The position numbers and the translations under genes are program-made. Under the pieces are notes generated by a model. That model saw nothing but the letters and a program-made list of their open reading frames with translations, searched no databases and was not told the origin of the DNA. A stretch of DNA of 53,653 bases from an uncultured Lachnospiraceae bacterium (GTDB lineage: Bacteria; Bacillota; Clostridia; Lachnospirales; Lachnospiraceae). Shown in pieces: positions 1-53,653 of the stretch. The stretch lies in contig CANQRU010000022.1 in assembly GCA_947626395.1 (NCBI GenBank), positions 1 through 53,653 of the forward strand. Reading direction: 5' to 3'. The number at the start of each line of letters is the position of its first letter. Positions within the stretch are counted from its first letter, which is position 1.

Positions 1-76
1 TCGATATCAGATCCCTTCAAATCAATGATTTTACGTGGTTTTCTCGATGTCTGTCACCAACTTTTAGAGAAGAGCC
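1..76 (+). mobile_element. Right end of a second ISL3-family element (partial)
   Basis: These 76 bases match the right end of the complete element (13609-13684) at 71 of 76 positions, in the same orientation, and end in the same terminal repeat finishing AGAGAAGAGCC. The body of the element lies to the left of the window. Five substitutions in 76 bases mean it is a related copy, not an identical one. It has landed inside a glycosyltransferase gene, whose last codons are now read out of the IS end. Confidence 0.9.
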
Positions 77-760
77 TTTTTTCCTTATATATCTTCTCGC
101 ATACACTTCAGTTAATTTATGTGGATTTATAAAAGATGAACTTATACCTTGCCCCAATTTATAATAATATGTACAAGAATTCATAAAAGCAATTTTGCTG
201 CAATATGTTAAATAGGTAAGTGTAAATACCAAATCTTCGCAAACCCAGAACTCATCTTTAAATCTTATATCATTTCGCTTTATTGTATTTGTCAAAAACA
301 TCTTATTCCATAGATAACCTCCATACATATTTCCATTCATAATCCTATATTTTGCTACTTCCATATCCACAATTTCTACCATGGAAAATGTATTATTTAT
401 ATTAGTTCTACTTGTAACTAATTCTACCCCCCCATGTTCCAGTATATCCACCATCAACTCTATATGATTTGAATCCACTCGATCATCTGCGTCCAAGAAG
501 GTAATATATTTACCATGAGCTCTATCTATACCAATATTTCTTGCATGAGATGGTCCATGATTTTTTGTATCAATGTAAATAATCCTTGAATCCTTACACT
601 CTTGACAATAAACTCCTGTGGCGTCTGTTGATCCGTCATTTATAATAATTACCTCAAAGTCAGAATAACTTTGACTAATTATATCTTGAAGCATATTTCT
701 GATATTATTTTCAACATTATATACAGGTAAAATAATGGATACCATCACTCTTTCGCGCAA
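17..760 (-). pseudogene. GT2 glycosyltransferase, 3' end truncated by IS
   Basis: Family 2 (GT-A fold) glycosyltransferase that would add a sugar to the EPS repeat unit at the inner membrane face. Visible motifs are SIILPVYN at the N-terminus, NDGSTD for nucleotide binding, and DADD as the metal-binding DxD. The frame starts at a TTG with a GGAG site about 9 nt upstream; an ATG five codons later is the alternative. The last 19 residues and the stop (17-76) are encoded by the ISL3 end, so the native C-terminus is missing. At 247 residues it is shorter than the usual 300 or more. The catalytic core is present, so residual activity cannot be excluded. It is the most distal EPS gene visible and is AT-rich like its neighbours. 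Confidence 0.8.
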
Positions 761-959
761 AAATATTTCTCCTCTTCTCTATATTTGTTAATACTTCCAA
801 CAAATATCTAACATAATGTTAATCTCTTTAATCATCCTTCCAAGTTTATGCTATTAAAAGGATAATAAATACTTCTATCTACCCCCCCCTAGCCAAATGA
901 AGCAATAAACAACAGTCACTTGGGTAATAAGTCCGAAAATATTCAATTTCTAGCATAAT

Positions 960-1955
960 CTATAATTCGTATGACGATTTATTTGGAAATATTTGCTCAA
1001 ACCAACTGATCAATTCCCTCTTAAGAGACTCATAACTACTATTCGAATTCTCATCATTCAAACTAAGTACTGGTATTTTCTGTCCTAAAAGTTGTGTTTT
1101 TATAATATCTTTTTCAGAAAATAGCCCATAGCTTCTGCAGAGTGGTTTTCTTGGCATAAAATTGCCTGAACAAATCTGCCATGCCTTAAAAAAATGTTGT
1201 GTTACATCCTCATTTGATCGAAATCGGTGGGTACAGGTTTTTTGTAATATTTCAGGTTCCGCTTTCCACACCTCTTCAAACAAGGCTTTTGTATATGCAT
1301 TTGGTCCATGTGCAGTAAAAATATCAGGAATAAATCCCCACGGAAGCAAAAGTAATGTCCGTATAATGTTTCTCCCGTTCTTTATATTAAACCACTTTTC
1401 AAAATGGCCATAAATAACATCCTGCTTAGAAAAATGTTTATTGATATAATGCATAGCTAATAATTTATTTGAAGCTCCAATCAAATTATCATTAGTAGGC
1501 ACGCTTAGGGCTCCCGTATCACAAGGTATTCCGTTTTTAAAAAAATCCTTTGGCTCCAAAAAATCAATAATAAAACAATCGTCATTAAAATAGACGAATT
1601 TATCACTCAGTCCAGGTATTCTATGAAGATTCAATTCTATCGGATTACAACTAAATACCGGAAGATACTCTTCCGGTATATAATCTTTATGATTGACAAT
1701 ATGAATTTTGGGATGATCTTTATTAAGCCATTTCGGTAAATGCCCCCATGTGACAAAATGAATTTTATTTACCCATGGAGCAAACTTTTCAACTCCACGA
1801 AACCAATATTGTAAATTATCCCAATCACGGTAACGAGCAATGCTTGCATCAGTAAAACCTTTGTCTAATTCGCCATATTTTGCTTTTTGCTCTTGCCATA
1901 AAGGATCATTACCATCAACCCATGGCAAAATAAAATCTATTTTTTCGGAATTCAT
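960..1955 (-). CDS. Stealth-family capsular phosphosugar transferase
   Basis: Stealth proteins transfer sugar-1-phosphate units, making phosphodiester-linked capsule or EPS polymers. The CR1 signature is clear at the N-terminus (IDFILPWVDGNDPLW). It is followed by a CR2-like block ending in FVYFNDDCFI around residues 55-130, and by later CR3/CR4-like segments including HRFRSNEDVTQHFF. I chose the ATG at 1955 because AAAGGA sits 8 nt upstream; an ATG three codons earlier would abut the ribosome site. About 331 residues, normal for the family. It lies 14 nt after the polymerase gene in the EPS operon, with a 199-nt AT-rich gap before the truncated GT2. The sugar transferred cannot be told from sequence. 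Confidence 0.88.
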   Translation of the reverse strand: MNSEKIDFILPWVDGNDPLWQEQKAKYGELDKGFTDASIARYRDWDNLQYWFRGVEKFAPWVNKIHFVTWGHLPKWLNKDHPKIHIVNHKDYIPEEYLPVFSCNPIELNLHRIPGLSDKFVYFNDDCFIIDFLEPKDFFKNGIPCDTGALSVPTNDNLIGASNKLLAMHYINKHFSKQDVIYGHFEKWFNIKNGRNIIRTLLLLPWGFIPDIFTAHGPNAYTKALFEEVWKAEPEILQKTCTHRFRSNEDVTQHFFKAWQICSGNFMPRKPLCRSYGLFSEKDIIKTQLLGQKIPVLSLNDENSNSSYESLKRELISWFEQIFPNKSSYEL

Positions 1956-1969
1956 AATTGGCATCCTTT

Positions 1970-3505
1970 CTAACTACTCTTAATATATATCTTATCAAAA
2001 TACTTTACATTTATTCTATTCAAAGCAATCCTCTTACTTCCTATCCACAAAATAACTAATACAAATACAGTCGTTTTATTCAAAATATGACTCAAAGGAT
2101 ATATCATTGGACCTCTAGGTGAATAAATAACTATATGTATAGAGATTAACAAAATCGCATTTCGAATTAGGTTTTCATTATCTGCTTTATAAATTGAGCC
2201 CAATAAAATTCCGTATATTATATTACCTATTACAATGCCAATATACCCAAAATCCTGATACAACTCTGCCACATACGATGAGCCCTTTCCATGTCCAGTT
2301 AAATATGAATTCGAGTCTATTAAATATGTAATTGCATGTGCATATGAATGCATATCTGTTGCATAATTAACTGTATACGGTATCGGTTTCGTAGATCCCG
2401 AAAAAAAGCGTAATATCGGACTATATAATACATAGTCAACTATCTCACCTAAAGAATAAAATCGCTGCGGGAAGTCCTGCCTAAACTTCTTACCATACCC
2501 TATAATATCTACTGATCGGCCTGCAACGCGGAAAAACCTTGCAAATTGAGCGCTAATAGTTTTTTCGCCAACATCAGCCCCTTCTCTTATATATACAAAA
2601 TAACTCAGTCCTGCAATTAACAATGGTAACATTAAAATCCCTATAACTATAAATGCTCTGTTTATCCAAATCTCTTTATCTCGATATTGTCGCCAAAATA
2701 TATAGATTACTAATATTGCTATGTTGAGAACAAATCCCCCTCTAGCTCCTGTCAATAAGATTGAAACTGCAAGTACTATATAAACTGTCATCGGTACAAT
2801 GCATTTCTTTTTAGATGGATAAGAAGCAAGAAACACACAGAAACTCGCATTATACATATTTCCTATAATCTGTATTACTCTAGGAATCTGACTTTTATAT
2901 GCATAATATGATGCGACATACGAATTTTGTTGAATAAATCTCCATTCTTCTATGTTTTCTAATCCAAAACATACTGCAGACAAATAAAATAAAATCAACG
3001 AGTAAAGCTGCATTCTTCCTACATATTTATAGTATGTTACATTAGAATATGACCTATTTTTCACTTTATTCTTAGCAATTAACTCATATCCTTCAAACCC
3101 AAATTGCAGAAAAACCAACGATATAAAAAGCGTAAGTAAAATATGACGATTTATATTTTCAGAAAAATTAAAAGTTACTATTCCCTTAGTGAATAAGTCG
3201 ACCGTCATTCTGCCCATTAAAAATGTGAAAAAAGAAACTAGAAACAACAAATATGTAAGTCTTTTGGAAAATCCTAAAAATGCATATATCATATTCGAAA
3301 CAAATAAAAGGAGAATCGCAACGAACATTACATCTAACGACTGTTTAGATAGAAACCCTTCGCAAAATAAAAAACAACTAATAATAAAAAGTGCCCTATG
3401 AATTATCATGAAAAAGTTTGAAATTCCAAACTTTGATTTTCCAAAACAAACTGAAAACTTTCTAGTTTTTCCAATTGAATAATGCCTATGGTTAATCGTA
3501 GCCAT
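1970..3505 (-). CDS. Wzy-like O-antigen/EPS polymerase
   Basis: A 511-residue integral membrane protein with about ten to twelve hydrophobic segments and a long extracytoplasmic loop in the second half (roughly residues 320-420), the usual layout of oligosaccharide repeat-unit polymerases. Such proteins are poorly conserved, so the call rests on topology, length and position among glycosyltransferases. The start has AAGGAAGG about 8 nt upstream. It sits 27 nt after a GT2 gene and 14 nt before the Stealth gene. Very AT-rich compared with the first EPS genes. No flippase (Wzx) or chain-length regulator is visible in the window; those may lie to the left of position 1. Confidence 0.8.
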   Translation of the reverse strand: MATINHRHYSIGKTRKFSVCFGKSKFGISNFFMIIHRALFIISCFLFCEGFLSKQSLDVMFVAILLLFVSNMIYAFLGFSKRLTYLLFLVSFFTFLMGRMTVDLFTKGIVTFNFSENINRHILLTLFISLVFLQFGFEGYELIAKNKVKNRSYSNVTYYKYVGRMQLYSLILFYLSAVCFGLENIEEWRFIQQNSYVASYYAYKSQIPRVIQIIGNMYNASFCVFLASYPSKKKCIVPMTVYIVLAVSILLTGARGGFVLNIAILVIYIFWRQYRDKEIWINRAFIVIGILMLPLLIAGLSYFVYIREGADVGEKTISAQFARFFRVAGRSVDIIGYGKKFRQDFPQRFYSLGEIVDYVLYSPILRFFSGSTKPIPYTVNYATDMHSYAHAITYLIDSNSYLTGHGKGSSYVAELYQDFGYIGIVIGNIIYGILLGSIYKADNENLIRNAILLISIHIVIYSPRGPMIYPLSHILNKTTVFVLVILWIGSKRIALNRINVKYFDKIYIKSS

Positions 3506-3532
3506 CTGTGCACCTTCCTTTACTACTTTGCT

Positions 3533-4519
3533 TTATCCGATAATTCGTTGCTTGAAATTCCATGCTTTAATCAGTACTTTCAACATAATATATTGCTCTT
3601 TGGCTGCACAGCATATGAAGATTTTTTTCCCTTTTGGTAGTCTAAAAATATACGTGTTTTCTCGCCATTTAGGATACATTTTCTCGAAACTTTGTATCTG
3701 GTTAATAACTTCATACTTTGAACGTTTTGATCTTACCATTACCATAACCATTCCATACATAAGATCAGAAATTGCCCTAAATTCAAGTTCTTCTCCAAAA
3801 CCAGGGGCAGATAACTCAATCATTCTTTGAATTGTTTCTTTTAAAAAAGTTGTATCTACATTCTTATGATTTGTATTAGAAAGAGAATTTTGCCGTTGAT
3901 AATAATAATACATAGGCTTACGCAGAATAGATATCTTTTTCGTCATAGTAAGCCACGGAATTACCGTTGCTGTATCCTCACTGCGTTTTATATCCTCAGG
4001 AAATATGACCCCAGTAGTATCAACAAATGCTTTTCGGAAAAGTCGAGTTGGTGCGTATGCTCTGCTCAATGCAACTTTCTCTTTTTGAGAAGACATCGTT
4101 GTCAAATCACCAAATGGCGATACTTCTTTATACCGATTTTCAGAATAATAGTAATAGATACTGCTCATCACTATATCTGCATTATCTGTCCTTGCCACTT
4201 TATACATTGCGGATATATAGTCTTCTGTAACCCAATCGTCGCTGTCTACAAAAGCTAACCATTCCCCTGTTGCTACTGACATGCCAGTATTTCGAGCTGC
4301 GGCCAATCCCCCATTTTTCTCCCTCTGAATAAACAAAAACTGCGGATACTTCTCCGCATATTCTTTCGCAATCGTCGCGCTCCCATCCGTAGAACAGTCA
4401 TCTACCATCAGAATCTCGATATTTTTATGCTTCTGAATTACTAATGAATCCAAGCAGCGTCTCAGATATGGCTCCACATTATAAATCGGCACAATAACAG
4501 ACACTTTATCTTCCACCAT
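3533..4519 (-). CDS. GT2 family glycosyltransferase
   Basis: Family 2 glycosyltransferase of 328 residues for EPS repeat-unit assembly. Motifs visible: VSVIVPIYN at residues 6-14, VDDCSTDGS (UDP-sugar binding), VDSDDWV (DxD metal site), and an acceptor-side region around the RSEDTATVIPW segment carrying the ED pair common in this family. The C-terminal part is hydrophilic, so it is probably peripheral to the membrane. It lies 11 nt after the beta-propeller gene and 27 nt before the polymerase. GC content falls within this gene relative to upstream genes, marking the edge of the AT-rich distal block. Donor and acceptor are not predictable. Confidence 0.88.
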   Translation of the reverse strand: MVEDKVSVIVPIYNVEPYLRRCLDSLVIQKHKNIEILMVDDCSTDGSATIAKEYAEKYPQFLFIQREKNGGLAAARNTGMSVATGEWLAFVDSDDWVTEDYISAMYKVARTDNADIVMSSIYYYYSENRYKEVSPFGDLTTMSSQKEKVALSRAYAPTRLFRKAFVDTTGVIFPEDIKRSEDTATVIPWLTMTKKISILRKPMYYYYQRQNSLSNTNHKNVDTTFLKETIQRMIELSAPGFGEELEFRAISDLMYGMVMVMVRSKRSKYEVINQIQSFEKMYPKWRENTYIFRLPKGKKIFICCAAKEQYIMLKVLIKAWNFKQRIIG

Positions 4520-4530
4520 GTTTTTGTTCC

Positions 4531-5802
4531 CTAGCCTCTTTTTTCAGACTTATAACTTGATCCAATCGGAATTATGTACACCTGTCTTTTCTTCTCTGGT
4601 GCTGCATCAATACAGATCATAGTTGAATCATAACTCCAGCGCGGGTGCAGATCGCAGCGCACCTCATTACGATATCGAATATCCGAATAAATACTTCCCA
4701 GTTTTTTGATCTTTCCATCCCTTACTCGGATAAGATATAATGTCTGCTTTCCTTTAAAATCCGGATATGTATCTGTAACAATGTACTTTCCGTCAGGTGA
4801 ATAAGAGGGATGACCATCCACCGTTAGGATTCCTTCTCCAATCAGCTCCCTTTGTTGGGTCTTATCATGCAGGATATGATATCCATCCCCATCCTTCTCA
4901 GAAAAACAATAAGAAATAATCGTAGTATCATTTTTCCAGTTATTATGAGACACCATACCATCATCCAGAAGAGTGTATAGATTTCTTCCATCCACATCGC
5001 ATGTCAGCAGGCGATGGTGCGTCACTCCATTGACGATCCACCGATGAATGAACATAAAACGATCTGCCGAAGGATTTAACATGAGATGGTTAACCTTATG
5101 AAATCCTGATTTCATGGCTTCCTGTGGTTCCCACTCCGCCAGACTTCTATAAGTGATCGGCAGTGGAAATACCTCATCTTTATCAATGTCCAACCGCCAC
5201 ATACATGTGATATCTGGATATTTATCGTTTGCAGTATCGTCCGTCAAATTGCAGTATCCATACCCCGGCCGAAATGTATTCAGCCTTGAGAAGTCTAAAG
5301 TGATTGCTGTCTTTCCATCAGAAGAAACCGTATAAACAGGCAGTTTCAGCACCTTCTCGCTATCGTCCTCCAAAGAATGAATCACACTGCAGTAACGCCC
5401 TTCCCGAAAATCATTAAAGAGCACTTGTGATTTATGATCTGGCCCCAACCATTGAAGCATACATCCCTGCTGGGAATTCCATACATGTGTATTTGCGATA
5501 ACTTTTTCCTGTTTTGTTTCGCAGTCATACAGAATAATTGACGTCAGTTCTTTGGAGACATAACACTTATCTGCCTTTTGCGGGGCCAGATAAACCATAT
5601 ATTTCCCGTCGCTGCTCCAGGGCGATTTGTCGTAATAGCCGAAATTATGCTCCGACTGATCTGAACTGACTCTGACAAGACCTGGAATATCTGTCCTTTT
5701 ATCACTAAGTATATTTCCCATCTGCATATATGCATTTTTCATTGCTCGTTTCATGTGCGGAAACTGAGTCAGTTTCTTCGCAATGTTTCGCGTAATACTC
5801 AT
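4531..5802 (-). CDS. Beta-propeller (PD40/TolB-like) protein of the EPS operon
   Basis: 423 residues with repeated blade-like units typical of PD40/WD40-type propellers, such as SPWSSDGKYMVYLAP, HPSYSPDGKYIVTDTY and HPRWSYDSTMICID. The overall pattern recalls the oligogalacturonate-lyase-like seven-bladed fold, but I cannot identify the catalytic residues. There is no clear signal peptide, so it is probably cytoplasmic. Its ATG overlaps the stop of the upstream GT2 by 4 nt (ATGA), which indicates translational coupling and a role in the same pathway. Possible roles are sugar binding, EPS modification or lytic trimming; none is proven by the sequence. Confidence 0.7.
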   Translation of the reverse strand: MSITRNIAKKLTQFPHMKRAMKNAYMQMGNILSDKRTDIPGLVRVSSDQSEHNFGYYDKSPWSSDGKYMVYLAPQKADKCYVSKELTSIILYDCETKQEKVIANTHVWNSQQGCMLQWLGPDHKSQVLFNDFREGRYCSVIHSLEDDSEKVLKLPVYTVSSDGKTAITLDFSRLNTFRPGYGYCNLTDDTANDKYPDITCMWRLDIDKDEVFPLPITYRSLAEWEPQEAMKSGFHKVNHLMLNPSADRFMFIHRWIVNGVTHHRLLTCDVDGRNLYTLLDDGMVSHNNWKNDTTIISYCFSEKDGDGYHILHDKTQQRELIGEGILTVDGHPSYSPDGKYIVTDTYPDFKGKQTLYLIRVRDGKIKKLGSIYSDIRYRNEVRCDLHPRWSYDSTMICIDAAPEKKRQVYIIPIGSSYKSEKRG

Positions 5803-6821
5803 TTATGAAATACCTCTGTCAATGATCCCAATCCGTAGCTCATATGAAGTAACCAGTAACAACAGCACATTTTACAGATTGATGAAGGCTTGTCCGTCTT
5901 CTGTGCAGCAAAGAAAACAGCAGCGCCAAAATATATCTCATACATTCCTGCAAAAAGTCTTCGGAATGTTTTATGGAACACACTCAAAACTGCCAGCACT
6001 GCATTCGTCAATACAAACGCCAGCGGAACCATATGGCGCAATGACAGCCCTTGCTTACTCTCGCTCCTCTTCCAGACCAGAATCGTCCATTTCCCATTTC
6101 CATAACCCTGCTTCATCAGGGCCTTGACCGTTTCGCGGGAATGATAGATACTGCGGACGGATGTATCCAGATAGAATCTTCCTCCGCATTCCTTAATCCT
6201 GCCGTGCATATCATTGTCCTGGTTACGGACAAATTCTTCATTAAAAAAACCAGCTTTGTCAAAAATAGCTTTCCGATATACACCATAGGCAACTGTATCC
6301 ACATAACCGGATTTCTCCGCGTATCGGAACCGCGCGTTTCCAACTCCGAAAGGAGAAGACAAAACATCAGCAATCAATCTGCTTTTTTCCGTCAGCGGCT
6401 CTGCCTCAATACGCCCGCCGGCACATGCTAAATCTGAATTTTCAAGCAGAATTCGGACACATTTACGAATCAGCTGTGGATCTGCCTGGGCATGGGCGTC
6501 AATACGGACAACATAGTCACCCTTTGCCTCACGGATACCAATATTCCAACCAGCCGCTAATACTCTTTTCGGATTCTCAAGATAGCGGACCGGTATGCAT
6601 TGTTCATGGGACAATATGTACTGCTGTACTGAATTTCTCGCAGCTTCCACTGTATTATCTGTAGAACCGCCGTCAATAATCAGCAATTCCATCTTATCTG
6701 CTGGATAATCCTGCTCCAGGAAAGAACGGACTGCCTGACCGATATACTGCTCTTCGTTATAGACAACAATCATGGCTGTTACGAAGGGCATGCTCTTCTC
6801 CATGTCATTCTCTTTAATCAC
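5799..6821 (-). CDS. GT2 glycosyltransferase, ExoA-like, membrane-anchored
   Basis: 340 residues. The N-terminal GT-A domain carries TAMIVVYNEEQYI, IDGGSTDNT and RIDAHAQ (DxD-like DAH). The distal EFVRNQDNDMHGRI segment resembles the ED/QxxRW acceptor region. Hydrophobic C-terminal stretches (about residues 255-320) suggest membrane association, as in succinoglycan ExoA-type enzymes. Translation starts at GTG (6821), supported by AAGGAG five nt upstream, and overlaps the epimerase stop by 4 nt. Its own stop overlaps the next start by 4 nt, so three genes are coupled. Intermediate GC content. Confidence 0.87.
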   Translation of the reverse strand: MIKENDMEKSMPFVTAMIVVYNEEQYIGQAVRSFLEQDYPADKMELLIIDGGSTDNTVEAARNSVQQYILSHEQCIPVRYLENPKRVLAAGWNIGIREAKGDYVVRIDAHAQADPQLIRKCVRILLENSDLACAGGRIEAEPLTEKSRLIADVLSSPFGVGNARFRYAEKSGYVDTVAYGVYRKAIFDKAGFFNEEFVRNQDNDMHGRIKECGGRFYLDTSVRSIYHSRETVKALMKQGYGNGKWTILVWKRSESKQGLSLRHMVPLAFVLTNAVLAVLSVFHKTFRRLFAGMYEIYFGAAVFFAAQKTDKPSSICKMCCCYWLLHMSYGLGSLTEVFHK

Positions 6822-7792
6822 AGGTTCTCCTTATACCACTCAATCGCCAACGCGATCCCCTTCTCAAAGCTGTAATCCGGATCATACCCCAGAAGTCTCC
6901 TTGCCTTGGAGATATCCGCGTTACTGTGCTTGATATCCCCCGGCCTGTCCGGACCGAAGTGCGGCTCAATATCCTTTCCTAACGCTTTTGTCAATCCATA
7001 ATAGATATCGATCAGATATTCCCTGCCGCCATAGGCGATGTTGTAGGCTTCTCCGGCCGCTTCTTTAGATGCAAGACATGCTTTCAGATTTGCCTCCACC
7101 GCATTCTCGACATAAGTGAAATCCCGCGATTGCTTCCCATCCCCATTAATAATGGGAACCTCGTCGTTCAGAAGCATTTTCAGAAACTTCGGAATCACTG
7201 CCGCATACGCGCCGTTCGGATCCTGACGTCGGCCAAACACATTAAAATAGCGCATTCCATAAGTCTCAAGCCCATAGAACTTCGTATACATCTTCGCAAA
7301 TTCTTCATCTGCTCGCTTTGTCAGCGCATAGGGAGACAGGAGATTTCCCTCGCGGCCTTCCTTTTTGGGAAGATTCGGCTCATCACCATATACGGAACTG
7401 GATGAAGCATAGACAAATTTCTTCACGCCTTTTATTCTGGCCGCCTCAAGCATATTTACAGTGCCGATGATATTGTTGTTTGCATAAAAAAGCGGCAACT
7501 CGATGCTCCGGGGGACGCTTCCCCAAGCGGCCTGATGCAGCACATAATCTACACCTTCGCAGGCATTTACACAGGTTTCTGGATTCTTGATATCCCCCAG
7601 TATAAATTCATACCACGGATTATCTTTGAATAGCTCCGCATTCTCCTTTTTTCCGGTAGAGAGATCATCCAGGCAGCGGACTCGGTATCCCATATCGAGA
7701 ATCGCTTCACAGAGATTGGAGCCAATAAATCCGGCCCCTCCGGTCACAAGAAAAAGCGAATCTTTCGGAAAGTTCAGATGACGGTATCCCAT
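6818..7792 (-). CDS. NAD-dependent UDP-hexosamine 4-epimerase (WbpP/TviC-like)
   Basis: An extended short-chain dehydrogenase of 324 residues. The Rossmann motif GGAGFIG lies near residue 18, the SSSSVYG strand precedes the catalytic tyrosine, and YALTK supplies the YxxxK pair. The segment HQAAWGSVPRSI closely resembles the WbpP/TviC group, which interconverts UDP-GlcNAc and UDP-GalNAc or the corresponding uronic acids at C4. It follows a UDP-sugar 6-dehydrogenase by 14 nt; together they suggest a UDP-N-acetyl-galactosaminuronate (or related) precursor for the EPS. Substrate assignment is from the family and the pairing, not from a diagnostic residue. Confidence 0.88.
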   Translation of the reverse strand: MGYRHLNFPKDSLFLVTGGAGFIGSNLCEAILDMGYRVRCLDDLSTGKKENAELFKDNPWYEFILGDIKNPETCVNACEGVDYVLHQAAWGSVPRSIELPLFYANNNIIGTVNMLEAARIKGVKKFVYASSSSVYGDEPNLPKKEGREGNLLSPYALTKRADEEFAKMYTKFYGLETYGMRYFNVFGRRQDPNGAYAAVIPKFLKMLLNDEVPIINGDGKQSRDFTYVENAVEANLKACLASKEAAGEAYNIAYGGREYLIDIYYGLTKALGKDIEPHFGPDRPGDIKHSNADISKARRLLGYDPDYSFEKGIALAIEWYKENL

Positions 7793-7806
7793 ATCAGCAC
7801 TCTCCT

Positions 7807-9138
7807 TTACAGCCGCCAGTAACAGTACCCGGCTTTTTCATATGTATCACGGTCTAAAAGACCCTTGATATCCAACAGCACCTTTGATGTCCCGTCTGAA
7901 TACAAAGCAGCAATATCCGATTCTTTAAGGGACAGGAATTCTTCATGTGCCACCGCAATAATCACAGCATCCATATCCTTTATTTCATTCAGATCGGTAA
8001 AGTCTATTCCATATTCTCTCTTTGCCTCTGCTCTATCCGCTACCGGATCCGTGACTACCGGACAGATGCCATATTCATTCAGTTCATGTACGATATCGAT
8101 CACACGGGTATTTCTCGTATCCGGACAGTTTTCCTTGAAAGTAAATCCCAGAAGGGCTACACGGGCATTTTTCACATGCTTATCCGCCTTAATCAGGCAC
8201 TTTACCAGGTTTTCGGCCACATATTTGCCCATGTCATCGTTAATACGGCGTCCACTCAGGATGATCTGACTGTGGTAACCTAATTCTTCCGCTTTGTAAG
8301 TCAGATAATATGGATCGACCCCGATACAGTGGCCGCCCACCAGTCCCGGATAGAATTTCAGGAAATTCCATTTCGTCCCGGCTGCTTCAAGCACCGCTTT
8401 CGAATCAATACCCATCTTATTGAAAATAATAGATAACTCATTCATGAATGCGATATTGATATCCCTCTGGCTGTTCTCGATCACCTTGGCGGCTTCAGCC
8501 ACTTTGATACTCTGGGCGCGATGGACTCCAGCTTCCACCACCAGTTCATAGACCTTTGCTACCGTATCCAGTGTCCAATCATCCATACCGGAAACGATCT
8601 TCGTAATTGTCTCCAGACGATGTACTTTATCACCTGGATTGATCCGTTCCGGAGAATATCCAATTTTAAAATCCGGCCCGCATACCAGGCCGGATTCTTT
8701 TTCAAGTATCGGAACACAAATATCTTCGGTCACACCGGGATAGACGGTGGACTCAAATATGACGACGCTTCCTTTAGAGAGATGACGTCCTACAATCTTA
8801 CTTGCTTCCTCGACTGGGCTCAGATCAGGCGTATGATCATGATTCACCGGAGTAGGAACAGCCACAATAAAAAACTTTGCTTGATCCAGATCATTTTCAT
8901 CACTGGTAAATGCTACTGTCGTCTCACTGATTGCTTTATCTCCGACTTCCTTTGTTGGGTCCGTTCCCTGTTTATACAGTTCGATTTTCCCTTTATTCAA
9001 ATCGAATCCGATCACATCCAGTTTCTTCGCAAATGCGACCGCGATAGGCATGCCTACATAGCCCAGGCCAACCAAGGCCAGCTTTTCTTTTTTTTGTAAT
9101 AATCGTTCATATAAATTGTTCATCTCAATATCGTGCAT
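7807..9138 (-). CDS. Nucleotide-sugar 6-dehydrogenase (WbpA/TviB-like)
   Basis: 443-residue UDP-glucose/GDP-mannose dehydrogenase family enzyme that oxidises the C6 alcohol of a UDP-sugar to a carboxylate using two NAD+. The N-terminal Rossmann motif is VGLGYVGMP. The catalytic cysteine lies in GGHCIGVDPYYL near residue 270, and a C-terminal UDP-binding domain starts at VALLGFTFKENCPDTRN. Sequence style is that of WbpA/TviB, which act on UDP-GlcNAc. Paired with the downstream epimerase it should give a uronic-acid amino sugar and a negatively charged polymer. A 109-nt gap separates it from the priming transferase. Confidence 0.9.
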   Translation of the reverse strand: MHDIEMNNLYERLLQKKEKLALVGLGYVGMPIAVAFAKKLDVIGFDLNKGKIELYKQGTDPTKEVGDKAISETTVAFTSDENDLDQAKFFIVAVPTPVNHDHTPDLSPVEEASKIVGRHLSKGSVVIFESTVYPGVTEDICVPILEKESGLVCGPDFKIGYSPERINPGDKVHRLETITKIVSGMDDWTLDTVAKVYELVVEAGVHRAQSIKVAEAAKVIENSQRDINIAFMNELSIIFNKMGIDSKAVLEAAGTKWNFLKFYPGLVGGHCIGVDPYYLTYKAEELGYHSQIILSGRRINDDMGKYVAENLVKCLIKADKHVKNARVALLGFTFKENCPDTRNTRVIDIVHELNEYGICPVVTDPVADRAEAKREYGIDFTDLNEIKDMDAVIIAVAHEEFLSLKESDIAALYSDGTSKVLLDIKGLLDRDTYEKAGYCYWRL

Positions 9139-9247
9139 ACTTGTAATACCCTTTTGTCCTTTCCTTTTATTGTTATGCCGGCCTGCATACTACAAGTTCC
9201 GCTTGTACCATCATTTTCAAACAATATCCCCACCAATGAACCATCCT

Positions 9248-9928
9248 CTATATAACTGTCCATACTGTACGAAGCATAGTTCCTACTTCTCTCCAGAACC
9301 CATATCTCCGTACCGCTTCCAGATTACATTTCATCTTCCCCGGCAGCACCTGCTCCACATACACCTTATCCACATCTTCCGCATTCTCCAGCAGCTCCGC
9401 CTCATCCTTATACCGAATACTGGCTTCGCTTGTAATCCCCGCAGGGAGCAGTAATGTAGCACGCATCTCCTTCGTGTACTTTCTCACATACTTCGGTACC
9501 TCCGGCCGAGTCCCCACGAAGCTCATATTTCCCTGCAGTACATCGATCAGTTGCGGGAGCTCGTCCAGCCTGCAGCCCCGCAGCTTCGCTCCAACCTTCG
9601 TGATCCGGCTGTCTCCGCCCACTGTTACCGCGGAGCCGATCCGATCCGCATGATCCACCATCGTCCTGAATTTATGTATCCGGAATTTCCTGCCGTATGC
9701 CGTGACCCGCTCCTGGCGGTAAAAGACCGGCCCCGGCGAGTCCAGCCGAATCATCACCGCTATGACTGCCATCGGAAGCGCCAGAAATACCAGAAGCACC
9801 GCAGCCGCAGCTATATCGAACAGGCGCTTCGCGTAAAGGCTGCCCTTCTTCCGGCTCAGGATATCGTAATACACCCTGACCTCATCGCATTTCATGAACT
9901 CAGGCAGTTTTTCCCAGTCTCTCAGCAT
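9248..9928 (-). CDS. Priming undecaprenyl-phosphate sugar phosphotransferase
   Basis: 226 residues of the bacterial sugar transferase (polyprenyl glycosylphosphotransferase) family, the short single-domain form. One membrane segment (about residues 34-60) is followed by the conserved core: SPGPVFYRQERV, FRIHKFRTM, and the C-terminal DELPQL and GTRPEVP blocks. It moves a sugar-1-phosphate from UDP-sugar to undecaprenyl phosphate, starting each repeat unit on the cytoplasmic face. The gene overlaps the aminotransferase by 29 nt. Its own GGGAG site is inside that gene, so the two are translationally linked and may supply and use the same amino-dideoxy sugar. Confidence 0.92.
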   Translation of the reverse strand: MLRDWEKLPEFMKCDEVRVYYDILSRKKGSLYAKRLFDIAAAAVLLVFLALPMAVIAVMIRLDSPGPVFYRQERVTAYGRKFRIHKFRTMVDHADRIGSAVTVGGDSRITKVGAKLRGCRLDELPQLIDVLQGNMSFVGTRPEVPKYVRKYTKEMRATLLLPAGITSEASIRYKDEAELLENAEDVDKVYVEQVLPGKMKCNLEAVRRYGFWREVGTMLRTVWTVI

Positions 9929-11363
9929 CCGTTCTGCTTCTCCCTGTTACCTCTTCCACCGTCTCGCGAAAACATTCCGACACATACTCCACATCTTCAT
10001 CCGTTAGCCTCGTGTGCAGCGGAAGCGTGACTTCATTTGCATAGTACCGATATGAATTCGGAAAATCCGTGATATCCCATCCCAGGTTCTTATACGCTGT
10101 CATCATCGGAAGAGGCTTGTAATGGACATTGCAGGCAATCCCATGTTCTGCCATCCCCGTGATGACCGCATTTCTCTGCTCCACGCTGATTCCCGGAATC
10201 CGCACCAGATACAGATGGCCGCTGCCGCAGAAATCCTTCCCGGAATGCACCAGATGGCTAATGCCCAGACTATCGCAGACGTCGTCATATTTTTCTATGA
10301 TCTCCCTGCGTCTGGCAAGCAGACCAGGATATCTTTCCAGCTGCTTTAGGCCGAGCGCCGCCATGATGTCGGTCATGTTGCATTTATAAAATGGCGCCAC
10401 GATATCGTATTCCCACGCCCCCAGCTTCGTCTTCGCCAGCGCATCCTTCGACTGGCCGTGAAGGCTCAGAAGCTGGTACATATGGTAGATCTCGCTGTCA
10501 TCAATCCCTTCGATATGCCTCCAGGCTGCCGCGCCGCCTTCCGCTGTCGTGAAATTCTTCACTGCATGGAAGGAGAAACTGGTGAAATCAGCCGCGTTTC
10601 CAGCCATACTGCGGCATTTCTGCGCGTCTGTCACTGTCATCCCAAACAGCCTGTCTGACCGTCCATCCGATAATTCATCCATGTTTCCGTCCAGCCGCTG
10701 CTGTCTGGCTGCGCAGGCATCTGTCTGGCCTGTCCGTGTTCTTGTGCCGGATTCAGAGTTACCTCCCACGCAGAGTTCCCTCCATGCGCCCAACGCGTGG
10801 GCACAGTCCGCTACAACTGCAATCCTTCCAAGAGCCTTCTGGATGCGTCTGCCCAGATCCGTATTTCCACCGGGTCTGAACAGGTTCCTCTTATTTTCCA
10901 CTGCCTGATAGATCCGGTCATAGTCGCACATGACGCCGCCCAGATCTACAGGGATGATCGCCTTTGTCTTCTCCGTGATGGCCGCTTCCATCTGGTCATA
11001 ATCCATTTCGCAGCTGTCCGGCTGGGAATCGATGAACTTCACTGTGGCCCCCACATGGATAGCGGCGGATGCTGTCGCGGTATATGTATAAGCCGGAACC
11101 AGAACTTCATCTCCCGGTCCTATCCCAAGAACACGCAGGCTCAGCTCTTCTGCCGCGGTCGCGGAATTCAGGCAGACCATATTGGGAGTTGTCTCCGGCG
11201 CTCCCACATACGCCGCCAGTCTCCGCTCCAGCTCTTTCGTCCGCGGGCCGGTAGTAATCCATCCGGACCGAAGCGCTTCGCTGACTTCCGCGATCTCGAG
11301 ATCGCTGATATCCGGTGGACTGAAATCGATTTTCCGTTTGCCGGTTTCATTATCCGTTATCAT
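9900..11363 (-). CDS. DegT/DnrJ/EryC1 PLP-dependent sugar aminotransferase
   Basis: Adds an amino group to a 4-keto-dideoxy nucleotide sugar, the step after the 4,6-dehydratase encoded upstream. The PLP lysine is K269 in SFHAVKNFTT. The N-terminal fold region (SGWITTGP, LNSATAAEEL) and the C-terminal NVHYKPLP motif are typical. At 487 residues it is about 90 longer than usual. Most of the excess is a Gly/Ser/Thr/Arg-rich insert at about residues 195-255, between AHALGAW and ADFTSFSF, just before the PLP loop. The ATG has TGGAG 7 nt upstream. The ISL3 element sits 21 nt before the start codon, so this gene depends on read-through across the IS or on a promoter in it. Confidence 0.9.
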   Translation of the reverse strand: MITDNETGKRKIDFSPPDISDLEIAEVSEALRSGWITTGPRTKELERRLAAYVGAPETTPNMVCLNSATAAEELSLRVLGIGPGDEVLVPAYTYTATASAAIHVGATVKFIDSQPDSCEMDYDQMEAAITEKTKAIIPVDLGGVMCDYDRIYQAVENKRNLFRPGGNTDLGRRIQKALGRIAVVADCAHALGAWRELCVGGNSESGTRTRTGQTDACAARQQRLDGNMDELSDGRSDRLFGMTVTDAQKCRSMAGNAADFTSFSFHAVKNFTTAEGGAAAWRHIEGIDDSEIYHMYQLLSLHGQSKDALAKTKLGAWEYDIVAPFYKCNMTDIMAALGLKQLERYPGLLARRREIIEKYDDVCDSLGISHLVHSGKDFCGSGHLYLVRIPGISVEQRNAVITGMAEHGIACNVHYKPLPMMTAYKNLGWDITDFPNSYRYYANEVTLPLHTRLTDEDVEYVSECFRETVEEVTGRSRTDAERLGKTA

Positions 11364-11384
11364 ATTGCATCTCCATCTTAATTT

Positions 11385-11407
11385 GGTTCTTCTCCAAAAC
11401 TTGGTGA
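11385..11407 (+). repeat. ISL3 left terminal inverted repeat
   Basis: Begins GGTTCTTCTCCAAAAC. It is the inverse complement of 13662-13684 with three mismatches in 23 bases. Shared consensus of the first 20 positions: GGYTCTTCTCYAAAASTTGG. Confidence 0.95.
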
Positions 11408-11548
11408 TTCTTCTCCATTTCCTGGTGTTTCACCAACTTTCATAGAAGATCTTCTCCATTCTTGGGGGATGCACAAAAGCTTCTCTCTTTTCTGGTGTTT
11501 CTTTGACATTCCCCGCGTTTCCTAGAAGAGCTTCTCTCTTTTGTGGTG
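11407..11548 (+). repeat. Iterated terminal-repeat-like sites in the IS left end
   Basis: After the terminal repeat, the CTTCTC...TGGTG pattern recurs at about 11410-11427, 11451-11467 (degenerate), 11480-11497 and 11531-11548. One copy is inverted at about 11430-11448 (CACCAACTTTCATAGAAG). With the terminal repeat this makes six related sites within 165 bp. The likely role is multiple transposase binding, as known for other IS and Tn families with complex ends. The right end shows only one copy. Confidence 0.7.
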
Positions 11549-11558
11549 TTTTCACTCT

Positions 11559-11664
11559 GTTAGTGATCTTTTTAGCCATAACTGCTGACTTTCTGTTATT
11601 CTTATTTCGCCATAAAAAATAAATTTAAAGGAGGTTAACAGTTATGGCCACAAAGATCACTAAC
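11559..11664 (+). promoter_or_regulatory. Long hairpin sequestering the transposase start codon
   Basis: Arms 11559-11584 and 11639-11664 are complementary at 24 of 26 positions with a 54-nt loop. The right arm contains the transposase ATG (11644-11646). The loop ends with the AAAGGAGG ribosome site. A transcript entering from outside the IS would include both arms and hide the start. A transcript begun inside the loop would lack the left arm and be translated. IS10 and IS50 are known to protect themselves this way from impinging transcription. I did not find a convincing promoter inside the loop. Confidence 0.75.
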
Positions 11665-12963
11665 AAACTCATTTCTCTTCCTCAGGATGTCTCCATCGAC
11701 CGCGTCGTGGATCATCCCCATTCCATGGAGATCTTCATCTCCTGTCCTGACACGGAACGGCTCTGCCCGGTCTGCGGCTCCCCCCACTGTGTCATCAAGG
11801 ACTCCGGCCGCTCCCTCACCGTCCGGCATGTCTCCGTCGCCGGCAAGGGCTCTTTCCTCTCATTCCATGTCCCGAGGCTCCGCTGTAAGCAATGCGGTGC
11901 CTCTTTCTCCGCCAGGCCTTACTTTGTTCACCCTTCCATGAAACTCTCCGCTGCCGCCTTCCTCGCCGCCTGCGTCGGCCTTACCGGCACCCGCTCCATC
12001 CGCGACATCGCCATTGACAATGGGCTCGCCGAGCAGCAGGTCCTCTCTGTCCTCTGCTCCGTCGACTTCCGTAAGCCGCCCTCTCTCCCCCGCACCCTCT
12101 GTATCGATGAGTTCAAGGGCTCTTCCGGCTCCTACGATCCGGATTCACACCGTTGGAATGTCAGCCGTTTCCATTGCAACATTTCCGACGGAGGGTTCGG
12201 CTGCGTCGTCGATGTCCTCCCACAGATCTCCCTGGACTTCCTGCTCTCCTATTTCATGGACTATTCCCTCGAGGAACGCAGGCGCGTCCGCTTCTTCTGC
12301 TGCGACATGCACGGCGGCTTCATCTCCCTCGCCAAACGCTGTTTCCCCGATGTTAAGGTCTGCGTCGACATGTTCCATGTCGTCAAACTCCTGAATGACA
12401 ATGTCTCCGACATCCGCCGTTCCTTACAGAACTCCTTCCGCTCCCGCGGTGATGAGGAATCCTACCAGCTCCTCAAACGCTCCTCCAGGCTTCTCACCAC
12501 TTCTTCCTTTAATAAGGAAACTTACTGGGGAACCTCCTTCAAGCTCAAAGAACGGCAGCTGGAACGCGTCCTCACCCTCTCCAACCATCTCAGGGAGGCC
12601 TATAACGCCCTCCAGGAATTCCATTCCATCCTTCAGGAGCCTTCCTACTCCGAGCAGCGCGACGCACTTACCCAGTGGCTCTCCACTTACTCCGCCTCCG
12701 ACTGTGATGGCACCAGGCGCTGCGCCGGCTCCATCCGGCGCCACCGCTCCTATATCCAGAACAGCTGGAAGTACGGAAAGTCCAACGGTCCCTGCGAGGG
12801 CCTCAACAACCGCATCAAGGTCCTCAAAAGGAACTGTTATGGTCTCCATGATTTCGACCACTTCCGCCGACGTGTCCTCTTCTCCTGCGGCCATACGAAG
12901 CTCATCAGGGAAACCTATACCAACGCGCTGGAACTGGCCGGTAAGGAAAGGAGGGATGGATAA
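11644..12963 (+). CDS. tnp: ISL3-family transposase
   Basis: 439-residue DDE transposase that cuts and joins the IS ends. The N-terminal zinc-binding domain is CPVCGSPHC...CKQCG. A helix-turn-helix region follows, then the DDE_Tnp_ISL3 core. Candidate acidic residues are D155 (CIDEF), D221 (CCDMHGG) or D242 (VCVDMFHVVK), and E385 (GPCEGLNNRIK). No frameshift is visible. The start ATG has GGAGG 9 nt upstream. The stop overlaps the next start in the sequence TAATG, so the second gene is translationally coupled. Expression is probably limited by the start-codon hairpin. Confidence 0.95.
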   Translation: MATKITNKLISLPQDVSIDRVVDHPHSMEIFISCPDTERLCPVCGSPHCVIKDSGRSLTVRHVSVAGKGSFLSFHVPRLRCKQCGASFSARPYFVHPSMKLSAAAFLAACVGLTGTRSIRDIAIDNGLAEQQVLSVLCSVDFRKPPSLPRTLCIDEFKGSSGSYDPDSHRWNVSRFHCNISDGGFGCVVDVLPQISLDFLLSYFMDYSLEERRRVRFFCCDMHGGFISLAKRCFPDVKVCVDMFHVVKLLNDNVSDIRRSLQNSFRSRGDEESYQLLKRSSRLLTTSSFNKETYWGTSFKLKERQLERVLTLSNHLREAYNALQEFHSILQEPSYSEQRDALTQWLSTYSASDCDGTRRCAGSIRRHRSYIQNSWKYGKSNGPCEGLNNRIKVLKRNCYGLHDFDHFRRRVLFSCGHTKLIRETYTNALELAGKERRDG

Positions 12964-13403
12964 TGGCACGGGGAAAACGCTTTTCTGTCCATGACCTCTA
13001 CCCGGAGGACTACTGCTTCGACTATGACGCGTTCGAGGCGGATCCGGAAAACTACAAATTTACCGCGGAAGACAACGCGTATCTGAACGCCATTGAACTG
13101 GAACGCTATGAGGATACCGTCCCCATGACACCCTATGAACGGCGGCTTCTGCGCAGATGGGTCATCTCCGGCCACAGCGTCCATGACAATCCCGGCTCCC
13201 GCTATATCTGTATCGCCAGACACCATCCGGTCAGCGATTTCCTGGATGTTTACCGCATGGACCGGGAGATCCGGGCCGCCACCAGGGGCATGACCCCGAA
13301 GGAGCGGGAGGCGTACCTGAAGGACTATACCGGCTGGAAGGACGACCCGCCGGATGAGGGGGATTCATTCCTCCCAGTGAATGAGGACGAGCCGCCATTT
13401 TAG
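12963..13403 (+). CDS. Unrecognised IS passenger protein coupled to the transposase
   Basis: 146 residues, soluble, with no membrane segment or signal peptide. I do not recognise the family. Both termini are acidic (for example DYDAFEADPENY near the start and PVNEDEPPF at the end), around a basic middle (PYERRLLRRWV). Aromatic residues are frequent. Its ATG overlaps the transposase stop by one base (TAATG), and a GGAAAGGAGGG site lies just inside the transposase gene, so the two are co-translated. It lies wholly inside the element. An accessory role in transposition, or as a regulator of the transposase, is inference from position only. Confidence 0.8.
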   Translation: MARGKRFSVHDLYPEDYCFDYDAFEADPENYKFTAEDNAYLNAIELERYEDTVPMTPYERRLLRRWVISGHSVHDNPGSRYICIARHHPVSDFLDVYRMDREIRAATRGMTPKEREAYLKDYTGWKDDPPDEGDSFLPVNEDEPPF

Positions 13404-13661
13404 GGTGCCGGCAGCGATATGTCCATCACCATATCTCCATCCTTATCAGCCACATAAAGGGGGTGAAGCTTCAAAAATCCCATCAAAAAAAGGGCCTTCA
13501 CGGTCCTCCTAATGTACTTAGCCCTGACCATGATACACCCAATATCCAGCCTGAAAAACGTCCTTCGTTCGTCAGGTCTGGTTAAGGTATGCCATTTTTA
13601 CGTTTTCATCGATATCAGATCCCTCCAAACCATTGATTTTGCGTGGTTTTCTCAATGTCTG
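13404..13661 (+). other. Non-coding right-end region of the ISL3 element
   Basis: About 258 bp between the passenger stop and the right terminal repeat. I see no credible gene and no clear terminator with a U-run; a GTGAAG...CTTCAC pair near 13465-13500 could form a weak stem. The last 50 bases are shared with the IS fragment at the window start. Confidence 0.6.
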
Positions 13662-13684
13662 TCACCAACTTTTAGAGAAGAGCC
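13662..13684 (-). repeat. ISL3 right terminal inverted repeat
   Basis: Reads TCACCAACTTTTAGAGAAGA then GCC on the plus strand. It pairs with 11385-11407 (20 of 23) and is followed directly by the second copy of the CTTAATTT target duplication. Confidence 0.95.
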
Positions 13685-13780
13685 CTTAATTTCTTGTATT
13701 CATGCACAATGCAGCAAGCCTGTCAGTTACGGATTCCTCATAAAATTGACAGTACCCCTTCTATGTTGATAAATATGCGT

Positions 13781-15661
13781 TCATGAGGGGAGTCCCTGCG
13801 GCTGGTATGTCGGTACCATTTCTTTCACCAGTGCCTTCACCTGCTCCGTATCCTGGTTCGCTACTTCATACAGTCTCGCCAGATCCTTTTCCAGCTTCTC
13901 CGCGTCAAACTCAATCGGCCTGCCAATATGGATCAGCTGGTTCGGCGTGTCCTGAAGCCCCTCTTCTCCCATCAGCAGTTCCTCATACAGCTTCTCCCCG
14001 GGCCGCAGCCCCGTGAACTCGATTGGAATATCCACATACGGCTCATATCCGGACAGCCGGATCAGGTTCTCCGCCAGATCCAGTATCTTCACCGGCTTCC
14101 CCATGTCCAGCACGAAGATCTCTCCGCCTTTCGCATACGCCCCAGCCTGCAGCACCAGACTCACCGCCTCCGGGATCGTCATAAAGTACCGGATGATATC
14201 CGGGTGCGTCACCGTCACCGGCCCGCCCGCCTCGATCTGCTTCTTGAACAGTGGAATGACAGAGCCGTTGCTCCCCAGCACGTTCCCGAACCTTACCGCC
14301 ACAAAATCCGTCTCCGATCTGGCGTCCATCATCTGAACCACCATCTCGCAGAGCCTCTTGCTGGCCCCCATGATGTTCGTCGGGTTCACTGCCTTGTCCG
14401 TGCTGATCAGCACAAACCGCTTCGTCCCGTATTTATCCGCCGCCTTCGCGGTCTTGTAAGTACCAAATACATTATTCTTGATCGCCTCACACGGACTGTC
14501 CTCCATCAGCGGCACATGCTTGTGTGCCGCCGCATGGTATACGATGTCCGGACGGTATTTCGCGAAGACGCTCTCCATCCGGTGCGTGTTCCTCACCGAA
14601 CCGATCAGTACCACCAGGTCCAGTTCCGGATGGCTCTCCTTTAGCTCCTGCTGGATATCATAGGCGTTATTTTCATACACATCGAAAATAATCAGCCGCT
14701 TCGGGTTATGTCCCGCGATCTGCCTGCACAGTTCGCTGCCGATCGAACCGCCGCCCCCGGTGACCAGTATCGTCTTCCCGCTCACATAGCCGATGATCTC
14801 ATCCAGATCCACACGGATCGGCTCCCGCCCAAGCAGGTCCTCGATCTGCACCTCCCGCAGTTTCGACACGCTGACCTCATCATTCAGCAGCTGGTAGATC
14901 CCCGGAAGGATCTTCACCTTGCAGTCCGTCTTCTGGCAGATGTCGATGATGTCTTTCCGGTCCTGGGCCGGCGCCGCGGGCATCGCGATGTAGATCTCAT
15001 CCACCCGGTACTTCTCGGCCAGCTTCGGGATATCGTTCCGGTTCCCTTCGATGGGCACACCGTTTAAGATCTTTCCGATCTTATTCTTATCGTCGTCCAC
15101 GAAGCAGACGACCGTATCATTCACAAATGAACTGGTATGTATTTCTTTCAGGATCACGGTACCGGAAGTGCCGGCGCCGACGATCATGATCCTCTTTCCA
15201 TTTTTCCCGCGTCGGCCGGACCCGAACAGCGATACCCAGATCCGGTAGGATAGGCGCACAGCCAGCGCCATCCCGCACAGCACCACGAAGGAGATCAAAT
15301 AGTAACTCCTTGGCACCGAGAACTGCAGGAGCATCATCCCGCCGGTCTGCAGAAGCGCCGCGATACCGCATGTCCCGACGATATTGAGCGCCTCCCGCAC
15401 CCCGGCGGCGCTCCACACGATGTCGTACATTTTCCGGAACAAAAAAACAGCCAGCGTACCGGTGATGTACGTTGGCAGGTACCGTATGACGACAGCTTTA
15501 TATTCCGGCGGCACGGCCGCCCAGCTCAGATCGAACCGGACGATGAGTCCCAGGAATGCGGACAGGCAGATGATCGCGGTGTCGATCAACAGCAATATTG
15601 CCATCTGCGCCCATTTATTCTTTGGAATGTGCCGGTCCCAGAAATCTTTCTTTTGCATCAT
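13781..15661 (-). CDS. Membrane nucleotide-sugar 4,6-dehydratase (CapD/PglF/WbpM-like)
   Basis: 626 residues. About four N-terminal membrane segments (residues 15-140) are followed by a first Rossmann-like domain (VGAGTSG near 163). The catalytic short-chain dehydrogenase domain starts at ILVTGGGGSIGSE (about 290), with the STDKAVNPTN and MGASK segments around the active site. It converts UDP-GlcNAc to a UDP-4-keto-6-deoxy sugar, the substrate expected for the aminotransferase encoded next in the operon. The aspartate/lysine/methionine variant of the active site is typical of this subgroup. It follows loaP by 35 nt. The ISL3 element lies 96 nt after its stop, separating it from the rest of the operon. 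Confidence 0.93.
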   Translation of the reverse strand: MMQKKDFWDRHIPKNKWAQMAILLLIDTAIICLSAFLGLIVRFDLSWAAVPPEYKAVVIRYLPTYITGTLAVFLFRKMYDIVWSAAGVREALNIVGTCGIAALLQTGGMMLLQFSVPRSYYLISFVVLCGMALAVRLSYRIWVSLFGSGRRGKNGKRIMIVGAGTSGTVILKEIHTSSFVNDTVVCFVDDDKNKIGKILNGVPIEGNRNDIPKLAEKYRVDEIYIAMPAAPAQDRKDIIDICQKTDCKVKILPGIYQLLNDEVSVSKLREVQIEDLLGREPIRVDLDEIIGYVSGKTILVTGGGGSIGSELCRQIAGHNPKRLIIFDVYENNAYDIQQELKESHPELDLVVLIGSVRNTHRMESVFAKYRPDIVYHAAAHKHVPLMEDSPCEAIKNNVFGTYKTAKAADKYGTKRFVLISTDKAVNPTNIMGASKRLCEMVVQMMDARSETDFVAVRFGNVLGSNGSVIPLFKKQIEAGGPVTVTHPDIIRYFMTIPEAVSLVLQAGAYAKGGEIFVLDMGKPVKILDLAENLIRLSGYEPYVDIPIEFTGLRPGEKLYEELLMGEEGLQDTPNQLIHIGRPIEFDAEKLEKDLARLYEVANQDTEQVKALVKEMVPTYQPQGLPS

Positions 15662-15696
15662 TATCTACATAAAACCTTTCATTCGGATCGAGGCGG

Positions 15697-16269
15697 TCAA
15701 CCCGCAGCGCTCGCCTGCTCCGGTTCGGAATTCTGCCTGGATAGTACGCCGGTTCCGATATCTTCATTCAGATAAATTCCCAGCGCCGCGGTCTGCTCCA
15801 TGCCAAGGAGCTCCAAGCGGATGATCGCGAACCGTTTTTTGAAGCCCCATTTCAGCACCTGGTCGCTGCATGCTGCCAGCGGCCCGTCAATGGCGTAAAT
15901 GTGTCCGGCCCCGTCGGTCGAAACATAGGACAGACTCACAACGTGATCCGCGTCCTGAATCTGCTCCAGCAGCACGGTCTCAGCCGCGGACAGCGGATAA
16001 CTGGAAAATGCTGTCTCTTCCTCCAGCGTGTCCGCCAGTTCATCCAGCCGCGAATGCACCGCATCCGTCCGATCCGCCGGACACGTCACAAACACGTATC
16101 CCGGGAACAGCGGTTCCACATGCAGGATATTCTGCCGTTCCCTTCGCCAGATCCGCTCGTGGCGGAGCACAAAGCTCTCACAGCCGGACCCTTTCGGCAA
16201 AGCCTCATTGACCAGCGCCGACAGTTCATCCTCGCGGCCGGCCCAGGTTTTAAGTGCGTACCACTGCAT
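15697..16269 (-). CDS. loaP: LoaP-type NusG paralogue, EPS operon antiterminator
   Basis: 190-residue specialised NusG with an N-terminal NGN domain (MQWYALKTWAGRE, then VEPLFPGYVFV). A C-terminal KOW-like region includes DGPLAACSDQVLKWGFKKRFA in place of the usual core. LoaP proteins bind RNA polymerase and a leader RNA hairpin so that long EPS or polyketide operons are read through internal terminators. Position as first gene of a long EPS operon fits exactly. AAAGGAGG lies about 10 nt before the ATG. The 5' leader of about 270 nt holds two hairpins and is preceded by a possible invertible promoter. LoaP read-through may also help transcription cross the ISL3 element. Confidence 0.88.
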   Translation of the reverse strand: MQWYALKTWAGREDELSALVNEALPKGSGCESFVLRHERIWRRERQNILHVEPLFPGYVFVTCPADRTDAVHSRLDELADTLEEETAFSSYPLSAAETVLLEQIQDADHVVSLSYVSTDGAGHIYAIDGPLAACSDQVLKWGFKKRFAIIRLELLGMEQTAALGIYLNEDIGTGVLSRQNSEPEQASAAG

Positions 16270-16307
16270 ATTTCGCCGCCTCCTTTCTTTGGAACTTCAC
16301 ATAAGAA

Positions 16308-16350
16308 AAGCCCACCCGACAGGACATTTAATCCTTAAATGGGTAGGCTT
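16308..16350 (-). promoter_or_regulatory. Leader hairpin before loaP, terminator-like
   Basis: In the loaP-direction RNA, AAGCCUACCC pairs with GGGUGGGCUU (10 bp, one G-U) and is followed by UUCUUAU. Inside the loop is a second perfect hairpin, AUUUAA-GGA-UUAAAU. The structure ends about 38 nt before the loaP start. It could be an attenuator or a LoaP/RNA polymerase recognition hairpin. Confidence 0.55.
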
Positions 16351-16353
16351 CGC

Positions 16354-16389
16354 CATATCCGCGGCTGTTTACAGATAACCCCGGATATG
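16354..16389 (-). promoter_or_regulatory. Second leader hairpin before loaP
   Basis: CATATCCG pairs with CGGATATG (8 bp, perfect), enclosing a small inner hairpin CUGU-AA-ACAG. It lies 4 nt upstream of the terminator-like hairpin. The pair may be a composite RNA signal for LoaP loading. Confidence 0.5.
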
Positions 16390-16536
16390 ACTGCCGCACA
16401 ACGGATACTCCGCCGCGGCCGATATAACCCCGTCCCGGAAGATGTGGCCTTCAGACCCGCCATCTCCACAGTCTGGTTTTACGCGGTGATACTAAGTCAT
16501 TTCCGGACACGGCGGGATATTTCCCCCGAATCCGGC

Positions 16537-16565
16537 GAGAACAACATTTTGTGATAAAATGTTGC
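16537..16565 (+). repeat. Left inverted repeat of putative invertible segment
   Basis: 29-bp repeat, 28 of 29 identical to the inverse complement of 16812-16840. It is itself palindromic (CAACATTTT-GTGAT-AAAATGTTG), as many site-specific recombinase crossover sites are. Confidence 0.85.
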
Positions 16566-16583
16566 TTTCGTCGAAGTCCGGAA

Positions 16584-16612
16584 AGTATTGGAAACCGGTG
16601 AATTTCCGCCAA
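16584..16612 (-). promoter_or_regulatory. Weak leftward promoter candidate toward loaP
   Basis: TTGGCG, a 17-nt spacer and AATACT on the minus strand (each 4 of 6 to consensus). It would give basal EPS transcription in the current orientation. Low certainty. Confidence 0.35.
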
Positions 16613-16766
16613 AAAGCGGACTATGGATCGAAATTCTCAGATACTAATGAAATAGCAGAGAAAATATAAGTTTTCTGTATTATAAAGCTCTGTTAAGCAC
16701 GCCGAAGAACCCTCGAAAAATGGCAGGAATAAAGAAATTATTAAGATTTTCCCATCGGAAAAGGGC

Positions 16767-16795
16767 TTGAAATGTCGCAGAAAAAGTGTTATCAT
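16767..16795 (+). promoter_or_regulatory. Sigma-A promoter inside the invertible segment, facing away from loaP
   Basis: TTGAAA, a 17-nt spacer and TATCAT (5 of 6 in both boxes). Predicted transcription start about 16802, just before the right inverted repeat. In this orientation it reads toward the 3' end of rubrerythrin and has no gene to serve. Confidence 0.6.
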
Positions 16796-16811
16796 CACAG
16801 AGTACTTGAGA

Positions 16812-16840
16812 GCAACATTTTATCACAAAATGTTGCTCTC
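16812..16840 (-). repeat. Right inverted repeat of putative invertible segment
   Basis: Inverse complement of 16537-16565 with one mismatch. The local palindrome extends to 14-bp arms (16808-16821 and 16827-16840) around the 5-nt loop ATCAC. Confidence 0.85.
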
Positions 16841-17045
16841 ATTAATATTAAAATCCTAATGTCGCTGCCACCCGCTTTCTGCAGATTGACGCAATGCGGG
16901 CAGAGCGCCGATGACGCTCTGCCCGCATCCTCATTCTCTGATCACGTTCTGCTCTATATAGCTGCCTGCGCCGTTCTATAACTGTCAGAGGCCGGCCGAC
17001 ACTATCCGCTCAGGCCGCAGCCGTCCGCCCGCGGCACACCAATGA
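16841..17045. other. Intergenic spacer with a perfect 14-bp hairpin
   Basis: No gene seen. Positions 16894-16907 and 16915-16928 form a perfect 14-bp GC-rich stem (ATGCGGGCAGAGCG arm) with a 7-nt loop. There is no U-run on either side. It may still end rubrerythrin transcripts, or stop transcription from the opposing promoter. Confidence 0.6.
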
Positions 17046-17582
17046 TCAATAATTCTCCTTGCGGACCTCGAAATAGCTCTGCGGATGCGCGCACACCGGG
17101 CAGACCTCGGGGGCCTTCGTGCCGACGACGATATGGCCGCAGTTGCGGCACTCCCACACCTGGACGCCGCTCTTCTCAAACACCTGCTTCGTCTCCACAT
17201 TGTTCAGCAGGGCGCGATAGCGCTCCTCGTGGGACTTCTCGATGGCCGCCACGCCGCGGAATTTAATCGCCAGCTCCTTGAAGCCCTCTTCCTCAGCCTC
17301 GTCAGCCATGCGGGCGTACATATCGGTCCACTCGAAATTCTCGCCCTCGGCGGCGTGAAGCAGGTTCGTCGGCGTGTCGCCCAGCTCGCCCAGCTCCTTG
17401 AACCACAGCTTCGCGTGCTCCTTCTCATTGTCAGCCGTCTTTAAGAAAAGCTCGGCAATCTGCTCGTATCCGGCCTTCTTGGCTACAGACGCGAAATAAG
17501 TGTATTTGTTCCTGGCCTGGGACTCGCCGGCAAACGCCTCCCACAGGTTCTTCTCGGTCTTGGTTCCTGCATACTTGGACAT
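17046..17582 (-). CDS. rbr: Rubrerythrin
   Basis: 178-residue cytoplasmic peroxidase of anaerobes, reducing H2O2 through a di-iron centre. The ferritin-like domain shows [21 protein letters not shown] and [11 protein letters not shown] iron-ligand helices. The C-terminal rubredoxin domain has CRNCG and CPVC as the Fe(Cys)4 site. Start chosen at the ATG at 17582, which follows GGAGGATCAAAATT; an in-frame ATG 26 codons upstream lies on the promoter and is not the start. It has its own near-consensus promoter and an operator-like dyad. Probably monocistronic and peroxide- or iron-responsive, as PerR regulation is known for clostridial rubrerythrins. Confidence 0.96.
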
Positions 17583-17616
17583 AATTTTGATCCTCCTTAC
17601 ATGTGTAGATTTAATT

Positions 17617-17633
17617 TTAGTAACTATTCCTAA
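17617..17633. promoter_or_regulatory. Operator-like dyad at the rubrerythrin promoter
   Basis: TTAGTAACTATTCCTAA is an imperfect palindrome (TTAG.AA...TT.CTAA) overlapping and following the -10 box. PerR/Fur-type repressors bind AT-rich dyads in such positions. The match to a PerR box is partial. Confidence 0.4.
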
Positions 17634-17660
17634 TATAGCGCATATGATTGAAAATGTCAA
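17632..17660 (-). promoter_or_regulatory. Rubrerythrin promoter
   Basis: TTGACA, a 17-nt spacer and TATATT, the best consensus promoter in the window. Predicted start lies about 45 nt before the ATG, leaving a short leader with GGAGG. Confidence 0.75.
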
Positions 17661-17679
17661 TCTGTATCCGAAATATTTC

Positions 17680-20022
17680 TCACAACGTCATCAGCCTGCA
17701 CTCCGGCGCCGCCGCGCCGCTGACGCGGATCCCGCCATTTCTGTCAGCACGGATCTCCGTCATATGCCCTTCCAGCGTTTCTCCGCGGCTGATCCCATCG
17801 TCGTCGTACATTTCATAAACCGCCTCATCCTGAATGAAATGCAGCAACGTAAGCTTTGACGCGTCCACGCCGTCTGCATACTCCGCAGGCGCTGCCAGCG
17901 GAACCAGATGATCCGCGCGAACGAAGACCAGCACTTCATTGAGCGCTGCCTTCACGTAATGGTGTCCGGCCGGCAGGATCTCCGCGTCCATGTCGTCCGC
18001 GCTGCACAGCCGGTACATTTTCATCGTCTCCGGCAGGTAGACATAGCGTCCATCCGCATTCTGCCGGTAAATGGGCGCGATCATGAAGCTTTCGCCCACC
18101 ATCAGCTGATCCTCCACCTGTGCCGCCATTTCATCCTCCGGCCAGATGAACGCCAGCGGCATGAACATCATATCGCCGCCAAGCGCCGCCTTCATAAACT
18201 CGCTGTACAGATACGGCAGCAGCGCATAGCGCAGGCCGATGATATTGCGGAAACTCTCTTTATCGCCGAACTGATAGAATTCCTGCCGCCGGGTGCCGAT
18301 GGCCGAATGGTTCCGCATGAGCGGCGTGAAAATTCCCAGTTCCAGCCAGCGCAGCATCATATCTTCCGTCGTGTTGGAGCCGAAGCCGCCCAGATCCGCG
18401 CCGGTGTAAAGGAAGCCGCACATATTCAGCGACGGCAGCATCTGCAGATTCATCAGGATGTGGGACCACCAGGACTGATTGTCGCCCATCCAGATGCCGC
18501 CGTAGCGGTGCATACCGATGTAAGAGGAGCGGGAGAACAGAAGGACTCTCTTCTCCGGCGACAGCTGCGCAAACGCCTCTCCGGCGGCGCGGGTCATATT
18601 GTAGCCGTACAGGTTGTGGACGTGGTCGTGGCGGATCATTTTCCCACCGCAGTTGTGCCGGATCGTCCGGTAGTCCTCCGGCCGGGACGCCAGGTTCATG
18701 AGCTGCGCCTGCAGCGTGAGCAGCTGGCCGATATTCAGCTTGTCTTTGTCAAATTTCCTGACCTCACCGGCGATCTCCTCCAAGTGCTTTTCGGCGTAGA
18801 ACAGCGCCGGTTCGTTCATGTCGTTCCAGAAGCCGTCGATTCCGGCGTCCAGAAGCACCTTGTACCAATTGCCGAACCATTTCCTCGCCTCCGGATTGAG
18901 CATATCGGGGAAATGCACCCGGCCCGGCCAGACGCCGCCGACGAAATCATCGCCTTCCTCATTCTTGCAGAAATAGCCGTTCTTCACGCCTTCCTCGTAG
19001 ACCGGATAGCCGTCCTCGATCTTCACGCCGGCGTCGATGATGGGCACCAGATGGACGTGCTGCTCCTTCATTTCCTCCACGAAAGCCGGGAAATCCGGGA
19101 AACGTTCCTCGTTGACCGTGAAATCCTTGTAGCCCTCCATGTAGTCGATGTCCATGTAGACGCTGTCCAGCGGCACGCCGTTTTCACGGTGCTCGCGGAC
19201 CACCTCGCGCACGTCGTCGGCGCATTTGTAGCCCCAGCGGCTCTGGCCGTAGCCGAACGCCCACCTGGGAGGAATGTAACTCTGGCCGATGATGGAACGG
19301 AACTCCCGCACAATACTCAGCAGGCTGTCTCCTTCCAGGACGTAAAGCGTGAATCCGCCTTCGCTGACGGTGATCGTGAGACGGCGGCGGTCGGTGTAGC
19401 CGCAGTCGAAGGTGACTTTCTGGCTGGCGTCGAGGAAGATGGCGAAACGGCGGCGGTCAGTCAGCGCTGCTTTGGCGGCGGTCTGCGTCTCAGCCGCGGC
19501 TGCAGACTCGACGGCTGGGAATTCCGCCGGTGATGCTACCAGAGTAACGGATTCTGCGGCAACGGAAGCTGCCGATACTGCGGCCGCCGTGGTAGCCTTG
19601 GAAGCAACGCCAACCACCGGTGAACCCGGCGCGGGGCCGTCCACGATCAGGAAATTATGGGCGCCGTAGAGGGAGCGCTTCTCCTCTGTGTGGTTGGGAA
19701 CGTCGGAGCAGTTCGACTCGTAGATCCATCCCCGCTTGTTAATGCCGCGGATATTCTCGCCGAGACCATAGATGCGGTCGGCATCGGACAGTTCGCAGGT
19801 AAAAATGGCCGCCGGAGCTGCCGCACGCTGCGCGAGCACCGCTATAGCCGCGGCGTCCAGCCCTTCGGGAATCCATCCCATACCGTCCAGCGCCGCTGAA
19901 TTCTTATCCGTATTCGTCACCAGGCGAATGTGATCCTCAGTGAACGCTTCCGTCTCCACCGGGATCTGCGCCACTACCGCGTCCGTTTCGATCGGATCAC
20001 CAAATACGTATTTTCGAATCAT
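17680..20022 (-). CDS. GH31 family alpha-glucosidase
   Basis: 780 residues, cytoplasmic (no signal peptide). It hydrolyses alpha-glucosidic bonds of maltodextrin-like or isomaltose-like substrates. The N-terminal beta-sandwich carries [14 protein letters not shown]. The catalytic nucleophile is D401 in WNDMNEP and the acid/base is D543 in GADLGGFG. An Ala/Ser/Thr/Glu-rich stretch at about residues 131-184 interrupts the N-terminal domain between SPVVGV and [11 protein letters not shown] and has no counterpart in typical family members. ATG preceded by GGAGG. It follows the HAD gene by 37 nt, probably in one operon with it and the debranching enzyme. Exact substrate (glucose, xylose or galactose linkages) is uncertain. 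Confidence 0.9.
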
Positions 20023-20059
20023 GATTTTCCTCCATTATGATGATTTTATGAAATTACGC

Positions 20060-20965
20060 TCATACGAGCGGAACTTTTCTTTCTGTATGACCGGTATCGG
20101 TGCACCGGACAGGAATACTCTCGCTATCGGCTCCGCCTCCTTTGAAATGACTCGCACAGAAGCCTTCTCCAGGGGCAGACATATCGCCGCCGCTGTCCTG
20201 CCCTCTGCGGCGCATTGACGCATGTTTATGCCTCACCAGGAACCCGTCCATCCCGGCATTCCGCGCGCCTTCCACATCGCAGACCGCGTCGTCCCCGCTC
20301 ATCAGGCACCGCGGCGGATCCAGTCCGTACGTATCGATCAGGTGCTGGTAGAACCGCCGGTCCGGCTTCTTAAAATATACGTCCGACGACATCAGAATGC
20401 CGTCAAAATACGGCTCCAGCCCGAAGATTCGGAGTTCATTTTCTGTAAATACCCGCTGGGCGTTAGTCAGCAGGTAGACGCGGGCGCCATTTTCGCGAAG
20501 CCGGCGCAGGCGCTCCTTCACCCGCGGGAACAGACGGATATAAACAGTCGTGACGATGCGGAATATCCGGCAGGTCCACAGTACCAGTTCCTCATCCGGA
20601 CAGACGCCTTTATCCGCGTACAAACGGCGGAATACCGCCTCGATGCGGATCTCGGAGGTATCGGTTTCCCGGAAGACTTTTCCGGCTGATCCCCGCCGCT
20701 GCGTTATTTCCCCGGCCGCCTGCGCGCTGATAAATCTCGACCGCACTCCTCCGCTGTGCTCCGCCCAGGATGCGTCCAGCGCCTCGCAAACCGCCGTAAC
20801 GTACGCCTCCCGCAGTTCTTCCGCCCCATAATCCGCGCCGTGATACCAGTAGAGCAGCGCCATTTTCTCCCACACGTTTATGTCTTCCTCATCGGTGCGG
20901 ATATCGATCAGCGTTCCGTACAGATCAAATATGTAATTATCGTAGTGCAGTTTTGTTTCACGCAT
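20060..20965 (-). CDS. HAD superfamily hydrolase
   Basis: 301-residue predicted phosphatase of the haloacid dehalogenase type. Motif I is FDLYGTL with nucleophile D14, motif II YLLTNAQ, motif III lysine in FKKPDRRFY, motif IV GDDAVCDVEGARNAGM. A helical cap lies between motifs I and II and carries a charged insert around residues 85-110. The last 55 residues after DGFLVRHKH are Gly/Ser/Arg-rich and outside the normal fold, which would end near residue 245. Lies between the debranching enzyme (111 nt) and GH31 (37 nt), suggesting a sugar-phosphate substrate from glucan breakdown; that is inference. Confidence 0.85.
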   Translation of the reverse strand: MRETKLHYDNYIFDLYGTLIDIRTDEEDINVWEKMALLYWYHGADYGAEELREAYVTAVCEALDASWAEHSGGVRSRFISAQAAGEITQRRGSAGKVFRETDTSEIRIEAVFRRLYADKGVCPDEELVLWTCRIFRIVTTVYIRLFPRVKERLRRLRENGARVYLLTNAQRVFTENELRIFGLEPYFDGILMSSDVYFKKPDRRFYQHLIDTYGLDPPRCLMSGDDAVCDVEGARNAGMDGFLVRHKHASMRRRGQDSGGDMSAPGEGFCASHFKGGGADSESIPVRCTDTGHTERKVPLV

Positions 20966-21076
20966 ATACGGTCTCCACGATTACGTCAGCGGCATCCGCA
21001 CGCTCGCTCTCACCATGTTCTTCATGCTTACCGCAGCCGCTCCCTCATGGCTCATGCCGGCATACCGCCGCGCTTC

Positions 21077-23440
21077 CTACAAGAATTCCTCGCTCTCCAC
21101 AACTTCATATACCCGCAGGATCTCTCCCACGCTCCACGCCTGCGCGAAGCACCCTCTGGAAAATGCAGGCCGCCCGCCGTCATAGATCTCCGGCAGCTGA
21201 CCGATGCAGCCTTCCCGCATGGCGCTCTCCAAAACCGAAAGCTGCCGCTGCACGGTCTGAACCGCGTCTTTTTCATAGTTTCTGCTCTTCAAATAAGCCA
21301 GGTAATACGCCCCCAACGGGAACACCCACACAGTCCCCTGGTGATACGCCAGATCCCGCGCCCGCAGTTCCCCGCCGTAGGTTCCGTGGAATTCCGGGTC
21401 GTCCATGGCAAGCGTCCGCAGGCCGTAAGGCGTGTACAGCTTCTCGTAGACCGCGTCCACGATTCGCCGCTCCTGCTGCCGGTCCAGCATGGAAAATGGC
21501 ATCGAGACCGCCCAGATCTGGTTGCAGCGGAACTGTTCGTCCGCCTTCGTGCCGGACAGCACATCCTTAAGCCATCCCTTATCTTCCATCCAGAATTTGT
21601 TCAGGAAACTCTCCTTCGTCAGTTCCGCCAGAAACCCGCAGCAGCGCCCGAATGCGGCCGGCTGACTGGCCGGCGGCCAACCGGCGGCAGCAGCCACATC
21701 GTGTTCGCCTGATGATCCGTTCTTGCCCGGCAGTTTGACCTCTCCTGTCACATTCTTTCCGTCCAACGAGTCGCTTCCATCTGGCACTCTGATCTCTCTT
21801 GCCACATTCTTTCCGCCGGATAAGCCGCTTCTCCCCGGCACTCCAGCCTTCGCCGCCCCGGCCGTCGCCGTATCATCCTCAAGGATCTCCGTCTCCCCGA
21901 AATACGGCCCGCTTCCCAGCTTCTCCATCACCTTCAGCGCGTTATACCAGTAAGCGTTGATCTCCACCGGTTTCCCATGCCGCGGCGTAGGCAGATGATC
22001 GCCGATGCGCACATCCATCCAGGTCACCTGGTCGTACTCCTGCCCCGCCTGGATTAATCCGTCTTCGTCCATGCGGATCCCGTAATCGGTTCCGTCCCGG
22101 TACGCCTCGATAATCTGCGCCATCACCGGCCACATTTCCCGCACGAAATCCATATCGCAAGTCCGCGTCACATACGCGAAGACGCTATTGATAAATAAAA
22201 GCGCCGCGTCGGCAGTATTGTACCGCGGCTCCACGCCGCCTTCCGGGAACAGGTTCGGCATCAGGCCCTTCCGGCAGTACGCCGCGAACGTCCGCAGGAT
22301 GCTCTTAGCCGTATCATACTGCCCGGTGCTCATACAGCAGCCTTCCAGCGCGATCATCGTATCCCGGCCCCAGTCCTCGAAGAACGGATACCCGGCCAGG
22401 ATCGTCTGCCCGCCGGTCGATTCCCGTTCGGAAATGAACTGATTCGCACCGGCCGCCAGCTGCCGCGCCGCGTCGGAGACCATCGCCGCGTCTCCGCGCA
22501 GAGACTCCCGGTATTCCGTCAGTTCATCAAATACCTGCCCTGCTGTTTCCGGGAAATCTTCTTCCGTATTGAAAAGGATCTCCAGCACGGTACTTTCGTG
22601 GGCCGGAACCGTCTTCGTGATCTCGCAGAGAACGCAGGTCCGGCCGACGCTGTCGCGGCCGTCGCAGGCGTCATAAGCGTAGTACGCGCCATCGCAAAAC
22701 CGCGGCGTAACCATTTCCGTCTGCCCGTTCGTCCGCAGGTACAGATGCAGCCCGTTCGCGGTGATCTCATATATTTCGTCAGCCTCTGCATATCCTCTGC
22801 CGCATTCTGCAGGCACGCGCTTCTCTGCCTCTAACGCGTTCTTCTCATCCGCCGCCGCACCCTTTCCGCCGCACCGCCTTATCGCAAATACCGGCGCACC
22901 CTTTAGCGTCTGCCCCTTCGGCACAAACTGCATATGAGGCGTTACTGTCAGTCTGATGTCAGCGTCCGTCCGATTATCCACCCGATACTGGACTGCCGCC
23001 AGATTCTTCCCCTGGGCCAGGGCCACCCGCTTCACGACTTCCACGCCGCCCGCCTGAAACGTCCACTCCGGATAATCTTCATATACAAAACTGTTCAGAT
23101 ACAGATAGCCGTTCTCATTCTGCGCCGCATCCGTGAATTCCTGCGAAGACAGATATATGCGGCCGGGATTCTGATCCCCCACAGGCATCGCGGCGCCCGC
23201 AGCCATCTTTTCCATCGCCGCCGCGTCTCCCGTCTCCAGCCGTTCCTCCAGCCGGTTTACCATATTGTACCGCAGATTCGGCGCTCTCAGACTGGCCATC
23301 AGCAGCGCCTGGTCATTTCTTGTATTGGAATTAATCATGGACGCGCTGGAAAAACCGCCGAGCCCATTGGTCAGCAGATATACATTTTCCTGCCCCCGTT
23401 CCCGCGTCGCCCAGTCCTGCCTGCCATATACAAATCTCAT
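21077..23440 (-). CDS. GDE-type glycogen debranching enzyme (amylo-alpha-1,6-glucosidase)
   Basis: 787 residues. The N-terminal domain (NVYLLTNGLGGFSSAS, NTRNDQALL) and the C-terminal (alpha/alpha)6 GDE_C domain with GYPFFEDWGRDTMIALEG are characteristic. It removes alpha-1,6 branch glucose from glycogen or limit dextrin in the cytoplasm. An insert at about residues 520-590, rich in Gly/Ser/Ala/Lys with two LDGKNV/LSGGKNV-like repeats, splits the C-terminal domain between FGETEI and FGRCCGFLAELTKES. GGGGAG lies before the ATG. It is divergent from a LacI-type regulator and heads a likely three-gene operon with the HAD and GH31 genes. Confidence 0.88.
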   Translation of the reverse strand: MRFVYGRQDWATRERGQENVYLLTNGLGGFSSASMINSNTRNDQALLMASLRAPNLRYNMVNRLEERLETGDAAAMEKMAAGAAMPVGDQNPGRIYLSSQEFTDAAQNENGYLYLNSFVYEDYPEWTFQAGGVEVVKRVALAQGKNLAAVQYRVDNRTDADIRLTVTPHMQFVPKGQTLKGAPVFAIRRCGGKGAAADEKNALEAEKRVPAECGRGYAEADEIYEITANGLHLYLRTNGQTEMVTPRFCDGAYYAYDACDGRDSVGRTCVLCEITKTVPAHESTVLEILFNTEEDFPETAGQVFDELTEYRESLRGDAAMVSDAARQLAAGANQFISERESTGGQTILAGYPFFEDWGRDTMIALEGCCMSTGQYDTAKSILRTFAAYCRKGLMPNLFPEGGVEPRYNTADAALLFINSVFAYVTRTCDMDFVREMWPVMAQIIEAYRDGTDYGIRMDEDGLIQAGQEYDQVTWMDVRIGDHLPTPRHGKPVEINAYWYNALKVMEKLGSGPYFGETEILEDDTATAGAAKAGVPGRSGLSGGKNVAREIRVPDGSDSLDGKNVTGEVKLPGKNGSSGEHDVAAAAGWPPASQPAAFGRCCGFLAELTKESFLNKFWMEDKGWLKDVLSGTKADEQFRCNQIWAVSMPFSMLDRQQERRIVDAVYEKLYTPYGLRTLAMDDPEFHGTYGGELRARDLAYHQGTVWVFPLGAYYLAYLKSRNYEKDAVQTVQRQLSVLESAMREGCIGQLPEIYDGGRPAFSRGCFAQAWSVGEILRVYEVVESEEFL

Positions 23441-23502
23441 CTCCGCACTCCCCGCCTTCGGTTCTTATATCCTGCTGTTTTCGTTTGGTTTCCGTCTATT
23501 CT

Positions 23503-23532
23503 ATTACTACCTTTTTATCGGCTGATTGTCAA
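23503..23532 (-). promoter_or_regulatory. Promoter candidate for the debranching-enzyme operon
   Basis: Perfect TTGACA at 23527-23532 on the minus strand, with AGTAAT 18 nt away as the -10 (4 of 6). Divergent from the lacI-type promoter 50 bp away, so both may share an operator. Confidence 0.4.
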
Positions 23533-23571
23533 TATCTTTTTCGAAGACCGGCCAAATCCTTCTGTTTATTC

Positions 23572-23586
23572 TGCAAATGCTTGCTT
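23572..23586. promoter_or_regulatory. Possible LacI-family operator
   Basis: TGCAAATGCTTGC has GCAA/TTGC arms like LacI/GalR-type operators and overlaps the -35 box of the regulator gene promoter, fitting autoregulation. Imperfect, so tentative. Confidence 0.3.
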
Positions 23587-23609
23587 TTTTCCCGATAGTT
23601 TTATATACT
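23581..23609 (+). promoter_or_regulatory. Promoter of the LacI-family regulator gene
   Basis: TTGCTT, a 17-nt spacer and TATACT. Predicted start about 45 nt before the ATG. Confidence 0.6.
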
Positions 23610-23660
23610 TTTATTATGAAATAAGCGAAATGCGGCCAGGCTGAAGCAGGAGTGATGAAT

Positions 23661-24692
23661 ATGCCTACGATCAATGATATTGCGGACAAATTGGGGATTT
23701 CCAAGGGGACGGTCTCAAAGGCCCTGAACGGCGCCAACGACGTCAGCGAAACTCTGCGAAAAAAAGTTCTCGAAACTGCCGTCGAGATCGGCTATGCGAG
23801 AAACCGCGCGCGGAAACATACCGCGAACCGGCTCTGTGTGATCGTGGAAAATATTCACCACGAGGATCCGGGCGATTTCGGTTACGCCATCGTGATGGGA
23901 TTTAAGAAGCTGGCCATTCCGGCCGGCTGGGAAGTGGATGTGGTCTCGGTCACGGAAGAACTGCAGAAGAGCATCTCCTACGACGCGTTTATGCTGTCCC
24001 GCGAATATAAAGGCGCGTTCATCATCGGCATGTCGCTTCTGGATCCGTGGATGGAAGAGCTGAAGACCGCGCGGACGCCCGCGGTGCTTTACGACAACTA
24101 TATCCCGGAGAACCCGCGGGTCTGCTATATCGGCGTGGATAATTCCGAAGCGTTTCTGATAACCATACGGCATCTGACAAAGCTTGGACATACCCAGATC
24201 GGATATCTGGGCGGCGATATGGATTCCTTCGTGTCCCGCAGGCGCCATGACGCATTCCTTGATGCTATGGACGTCCATGGCCTGACTGTAGACAAGAAGC
24301 GTATCGGCTGCTCCTATTTCATTACGGAACTGACGCAGAAATACCTTCCCAGGCTTCTGTCCAGCCATGTGACCGCGATCGTGTGCGGCACGGATCTGCT
24401 GGCGCAGGCCGTGATCGTCGGCTGTATGGACATGGGTTACCGGGTGCCGGAAGACGTAAGCATCGTCGGCTTCGACGACGCTCCGTTCGCAGCCTATACC
24501 AGTCCCGCTCTTACCACGATCCGCCAGAATCAGGAGGCCCTTGGCAACTGCGGCTTTTACGCGCTGAACAGCCTGATCAACCAGACCTATATCGGAACGC
24601 TTCTGCTGCGCGCGGAACTGATCGACCGGGCAAGTACCGGAAAAGTGCGCCGCAAGAAGAAGCTTGCGCCGCCGCGGAAGCTGCCGTCGTAG
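23661..24692 (+). CDS. LacI/GalR-family transcriptional regulator
   Basis: About 343 residues. The N-terminal helix-turn-helix is TINDIADKLGISKGTVSKALNG, followed by the hinge and a periplasmic-binding-like effector domain (GVDNSEAF, IGYLGG, GFDDAPFAAYTSPALTTI near the C-terminus). It is likely to bind an alpha-glucoside and control the divergent debranching enzyme/HAD/GH31 operon. I chose the ATG at 23661, 8 nt after AGGAG; GTG and ATG codons 6-9 nt earlier lie too close to that site. The C-terminus is basic (RRKKKLAPPRKLPS) and ends within a 15-bp tandem repeat that continues past the stop. Confidence 0.92.
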   Translation: MPTINDIADKLGISKGTVSKALNGANDVSETLRKKVLETAVEIGYARNRARKHTANRLCVIVENIHHEDPGDFGYAIVMGFKKLAIPAGWEVDVVSVTEELQKSISYDAFMLSREYKGAFIIGMSLLDPWMEELKTARTPAVLYDNYIPENPRVCYIGVDNSEAFLITIRHLTKLGHTQIGYLGGDMDSFVSRRRHDAFLDAMDVHGLTVDKKRIGCSYFITELTQKYLPRLLSSHVTAIVCGTDLLAQAVIVGCMDMGYRVPEDVSIVGFDDAPFAAYTSPALTTIRQNQEALGNCGFYALNSLINQTYIGTLLLRAELIDRASTGKVRRKKKLAPPRKLPS

Positions 24693-24721
24693 AAGCTGTT
24701 GTCATAGAAGCTGTCGTCGCA
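24677..24721 (+). repeat. Three 15-bp tandem repeats at the regulator stop codon
   Basis: Units GAAGCTGCCGTCGTA, GAAGCTGTTGTCATA and GAAGCTGTCGTCGCA. The regulator stop codon straddles units 1 and 2. Lies between two convergent genes; no terminator hairpin is seen there. Confidence 0.75.
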
Positions 24722-24723
24722 GG

Positions 24724-25296
24724 TCAGACGCCGGTCAGCCGACGCTTCTGCCCCGTTTTTTCAATATCGCCGAATACCAGTTTCAGAAGCAGCTCATATT
24801 CCTGATAAAACGGAAAACCCTTAAAGTCCGCGAAACTGTCGAACACACTCCTGTAATACCAGGCGTGCATGGCCTTTTCCTTCTGGCGGAACTTCTGCCA
24901 GATCACGTCTCCCATGGCCAGATAATCCTCCGCGGTACTGCGCAGGTTACTGAGCTTGTCCGCGAACGTGATCCGCTTCTCCTCCCGTACCGCCGTCCGC
25001 AGCCGGTCGATCGTCGCCTGTTTGCGTTCGATCCAGGTCTTCGTCTTATCTTCGCTCTCAGCCAGGACAAGATCCGCTACCGTCCGTCCAAATTCATCGA
25101 GCAGCTGTTCATAGGTGATCCCGGCGTCCTCGATCACATCATGCAGATACGCTGCGGCGATCTCTTCCGGAGCGCCGCCCATGGCCGCAACGATAGCGGC
25201 CACCTCTTTCGGATGGACAATATAGGGCATATTGCTCCCTTTTCGAAAAGCGCCTTCATGGGCTTTCGCGGCATACGACGCGGCTTTCTGGATCAT
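24724..25296 (-). CDS. HD-domain phosphohydrolase, SpoT/MESH1-like
   Basis: 190 residues consisting of an HD hydrolase domain alone: H13 (AAKAHEG), HPKE near 28, H52-D53 with E56-D57 (YLHDVIEDAG), and D113 in FADKLSNLRS. This is the arrangement of the (p)ppGpp hydrolase half of RelA/SpoT and of small alarmone hydrolases. No synthetase, TGS or ACT domain is present, so it may degrade alarmones or another nucleotide. GAGAGG precedes the ATG. Convergent with the LacI-type gene, whose 3' end lies 31 nt away. Confidence 0.85.
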   Translation of the reverse strand: MIQKAASYAAKAHEGAFRKGSNMPYIVHPKEVAAIVAAMGGAPEEIAAAYLHDVIEDAGITYEQLLDEFGRTVADLVLAESEDKTKTWIERKQATIDRLRTAVREEKRITFADKLSNLRSTAEDYLAMGDVIWQKFRQKEKAMHAWYYRSVFDSFADFKGFPFYQEYELLLKLVFGDIEKTGQKRRLTGV

Positions 25297-25332
25297 TTCC
25301 GGCCTCTCTTTCTATATTTTTTGAAGTAGAAC

Positions 25333-25361
25333 TTGTAAGATTCCTGTTTTTCTGGTATGCT
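25333..25361 (+). promoter_or_regulatory. Promoter of the membrane-anchored protein gene
   Basis: TTGTAA, a 17-nt spacer and TATGCT, with a leader of about 85 nt before the ATG at 25456. Confidence 0.6.
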
Positions 25362-25455
25362 AGGGATACGGTTTCTCTGTAACCGGCGCGGAACATTCCG
25401 ACGCGTCTGCACAGATGCCGGATTCACATGTATTACAAACCAGCGGAGGGATTTT

Positions 25456-26139
25456 ATGGAACAGCAGCGTGCCTACCGCCGCACCCCGGCCAGAAGACGG
25501 AACAGCATCTTACGGCTTGAATGGGTCCGGCTTTTACTATTTTATATACTGCCCTTTGTCGTTGTCAATCTGATCATCTTCTTCCTGGTGACTACCAAGC
25601 CCAGCTATGAAGTGACCATTGCCGATACCAATGATTACCGAACCACGAATGTGACCTTCACGATCACATCTTTCATGCCGCTGCGGAACGTGACGATCAC
25701 GCTGGACGGCGAACCGCTTGACCTGACGCAGATCGGACGGAGAAGTTATCAGTCCACCGTTACGCGCAACGGCGTGCTGGAGATCCACATGGAGAACTTT
25801 AACCATATGGCCATCACCGGCTACAAGGTGATCGATGTTCTGGATAATGAGCTTCCGGACGTAACCTCCTATACGCTGGCCGACGGTCAGCTTACGCTTT
25901 GGCTCAGCGATACCCAGTCCGGGATCGATTATGAGAACCTGTCCGCTGTCACCGGAGACGGCAGAGAGATCGCTCCTCTGTCCGTCGATAAGAACGCGGA
26001 AACCGCAGTATTCGAGATCGATACCACTGGGCTTACCGTGACGATAAAGGATATGTCCGGCAACGAATATCAGCCCTCATTCTCTCTGACAGAGGTGGTC
26101 GAGGAAGCCGATAACGACGCGATCCATCCGGCGGAATAA
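25456..26139 (+). CDS. Uncharacterised single-pass membrane protein
   Basis: 227 residues; function not recognised. A basic cytoplasmic N-terminus (RRTPARRRNS) is followed by one membrane helix at about residues 30-52 (LLLFYILPFVVVNLIIFFLV). The rest is an extracytoplasmic domain of about 170 residues rich in beta strands and Thr, resembling bacterial Ig-like modules (for example VTITLDGEPLDLTQ and TLWLSDTQSGIDY). Acidic C-terminus. ATG chosen because GGAGGG lies 6 nt upstream; an open frame extends 33 codons further but begins within the promoter. Stands alone between an HD hydrolase and malQ. Confidence 0.8.
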   Translation: MEQQRAYRRTPARRRNSILRLEWVRLLLFYILPFVVVNLIIFFLVTTKPSYEVTIADTNDYRTTNVTFTITSFMPLRNVTITLDGEPLDLTQIGRRSYQSTVTRNGVLEIHMENFNHMAITGYKVIDVLDNELPDVTSYTLADGQLTLWLSDTQSGIDYENLSAVTGDGREIAPLSVDKNAETAVFEIDTTGLTVTIKDMSGNEYQPSFSLTEVVEEADNDAIHPAE

Positions 26140-26153
26140 GCGGAAGAGGAACA

Positions 26154-26184
26154 GCGCGGAAGTCTGACAGAGCGGCCTCCGCGC
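26154..26184. terminator. Weak bidirectional hairpin between convergent genes
   Basis: GCGCGGA pairs with TCCGCGC around a 17-nt loop, between two convergent stop codons. No proper U-run on either strand, so termination is only plausible. Confidence 0.35.
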
Positions 26185-26197
26185 GTTCGTCACTATA

Positions 26198-27700
26198 TCA
26201 CAGATTTATCCCTCTTGCGTACAACTGATTCATCTCACGGCATTTATCAATGATCGGGCGGGTAAACTCGCCCTTTTTCATGCGCCACTCCCAGTTGCCG
26301 CCAAGCGTAGACGGCGTGTTGATGCGGGCCTCCCAGCCCAGTCCCAGATAATCCTGCAGCGGGATCACCGCCAGCCTGGAGACGCTGGCCAGGGCCGCGC
26401 GGATAAACATCCAGTGGATGTCGTCCCAGTCCGGATCTGTCACACCCATATACCGGGCGGCAAAATCGCGGTCCCTCTGGGGAATCGTCTCATACCAGCT
26501 TCTGACCGTGTCGTTGTCGTGCGTTCCGGTATAGACCACACTGTTGGGCGTGTAGAAGCAGGGCAGATAATTGCTCTTCTCCCTGGAATCGAAAGCGAAC
26601 TGCAGCACCTTCATACCGGGGAAGCCGGTCTTCTCCACCATCTCAAGAACCTCCGGCGTCAGAAATCCCAGATCTTCCGCGATGATATTCAGTTCGCCCA
26701 GCTCGTCCTTCATCTTCTTGAACAGCGCGTAGCCCGGGCCGTTCTCCCACTTGCCGTTCTCCGCTGTGGCGTCGCCTGCCGGGACGGCGTAATATTTCTC
26801 AAATCCGCGGAAATGATCCACGCGCACCACATCATAAAGCTCAAAGCAGTACTTCATCCGGCGCAGCCACCAGGCGTAGCCGGTCTTCTTATGATAGCTC
26901 CAGCGGTACAGCGGATTCCCCCACAGCTGTCCCGTCGCGGAAAACGCGTCCGGCGGCACACCCGCCACCGCTTCCGGCCGGCGCCGCTCATCGAACTGGA
27001 ACAGCTCCGGATGGCTCCAGCTGTCGGAACTGTCGAAGGCCACATAGATCGGAATATCCCCGATGATACGGATTCCGTGGTCGTTGGCGTACTTCTTAAG
27101 CGCGTGCCACTGCTTCACGAACATCATCTGCTGGAACTCGTAGAAACGGATCTCATCCTCCAGCTCTTTGCGGTACTTCGCCATCGCTTCCGGCTTGCGG
27201 AGCTTGATATCCTCATCCCATTCGCTCCAGCTCTTCTCGCCGAAAGAGCGCTTTACCGCCGCGTAGAAGCAGTAATCCAGCGTCTCCTCGTAAAGCCCTC
27301 CGGTCAGTTCGTGATCCAGATCCTTCCCCTCTGCGAGGACGCGTTCTTTCCACCGTTCATAAGCCTTCCGGAGCACCTTGAACCGGTTGTTATAGATGGC
27401 CTCGTAATTAATATACCTCTCGTCGTCCCCGAAATACGCTTCGTCGCATTCCTGCTTTGTCAGCAGGCCATCCGCAGTCAGCTGCTCCAGGTCGATAAAA
27501 TACGGATTCCCCGCGAAAGCGGAGAACGCCTGATAAGGCGAATCCCCATAACCTGTCGGCCCTAACGGCAGTATCTGCCAGTAATTCTGGCCGGCCGAAC
27601 GCAGATCGTCGATAAACTGGTACGCCTCCTTTGAAAACGCGCCGATGCCGTACTCCGACGGCAGACTGGCGACAGGCAGCAATATTCCGCACTCTCTCAT
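26198..27700 (-). CDS. malQ: 4-alpha-glucanotransferase (amylomaltase, GH77)
   Basis: 500 residues, normal for the family. It transfers alpha-1,4-glucan segments between maltodextrins in the cytoplasm. Start region MRECGILLPVASLPS and LPLGPTGYGDSPYQ are typical. Active-site blocks are VRVDHFRGFEKYY (nucleophile D), IIAEDLGFLTPEV (acid/base E) and GTHDNDTVRSW. AAAAGGAGGG lies before the ATG. It has its own promoter directly after the adhesin stop, so it need not depend on that operon. Works with the debranching enzyme, GH31 and branching enzyme encoded elsewhere in the window. Confidence 0.97.
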   Translation of the reverse strand: MRECGILLPVASLPSEYGIGAFSKEAYQFIDDLRSAGQNYWQILPLGPTGYGDSPYQAFSAFAGNPYFIDLEQLTADGLLTKQECDEAYFGDDERYINYEAIYNNRFKVLRKAYERWKERVLAEGKDLDHELTGGLYEETLDYCFYAAVKRSFGEKSWSEWDEDIKLRKPEAMAKYRKELEDEIRFYEFQQMMFVKQWHALKKYANDHGIRIIGDIPIYVAFDSSDSWSHPELFQFDERRRPEAVAGVPPDAFSATGQLWGNPLYRWSYHKKTGYAWWLRRMKYCFELYDVVRVDHFRGFEKYYAVPAGDATAENGKWENGPGYALFKKMKDELGELNIIAEDLGFLTPEVLEMVEKTGFPGMKVLQFAFDSREKSNYLPCFYTPNSVVYTGTHDNDTVRSWYETIPQRDRDFAARYMGVTDPDWDDIHWMFIRAALASVSRLAVIPLQDYLGLGWEARINTPSTLGGNWEWRMKKGEFTRPIIDKCREMNQLYARGINL

Positions 27701-27753
27701 ACCCAGCCCTCCTTTTCTTCTGCCTTTCCCTCAGGATACTTCACTGTTCTTTT

Positions 27754-27782
27754 ATCATAGCAGAAAAACAGGGAATACGCAA
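27754..27782 (-). promoter_or_regulatory. malQ promoter
   Basis: TTGCGT, a 17-nt spacer and TATGAT, beginning on the base after the adhesin stop codon. Confidence 0.6.
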
Positions 27783-30700
27783 TCAGACTTTTCGCCTGTT
27801 TTCGTCCTTCTTCCCTCTCCTGCTGCGTCTGCGGACGATCAGCAGCAACAGCGGAACAAACAGGATCCCCAGACCTATGACTATCGTGGTTACATGGCGA
27901 ATGTTCCGGAGCCAGCGGAGAACTCCCGATCCTTCCGGTACCTGCTGCGTTTCTTCCTGCGCCGCTGCCGCAGGTGCCGGCGCGGCAGTTACTTCCACAT
28001 AGCTTTCCGAAGGCTCCGGGATGGCCTCGGACGCGCTTTCGGCCTCCGTCTCCGGCGGTATCCGCTCATAAACCGCCTCATACGTCATTCCCGGCTGCTT
28101 TGGAATAACCGCGCGGCCGCCGTATACCGCTTCAATATCCGCCACATATTTCCGCCCGGAGGCGGCGGCCCGGCGACAGACCAGGCCGTCTTCATCCGTC
28201 TGGGGCGGGCCGCTCCATTCTGCGGAATCGATCCGGTAATACGCAGGATCCACGCCGGCCAGCACAAGAAGCCTGTCCTCATATCCCGCGAAAGGCTGAT
28301 TCTCCCGCACGTCCACGGTCTCATCTCCCAGAATGAAGCTTCCGGAATCATAGCCCCGGACCGTGACCGGGAATGAGAAACCTTCTTCCCACCGCCATCC
28401 GGATGCCTCCGTCTTCTCCAGAGGAAGCATAACCAGCGCGCTGCGGCCGGTGTCTTCGTCCAGGATCTCCGCTTCTATGGTCTCCGGGATCGCGGCCGCC
28501 TTCTCTACGCCTTCATACCGCACGGATTTCCTTACATATTTGACGATCTCCTGCATCGGGACCGCCACCAGCTGATACGATCTCAGACGGTACTCATTCT
28601 CCTGCCATACATATGTATCCGGCGGCAAAGCCATATCCTGGCCCGGATTTTCCAAAGCCGGGAATATCTCATACTGAACTGTGATCTCCGTTTCTGATGT
28701 TTCCGTGACCCGTTCTTCCGCATATACGGTTATGGCAGCCGCCGCAAGAACCGCGGCCACGGCTATAACAATGGCCGCTCCCGGCAAAATTTTACTTCCG
28801 GTTCTTCTCCAGGTTCTCCGGCGGCGGCCGATCCTGAGCGCGCTCCGGCGGCTTCTGCTGCTGCGCGGCATGTCGCGGCCAGCTCTTTCGGCATCCGGTC
28901 TGTATTCATCTGCCGGCATCCGGCCGCTGCCGTCTCTCATCCGCTTTCCAAGGATCAGGCAGGCCGAAACCGAGAAGGCCATCAGAAATAACGCCGCTAT
29001 GACTGCCTTGTTGTTCCTGTCCCCGGTTTCCGGCGCATTGTAATATTCCATACTTCCCAGAGGAATATTTCCGGAATCGATCACATATACCTGATATTCC
29101 GCTTCAACGGTACCGGGTATCCCGGGTTCAGGCTTTTTCGGTTCTTCCGGCTCTTCCGGTTCCCGCGGCTTACGCGGGCGTTCGTAAACCGCCTCATCCT
29201 TCATCACGATTCTGTCGGTTACGCCGTCCAGGGACACCGTAAATTCAATATCCGCGGCATAAGCGTATCCGGCCGGAGCCGCCTCCTCATGGAGTACATA
29301 CGTCTTCCCGGCTTCAAGCTTTCCGACGATCTCATGAGGCTCGCCATCCGAGATCCATTCTTCCACCAACCGCGTTTTCGGCTGATTCTCCTGTAATTGA
29401 TCCTCCTGCGGCCGGTCTTCCTCCGCTTCGGCGTATTCCAGAATCTGCAGTTTCGCTCCCGGAAGTTCCTTCTCTCCGGTAATATCCGTCTTAGACACCG
29501 ACACACGAGTCGGCGCATCCACCATAACTACCCGCTCCATGCTTCCGTCCTCCGGCACGGTAAACCGAATCTCCGACGCATAGGCGTAACCCTTCGGCGG
29601 CAGCGTTTCCCGCAGCGTATAGGTCTGCCCCGGCTTCAGATCCGCCTCTGTAAAATGCGGCCGCTGCCCGGATATCCATTCCTCGATCACATTTCCTTCC
29701 CCATCCGCAATCTGCAGCTGCGCTCCCGGAAGTTCTCTGTCTCCGGTAATATCCTGTTTGCTGACCGTCACCCGCTGCTTTCTGTCATACCCGGCAATCG
29801 CTGCTATCGAACCGTCGTCACCGATCTCAAAAGCCATTTTTCCGCTCTCGATCCAACTGCCGTCTCCATAGAAAGTAGTCTCCTCCAGCACATAAGTTTT
29901 CCGGTTGGAGAAAATTTCCTTCTCTGACGAGGGATCGCCCACCGTCAGTTCCGGCTGCTCCTCCGCAGGATCATAGGATGCCAGTTCACCGCTTATCTCG
30001 CTCCGGCCGTCCTGCAGCTCCTCCCCTATCTCCCGCAGGCTGAGATGAACCCGCGCCGGCCTCCGGTCCGGCACCAGACAGCTTCCATCCGGCAGGCAAA
30101 GCCGCTTCGTCTGCCTGTCCGTCACTTCCGAGGAACCGTCGCTGTAAATCGTTCTTTCTGTCAATGTGTATACTTCCCCGTCCCGGATCCCGTCCGCGGA
30201 TGTGACTACATGCCCGTCGCCGGATGCCGTCCACGAGACGGTCTCATTTCCATCCGAATCCGTCACTGTGATCTCACTCCGCACGGCATATCTTCCCCGG
30301 ATCGTCGCAGCGAACAGGTCATGCAGTGTGATCAGGGCCGTCCGGCTGCTGATGGAACTGATCCGCCGGCCGTCCATCGAAAGTGTAAATACTGCCGGCG
30401 GCATGATCTGATATCCCTCCGGCACGGATGTCTCCGCCAGCAGATAACTTCTCCCCGCGATCAATCCCTCCAGCACACGATCCGGCTCCGCTTCCGATGT
30501 GATCCACCGTTCGACCGGTTCTTTCTCATCGCAGAGGTAAACGCCGTTTTCATCCGTGCCGGTAACCAGATACACGGCCAGCTCCGCACCGTTCACATAC
30601 GCTTCTCCGAAATCCTTCTTTCTTATGGCGATCCTCGTCTTTCTATTAATGATCTGCCGTTCGTATTCCGCGCTCTCGCCCAGACTGAAAGACACACCGT

Positions 30701-33700
30701 TTCTGTCAGGCGAGAATTCAAACGAATAGATCTGCGGATCTGCCGCGTATCCCTCAGGCGGAATGGTCTCCCTCAGACGGTAGCAATACGGTATAATGCT
30801 TCCGTCCTCCTGCACTTCTCCCACCGGAAGACCGGAAAGCACCGCCGTACCGCCGGTATCGCTGAAGCTTCGTGTAAAGACCGGCTCTGTCAGATCCGGC
30901 TGTCTGTAAGCGGATACTTCAAATACCGCGCCCGTCAAAGCCTCTCCTTCCGGATCCGTCTTCTTTACCGTCACCCGGCCCTCCGCCGGGACATCCGATA
31001 CTCTCACGACACGTATCGGGTCGTCGGTATGGTATTCGATCTTCACCGGCCGGAAAGTCGTATAATAATCCGGGCTTTCTATCTCAACCAGCCAGTAATC
31101 TCCTTCTGGCAGCCGCCTCAGCGTGTGCGGCTTTCTGTCTCCCACTTCATATCCCTGCGGGATCCTGCCGTTGATCCGGTCTGTCTCCGTGTAGATCCCG
31201 TCCCGGCCGCTTGTCCACTCCGCCGCCAGATAAGCCTCTTCCTGTATCAGTCCGCCGTCCGGCGCGGCGCAGTAAAGCGCCAGTCTGGCTCCCGGAAGCT
31301 CCTTTCCGCCGCCGGCAAAGGTCTTGGAGATCATGATCGCGCCTTCTTCATTGCGGATCCGGTAACGCTGTATATCCGCCATATCCTGCACCTTCAGGAA
31401 TAACGGCTCCGCCGCGGCATAACCGGCCGGCGGCTCCGTCTCAACCACTACAAATGACGCTCCCGCAGGCAGATAATCCCAGCGCCGCATTCCGTCCTCC
31501 GTCAGATACGACGCCGCCCGTTCATTCACTTCCGTCAGGACGTGACGGTCCAGCTGGTATTCATAAACCCAGTTTCTCCCCAGACGGCTCTCGCCCTGAC
31601 CGTAGGCCGTGACCATGATATCCGCCCCGTCCTCTGTCCGAAGCGTCATCTGCACTGTAGTCGGAAATGTCCCCGTGCTGCCGCCGTCCGCCGCTGCGTC
31701 GATCTGCGTATGGTTAACATAATTCGCCGTGTAGCTTTGTCCGTCATATTCCCAGGATATGCTCCGGATGCTCGTTCCGTAACGGCCGAACTGATCTTCA
31801 AACTCCCGGATAAAACCGGCGTATTTCTTCCCGTCGCTACTGACGAAATGATCCACCTCCTTCTGCGGATCATAGACAGGCCATCCGTTTTCGTCGTAAA
31901 CAGCCTTTCCCTGCGCATCCGTAACCGCCTCATAGACCGTAAATCCCGCGCCGTTCACCAGTTCCCGGCTGCTGCCATCGCCGGTGTATTTCTCGATCTC
32001 CACCTTCGTATGGTCATTATAAAGAATATATGTCTGTACCTGACCGGTTCCGGCGGCCTCGATCTCCATCGCGGACGCGCTGACCATACCCGGCGGCGTC
32101 TCTGTCTCCTCCAGCAGATATTCGCCCGCGGGTATTCCCTCCAGATAGAGCGGCTCTTCACCCGTTACCCACGAAGCAGTCAATAGTTCTTCCGCGCCGG
32201 TACGGCTGTTCGTAGAACGGTATCTGAGAGGCTCGACGCCCTTTTTCTTCAGATAAGTCCCATCCGGATATTGCTCCAGATCGGAAGTATATACTCTGGA
32301 CGCTTCATAAAGAGCCAGACGCGCGCCGGATACCTGGGTCTGTCCGAACGAGCCTTTTCCTTCCGTCACTGTCCCCAGCACTGCCGGGCGGCCGGATGCG
32401 TCCGTCTGCCTCATATCCAGAACCCTGTAGGTATAGTCCGGCGTTCCGTCTGCCTTTCCGATCAGAAGCTTTGTCGTCGCGTCCGTCATTCCGGTTTTCT
32501 GAACCTCTGTCGTCTCCTCTGCGACCACGCCGATGGGAAGCCCTTTCAGATACCCTTCCGGGGCTGCCAGTTCTTCCATAATGTAAGTTCCCGCAGGAAC
32601 CCGCCGGAGCAGATCCGCCTGACCTTCCGTCATGCGGTCTGAAAACGGATCGTCCGGCGTGATCTCGCCGGTAACCCAAGTATTCTCCAGGATATAACTC
32701 TCCCCGGCCCGGTGAAGGATCGTACCGGCGTTTCCATTTTCCGCTGTAACATAGTTTTCCGCCATAACATAGGACGCCTCATCATAATCCCCGGTCAGAT
32801 CCGAGGTCTTCTCCCTCACCAGGCGCCCGTTCCGGTCGTAGAGCGGAATCTCCGTCTCATAGCTCTCCCCGCTGTAACGGTAATACAGAGGCAATCCGTG
32901 TTCGTCATAGATCGGTTCCACCGATTTCTGAAAGCTTCCGTTATTCCCGGTAATGACCGACTCTCCGTTCAGATCCTGTCCGGCCCGGTTTTGGGCCAGC
33001 GCGTGCATTTCATGGCTCTGCTCCCCATCGTCCGGTTTCCAGGTTCCGGTCAGATATTCCGCGTCTGCGCTTTCTCCCAGAGTGGCGATCCTTGATGTCG
33101 ATATCTTCTCCTGCGCCAGAAGACGCCCCGCACCATCCCTGGCAATATTCACCGGCCAGACCAGCACCCGGACAGCCTCACCGGCATCCGCCAGCGCATA
33201 AGCCATTCCGGTATACGGATCCGCCAGGCCGTCCCTGCTGCCGTCCGCATCCAGATGATACAACACTACGCCGCCGCTCATCCGGACAGACCCGTCCGCC
33301 TGCTTTGCCGGGCGGGCAAACTCCCCTTCAAATACTTTATCCGCGGCCGAGTAGGATATTTTTGTAAAATCTCCGCCGGCCAGTTCAAAGACAGCCGTAC
33401 CGTCTCTGAAGGCGAAAATGGACTGGCTTCCATCGGCAGCCGGGCTCAGTTCTTTGTCCTCTTCCAGCTGATTCACTTCCAGCCGGTCATGATCCCTGCC
33501 ATAGGCGTAAAGCACCTTCCGGCCAGCCACAGTCTCTGTCCGGAACAGTTCCAGCCCGCTCAGATCATAGAAGAGAATATCCGTATCTCCCCGCTCGACC
33601 TTATCCGCTTTCCATATATCCTGCGGTGTTCCCGCAGAACCGGCGCCGCCGCCCGTATTCACAAATTCCGTTCGGAAACCGGCGCTCCCCTTCTTCACAT

Positions 33701-36700
33701 ACATACGCGTCACGCTGCCGGTTCTGCCCCGTTCCACCACAAGGCCGTCATACGCCAGATCTTCTCTGTCCCCGGAAGGCGTCAGTTCCAGACCTTCATA
33801 CAGAGTCATCAGCGCTCCCGTAACATAGCCGTTCTCATCGTCGGCCGTTTCAAGCGCCTGTGTGACATATCCATATCCCGCAAACAGCCCGCCGTGATAT
33901 ACGATACGGATATCCATGCCGGTGTCCCTGAGCGCATTCAGATATTCCAGCGTCCCTTTCCGCCAGGCGTAGCCCATATAGACGCCGTTCTGAAACGCGT
34001 ATTCATACTCTGCCCTGCCGCCGATCTCCGCCAGGCTTCCGTCCACACGTCCGCTGATCTTATAGGTTACGGTGCGCGGCTGCGAACTGTCACTGTCTGC
34101 CGAAGCCTCCTTCCGCTTCTCCACCAGCAGCCTGGTCGGCGCGTTCTCCACATAGATCCGCGCCGTGTCAGCCGGATCTTTCGGATCATCGGCAGAATCA
34201 TACAGCGTCGCTGCCACGCGGCTGTCCCCGCTGCCTCTCTGATAATAAGTGACTGTGTCGCTGTAAATCTCTACCGCGATCGGACGGCTCCTCACATAAC
34301 CGGCAGGAGCCTTTACTTCCGCCAGAACATACACACCTGCCGCCAGCGGCTCCGGCGTTTCCAGCCAGCCTGCATTCTGCTGTCCGTAACCGCCGGCGAA
34401 GCTTTCGCCCGCGCTCTCCATAATACCGTCTCTGGCCGTCGTATAGGAGTGAAACTGCCCGACCCTCGCACCGCTTGCGTCTGTCTGGAACACACGCGTT
34501 TCTTCGTGACAGACCGGCGTTCCCGCGGGAACGGTTCCGCGATATTTACCGGCCAGCCACGGACGGATCCCGGAAGCGCCCATACTTTCCAGAAATTCCA
34601 TGCTTCCGTATACTACCGTGTCCCGGTCATAAAAGCGTACTGTCCCCTCGCCGTCCGGCGAATCATCTCTCTCCGCCTCATAGATATTGAAAATGGCGTC
34701 GTCATGCAGCAGATTCTCCCTGGTCTCCGAATCCATTTTCTCAATGCGCAGCTTCGCGCTATACGGCCTGTTGACAAACCGCACGCGGGCATAAGAACCG
34801 TCGCCAACGATGCTCCTGTCAGCCGCCGGGCCGGTACCCCCATTCTCCGTGCTGCCTCTCCCGAACGTACCTGCTCCGCTGATTCCCGCATCGCCGCCTT
34901 CTCCAACTGCATCCATCCCCGGCGTCGTCTCTTCGTTCACCAGGCTCCAAGGCACCAGCATCGGGCTGAACAGTCCCTCATAAGCTGTCTTCATTCCGCG
35001 CATCGCCCTGACGCCGTCGCGGTAATAGTACCCTTCCGGATTCTCCTCCGCCGCAGTTCCTCCGGCGAACCGCACTCCGTCCGCTTCCGCCGCGTCTTCC
35101 GTCACCGAACTGTAGCGATAGACCTGGCCAATCTCTTCTCGCCCGGATTTTCCTTCTGCCAGATAATACGTCACCTTCTCCGTCCGGTCGTCCTCATCGT
35201 TATAATAATTCAGATACGGCTTCCATTCATCCTGGGTCAGGGCAAAATAATCCCCCTCCCCCGCTTTCTCCGCGCCGTTGCTGATTACGTCGATATCCAG
35301 ACCGTATTTATAAAGTTCGAAATCCCCGCTGTGATTATGGGCTTCCGTTACATAAGGCGCCGCAGTTCCGCCGGCCGTCCGGCAGGTCTCCTCTCCGAAT
35401 CGGATCCCGTACCTCTCCTGCATATCATCCAGGGGCATTCCGCTGTCATAGATATACTCCGCGCTCATGGTATCGTCCGAAGCCTCGCTCTCCGTCTGCA
35501 TATACACCGAAGGTACCAGCACCTCTTTCGGACTGTCGATCCGATAATGGCGGTTCCTGTAATCCTGCAGATCCGCATAATGGGGCTGCTGTTCGGCGAT
35601 CACATAGGTCCCGTACGGCAGTCCGGCTGAAATACCATAATAATACGCTTCTCCTTCCTCATCCGCATTCACCGTCGCGGGATCTCCGTCCGGGCCGCCT
35701 CCGGCCGCGCCGTCCCACTTAACCGCATAGATCTCATCCAGATCATAATTGAAAAATGGTTTCAGATAATCCTCAGCCTTACGGAGCGCCCGCCGCAGCG
35801 CTTCATCGTAAAACTGGTCGCCATAGGCCGTCTTCTCCCTCTCGTCCATCTGCGATACCTCGCCGTCCAGATACCAGTCGATGGCAAACTGACGGACCAT
35901 ATCCGAGAACCCGGCGTTTTCCTCCGCCTCCTTACTTCGGTTTGCCGCGTTGCTGAAGGGCCGGAAGGAAGTCCGCTTTTCCGCTCCGTTGTCCCATTTA
36001 TCATAGTTGGCGACCGTCAGGGCATCAAAGAATTTATCATAGTTTGGCACCTTCACCGTCCGGACGCCGGCCCCATCCGCAGACTGCCTCTCCACCGTCT
36101 CAAGAACCGCCGTGTAGCCGCCTGACGGCTCGTCTTCCCCTTCCGGATACAGCGCTTCATTCGCATTTACCGCGTCTTCCGTCTGTTTATAAAGAACTTC
36201 CGTGCTTCTGGGTACTTTCGTAAAGACAGCGGGAACCAACGCCGGATACGCGTTCTTCGCTTCCGCAATATCGATCTGGCGGCCGCGGCGGTCAAGCCAC
36301 ACGATCTCGCCTTCCTGGTTCCTGTAGATCCGCTCCAGATTGCTCTTCAGATAAGCCTTAAACCGGAAATTCGGAAGAAGTTCCTGTTCGGGCGCATCGT
36401 CCGGCGTACCTTCTTCCGCCCGGATCGTCTTGATCACCTTCACCCTCTGACCGATGATCTTTTCCTGCATTCCCACAGGCGTCGTCCGGCTTCCTGAGCC
36501 CGGACTGCCCGCGCCGTCCTGCATGGGAGAAATCTGTCCCGGATAAACCAGTTCCGCAAGCCCTTCCGGCTCATCTCCCCGGACGCACGCGAATGCGCTG
36601 GCCCCTGCGCCCGCGATCTCTGTCAGATAGTCGCTGTAAAACATCTCCTTTCCGTCATGGACATATGAAGTATACGGCGCGGCGGCACGGAATGTCATAA

Positions 36701-39700
36701 CCACCGGCCCGTCTTCGCGGTTCCAGTCCACCGTATTCTCCACATAGATCCGATAACTTCCGCCGGCCGCGTCATAGACCGCGTCGAGAGGCGTAAGCGC
36801 GTAATCGCTGGTCGTGTTTATACTGGTCTCCCGGATATACTCCTCCCTGTAAACGGGAATCGGCTCCCCTCTGCCGTCCAGCCTGAGTTCCCCTTCCTCA
36901 TACCGCTCATAAAGCGGCCGGTATTCTGTCTCCAGATAGTCTTCCATGACCGCACCAAAAGGAATCTCCCCTTCTTTCTGTTTCAGGGAAGCCAATGTGG
37001 CGTAACCGTTTTTCATCGTATAAGTCCCGGCATCAAACGGCACATACATATGCCTCTCTCCGCCGCCCTCGACCCTTACCGGTATCTTTATATACAGCGC
37101 ATCGGCCGCTGCATCATAGACCGCACTGCCTCCGGGATAATCATGATATACCAGGGCTCTCCATTCTCCGTTCTCTTCCCAGACCCGTTCGACCAGCGCG
37201 CTGCTCCAGAAGGAATTCATTTCAAACCATTCCAGGAGCGCTTCGGTCAGCTCCTGATTCGTCCGCCCGGTAAGCGGTATCGCCGTCCAGGGCGCTTCGG
37301 ATAGACTCTTCCCGCCCAGAGCGGTATATCCCAGCTGCTTTAATATGGCGTTGGTCTCCCGGCAGATATAATCCCCGTCGGCCTCACCGGCATCCGCCCA
37401 TTTCGCCGGATCGACAGTGATCTTATATTCGCCGCCCGGATAACAGGAGATCCTCCGTGTTACAAAATAAGTCCTCATCACCGGATCGTTCCGGTCATAA
37501 AGAATATTCCCTTCCGCGTCGCGCTGCGGGATATAGCTGCCGGTACTGTCCAGGCGGTATTCTCCGGCTCCGGCCCGTTCATACTCGCCGGTCGGGACCA
37601 TTTTCACTCCGACAATAACTTCCTCTTCGGCGGAATTCTCCTCCATGCGCGAACGATAGAAAGACGACCCTTCCGGGAATCCGCTCACCAGGATATCAAA
37701 TCCTTCCGAAGTATTCTCACAGGTCACCTCAAACTCCAGCCAGGAACCGTCATGCATGTCGATCGGATGGCTCATGGCTGAAGTCACATCCGCCCTTCCG
37801 ACAGTCCGCACCTTTTCTTCCGCTGCCGGATCCACCGTCAGTTCATATCCTTCCGATCTGGCAATCTCCTTCACCAGATAGCGTCCTGCGATCAGCGGCC
37901 GCCCGATCCAGGAGCGCAGAGGTTCCGATCCGGACCGGCCATCAGGAAACGCCTCCGGCTTAAGCCGGGAGATATCTCCCTCTTCCGTATACGCCATAAA
38001 CGACGCGTCACCGTTCTTGTCCGTGGCCGCCACCGCCGTCAGCTCCCCCGCCCGGTAGACCACGCCGGTCTTCCCGTCCGGATGAATGATATCTTCCGCC
38101 GCGTACAGCCCGTAGACCGCACCTTCCAGCGTCGCGTCGCCCTGGGAATCTCCATAACTGTCATAAATGTCGCTCTCCCCGACAGCCAGTTCCATATCCC
38201 TCTTATTGATATGAAGTTCGCCCTCCGTGCGGTGATCTGCCGCTTTCACGGAATATTCCGGCGTCGCGTCATAGCTTCGCGGCGTCAGCCATTCCACGTC
38301 GTCCTCCACAGGTTCCGGAAGCGCCGCTTCTTCCACCGGTTCGCCAGCCTCCGGATCCGCCAGCCGCAGCATCGGCCTGCTGATAAACCAGTACCGCAGC
38401 GGCTCCAGGCAGTCCGCCACAGACGGAGAAGCCACAAAAGCCGTATTCGCACCCGCATCGGCCGGTGTCGCCGCGTCTGTCTCCGCATCAGCCGGCGTCG
38501 CTGCCAGAGCCGCATTCGTTTCCGCACCGGCGGGCTTCTTAGCACCAGCCATCGACTCCGTCGTCGCTCTTCCCCCGGACGTAAGCACTGCTTTTGTTAT
38601 CCGCCTGCCAGAGACAGCAGACATCCATCGGTTCAACATCCCCGGCAACACCCTCTCCGAAATACCCGGAATCGGCAAATCAGCCCCCACAGAACTCACT
38701 GAGACCGTATCCTCCCGGTCTTCTCCTCCTCTTTCCATCCGGGATCCGCCATATCCGGCGTCCTCATTTACGATCACATCTTTCGAATATTCATTCGCAG
38801 CCGCAGCCGTCTCCCCGCCGGCCTCCAGCGACTTCACCCGATACACCGGCAGCGGCAGGTCATCCTTATGCTGTCCGTGCCTGACATATCCGTATCTGGC
38901 CTGCGTTTCCTGAAACGCGTACTTATATTCCAATCCGATAAATTTTCTATACACCGCATCGCGGTCGGCCAGCATCTCTTCCTTCGCCTCTCCCGGCGTC
39001 ATGCTGTGAAAATGGTTCCCTTCATTATAAGCGACGCACTGCTCCGCAAGCGACTGCCATTTCTGTTTTAACGCAGCCGCCAGCTCCTCCACCGCTTCCG
39101 CCATTTCCGCATATCCCTCGTCGCCTTCCTTCAGATCCGGAAACAGTTTTTCTACCGTAGGATACTCCGGTTCCGGATGGCCGCCGCAGTATGTCTTCGC
39201 GTACTCATAGTTCTTCGTATCCCTGTGAATGAGATGACCGCCGTCGTCCGTAACGGCGTCGCCGCAGATCTTATAATTCTCCCATAGCGCCGGTCTCGGC
39301 GTCATATTGCCGGCATTAAGCGCCGCCCCAAGCTGATCCGCGTCGAACGCCTCCAGCACGCGGAATCCGGCGCCGGCCAGGGATTGTCCTGTTTCCGCGC
39401 AGATTTTCTCCAGACCGATCTGATAATGGGCAGTAAATGTCTCCCGGTGCTCATAGATCTGAATCTCTATATCCGTTCCCTTCGGTTCCCGTGTCTTCCC
39501 CGAGAAACAGACATAAAACTTCGGCTCATACGGAGCGGCGCTTATCATCGCCTGCGTCTGGGCCGCGTTGCTCTGCGGCAGATAGATGTTCAAGGTCTCC
39601 GTATTGTGGGCCCATCCCAACAGACTGTCGGGAACCGGAACCGATACGACCATCTCCGACGGCTGGCTGCCCGTATAGGTAAAGACCAGCTTTCCTCCCG

Positions 39701-40424
39701 ATACCTGGCGGCTCCATCCTTCCGCACCGCCCTCAAACTTCCACTCGCCGGCCGCGAGCTGGGGAACGGACGAGATATCCAGCTCCGCTCTCCAGACTCC
39801 GTTCTCCTGCTTCATGAACTGCGGTTTCTCCTTAGCGTCCAGTTCGGATGTCTTCAGCCATTCGGGCATCCCCGTCTGACCGCCGTCGGTGCCGTTTATG
39901 TAAGCCAGCAGTTCATTCCAGCGGGCGAGCGTTCCGGCCACATGCCGGTCCACGATCCTTTCCAGATCTTCCGCGCTCTCCCAGCCGCCGTTCATTATGG
40001 CCCAGACCGCCGTCTGCGCCGCCGCGTACGTCGCGTTATCCGCATAGATCGAACCATGATGATCATACCAGGTACAGATATCCGCCAGAAGCTTATAGTC
40101 CCCGGTGCTTCCGATATACGGTATATCCGTATCATTCACCGTTGTGCGGATCGCCCCGGACACCACGCTGACTCCCATATGTTTTCCCGGAGAGATGCAG
40201 AAGGTCATCTGATAGCCGTCTGTCCACCGGTACAGATAGTTCCTGCTGTGGCCAAATAACTGCTCCGCTCCGCCGCTCCAGATATTTCTGCCGGTAAATG
40301 AAGCTGCCCGGCTGTCTATGGAAGTAACGGCAAAAAACGGCAGAACAGACACGAAAAAGCAGGCGAAAGCAAGTATTCCCGCCAGGATCTGCCTCCGCGT
40401 ACCCCGGATATATTTTGTTCTCAT
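27783..40424 (-). CDS. Giant thioester/SpaA-repeat surface adhesin with fused C-terminal membrane protein
   Basis: 4213 residues. A signal peptide (about 8-40) is followed by a thioester domain: C76 in MTFCISPGK and Q137 in AAAQTAVW match the Cys and QxxxW halves of known thioester adhesins, which bond covalently to host proteins. About 13 SpaA/Cna-B-like modules (roughly 740-3750) follow, each recognisable by a strand with K and a late Y.L.E...P.GY motif (for example YTLRETLPPKGYAYA), fitting intramolecular isopeptide bonds. A Pro/Glu/Lys linker precedes the sorting signal APETGD (3797-3802), a hydrophobic stretch and KRMR. Translation continues for 411 residues with a signal-anchor-like helix (ILPGAAIVIAVAAVLAAAA), an extracellular domain and a final membrane helix with basic tail. 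GGGAGGGGG precedes the ATG. No sortase gene is in the window. Confidence 0.93.
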   Translation of the reverse strand: MRTKYIRGTRRQILAGILAFACFFVSVLPFFAVTSIDSRAASFTGRNIWSGGAEQLFGHSRNYLYRWTDGYQMTFCISPGKHMGVSVVSGAIRTTVNDTDIPYIGSTGDYKLLADICTWYDHHGSIYADNATYAAAQTAVWAIMNGGWESAEDLERIVDRHVAGTLARWNELLAYINGTDGGQTGMPEWLKTSELDAKEKPQFMKQENGVWRAELDISSVPQLAAGEWKFEGGAEGWSRQVSGGKLVFTYTGSQPSEMVVSVPVPDSLLGWAHNTETLNIYLPQSNAAQTQAMISAAPYEPKFYVCFSGKTREPKGTDIEIQIYEHRETFTAHYQIGLEKICAETGQSLAGAGFRVLEAFDADQLGAALNAGNMTPRPALWENYKICGDAVTDDGGHLIHRDTKNYEYAKTYCGGHPEPEYPTVEKLFPDLKEGDEGYAEMAEAVEELAAALKQKWQSLAEQCVAYNEGNHFHSMTPGEAKEEMLADRDAVYRKFIGLEYKYAFQETQARYGYVRHGQHKDDLPLPVYRVKSLEAGGETAAAANEYSKDVIVNEDAGYGGSRMERGGEDREDTVSVSSVGADLPIPGISERVLPGMLNRWMSAVSGRRITKAVLTSGGRATTESMAGAKKPAGAETNAALAATPADAETDAATPADAGANTAFVASPSVADCLEPLRYWFISRPMLRLADPEAGEPVEEAALPEPVEDDVEWLTPRSYDATPEYSVKAADHRTEGELHINKRDMELAVGESDIYDSYGDSQGDATLEGAVYGLYAAEDIIHPDGKTGVVYRAGELTAVAATDKNGDASFMAYTEEGDISRLKPEAFPDGRSGSEPLRSWIGRPLIAGRYLVKEIARSEGYELTVDPAAEEKVRTVGRADVTSAMSHPIDMHDGSWLEFEVTCENTSEGFDILVSGFPEGSSFYRSRMEENSAEEEVIVGVKMVPTGEYERAGAGEYRLDSTGSYIPQRDAEGNILYDRNDPVMRTYFVTRRISCYPGGEYKITVDPAKWADAGEADGDYICRETNAILKQLGYTALGGKSLSEAPWTAIPLTGRTNQELTEALLEWFEMNSFWSSALVERVWEENGEWRALVYHDYPGGSAVYDAAADALYIKIPVRVEGGGERHMYVPFDAGTYTMKNGYATLASLKQKEGEIPFGAVMEDYLETEYRPLYERYEEGELRLDGRGEPIPVYREEYIRETSINTTSDYALTPLDAVYDAAGGSYRIYVENTVDWNREDGPVVMTFRAAAPYTSYVHDGKEMFYSDYLTEIAGAGASAFACVRGDEPEGLAELVYPGQISPMQDGAGSPGSGSRTTPVGMQEKIIGQRVKVIKTIRAEEGTPDDAPEQELLPNFRFKAYLKSNLERIYRNQEGEIVWLDRRGRQIDIAEAKNAYPALVPAVFTKVPRSTEVLYKQTEDAVNANEALYPEGEDEPSGGYTAVLETVERQSADGAGVRTVKVPNYDKFFDALTVANYDKWDNGAEKRTSFRPFSNAANRSKEAEENAGFSDMVRQFAIDWYLDGEVSQMDEREKTAYGDQFYDEALRRALRKAEDYLKPFFNYDLDEIYAVKWDGAAGGGPDGDPATVNADEEGEAYYYGISAGLPYGTYVIAEQQPHYADLQDYRNRHYRIDSPKEVLVPSVYMQTESEASDDTMSAEYIYDSGMPLDDMQERYGIRFGEETCRTAGGTAAPYVTEAHNHSGDFELYKYGLDIDVISNGAEKAGEGDYFALTQDEWKPYLNYYNDEDDRTEKVTYYLAEGKSGREEIGQVYRYSSVTEDAAEADGVRFAGGTAAEENPEGYYYRDGVRAMRGMKTAYEGLFSPMLVPWSLVNEETTPGMDAVGEGGDAGISGAGTFGRGSTENGGTGPAADRSIVGDGSYARVRFVNRPYSAKLRIEKMDSETRENLLHDDAIFNIYEAERDDSPDGEGTVRFYDRDTVVYGSMEFLESMGASGIRPWLAGKYRGTVPAGTPVCHEETRVFQTDASGARVGQFHSYTTARDGIMESAGESFAGGYGQQNAGWLETPEPLAAGVYVLAEVKAPAGYVRSRPIAVEIYSDTVTYYQRGSGDSRVAATLYDSADDPKDPADTARIYVENAPTRLLVEKRKEASADSDSSQPRTVTYKISGRVDGSLAEIGGRAEYEYAFQNGVYMGYAWRKGTLEYLNALRDTGMDIRIVYHGGLFAGYGYVTQALETADDENGYVTGALMTLYEGLELTPSGDREDLAYDGLVVERGRTGSVTRMYVKKGSAGFRTEFVNTGGGAGSAGTPQDIWKADKVERGDTDILFYDLSGLELFRTETVAGRKVLYAYGRDHDRLEVNQLEEDKELSPAADGSQSIFAFRDGTAVFELAGGDFTKISYSAADKVFEGEFARPAKQADGSVRMSGGVVLYHLDADGSRDGLADPYTGMAYALADAGEAVRVLVWPVNIARDGAGRLLAQEKISTSRIATLGESADAEYLTGTWKPDDGEQSHEMHALAQNRAGQDLNGESVITGNNGSFQKSVEPIYDEHGLPLYYRYSGESYETEIPLYDRNGRLVREKTSDLTGDYDEASYVMAENYVTAENGNAGTILHRAGESYILENTWVTGEITPDDPFSDRMTEGQADLLRRVPAGTYIMEELAAPEGYLKGLPIGVVAEETTEVQKTGMTDATTKLLIGKADGTPDYTYRVLDMRQTDASGRPAVLGTVTEGKGSFGQTQVSGARLALYEASRVYTSDLEQYPDGTYLKKKGVEPLRYRSTNSRTGAEELLTASWVTGEEPLYLEGIPAGEYLLEETETPPGMVSASAMEIEAAGTGQVQTYILYNDHTKVEIEKYTGDGSSRELVNGAGFTVYEAVTDAQGKAVYDENGWPVYDPQKEVDHFVSSDGKKYAGFIREFEDQFGRYGTSIRSISWEYDGQSYTANYVNHTQIDAAADGGSTGTFPTTVQMTLRTEDGADIMVTAYGQGESRLGRNWVYEYQLDRHVLTEVNERAASYLTEDGMRRWDYLPAGASFVVVETEPPAGYAAAEPLFLKVQDMADIQRYRIRNEEGAIMISKTFAGGGKELPGARLALYCAAPDGGLIQEEAYLAAEWTSGRDGIYTETDRINGRIPQGYEVGDRKPHTLRRLPEGDYWLVEIESPDYYTTFRPVKIEYHTDDPIRVVRVSDVPAEGRVTVKKTDPEGEALTGAVFEVSAYRQPDLTEPVFTRSFSDTGGTAVLSGLPVGEVQEDGSIIPYCYRLRETIPPEGYAADPQIYSFEFSPDRNGVSFSLGESAEYERQIINRKTRIAIRKKDFGEAYVNGAELAVYLVTGTDENGVYLCDEKEPVERWITSEAEPDRVLEGLIAGRSYLLAETSVPEGYQIMPPAVFTLSMDGRRISSISSRTALITLHDLFAATIRGRYAVRSEITVTDSDGNETVSWTASGDGHVVTSADGIRDGEVYTLTERTIYSDGSSEVTDRQTKRLCLPDGSCLVPDRRPARVHLSLREIGEELQDGRSEISGELASYDPAEEQPELTVGDPSSEKEIFSNRKTYVLEETTFYGDGSWIESGKMAFEIGDDGSIAAIAGYDRKQRVTVSKQDITGDRELPGAQLQIADGEGNVIEEWISGQRPHFTEADLKPGQTYTLRETLPPKGYAYASEIRFTVPEDGSMERVVMVDAPTRVSVSKTDITGEKELPGAKLQILEYAEAEEDRPQEDQLQENQPKTRLVEEWISDGEPHEIVGKLEAGKTYVLHEEAAPAGYAYAADIEFTVSLDGVTDRIVMKDEAVYERPRKPREPEEPEEPKKPEPGIPGTVEAEYQVYVIDSGNIPLGSMEYYNAPETGDRNNKAVIAALFLMAFSVSACLILGKRMRDGSGRMPADEYRPDAERAGRDMPRSSRSRRSALRIGRRRRTWRRTGSKILPGAAIVIAVAAVLAAAAITVYAEERVTETSETEITVQYEIFPALENPGQDMALPPDTYVWQENEYRLRSYQLVAVPMQEIVKYVRKSVRYEGVEKAAAIPETIEAEILDEDTGRSALVMLPLEKTEASGWRWEEGFSFPVTVRGYDSGSFILGDETVDVRENQPFAGYEDRLLVLAGVDPAYYRIDSAEWSGPPQTDEDGLVCRRAAASGRKYVADIEAVYGGRAVIPKQPGMTYEAVYERIPPETEAESASEAIPEPSESYVEVTAAPAPAAAAQEETQQVPEGSGVLRWLRNIRHVTTIVIGLGILFVPLLLLIVRRRSRRGKKDENRRKV

Positions 40425-40496
40425 ACAATCCCCCTCCCGGGCCGCCTGCGCCGGGCAGACGGCCCGAATATTTCGAATATTTCTCCAACCAGTGTC

Positions 40497-43400
40497 TTAT
40501 GAGACAGACTGCCGTACCTGCGCCACTCCGCCGACAGTCCAGGCTCCATTCTCGTCTACCTGCCATCCATCGGGCGTCGTCACGCCGTGGAGCATGGCCC
40601 CTCTGGTTCCGTCCGGCTGTTCATTGAAATAATAACACCGCTCCGTTCCATCCCCGTCTCTGATCCATCTCCATCCGGTCGCCATATAGCCGTCGGCGTC
40701 AAAATAGAACCAGTCCATATTCGACTGCCCTTTTGCCGGATCCGCATAAGAATTGAAAATATACGCCCACTGACTGCGAAACGACTGCTGTCCCGCCGTA
40801 AATGACCATCTTCCGTCCTCCGTCTGCAGCCAGGTTCCTGTCACAGCGGACGATGCCTGTTCGCCCAGCGGACCGGTCATGCCTACTCCCGGCGCCCCCG
40901 GAACCGGCATACCCGGAAATACGATCCCCGGCCCTGCATTCTGCCCGCTTCCTGACGAACCGGACGTCCCGCCGCCGGTGCCCGCAGAACTGCCCGTATG
41001 CCCTGACGATCCTCCATAACTGCCGTAATACGTCTGATCCACCGTCTCAAACCGTACCGTGACCCGGCAGCTGGCCGACACAACCCCGTGTGTCTGATCC
41101 TCGGACACCGCGGTGACTGTCTCTGTATACTCCGCCGTTCCTTCGAGGCGCGCGTACGGATCCTCTTTCTTTTTCTGATTATCCTCATTGATCACGTTCT
41201 GGATCCACGCCGGATTGGCCTTTCCTTCCGGATCAAAGCGCGCCGTTACCGCGCACAGGGCCGTATTTTCTCCCTGCGGGGTCAGAACGATGATCCCGCC
41301 GCCGCCGCGATCACTCCAGCTTACATTCTTATAAAACGGCTGCTCCGGATACAGTCCCGCCGACAGCACTGCCGGCTCCGTGCATGTGATCGTCTCCGCC
41401 GGATCGCTACGCAGTCCGGTCAGCTTCCGGGTTACCGTCAGTACGATGTCGCTCTTATTTAACTGCATTCCTTCCACCCTCCTGGTGGTATAGTCCAGGA
41501 TGCGGAAACGGACTGTCACCTTGCAGTTGCCGTACACGGCCGCATGGTCCGCCGAGACGGCCGGATTGGAAGACGCCGTCACAACGGCGTGTCTCTCATA
41601 GACCATCGGCGCGACCGCTTCCAGATATCCGCTGTCCGCCTGCGCCTTTATCTGTTCCTCCAGCGTTTTCCTGATAAACGCGCTGTTCAGATTCGGCAGG
41701 ATCTGTGCGTCCTTCTCCGTATAGTCCCCGTCCGCGATCAGACTGATCAGATCGTTATCGTCCACTGCCCACAGAACCGTACGGTCCGCCGTATCTCCAG
41801 ATGCGTTGTGCTCGCTGTGAATGCGGACCGGCTGCACCTGGATGGACGTATCCGGCGCATCGTCGATATATCGGGCGATCAGGGTCCCGCTGCCGTCATG
41901 AACCTCCGTCACTGTATCCGGCGCTTTCCGGTCGCCGGTCCTTGTCTGCGTCACGGTGATCACTGTTTCAGCAGGAGTCACTGTAAGCGCCGTCGTCACT
42001 TTTACATACTCCACATTGATCTGCGTATCCCGTTCCGGCATCGTGAACGCGTAAGTCCCCCCGGATACATACGTCATGGGAACCTGCCGCCCTACGTTAT
42101 TGATATAGACCGGCGGCTTCATGCCTCCCTGTTCCGCTGTATCCGAGACCATCTGATAACGGTTTCCGTCCCGGTTATTGGGAGATGTAGTCACGGATAC
42201 CGTTACGCCCGCCGCCACCGCCGCGGGATGGTTCTTATCGATGGGCCGGTAGTAGGACAGATTTCCTTCCGGCATGGCCGTGAACGAAGCCACGTCCGTA
42301 TCGTAGGTTCCCCCCGCGTTCTTCGCGTCGATCCGGGGTACCGACAGCAGATATCCTTTCACCGGCTGTCCCTGCTGCCCCGGCGCGAAATGATCCAGCC
42401 GGAAATTCAGTCCTTCCGCCGCCCCCTGCGCCGTGAAATCATTCTGCAGTTTTTCCGTCACAAGGAATCTTACGCCGTTCTCCAGCTCCTGGTAGAAGTA
42501 TTCCTCCGGGCTTTTCTCCGTATTGCCGGACAGAAGACGGACGCTTCTCTGGTTATCCATCCAGTACCCCACATGGGCCGAATAGGAATACTGGTTGTCC
42601 TCCGCCACCCCGGAACCCACGGCCAGTTTCGCCCCGGCAGCGGTATCCGCGAACAGATAGGACAGATTGTCCCCGGACGCGGTCCCGTAGCTGAACGGAT
42701 GGCTCAGATCCCTCGTTCCGATAAATGTTCCCCTGCGGGTCAGGGATCCCATGCCTACAGACGCGGTCTCCCCGGCAAATCTTGCCAGAACCAGGTCTCC
42801 GCTGATATATTCCCCGACAAGACCGCCGACGGCGCGGCTTCCGTGTCCGCCGACCAGACCGCTGACATAGGAATTGTAGATCCGCGCGTCTTCCATACAG
42901 CCGGCAACGCCTCCTACATATCCGCTTCCCTGGATATGAACAGAATTGACCCCTCCGGTTTCCACAACGTTGTCCGCCAGATCCGCTTCCTTCGCCACGC
43001 CTGCGATACCTCCCACGCAGCTTTCCGTCTGGTCGGAGATAACCGAAATATTCTGCACCGTACAGTTCTCGATCGTCACACGCCCGCCGGAACCATCCGC
43101 GACGGCCGTTATGCCGCCGGCATGTCCGGTCCGGCCGTTCTCCGCGGACACATATCCGGATACCGTTACATTCCGGATCACTGCTCCCCCGCGGATCTCC
43201 GCAGCCAGAACCGCCGCGTGATCCGAGCCGCAGATATCCCCGGCCCGGACTTTCAGATTCTCCACGCTGCCTCCGTCGATCAGGCCGAACAGACCCGCGT
43301 AATCAAGCGTTTCGCCCTTCCGGGTAATGTTCAGATTCCGGATCGTATTCCCGCGGCCGTCGAAATGCCCGCTGAAGGGATGATGCACCTCCATCTCCGT

Positions 43401-44066
43401 CTCATCGCCGTTCTGATACCAGCCGATCGGATTCCAGCTTCCGCCGTTCACATTCAGATCTCCCAGATCGATATCCCGGGTCAGCTCAAAATATTCCCCC
43501 GCGAAGGTCTCTCCCTCCGCCACGGCCTGTGAAAGCCCCATCAGATGCGAAAGCGAGCTTATCTGATACGGCCTCTCCTCCGTGCCGTCTCCGGGAAACT
43601 CCGCGTCTCCGTCCCAGTTCTCCCAGATATCCGGAACCGCCGCCGCGCGCAGCGCCGGAGAGGCCGCGATCTCTTCTGCAGGCGCCGCGGGTACCGCATT
43701 TCCGGCCGTCGCCGTACGCAGCGCCGAAGGAGCCGCGATCCCTTCCGCAGACACCGCAGATGCTGCGTTTCCATCCGTCGCCACGGCCAGTTCTTCATCC
43801 TGCGCAGGCATTTCCAGGCCGTACGGTGCTTCCTCAAAAGGCACTTCGAATTCTGCTTCTTCCCCACTCCTTCCGTACGCCAGCGCCATACCCGCCGGCG
43901 CGAAGATTCCCTGCAGAACAAGCGCCGCAGCCAGCACAAACGCTGTCCGCCGATTCATGGGTCTTTTCCTCAGTCTCGGCTTCTTTGCTTTCTCTTTCCT
44001 TATCTCCGCCGCCACAGTTTCCCCCTGTACAGATAGATTGTTTCTCCGGTTTCCTTTTCTTTCCAT
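40497..44066 (-). CDS. Secreted GLUG-repeat protein with wall-binding repeats
   Basis: 1189 residues. A long basic N-region leads to the signal peptide RTAFVLAAALVLQGIFAPAG (about 40-60). An Ala/Ser/Pro-rich stretch (about 95-145) follows. The right-handed beta-helix-like region has GLUG motifs such as YAGLFGLIDGGSVENL, GGIAGVAKEADLADN and VGGLVGEYISGDL (about 160-420). Several beta domains come next, including MPERDTQINVEYV, then a Gly/Ser linker and C-terminal choline/glucan-binding-like repeats (WFYFDADGYMATGWRWI, from about 1078). It probably sits on the cell wall non-covalently. AAAGGAG precedes the ATG. Middle gene of the three-gene surface operon, 57 nt after and 72 nt before its neighbours. 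Confidence 0.87.
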   Translation of the reverse strand: MERKGNRRNNLSVQGETVAAEIRKEKAKKPRLRKRPMNRRTAFVLAAALVLQGIFAPAGMALAYGRSGEEAEFEVPFEEAPYGLEMPAQDEELAVATDGNAASAVSAEGIAAPSALRTATAGNAVPAAPAEEIAASPALRAAAVPDIWENWDGDAEFPGDGTEERPYQISSLSHLMGLSQAVAEGETFAGEYFELTRDIDLGDLNVNGGSWNPIGWYQNGDETEMEVHHPFSGHFDGRGNTIRNLNITRKGETLDYAGLFGLIDGGSVENLKVRAGDICGSDHAAVLAAEIRGGAVIRNVTVSGYVSAENGRTGHAGGITAVADGSGGRVTIENCTVQNISVISDQTESCVGGIAGVAKEADLADNVVETGGVNSVHIQGSGYVGGVAGCMEDARIYNSYVSGLVGGHGSRAVGGLVGEYISGDLVLARFAGETASVGMGSLTRRGTFIGTRDLSHPFSYGTASGDNLSYLFADTAAGAKLAVGSGVAEDNQYSYSAHVGYWMDNQRSVRLLSGNTEKSPEEYFYQELENGVRFLVTEKLQNDFTAQGAAEGLNFRLDHFAPGQQGQPVKGYLLSVPRIDAKNAGGTYDTDVASFTAMPEGNLSYYRPIDKNHPAAVAAGVTVSVTTSPNNRDGNRYQMVSDTAEQGGMKPPVYINNVGRQVPMTYVSGGTYAFTMPERDTQINVEYVKVTTALTVTPAETVITVTQTRTGDRKAPDTVTEVHDGSGTLIARYIDDAPDTSIQVQPVRIHSEHNASGDTADRTVLWAVDDNDLISLIADGDYTEKDAQILPNLNSAFIRKTLEEQIKAQADSGYLEAVAPMVYERHAVVTASSNPAVSADHAAVYGNCKVTVRFRILDYTTRRVEGMQLNKSDIVLTVTRKLTGLRSDPAETITCTEPAVLSAGLYPEQPFYKNVSWSDRGGGGIIVLTPQGENTALCAVTARFDPEGKANPAWIQNVINEDNQKKKEDPYARLEGTAEYTETVTAVSEDQTHGVVSASCRVTVRFETVDQTYYGSYGGSSGHTGSSAGTGGGTSGSSGSGQNAGPGIVFPGMPVPGAPGVGMTGPLGEQASSAVTGTWLQTEDGRWSFTAGQQSFRSQWAYIFNSYADPAKGQSNMDWFYFDADGYMATGWRWIRDGDGTERCYYFNEQPDGTRGAMLHGVTTPDGWQVDENGAWTVGGVAQVRQSVS

Positions 44067-44123
44067 AAAATATCTTCTCCTTTTCCCTTTTTCCTGTTTT
44101 CGGACAGACTTCCTCTGCCCGTT

Positions 44124-45449
44124 TCAGTCTCTCTGCCGGAGCACAAAGGCCGGCCGCACCCCGATAGGCGTAGTTACCGCCAGTTCCCTGTCGTCTGTCT
44201 CTCCGGCATCCGGCCTGACCGCCTGCGGATGAATATTGCCATTCACCAGGTCGACCACATAGACGCATCCGGTATCTCCGCCGCTGCCGTCGCCCATAGG
44301 CGTCCGGAGCCAGTAACCGCTGCTGAAGGGGCCCGCGTTCGCTGCAGTCTCCTCCTCTCCGCAGCCATCCACATTCCACAGATATTCCCGGTACTTTAAC
44401 GCCTCTTCCACCGACAGAATGAAATACCGGTCTGTCAGGATCTGGCTCCCCAGACGGCAGAAGCGCAGATCGGATCGGTCAAAGCGTCCGAAGCTGCCCG
44501 GATCGGTGCGCCCCGTGCAGCCGTATTCCACGCCCACGTCTGCTTCCGGAAATACATCCGCGTCCGCCTCCTGCGCCCCCAGCCAGCTGCGGACCGGCGA
44601 CTCCGCATACTCGGAACTTTCTCCGAAATTCACCACCGGGCCGGGATGATAGACATATCCGCTGCTTCCGTCCTCAAGCCGCTCATAGACGTACTCCGAC
44701 CCCGTATTCGCCGGGATCACGGACTCGCACAGAAACAGCGCCAGGCTCTGCTGGCGGCCCACGCCTTCCTCTTCGTAGTTCCGGTCGATACACCGGAAGC
44801 GGTAACTGACGCCGTCCAGCGTCCGCGCTACCACGTCTCCCACATTCCAATGATGCAGCGCGGGAATCGCTCCATCGGCCCACAATACTCCTCCATCCAC
44901 GCCGCCGGAAATGCCCGGGCCTGCTCCTTCTATGCCAGGGGCTCCCAAACCTCCATCGGCTCCTCCCGAACCGGAAAGGCCTGCATCGGCTCCCCCGGCC
45001 GTTCCGCCCGAAACCTCCCGCACCGCGAACCGAACGGCGTAATACGTATCCCCCTGCCACGAAACCGTCTCTTCCGGCGTGCAGGAATATTCCAGCCGCT
45101 GCCCAAATACTGCCGGCAGAACGCTGCCCTCCGGCATATAATTCCTTCCGACCACATAAAACGCCCTGTCAGCGCCGTCCCCCGTCATGCACTGCCCGGC
45201 GGCGGATATCAGCCGCGTGTCGTTCTCCGTTCTGTCCCCCGCCAGAAACCGGCTGTCCGGTATCCCTTGAGGATCCTCGCCGGTAACCGCGGCCTCACAG
45301 GCTTTCACCTTCTCCCACAACTGTCCGAACGCGCAGGCAGCCTTCCCCGGATCCGTTCCGCCCGCACCATACGCCGCGCAGCAGATCCGCAGCGCCATCC
45401 CGGCGGCAAACCCGCCAAGAACAGCAGCCTTTCTCATACTTTTCCCCAT
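44124..45449 (-). CDS. Secreted DUF6273-domain protein
   Basis: 441 residues with an N-terminal signal peptide (KAAVLGGFAAGMALRICCAAYGA). The second half (about 195-440) carries the DUF6273 pattern: HHWNVGDVVARTLDGVSYRF, SPVRSWLG, YWLRTPMGDG and the closing GVRPAFVL. DUF6273 is common in secreted clostridial proteins; its role is unknown. A Gly-rich segment (about 150-190) separates it from the N-terminal part. AGGAAAGGAAG precedes the ATG. First gene of the surface operon, followed after 57 nt by the GLUG protein, so it may take part in presenting or anchoring those large proteins. Confidence 0.85.
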   Translation of the reverse strand: MGKSMRKAAVLGGFAAGMALRICCAAYGAGGTDPGKAACAFGQLWEKVKACEAAVTGEDPQGIPDSRFLAGDRTENDTRLISAAGQCMTGDGADRAFYVVGRNYMPEGSVLPAVFGQRLEYSCTPEETVSWQGDTYYAVRFAVREVSGGTAGGADAGLSGSGGADGGLGAPGIEGAGPGISGGVDGGVLWADGAIPALHHWNVGDVVARTLDGVSYRFRCIDRNYEEEGVGRQQSLALFLCESVIPANTGSEYVYERLEDGSSGYVYHPGPVVNFGESSEYAESPVRSWLGAQEADADVFPEADVGVEYGCTGRTDPGSFGRFDRSDLRFCRLGSQILTDRYFILSVEEALKYREYLWNVDGCGEEETAANAGPFSSGYWLRTPMGDGSGGDTGCVYVVDLVNGNIHPQAVRPDAGETDDRELAVTTPIGVRPAFVLRQRD

Positions 45450-45608
45450 AAACGCTTCCTTTCCTGCCTTTCTGCCCTGAAAATGGGCGCACTAATACAC
45501 CTGTCCGCCGATCCGGCGAATCATCTCTGTACGCAAAACACCCCCTTCGCTTTCTGCACTGTCATCCGGCAATCCTCTGTGATACCATGGTGAAACACCA
45601 ATCAGGAA

Positions 45609-45779
45609 TTATAGAAATTCCAGAAATCCGGCTTCGGTGAATCCTCTGCCAAGATTTGTAATTACAGTATAAGCTGTTACCCCGCCCCGGTCAACCACAA
45701 ATTTAAAGTCATAATATTCGTGCTTGTCTGACAACTCCTCCCGCACTCTCCGGATCGCGTATTTCGCACCGGAAGCCAC
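45609..45779 (-). CDS. Small uncharacterised protein, GTG start
   Basis: A 56-residue frame starting at GTG (45779) with a very strong GGAGGAGGGG site 7 nt upstream. The product begins with ASGAKYAIRRVREELSDKHE, followed by a strand-rich second half (YYDFKFVVDRGGVTAYTVIT). The frame is open further upstream, but those ATG codons lie in or before the mscS terminator and lack ribosome sites. No family recognised and no membrane segment. It lies between the mscS terminator and the surface operon, 159 nt before the DUF6273 gene, and could be the operon's first gene or independent. Confidence 0.5.
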   Translation of the reverse strand: MASGAKYAIRRVREELSDKHEYYDFKFVVDRGGVTAYTVITNLGRGFTEAGFLEFL

Positions 45780-45811
45780 AGAGAGTCCCCTCCTCCCCGA
45801 AAATTCCCACG

Positions 45812-45836
45812 AAAAAAGCGGTACTTCCATACCGCT
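45812..45836 (-). terminator. Intrinsic terminator of the mscS gene
   Basis: AGCGGTA pairs perfectly with TACCGCT around a 6-nt loop, followed by U6 in the minus-strand RNA. The stem overlaps the mscS stop codon by two bases. Confidence 0.85.
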
Positions 45837-47325
45837 ATTTCTGTGCGCCGCCGTTTCCATTTTCTCCATCCGGCATATGTACGACCACCTGTCTGTAAGG
45901 GATCACGATTCCGGCCTCATCAAAGGCGTATTTCAGATCTTCGGTCATCTTCCATTTGGCCGCCCAGTAGTTCTCTTTGGCGATCCAGCCTCTGCCAACC
46001 AGGGTGATCCCGCTCTCTCCCAGGCTGTCCACAAACACCACGACGTCCTCCTCATGCATGATGTCGGGATGCTCATCAAAAAGCCGCCGCAGAATCTCTT
46101 TGGCCGTGCGGATATCGGATTCGTAAGAGATGTCCACGCGGATCTCCAGACGCCGCTTCGGCTCCGCGGTCACATTGATCAGGTTCGCGTTCGACAGCGC
46201 GCCGTTCGGCAGGATCATCTGCCGGTTATCTATCGTATTCAGCGTCGTATAGAACAGGCTCGTAGAGAGGACCGTCCCCTCCGCCGTCCCGCAGACGATA
46301 TAGTCTCCGGGTCTGAAGGGCTTCAGGATCAGAATGATCACGCCGCCGGCGAAATTCGCCAGGAAATCCTGCAGCGAAAGGCTGACCGCCAGCCCGGCCG
46401 AGCCAAGGATCGCCACGATCGACGCCGAACTGACTCCCACCCGCTCCAGCGCCATAAATCCGGCTACGCCGCAGACCAGGACATAGATGACCGAAGAGAG
46501 AAATTCCCGCAGGGACGCGTCCATATGGATCTTCTCAAACGTCCTGTTCAGCGTCTTTCTCAGAAGCCGGGCGATCTGGACGCCGATGATCACGATCAGG
46601 ACGGCGTTCACAATATTGAACCCTATCGTTTTCAGCGCCGGCGCCGCGCTTTTGGCGGCACTCTGAGCCGTCTTCGCGATCGTCCCCGCAGCCGTATGGT
46701 ATGTTTTGGAAAATGTATTCGTCTCCGTCTTCTCCAGAGTAGAGCTGGCCGGCGTGCTGACGATATATTCTGTCTCCGGTTCCGCATCGAAAACGACCTG
46801 GGTCTCCCCGTCTTCACCGATGACATAGCTTTCCGTCCCGGTCTCACCGTCTTCGCTCTCCTCCTGCGCATCTTCCTCCATCCCGGCATCCCCGGAGCCG
46901 GTCTCTTCCGACGATGCCGTCAGCGGTCCCATCGGGGCGCCGGCTCCCGACTCTTCCCCGGAACCATCGCCTGTTACCCCGGCGATGGAACCGCCTGAAG
47001 CAGAAGCATTCTCACCCGGCTCTGCCCCGGACGCTTCTTCCGCCGCCGCATCGGTTCCCGCCTCACCAGCCGTCTCTGCCGCGTCAGACGCGCCGCCTGC
47101 CTCCGACGTTTCGGCAGCTTCGGCCGTCTCTTCCGCATCGATCGCCTCCGACGTTCCTGCAGCGCCAGCCGTCTCTGCCGCATCGTCCGTCCCGCTCGCA
47201 TCGGCTGTTTCCGCAGCATCCGCCGTGCCGGCCGCTCCCGCAGTCTCAGCCGTCCCTTCCGCGCCTGAATGTCCCGCGTTCTCTTCCTCAATATTCTCTA
47301 AGGTTTCTTCCAGATCACCGATCAT
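45835..47325 (-). CDS. MscS-family mechanosensitive channel with acidic N-terminal domain
   Basis: 496 residues. The MscS core starts near residue 225: three membrane segments, the pore helix region AILGSAGLAVSLSLQDFLANFAGG, and a cytoplasmic beta domain with LKPFRPGDYI and LPNGALSNANLINVT. It opens under membrane tension to release solutes during osmotic downshock. The first 220 residues are unusual: about residues 18-130 are almost only Ala, Glu, Thr, Gly, Ser and Asp in degenerate repeats, followed by another acidic stretch. By MscS topology this part would be outside the membrane, yet no signal peptide is seen. GGGAG precedes the ATG. Probably co-transcribed with glgB (75 nt gap). Confidence 0.9.
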   Translation of the reverse strand: MIGDLEETLENIEEENAGHSGAEGTAETAGAAGTADAAETADASGTDDAAETAGAAGTSEAIDAEETAEAAETSEAGGASDAAETAGEAGTDAAAEEASGAEPGENASASGGSIAGVTGDGSGEESGAGAPMGPLTASSEETGSGDAGMEEDAQEESEDGETGTESYVIGEDGETQVVFDAEPETEYIVSTPASSTLEKTETNTFSKTYHTAAGTIAKTAQSAAKSAAPALKTIGFNIVNAVLIVIIGVQIARLLRKTLNRTFEKIHMDASLREFLSSVIYVLVCGVAGFMALERVGVSSASIVAILGSAGLAVSLSLQDFLANFAGGVIILILKPFRPGDYIVCGTAEGTVLSTSLFYTTLNTIDNRQMILPNGALSNANLINVTAEPKRRLEIRVDISYESDIRTAKEILRRLFDEHPDIMHEEDVVVFVDSLGESGITLVGRGWIAKENYWAAKWKMTEDLKYAFDEAGIVIPYRQVVVHMPDGENGNGGAQK

Positions 47326-47400
47326 TTCCCGATATCTCCCGTCCTGTTTGCCCAGTCCGTCCTGCCGGACCGTATCTTATCTGTTCCGCGGTCTTCTGTA

Positions 47401-50073
47401 TCACCCGGCATCCCGGATGCAGTGAAAGATCTGCACACCCAGCGGCGCCAGACGGATGGAAACAGACTCTTCCCGGCCGTCGCACTCTATCGGACGGCTG
47501 ACGGCCGCCCGCGGATTGACCCTGCCGCTTCCGCCGTACTCCGCCGCGTCGCTGTTAAAGATCTCTTTGTATTTTCCATGGAACGGTACGCCGATCCGCC
47601 GTTTCTCATGGGCCACCGGAGCAAAATTGCAGACCACCAGAAGCGTCTCTTCCGGAGATGCAGACCGCCGCAGATATACCAGAATATTCTCCTGGCTGCT
47701 CAGACAGTCGATCCACTCAAAGCCCTCCGGCTGATCGTCCAGCGCGTAAAGCGCCGGATGCGAGCGGTAGAAATGCAGCAGCGCTTTGACATACTGCCGG
47801 AACTGCCTCTGAAGGACGCGCTGTTCATGCGCAGCCTGCGCGGCTTCCATGGCCATCTCCGCCGCAGCCTGCTCCGCTCCCGCGGCTTCTGTCTCCGTGT
47901 TCTGCTCCGTTCCTGCGGCTTCTTCCGCCTTCTCCGCCGCGGCTTTCACATTCTCCGCCGCTGCCGCGTCCGCTGAATCCAGCACGTCCCACGGCAGACT
48001 CACATTCTCATCCCAGGCTTCCGTCATGCCCATATCCTGTCCCATGAACAGCAGCTTCTTCCCCGGATGGGTCATCCAGTATCCGTACGCCGCCCGCAGA
48101 TTGGCAAGCTTCGCATCCAGCGTCTCGCCCGGCATCCTGGAAACCATGGATCCGCGCCCATGTCCCATCTCGTTATGCGGGAACGCCAGAATGAATTCCT
48201 CGCTGTAGGCGTACAGCAGGCTGAATGTCAGCTCCCCATACCGCTGATGACGGAAATACGGGTCGTACCGCATATAGCCAAGAAGTCCCTCCAGCCAGCC
48301 GCTGTTCCATTTGTAATCAAATCCCAGCGCTTCATCCGCACCGCCGGTCACCTGCGGCCAGGCCGTAGACTCCTCGGCGATCAGCACCGCGCCGTCCTCT
48401 CTCTTATGGAAACAGGCCGCAAGACGTTTCAGGAAATCCACCGCGTCCAGATTCTCATTGCCGCCGTAGATATTCGGGATCCACTGGCCGGGAGCTTTCC
48501 CGTAATCCAGATAGAGCATCGCCGACACCGAATCCGCGCGGATGCCGTCGGCGTGATAGACCTCCGCCCAGTACACCGCGTTCGCGATCAGGAAATTCGC
48601 CACCTGCAGACGTCTGTAATTGAAGATCAGGGTCCCCCACTGGGGATGTGTTCCCTGCCGCGGATCCTTATGCTCATAGACGCAGCTGCCGTCGAAGCAG
48701 GCCAGCCCCACCAGATCCCGCGGGAACTGAGCCGGGGCCCAGTCCAGGATGACTCCGATCCCCTGCCCGTGCATATAATCCATAAAATACTGAAAATCGT
48801 CCGGCGAGCCGTGACGGCTGGTGGGCGCGTAATACCCGGTGATCTGATAGCCCAGCGACGCGTCCAGAGGATGCTCCATCACCGGCATCAGTTCCACATG
48901 GGTATAGCCCATCTCCTTCACATAGGCGGCAAGCTTCACCGCCAGCTCCCGGTAATTAAGGAACCCGGCCGCCGCGCCCGCAGTCTGAGCCGCCGCCCCG
49001 GCATCTTCCGGCCTCTCCGGAACCGCGCCCGCGGGCTGCACCGCGTTATCCGCATCCGTCCCTCTCCCTGCACGCATCCACGATCCCAGATGCACCTCGT
49101 AGACCGACATCGGCGCCTGCTTCGCCGTCCCGCATCCTTCCGCGCGCCTGGCCATCCATTCCTGATCATGCCATTCAAAATGAGAGACATCCCATACGAT
49201 CGACGCATTATGGGGCCGTACCTCCGCATAGGTTCCGTAAGGATCCGCTTTCAGCATCGGGATCCCGTTCGCAGCCTTCACTTCGTATTTATAGACCGCT
49301 CCCTGCGCGACGCCGGGAATAAACAGCTCGAACACGCCGTAACTGCCCAGCCGCCGCATCTGATGGCGCCTGCCGTCCCACAGATTGAAATCACCGACCA
49401 CACTGACGCGCATGGCGCATGGCGCCCACACGGCGAAATACGTCCCCGCCACGCCGCCGATCTCCATCGGATGCGCGCCCAGCTTCTCATAGACATGATA
49501 ATGCACGCCCGCGTCGAATTTCTTCAGATCCGCCTCCGCAAGCTGCGGACCGTACGCGTAAGGGTCATGGATCGTCTGAACCGTACCGTTATCGTAGGTT
49601 ACTTCCAATGTATATGACGGAATCGTCTCTCCCGGCAGAAGCGCCGCGAAAAATCCGGCCTCATCGGCCAGCTCCATGGGCCAGGACTCCTCCTGCGCGA
49701 CGCCGTCCTGCAGATCTTCCTGCGCTTCTTTCCGCAGCCCGCTGCGCGGCTCTTCCTGCAGCCCCTGCCGCAGCTTCTCCCGCGGCTCTTCCTGCAGTTC
49801 TTTCAGCAGTTCCGGGGTCTGCGCCTTTTCCGCCAGCAGCTGCCGTTTCGCGGAATCCGGCGCTGCCGCCATGTGAACCGGCGCTGCCGCCGTGCGAGCC
49901 GACTCCGCCGCCGTGTGAACCGTAACCGCAGCCGCGGTCGGAATAAACGCCTGTATCAAAATTCCCTGGGGCACGATATGCGGCCCCAGCAGCCTGTGCG
50001 GATCGCTGGCCTCCGAATAAACAAGTTCTTCGATGGCGGCCCAGTCCATCAGGGAATACAGTGTATCGGTCAT
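47401..50073 (-). CDS. glgB: 1,4-alpha-glucan branching enzyme
   Basis: 890 residues (typical 630-730). It creates alpha-1,6 branches in glycogen. Family blocks: N-terminal LLGPHIV, CBM48-like FAVWAPCAMRVSVVGDFNLWDGR, then the GH13 barrel with YTHVELMPVMEHP, DGIRADSVSAMLYLDY (nucleophile D), IAEESTAWP (acid/base E) and HNEMGHG. Two inserts explain the excess length. One at about residues 48-135 is Ala-rich, then has tandem LQEEPR-type units of about 12 residues. A second at about 700-748 is Ala/Glu-rich. GGAGGG precedes the ATG and a promoter lies 50-80 nt upstream. Confidence 0.95.
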   Translation of the reverse strand: MTDTLYSLMDWAAIEELVYSEASDPHRLLGPHIVPQGILIQAFIPTAAAVTVHTAAESARTAAAPVHMAAAPDSAKRQLLAEKAQTPELLKELQEEPREKLRQGLQEEPRSGLRKEAQEDLQDGVAQEESWPMELADEAGFFAALLPGETIPSYTLEVTYDNGTVQTIHDPYAYGPQLAEADLKKFDAGVHYHVYEKLGAHPMEIGGVAGTYFAVWAPCAMRVSVVGDFNLWDGRRHQMRRLGSYGVFELFIPGVAQGAVYKYEVKAANGIPMLKADPYGTYAEVRPHNASIVWDVSHFEWHDQEWMARRAEGCGTAKQAPMSVYEVHLGSWMRAGRGTDADNAVQPAGAVPERPEDAGAAAQTAGAAAGFLNYRELAVKLAAYVKEMGYTHVELMPVMEHPLDASLGYQITGYYAPTSRHGSPDDFQYFMDYMHGQGIGVILDWAPAQFPRDLVGLACFDGSCVYEHKDPRQGTHPQWGTLIFNYRRLQVANFLIANAVYWAEVYHADGIRADSVSAMLYLDYGKAPGQWIPNIYGGNENLDAVDFLKRLAACFHKREDGAVLIAEESTAWPQVTGGADEALGFDYKWNSGWLEGLLGYMRYDPYFRHQRYGELTFSLLYAYSEEFILAFPHNEMGHGRGSMVSRMPGETLDAKLANLRAAYGYWMTHPGKKLLFMGQDMGMTEAWDENVSLPWDVLDSADAAAAENVKAAAEKAEEAAGTEQNTETEAAGAEQAAAEMAMEAAQAAHEQRVLQRQFRQYVKALLHFYRSHPALYALDDQPEGFEWIDCLSSQENILVYLRRSASPEETLLVVCNFAPVAHEKRRIGVPFHGKYKEIFNSDAAEYGGSGRVNPRAAVSRPIECDGREESVSIRLAPLGVQIFHCIRDAG
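49709..49811 (-). repeat. In-frame repeats in the glgB N-terminal insert
   Basis: Degenerate units of about 36-39 bp encoding ELQEEPREKLRQG, LQEEPRSGLRKEA and QEDLQDGV. Two neighbouring units share the stretch CTGCAGGAAGAGCCGCG. Such coding repeats can change length by slippage or recombination. Confidence 0.7.
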
Positions 50074-50122
50074 GGAGCAGTCCCTCCTTTTGAGAATCCG
50101 TGTCTATCTGTTCTTATCTCAT

Positions 50123-50151
50123 AGTTTACCATTATTTTCAGATAAATACAA
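50123..50151 (-). promoter_or_regulatory. glgB promoter candidate
   Basis: TTGTAT, a 17-nt spacer and TAAACT, in the gap after the DUF3810 stop. Confidence 0.45.
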
Positions 50152-50169
50152 ACATTACCGGCAGAATTT

Positions 50170-51339
50170 TCACTCTCTGTAATACGCCAGCATCAGATCC
50201 ACCATACGGCCGTAGCTTTTCACGCCGTCGGACTGGCTGTTGATCTTCAGATAGGTATCATTCACCTGGTTGGCGACCTCGGCCACCCTGCCTTCATAAC
50301 GGTTCCAGAACGCGTTATTGGCGGCGAGATCCGCCCGGGTCTGTTCATTCAGCTGTGCGTAAAGTCCCATGTAGACCTCCATATCCTGAGCCGCCAGCGC
50401 ATTGCCCGCGTAGACCCAGCCGGTCAGATAGCCGCTGTAGCGGAAGGACGGATCTTCCGAGCCGATACATGCAAGATAGCCTATAAAGTTCGCCTCATCC
50501 TCACGCATAAATCCCCGCAGATGGGAAAGTTCATGGCAGATCGCGTGCGGAATATCATAGGCGGTCATGGCCCGGTTGTAATTGGCCTCCACGGTAAACG
50601 GCGAATAGACGCCGGACAGCTGCTGCACCGACAATATCCACGGCACCGCAAGCGGCTTCGGCTGCGGATAATATCCGGACAGCTGCGGATAGATCTCCCC
50701 CAGACCGGCCATAGCGCGCTGCCCTTCGGCGTTCCAGTCCTGGCTGTAGGGAGTCGTATCCACCGTTTCATTCACCTTCTCCGTGAGATATTCACAGAGT
50801 GCGGTCAGTTCCTCCACCGAGGAGTCGCGCACATCCAGTTCCAGATAGCTGGAAAATGGCCTTCGGTAGTAATTGACGCCGCAGCAGGCCGTATAGAGAA
50901 ACGCCAGAAGCCCCAGGATCAGACAGGCAGAGGAGAACCAGGCGGCAGCCGCCGCTGATGCGGGCTCCGTCCGTATTATCACTTTCCGAATATGGGACGC
51001 AGTATACAGAATCAGCCAGATTATGCCGGCATAAAGCAGTATTTCTACCACTGAAAATGGGAAAATGCCGAAAATACGGCCATATATCCCCACAATCCAC
51101 GGATACACGGTAACTGCGTACCATTCTCCGAACGCAGTATATCCTCCGACGGCCGTGCCGGCAGACGGAAACTGACCGGCGGCGCTGCGCGCCGCCAGCT
51201 GCAGGATCCCCGCTACGGCCAGCAATACCATTCCGGCCGCTGCGGCACCGGCATGGCGCCGTGCGGTTTTCATTTTGCCGTTATGTAAATGATCCTTCGT
51301 CTTCCCGAGCTGCTCCTGAGGCGTTCCCCTGTGCGTCAT
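50170..51339 (-). CDS. DUF3810 membrane protein with HExxH motif
   Basis: 389 residues. Three N-terminal membrane segments (about 30-50, 95-115 and 130-155) precede an extracytoplasmic domain containing ICHELSHLRGFMREDEANFIGYLA near residue 265-290. HELSH fits the HExxH zinc site of metalloproteases, and the downstream EDEANFIGY supplies a possible third ligand (E). DUF3810 proteins are therefore suspected membrane metallopeptidases, without known substrate. GGAGAAATT precedes the ATG. Divergent from lepB, so the two share a promoter region. Confidence 0.87.
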   Translation of the reverse strand: MTHRGTPQEQLGKTKDHLHNGKMKTARRHAGAAAAGMVLLAVAGILQLAARSAAGQFPSAGTAVGGYTAFGEWYAVTVYPWIVGIYGRIFGIFPFSVVEILLYAGIIWLILYTASHIRKVIIRTEPASAAAAAWFSSACLILGLLAFLYTACCGVNYYRRPFSSYLELDVRDSSVEELTALCEYLTEKVNETVDTTPYSQDWNAEGQRAMAGLGEIYPQLSGYYPQPKPLAVPWILSVQQLSGVYSPFTVEANYNRAMTAYDIPHAICHELSHLRGFMREDEANFIGYLACIGSEDPSFRYSGYLTGWVYAGNALAAQDMEVYMGLYAQLNEQTRADLAANNAFWNRYEGRVAEVANQVNDTYLKINSQSDGVKSYGRMVDLMLAYYRE

Positions 51340-51418
51340 AATTTCTCCTGCCGTATTCTTTCGTCTTCCGCAGCGCGGCGTCCCGCGTATTCAAGCGCCG
51401 CTTACCGCTCCTGGGAAA

Positions 51419-51424
51419 AGTATA
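51419..51424 (-). promoter_or_regulatory. Extended -10 promoter of the DUF3810 gene
   Basis: TATACT preceded by TGG (TGnTATACT extended -10) on the minus strand. No good -35 at 17 nt. Confidence 0.5.
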
Positions 51425-51478
51425 CCACATCCCGTCCCCGCTACATATAAATTTTTTCTTACCATTTTCAAAAAGCCC

Positions 51479-51507
51479 TTGCAGATTGGCGGAATCTCAT
51501 TTACACT
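51479..51507 (+). promoter_or_regulatory. lepB promoter
   Basis: TTGCAG, a 17-nt spacer and TACACT, leaving a leader of about 30 nt before the ATG. Confidence 0.55.
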
Positions 51508-51545
51508 GGATAAGGAAACGGGAGAAAGAAGGTCAGAGCTGACTT

Positions 51546-52202
51546 ATGAAGAATAGAGACAATGCAGATAAGAGGGAACAGATCCGCGCAGAGGAGGAGC
51601 CGCTCGACTGGAAGCGGGAACTCCTGAGCTGGATCGAGATTCTGGTAATTGCGGCTGTCGCGGCGTTTATCCTGGATACATTTATCATCGCCAACAGCCG
51701 CGTCCCCAGCGGTTCCATGGAAAACACGATCATGACCGGCGACCGGGTCATCGGCTCCCGGCTAAGCTACACCTTCGGAGAACCGGAGCGGGGAGACATC
51801 GCGATCTTTGTCTTCGGTTACAATTGCCGCGGGTGCGGCGTGGAATATCAGAAGTCTCCGGAAGGCGTCTGCCCCTCCTGCGGACGGTCGGACCGCCGCA
51901 ACAAAGTCATTTATTACGTGAAGCGCGTCATCGGCGAACCGGGGGATATCGTAGATATCCACGACGGCCACGTCTATCTGAACGGTTCAGAGACTCCGGA
52001 GGAAGAGCCCTATCTCTCCGAAGAGATGATCACCCCGCAGGCGCTGCATTACGAAGTGCCGGAAGGCCATTACCTGATGCTGGGCGACAACCGGAATTAC
52101 TCACTGGACGCCCGTTTCTGGCGCTACACCTACATCGACGAAGATCAGATGGTCGCCAAGGTACTGTTCCGGTATTTCCCGAAGATCAGCCTGCTGAAAT
52201 GA
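51546..52202 (+). CDS. lepB: Signal peptidase I with zinc-ribbon-like insert
   Basis: 218 residues. It cleaves signal peptides on the outer face of the membrane. One N-terminal helix (about 28-48) is followed by SRVPSGSMENT with catalytic S57, and YYVKRVIGEPGD with catalytic K126. The closing box is HYLMLGDNRNYSLDARFW. Between strands, C94-x2-C97 and C109-x2-C112 form a zinc-ribbon-like knuckle pair immediately before the lysine strand, which most signal peptidases I lack. The ribosome site is weak (AAGG 14 nt upstream) but no better start exists. Own promoter and a strong terminator, so monocistronic. Confidence 0.94.
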   Translation: MKNRDNADKREQIRAEEEPLDWKRELLSWIEILVIAAVAAFILDTFIIANSRVPSGSMENTIMTGDRVIGSRLSYTFGEPERGDIAIFVFGYNCRGCGVEYQKSPEGVCPSCGRSDRRNKVIYYVKRVIGEPGDIVDIHDGHVYLNGSETPEEEPYLSEEMITPQALHYEVPEGHYLMLGDNRNYSLDARFWRYTYIDEDQMVAKVLFRYFPKISLLK

Positions 52203-52213
52203 GTCGGATCACC

Positions 52214-52272
52214 GGCATCTCCGTTTCTGAGATCTTTTACACATTGGTCTCAGACAACGGAGATGCCTTTTT
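52214..52272 (+). terminator. Intrinsic terminator after lepB
   Basis: GGCATCTCCGT pairs perfectly with ACGGAGATGCC (11 bp), with an additional inner CTGAGA/TCTCAG stem, followed by TTTTT. Confidence 0.9.
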
Positions 52273-52438
52273 ATAACCGCTTCTTCTGAAAATTTTATCG
52301 GAATATTACTTGCCGCTGTTCAGATCTTCTGCTAAAATAAAATCCAGGATCAGTCAGTTTATTCATGATTTTCGAACGGAGAATCTCCGGGAGATCCGGA
52401 TACTTTTAACATCACATTTTCTGCCTTGCTTTTTGCTA

Positions 52439-52468
52439 TTTACAGCCAGGTTCTTTTTGATGTACAAT
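52439..52468 (+). promoter_or_regulatory. Promoter-like sequence before rpn
   Basis: TTTACA, an 18-nt spacer and TACAAT (both 5 of 6). The predicted start (about 52475) would fall at the end of the GGGGG ribosome site, so a functional mRNA from it is doubtful. Confidence 0.35.
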
Positions 52469-52485
52469 AAGGGGGTAAATAATTT

Positions 52486-53541
52486 ATGTCACAGGACAAT
52501 GTAACCGTCAACAGAGAGTATAAATCCAGCCTCTTCGCACGGATCTTCTCCGAGCCCGAAGCCGCCCTGAGCCTTTACAATTCTCTCAACGGCACCGACT
52601 ACGACGATCCGGCCGGGCTGGAGATCAATACGATTGAATCCGTGCTCTATATCGGCTGGAAGAACGACGTCTCCTTCCTGATCGGCAGCGACATGAACCT
52701 GTACGAGCACCAGGCGACCTGGAACCCGAACATGCCTCTGCGGGGGCTGTTCTATTTCGCCGACCTGTACCGGGGGTACGTGTCATCGCGGAGCCTGGAT
52801 ATCTACGCCGGCGTGCCGCTTAAGCTGCCTGCGCCGAGGTATACGGTCTTCTATAACGGGACACGGGAGGAACCGGAAAGCCTGGAACTGAGGCTGTCAA
52901 GCCTGTTCATGAAGAAGGACGGGACGCAGGACGCTCGGGTCGATGACGGCCCGGCGGCACCGTCAGACCGGTTCCCGAAGAAGGACGAAGCGCAGGACGC
53001 GGATGCCCCGCCGGCGCTGGAATGCACGGCCCAGGTACTGAACATCAATTTCGGCCACAACCGGGAGCTGATGGGGCGGTGCCGGAAGCTGTACGAGTAT
53101 TCGTATTTTATCGATGCGGTCCGTCGCCATCTGAGGGAAGGCCTGACCCTGAGCTCGGCGGTGGACCGGGCGGCGGAGGAGTGCATCGCCGGAGACATCC
53201 TGAGGGAATTTCTCTTAAAACACAGAGCGGAGGTAACGAATATGGTAATGCCGGAATTCGACACAGAACTGCATGACCGGACGACACGGGAGATCGGGTA
53301 TAATGAAGGCAAAGCTGCTGGTATCGCCGAGGGCAAGGCTGCTGGGATTGCCGAGGGCAAGGCCGCCGGCAAAGCCGGAACCGTCTGCGACATGCTCTCC
53401 GATGTCTGCCACCTTCCGGACGGATGGCGCGGGCGGATCATGGCCGAACGCGACATCGACACGCTCGATACATGGGTCCGGATCGCCCGGCGGGCCGGGA
53501 GTCTGGAAGAATTCCTGGCGAAAGCCGGGCTGGAGGCATGA
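52486..53541 (+). CDS. Rpn-family PD-(D/E)XK nuclease (recombination-promoting nuclease/putative transposase)
   Basis: 351 residues. The nuclease core is in the first 110 residues: D61 (KNDVSFLI) and E74-x-Q76 (YEHQATWNPNMPLR) form the PD-(D/E)XK site. The family was first described as transposase-like; E. coli members are DNA nucleases with anti-phage and recombination-promoting activity. A Lys/Asp/Ala-rich insert with two related halves (KKDGTQDA and KKDEAQDADA) lies at about 145-180. The C-terminus has three (EGKAAGIA)-type repeats. GGGGG lies 11 nt before the ATG. A strong internal ribosome site and ATG at residue 253 could give a separate C-terminal protein. Confidence 0.92.
   Translation: MSQDNVTVNREYKSSLFARIFSEPEAALSLYNSLNGTDYDDPAGLEINTIESVLYIGWKNDVSFLIGSDMNLYEHQATWNPNMPLRGLFYFADLYRGYVSSRSLDIYAGVPLKLPAPRYTVFYNGTREEPESLELRLSSLFMKKDGTQDARVDDGPAAPSDRFPKKDEAQDADAPPALECTAQVLNINFGHNRELMGRCRKLYEYSYFIDAVRRHLREGLTLSSAVDRAAEECIAGDILREFLLKHRAEVTNMVMPEFDTELHDRTTREIGYNEGKAAGIAEGKAAGIAEGKAAGKAGTVCDMLSDVCHLPDGWRGRIMAERDIDTLDTWVRIARRAGSLEEFLAKAGLEA
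53242..53541 (+). CDS. Predicted internal-start product of rpn (RpnS-like, 99 residues)
   Basis: In-frame ATG at codon 253, preceded by GGAGG (53229-53233) with an 8-nt spacer, a better site than that of the full-length protein. The product starts MVMPEFDTELHD and contains the EGKAAGIA repeats and the C-terminal helical region but no nuclease domain. In E. coli, rpn genes make such small C-terminal proteins from internal starts, and these inhibit the full-length nuclease. Presence here in a Firmicute homologue is my inference from the ribosome site. Confidence 0.55.
   Translation: MVMPEFDTELHDRTTREIGYNEGKAAGIAEGKAAGIAEGKAAGKAGTVCDMLSDVCHLPDGWRGRIMAERDIDTLDTWVRIARRAGSLEEFLAKAGLEA
53305..53376 (+). 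repeat. Three 24-bp coding tandem repeats in rpn
   Basis: Units start GAAGGCAAAGCTGCTGG, GAGGGCAAGGCTGCTGG and GAGGGCAAGGCCGCCGG. They encode EGKAAGIA twice and then EGKAAGKA. Repeats of this kind are common near the C-terminus of Rpn proteins and vary in number. Confidence 0.85.
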
Positions 53542-53653
53542 CCGCGGCACGGACGCCGCGCCTGTCCGCACTGTCTGTAAACGGTACAAAACAAGCCGAT
53601 TTTCAAGCACCTTCGTTTTTGAGATAATACGTTTATCAATCTTAGAAACGGAG
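53542..53653. other. Tail of the window after rpn
   Basis: No gene or convincing terminator seen. A short GCGGC/GCCGC stem lies just after the rpn stop without a U-run. The sequence turns AT-rich, and AACGGAG at the very end could be the ribosome site of a gene outside the window. Confidence 0.4.

Follow-up and report, generated by a model that had tools for sequence, protein, structure and literature searches.

The segment at positions 16537–16840 is, with high confidence, a promoter inverton of the loaP-EPS operon of the window, by which we mean the whole 53,653-nucleotide stretch of Lachnospiraceae DNA that was analyzed. As far as the sequence can indicate, this inverton is in its OFF state in the assembled orientation, is one of a large genus-wide set and is very probably functional. 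The reading draws on the anatomy of two recombination sites, their inverse cores, the opposite orientation of a related element in a genus-mate (genome G025), a conserved promoter block and the presence of a recombinase in the same genome. It supports an earlier note on this DNA, which had proposed a phase-variable promoter at this position.

The element consists of a loaP-proximal site at 16537–16569 (14-nt arms around the core GTGAT, with 12 of 14 arm pairs formed and 2 unpaired arm positions) and a loaP-distal site at 16808–16840 (perfect 14-nt arms, 14 of 14 paired, around the core ATCAC), which enclose a putative invertible segment of 238 bp (16570–16807), none of the three being assigned to a strand. 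The two sites are inverted repeats of each other, identical at 31 of 33 nt and at 28 of 29 nt over the inner stretch, and their cores are exact reverse complements. The internally palindromic 29-bp repeats described in the earlier note, with 28 of 29 positions identical, are thereby confirmed, as is the gene-free segment, which measures about 246 bp with the shorter arms used there and 238 bp between the 33-nt arms. A search of the 53.6-kb window for inverted repeats with partners up to 2200 bp apart placed this pair at the top with a score of 27, and 20 first-order resamples of the window reached 19 at most. The element is present in one copy only in the assembly, and no other sequence in the window's genome (G000) matches the site at fewer than 3 mismatches. 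Partner crossover sites of a tyrosine recombinase need matching cores, whose direction decides the outcome of the exchange: inverted cores lead to inversion. The 14-nt arms around a 5-nt core are the anatomy of such a predicted crossover site, and the window has an inverted pair of these with matching inverted cores, as a promoter inverton requires.

Inside the segment lies a predicted promoter on the + strand (16767–16795; TTGAAA, a 17-nt spacer and TATCAT, with a TG extension), each box of which holds 5 of the 6 consensus letters. Since the loaP-like gene is on the − strand, the promoter is directed away from it and aims instead at the 3' end of a rubrerythrin gene (17046–17585, −), and in box matches, spacer and direction it is the promoter that the earlier note had described. 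A bare consensus match of this kind is not beyond chance (1 found against a mean of 1.0 in shuffles), and the weight of the call comes from the conservation of the block in three genus-mates (G001, G002 and G025). Judging by sequence only, this promoter is able to face the regulated gene once the segment is inverted. Immediately upstream of the −35 box there is also a palindrome, TTTTCC-N4-GGAAAA (16747–16762, no strand), which is kept in G001 and G002 and degenerate in G025; it is a candidate regulator site, and the invertible promoter may thus also answer to a regulator.

The operon next to the segment begins with the loaP-like NusG paralogue (15697–16269, −), followed on the same strand by genes for a nucleotide-sugar dehydratase of the polysaccharide biosynthesis type (Polysacc_synt_2; 13781–15661), an EPS aminotransferase (9900–11363) and an EPS bacterial sugar transferase (9248–9928), which make up the EPS genes of 9248–11363, an EPS nucleotide-sugar dehydrogenase (7807–9138) and an EPS epimerase (6818–7792), which make up those of 6818–9138, and a Wzy-type polysaccharide polymerase (1970–3505). 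An ISL3-family transposase gene (11644–12963, +) interrupts this series of − strand EPS genes, with a 27-nt imperfect inverted repeat spanning 11558–11665 in the transposase region (11558–12963). Farther along, a 4213-aa open reading frame with SpaA prealbumin-like domains (27783–40424, −) probably encodes a giant surface protein, and a 1189-aa frame beside it (region 27783–44066, −) gives weak matches to choline-binding repeats that fall below the cut-off.

The product of the first gene scores 77.6 bits on the NCBIfam model NF033641, under the curated cut-off of 125, and is accordingly called a LoaP-like NusG paralogue, so that the name LoaP given in the earlier note holds as far as a NusG paralogue resembling LoaP and fails as an assignment to that family. 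It also falls outside the UpxY family (24.1 bits, where the cut-off is 100). The gene is separated from the left site by a 267-nt leader (16270–16536, −) that folds more stably than its shuffles (z of −4.76, with 0 of 200 as good). It contains the box GGCGAAGCCTACC (16342–16354, −) with a predicted hairpin directly before it and, just before loaP, a terminator-like hairpin formed by AAGCCUACCC / GGGUGGGCUU and followed by UUUU (16306–16350, −), which was not reported by a consensus terminator scan allowing loops of 3–8. An Rfam search of 15600–17700 returned 4 matches at E up to 1, all under their gathering scores. A layer of LoaP antitermination at this operon is plausible in view of the structured leader and its terminator-like hairpin.

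The site architecture of the window recurs in public sequence, mainly that of Lachnospiraceae. Exact matches to the arms, with any letters allowed in the core, were found at 32 loci in the genome_contigs collection; 21 of these are titled Lachnospiraceae bacterium and 4 more are named Roseburia, Blautia, Lachnoclostridium and Acetatifactor. For each locus we took the best site and the best second site 60–2500 bp away, scoring only arm letters and leaving the core letters unused, and counted the second site as recognizable at 16 or more of 22 arm letters, which was the case in 24 of the 32. The 5-nt cores are exactly reverse-complementary in 23 of these 24 loci, which are not all independent (one core is common to L024, L036 and L050, another to L028 and L034, and L045 is the G025 locus), and identical, direct cores occur in none; the sole exception (L038) differs at one core position. 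The other 8 loci have no recognizable partner site, and matching cores were found in none of them. Within this site family the core sequence varies from locus to locus. The tyrosine-recombinase signature was found in a frame at 19 of the 32 loci, with the frame between the sites in 17 and beside them in 2 (L026 and L043); among the 17, the upstream end of the longest such frame enters or passes a site in L034, L047 and L053. All 18 sequences in the recombinase alignment (L050 was left out) keep the residues R, K, HxxR, H and Y, and PF00589 was matched by all 5 recombinases scanned. The two loci with a frame beside the sites have the pair upstream of the recombinase gene, not around it, with 423 and 190 bp between sites, a layout that looks as if the switch controlled the recombinase itself. 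A literature text search for the site arms returned, among the matches listed, none that by title concerns invertons, a result that neither supports nor excludes an earlier description.

To place the element among its relatives, we searched it against 61 genomes; beyond its own genome it matches four genus-mates (G001, G002, G023 and G025) and, at a weak level, two genomes of the order. In G025, contig C104 carries a related promoter between two sites of the same type with other cores (GTATG and CATAC), located before loaP and pointing at it (ON), opposite to the promoter of the window. Both orientations are thus found among homologous elements, the comparison being between genomes or loci only (window OFF, G025 ON). 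The likeness is modest, at 78% over 110 bp, a stretch that takes in one 33-nt site, and comparison of the inner segments by themselves yielded no pair at E ≤ 1e-6. G001 and G002 both have the promoter block (84% alike over 73 bp and 82% over 90 bp, respectively) fixed beside rubrerythrin, which by sequence is the window's neighbor too, and pointing away from it toward an operon, where it faces a polysaccharide gene in G001. Neither genome has a site at 2 or fewer mismatches or a recombinase of the family at E ≤ 1e-20, and the contigs with the fixed promoter have no loaP match. The earlier note would have counted it against its reading if relatives had no such repeat pair ahead of loaP, and here the outcome is in favor of the reading: G025 has a pair of this site type, and 51 of 72 loaP loci of the genus have an inverted-repeat pair, of several sequence types. 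Partly against it, G001 and G002 keep the promoter without the sites. G023 has a single site at bases 1–33 of a contig. An apparent site remnant before the G001 leader was set aside, as the match falls mostly within that leader. Within G025, three loaP loci have sites with the same core CATAC, namely a pair with the promoter (C104:3387–3662), a single site with no promoter found in the 420 nt before it (C14:11018–11050) and a single site with a promoter-like match upstream (C134:5037–5059); from their sequence, these are possible docking sites for long-range promoter exchange.

The arrangement extends to the genus as a whole. At E ≤ 1e-10, 18 of the 26 genus genomes have LoaP-like genes, and the resulting 72 loaP loci, including the window, were scanned within 2 kb upstream of the first loaP. 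An inverted-repeat pair scoring at least 15 was found in 51 of these, compared with none of 57 downstream controls, drawn from the loci whose sequence continues for more than 1000 bp past loaP, and 2 of 720 resampled upstream stretches, where the score limit, like the promoter criterion below, was chosen after the first results had been seen. Among the 21 loci lacking such a pair, 6 had 1031 nt or less to scan. A promoter no more than 110 bp from a segment end and pointing at it is present in 46 of the 51 invertons and in 7 of 1020 resampled segments; the five that fail are L103 and a set of four sharing a weaker promoter block (L192, L193, L199 and L200). The 46 scored invertons comprise 8 ON and 38 OFF, the window among the latter, with each assembly representing one state. 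Counted per genome, ON invertons number zero in nine genomes, one in six and two in one, and a rule of one ON at a time was considered. The window's own genome has a pair at all 4 of its loaP loci, with the window (contig C22), C13 and C21 OFF and C4 ON.

Comparison of homologous segments gives a further view of orientation. The 238 aligned pairs, which are not independent, divide into 167 on the same strand and 71 on opposite strands, and promoter directions are opposite in 69 of the 71; altogether 3 of the 238 (2 opposite-strand and 1 same-strand) do not follow promoter direction. Two loci of one genome (L154 and L156) are in opposite orientations and 96% identical over 330 bp. A recombinase gene is enclosed in 22 of the 51 invertons, on the loaP strand in 17 and on the other strand in 5; the frame in L152 runs past the repeat and is not counted. 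The repeats fall into several types, namely GAGAGCAACATTTT (window and G025), TTCAACA, TGTCGTAGAGT, GTCGCTTAAC and GGGGAAAAACC, and those of TGTCGTAGAGT type often enclose a recombinase of about 360–470 aa. Further sites of the TGTCGTAGAGT type, two pairs and one single, occur in the window's genome on contigs with no loaP match (C3:97815–97841, C9:11027–12403 and C15:62280–63733). The loaP-like genes of the genus often stand as tandem pairs (e.g., L138, L139 and L154), with up to 15 matches per genome.

A short box is shared by many of the leaders behind these invertons. The sequence GGCGAAGCYTRCC, allowing one mismatch, is present on the sense strand of 30 of the 51 inverton-headed leaders, on the antisense strand of none of the 51 and in 0 of 42 downstream controls; it also stands in G001 before an operon that lacks a loaP of its own. 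With each leader folded alone, 28 of the 30 have a predicted hairpin whose end lies no more than 5 nt ahead of the box, a criterion that has no control; the stricter version that also asks for at least 5 uninterrupted pairs gives 17 of 30, modestly above the 794 of 3000 obtained with shuffles. Folded singly, the box-bearing leaders reach a median z of only −1.4, and aligning the leader boxes for a consensus fold brought out next to nothing. We infer that the box with its variable predicted hairpin may be a candidate LoaP-target or recruitment RNA element.

It is also important to consider which enzyme could act on the sites. The window holds no match to the integrase model among frames of at least 70 aa, and the region 8001–24000 likewise gave none, which bears out the earlier statement that no recombinase is encoded there. 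The accompanying prediction of a recombinase in trans finds one candidate elsewhere in the genome: G000 has a single member of the family, an orphan with an open frame of 191 aa at G000:C2:133786–134358, which its kinship and co-occurrence with the site make the most likely cognate recombinase. A search with the 18-sequence alignment matched 11 of 26 genus genomes at E ≤ 1e-20, seven near 1e-80 (G000, G004, G008, G018, G020, G023 and G025) and four only near 1e-42 (G003, G010, G015 and G024). The strong recombinases are of two kinds, six at TTCAACA-type repeats and four orphans. The TTCAACA repeat forms an inverted pair in L099, L103, L104, L105 and L106 and one palindrome only in L102, and the recombinases of L099, L103, L104 and L106 lie directly upstream of tandem loaP genes. 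Around the orphans (those of G000, G004, G023 and G025) there is neither a repeat pair that is both long and highly alike nor, in the stretch retrieved, a loaP. In a tree of 31 rows, from which the intended outgroup row L093 was left out for want of a usable frame, the four orphans form one group (support 91/84) beside the TTCAACA group (94/98). The protein of L098:3787–4362 belongs to the tyrosine recombinase family by its 94 bits on PF00589 (cut-off 27.1), and the catalytic R, K, HxxR, H and Y were read from an alignment of relatives and from the orphan sequences.

The distribution of the orphan follows that of the site. The site GCAACATTTT is present at 0–1 mismatch in exactly G000, G023 and G025, all three of which have the orphan recombinase, found in 4 of 26 genomes. 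Under random placement the probability that three site genomes all fall among the four orphan genomes of 26 is 4 in 2600, a value that overstates the strength of the association because the genomes are related. Weighing against the assignment of specificity are G004, which has the orphan and no detectable site (one match at 3 mismatches, a level at which control patterns also match in other genomes), the matches to the site pattern at 2 mismatches in G020 and G021, and the second site type, TTCAACA, on contig C13 of G000, which has no recombinase beside it.

Taken as a mechanism, the switch would operate as follows. A tyrosine recombinase acting in trans, most likely the 191-aa orphan, would exchange strands at both sites by pairing the reverse-complementary cores, and this exchange would flip the 238-bp segment together with its promoter, a process that we infer to be ongoing in the present-day strain. 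In the assembled orientation the promoter faces away from the loaP-EPS operon, which would leave it OFF, and in the flipped orientation it would drive transcription of the structured leader and, behind it, of loaP with the EPS genes (ON). The LoaP-like protein would then probably help the polymerase past terminators in the leader and operon. The outcome would be an all-or-none promoter switch followed by antitermination.

Several other accounts of the element should be weighed against this one. The segment might be a former inverton that is now locked, in which the sites remain without flipping and the operon is permanently OFF or driven from elsewhere. The two unpaired arm positions of the loaP-proximal site would fit such decay, and fixed forms do exist in G001 and G002; against it, the cores are still perfectly inverse, the genome has an open frame for one recombinase of the matching family, and its other three loaP loci also have inverted-repeat pairs, so we consider a locked state improbable. 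Alternatively, the sites may recombine distant loci, through large inversions that move one promoter among EPS operons, instead of or besides a local flip. Megabase inversions in Eggerthella lenta do reposition capsule loci relative to loaP, according to the portions of a preprint used here (PMC13174815), and the core CATAC is common to the three G025 loaP loci on C104, C14 and C134. The shared G025 cores may, however, reflect duplication, as the C14 and C104 leaders are nearly alike, and only this pair exists in the window's genome at fewer than 3 mismatches, so that no distant partner is visible; we accordingly give distant recombination very little credence.

Two further explanations were rejected as extremely improbable. 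If the two palindromes were repressor operator sites or transcription terminators rather than recombination sites, it would be easy to see why each copy forms a strong hairpin and why the right copy is listed as terminator-like, but there would be no evident reason for 5-nt loops that are reverse-complementary within a locus while drifting between loci, nor for palindromes that enclose recombinase genes or segments known in either orientation. A MITE, a small transposable element bounded by terminal inverted repeats, would likewise present such repeats on either side of a small gene-free segment, yet there is one copy in the genome, and in G001 and G002, which lack the sites, the promoter block occupies the corresponding position next to rubrerythrin. 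A promoter inverton thus remains the reading that we prefer.

The best-known case of phase-variable capsules that are encoded at several loci and have a NusG-type antiterminator is Bacteroides, where a genome has several polysaccharide operons, each with a NusG paralogue first and a small invertible promoter in front. In the portions of the published accounts used here, UpxY genes are enriched near Bacteroidota invertons (PMC11892184) and Mpi inverts at least 13 B. fragilis regions, including seven polysaccharide loci (PMC5903667). Polysaccharide operons led by a NusG paralogue behind a small invertible promoter are common to both systems; they differ in that Mpi is a serine recombinase whereas the recombinases linked to the window's family are of the tyrosine type with different sites, that the antiterminator here is LoaP-like and not UpxY, and that the host is a Lachnospiraceae bacterium with several site families per genome. 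From their sequence, small promoter invertons heading loaP-led operons would thus work like the Bacteroides UpxY loci, although in a lineage of Lachnospiraceae, where tyrosine recombinases and LoaP-like proteins take the corresponding parts.

Closer in enzyme type, the tyrosine recombinase RecV of Clostridioides difficile inverts several short regions (cwpV, flagellar), and the section describing it names no antiterminator-led EPS operon (PMC5903667); the likeness to the window's family, a tyrosine recombinase with short invertible regions, is one of description, not sequence. The same holds for inverton group 139, in the part of the source drawn on here, with 32 of 33 members from Clostridia, a link to the nearby tyrosine recombinase group 35 and orientation shifts in reads (PMC11892184), which resembles the window in joining Clostridia invertons to tyrosine recombinases. 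The E. lenta preprint describes megabase inversions that move capsule genes relative to loaP and a LuxR-like regulator, with no recombinase adjoining the breakpoints, and differs from the window in that these are large chromosomal inversions at a different 16-bp repeat (PMC13174815). In Akkermansia muciniphila, a short inverton beside the capsule locus cps1 has a different repeat motif from the window's; its orientation tracks capsule ON/OFF, and a term search of the main text found no NusG, UpxY, LoaP or antitermination (PMC13343947). LoaP of Bacillus velezensis is a NusG paralogue that acts via a leader hairpin and terminator and regulates antibiotic operons, with no invertible promoter described in the sections used (PMC12691694). 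The literature was also searched for LoaP in connection with phase variation or inversion, and for polysaccharide promoters that invert in Clostridia or Lachnospiraceae. Among the matches listed, none describes a small promoter inverton ahead of an operon led by loaP, which leaves such absence unproven, and only the E. lenta preprint joins LoaP to DNA inversion (PMC13174815).

A broader proposal, which we offer tentatively and hold to be possible though rather doubtful, is that this genus independently built the Bacteroides capsule strategy. Most LoaP-led polysaccharide operons would then lie behind tyrosine-recombinase invertons with locus-private cores, each flipping independently and few being ON at once; loaP is often tandem, and the second copy would possibly resemble UpxZ, which is a cross-inhibitor, while shared cores such as those of G025 would also let long-range inversion hand one promoter between EPS operons. 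That a Lachnospiraceae genus has the same two-layer design, at many loci in each genome and with another type of recombinase, suggests that evolution was convergent, perhaps driven by phages or by the immune system. The defined recombination sites, with their readable ON/OFF state, become usable in metagenome surveys, and the link between promoter inversion and LoaP antitermination becomes directly testable.
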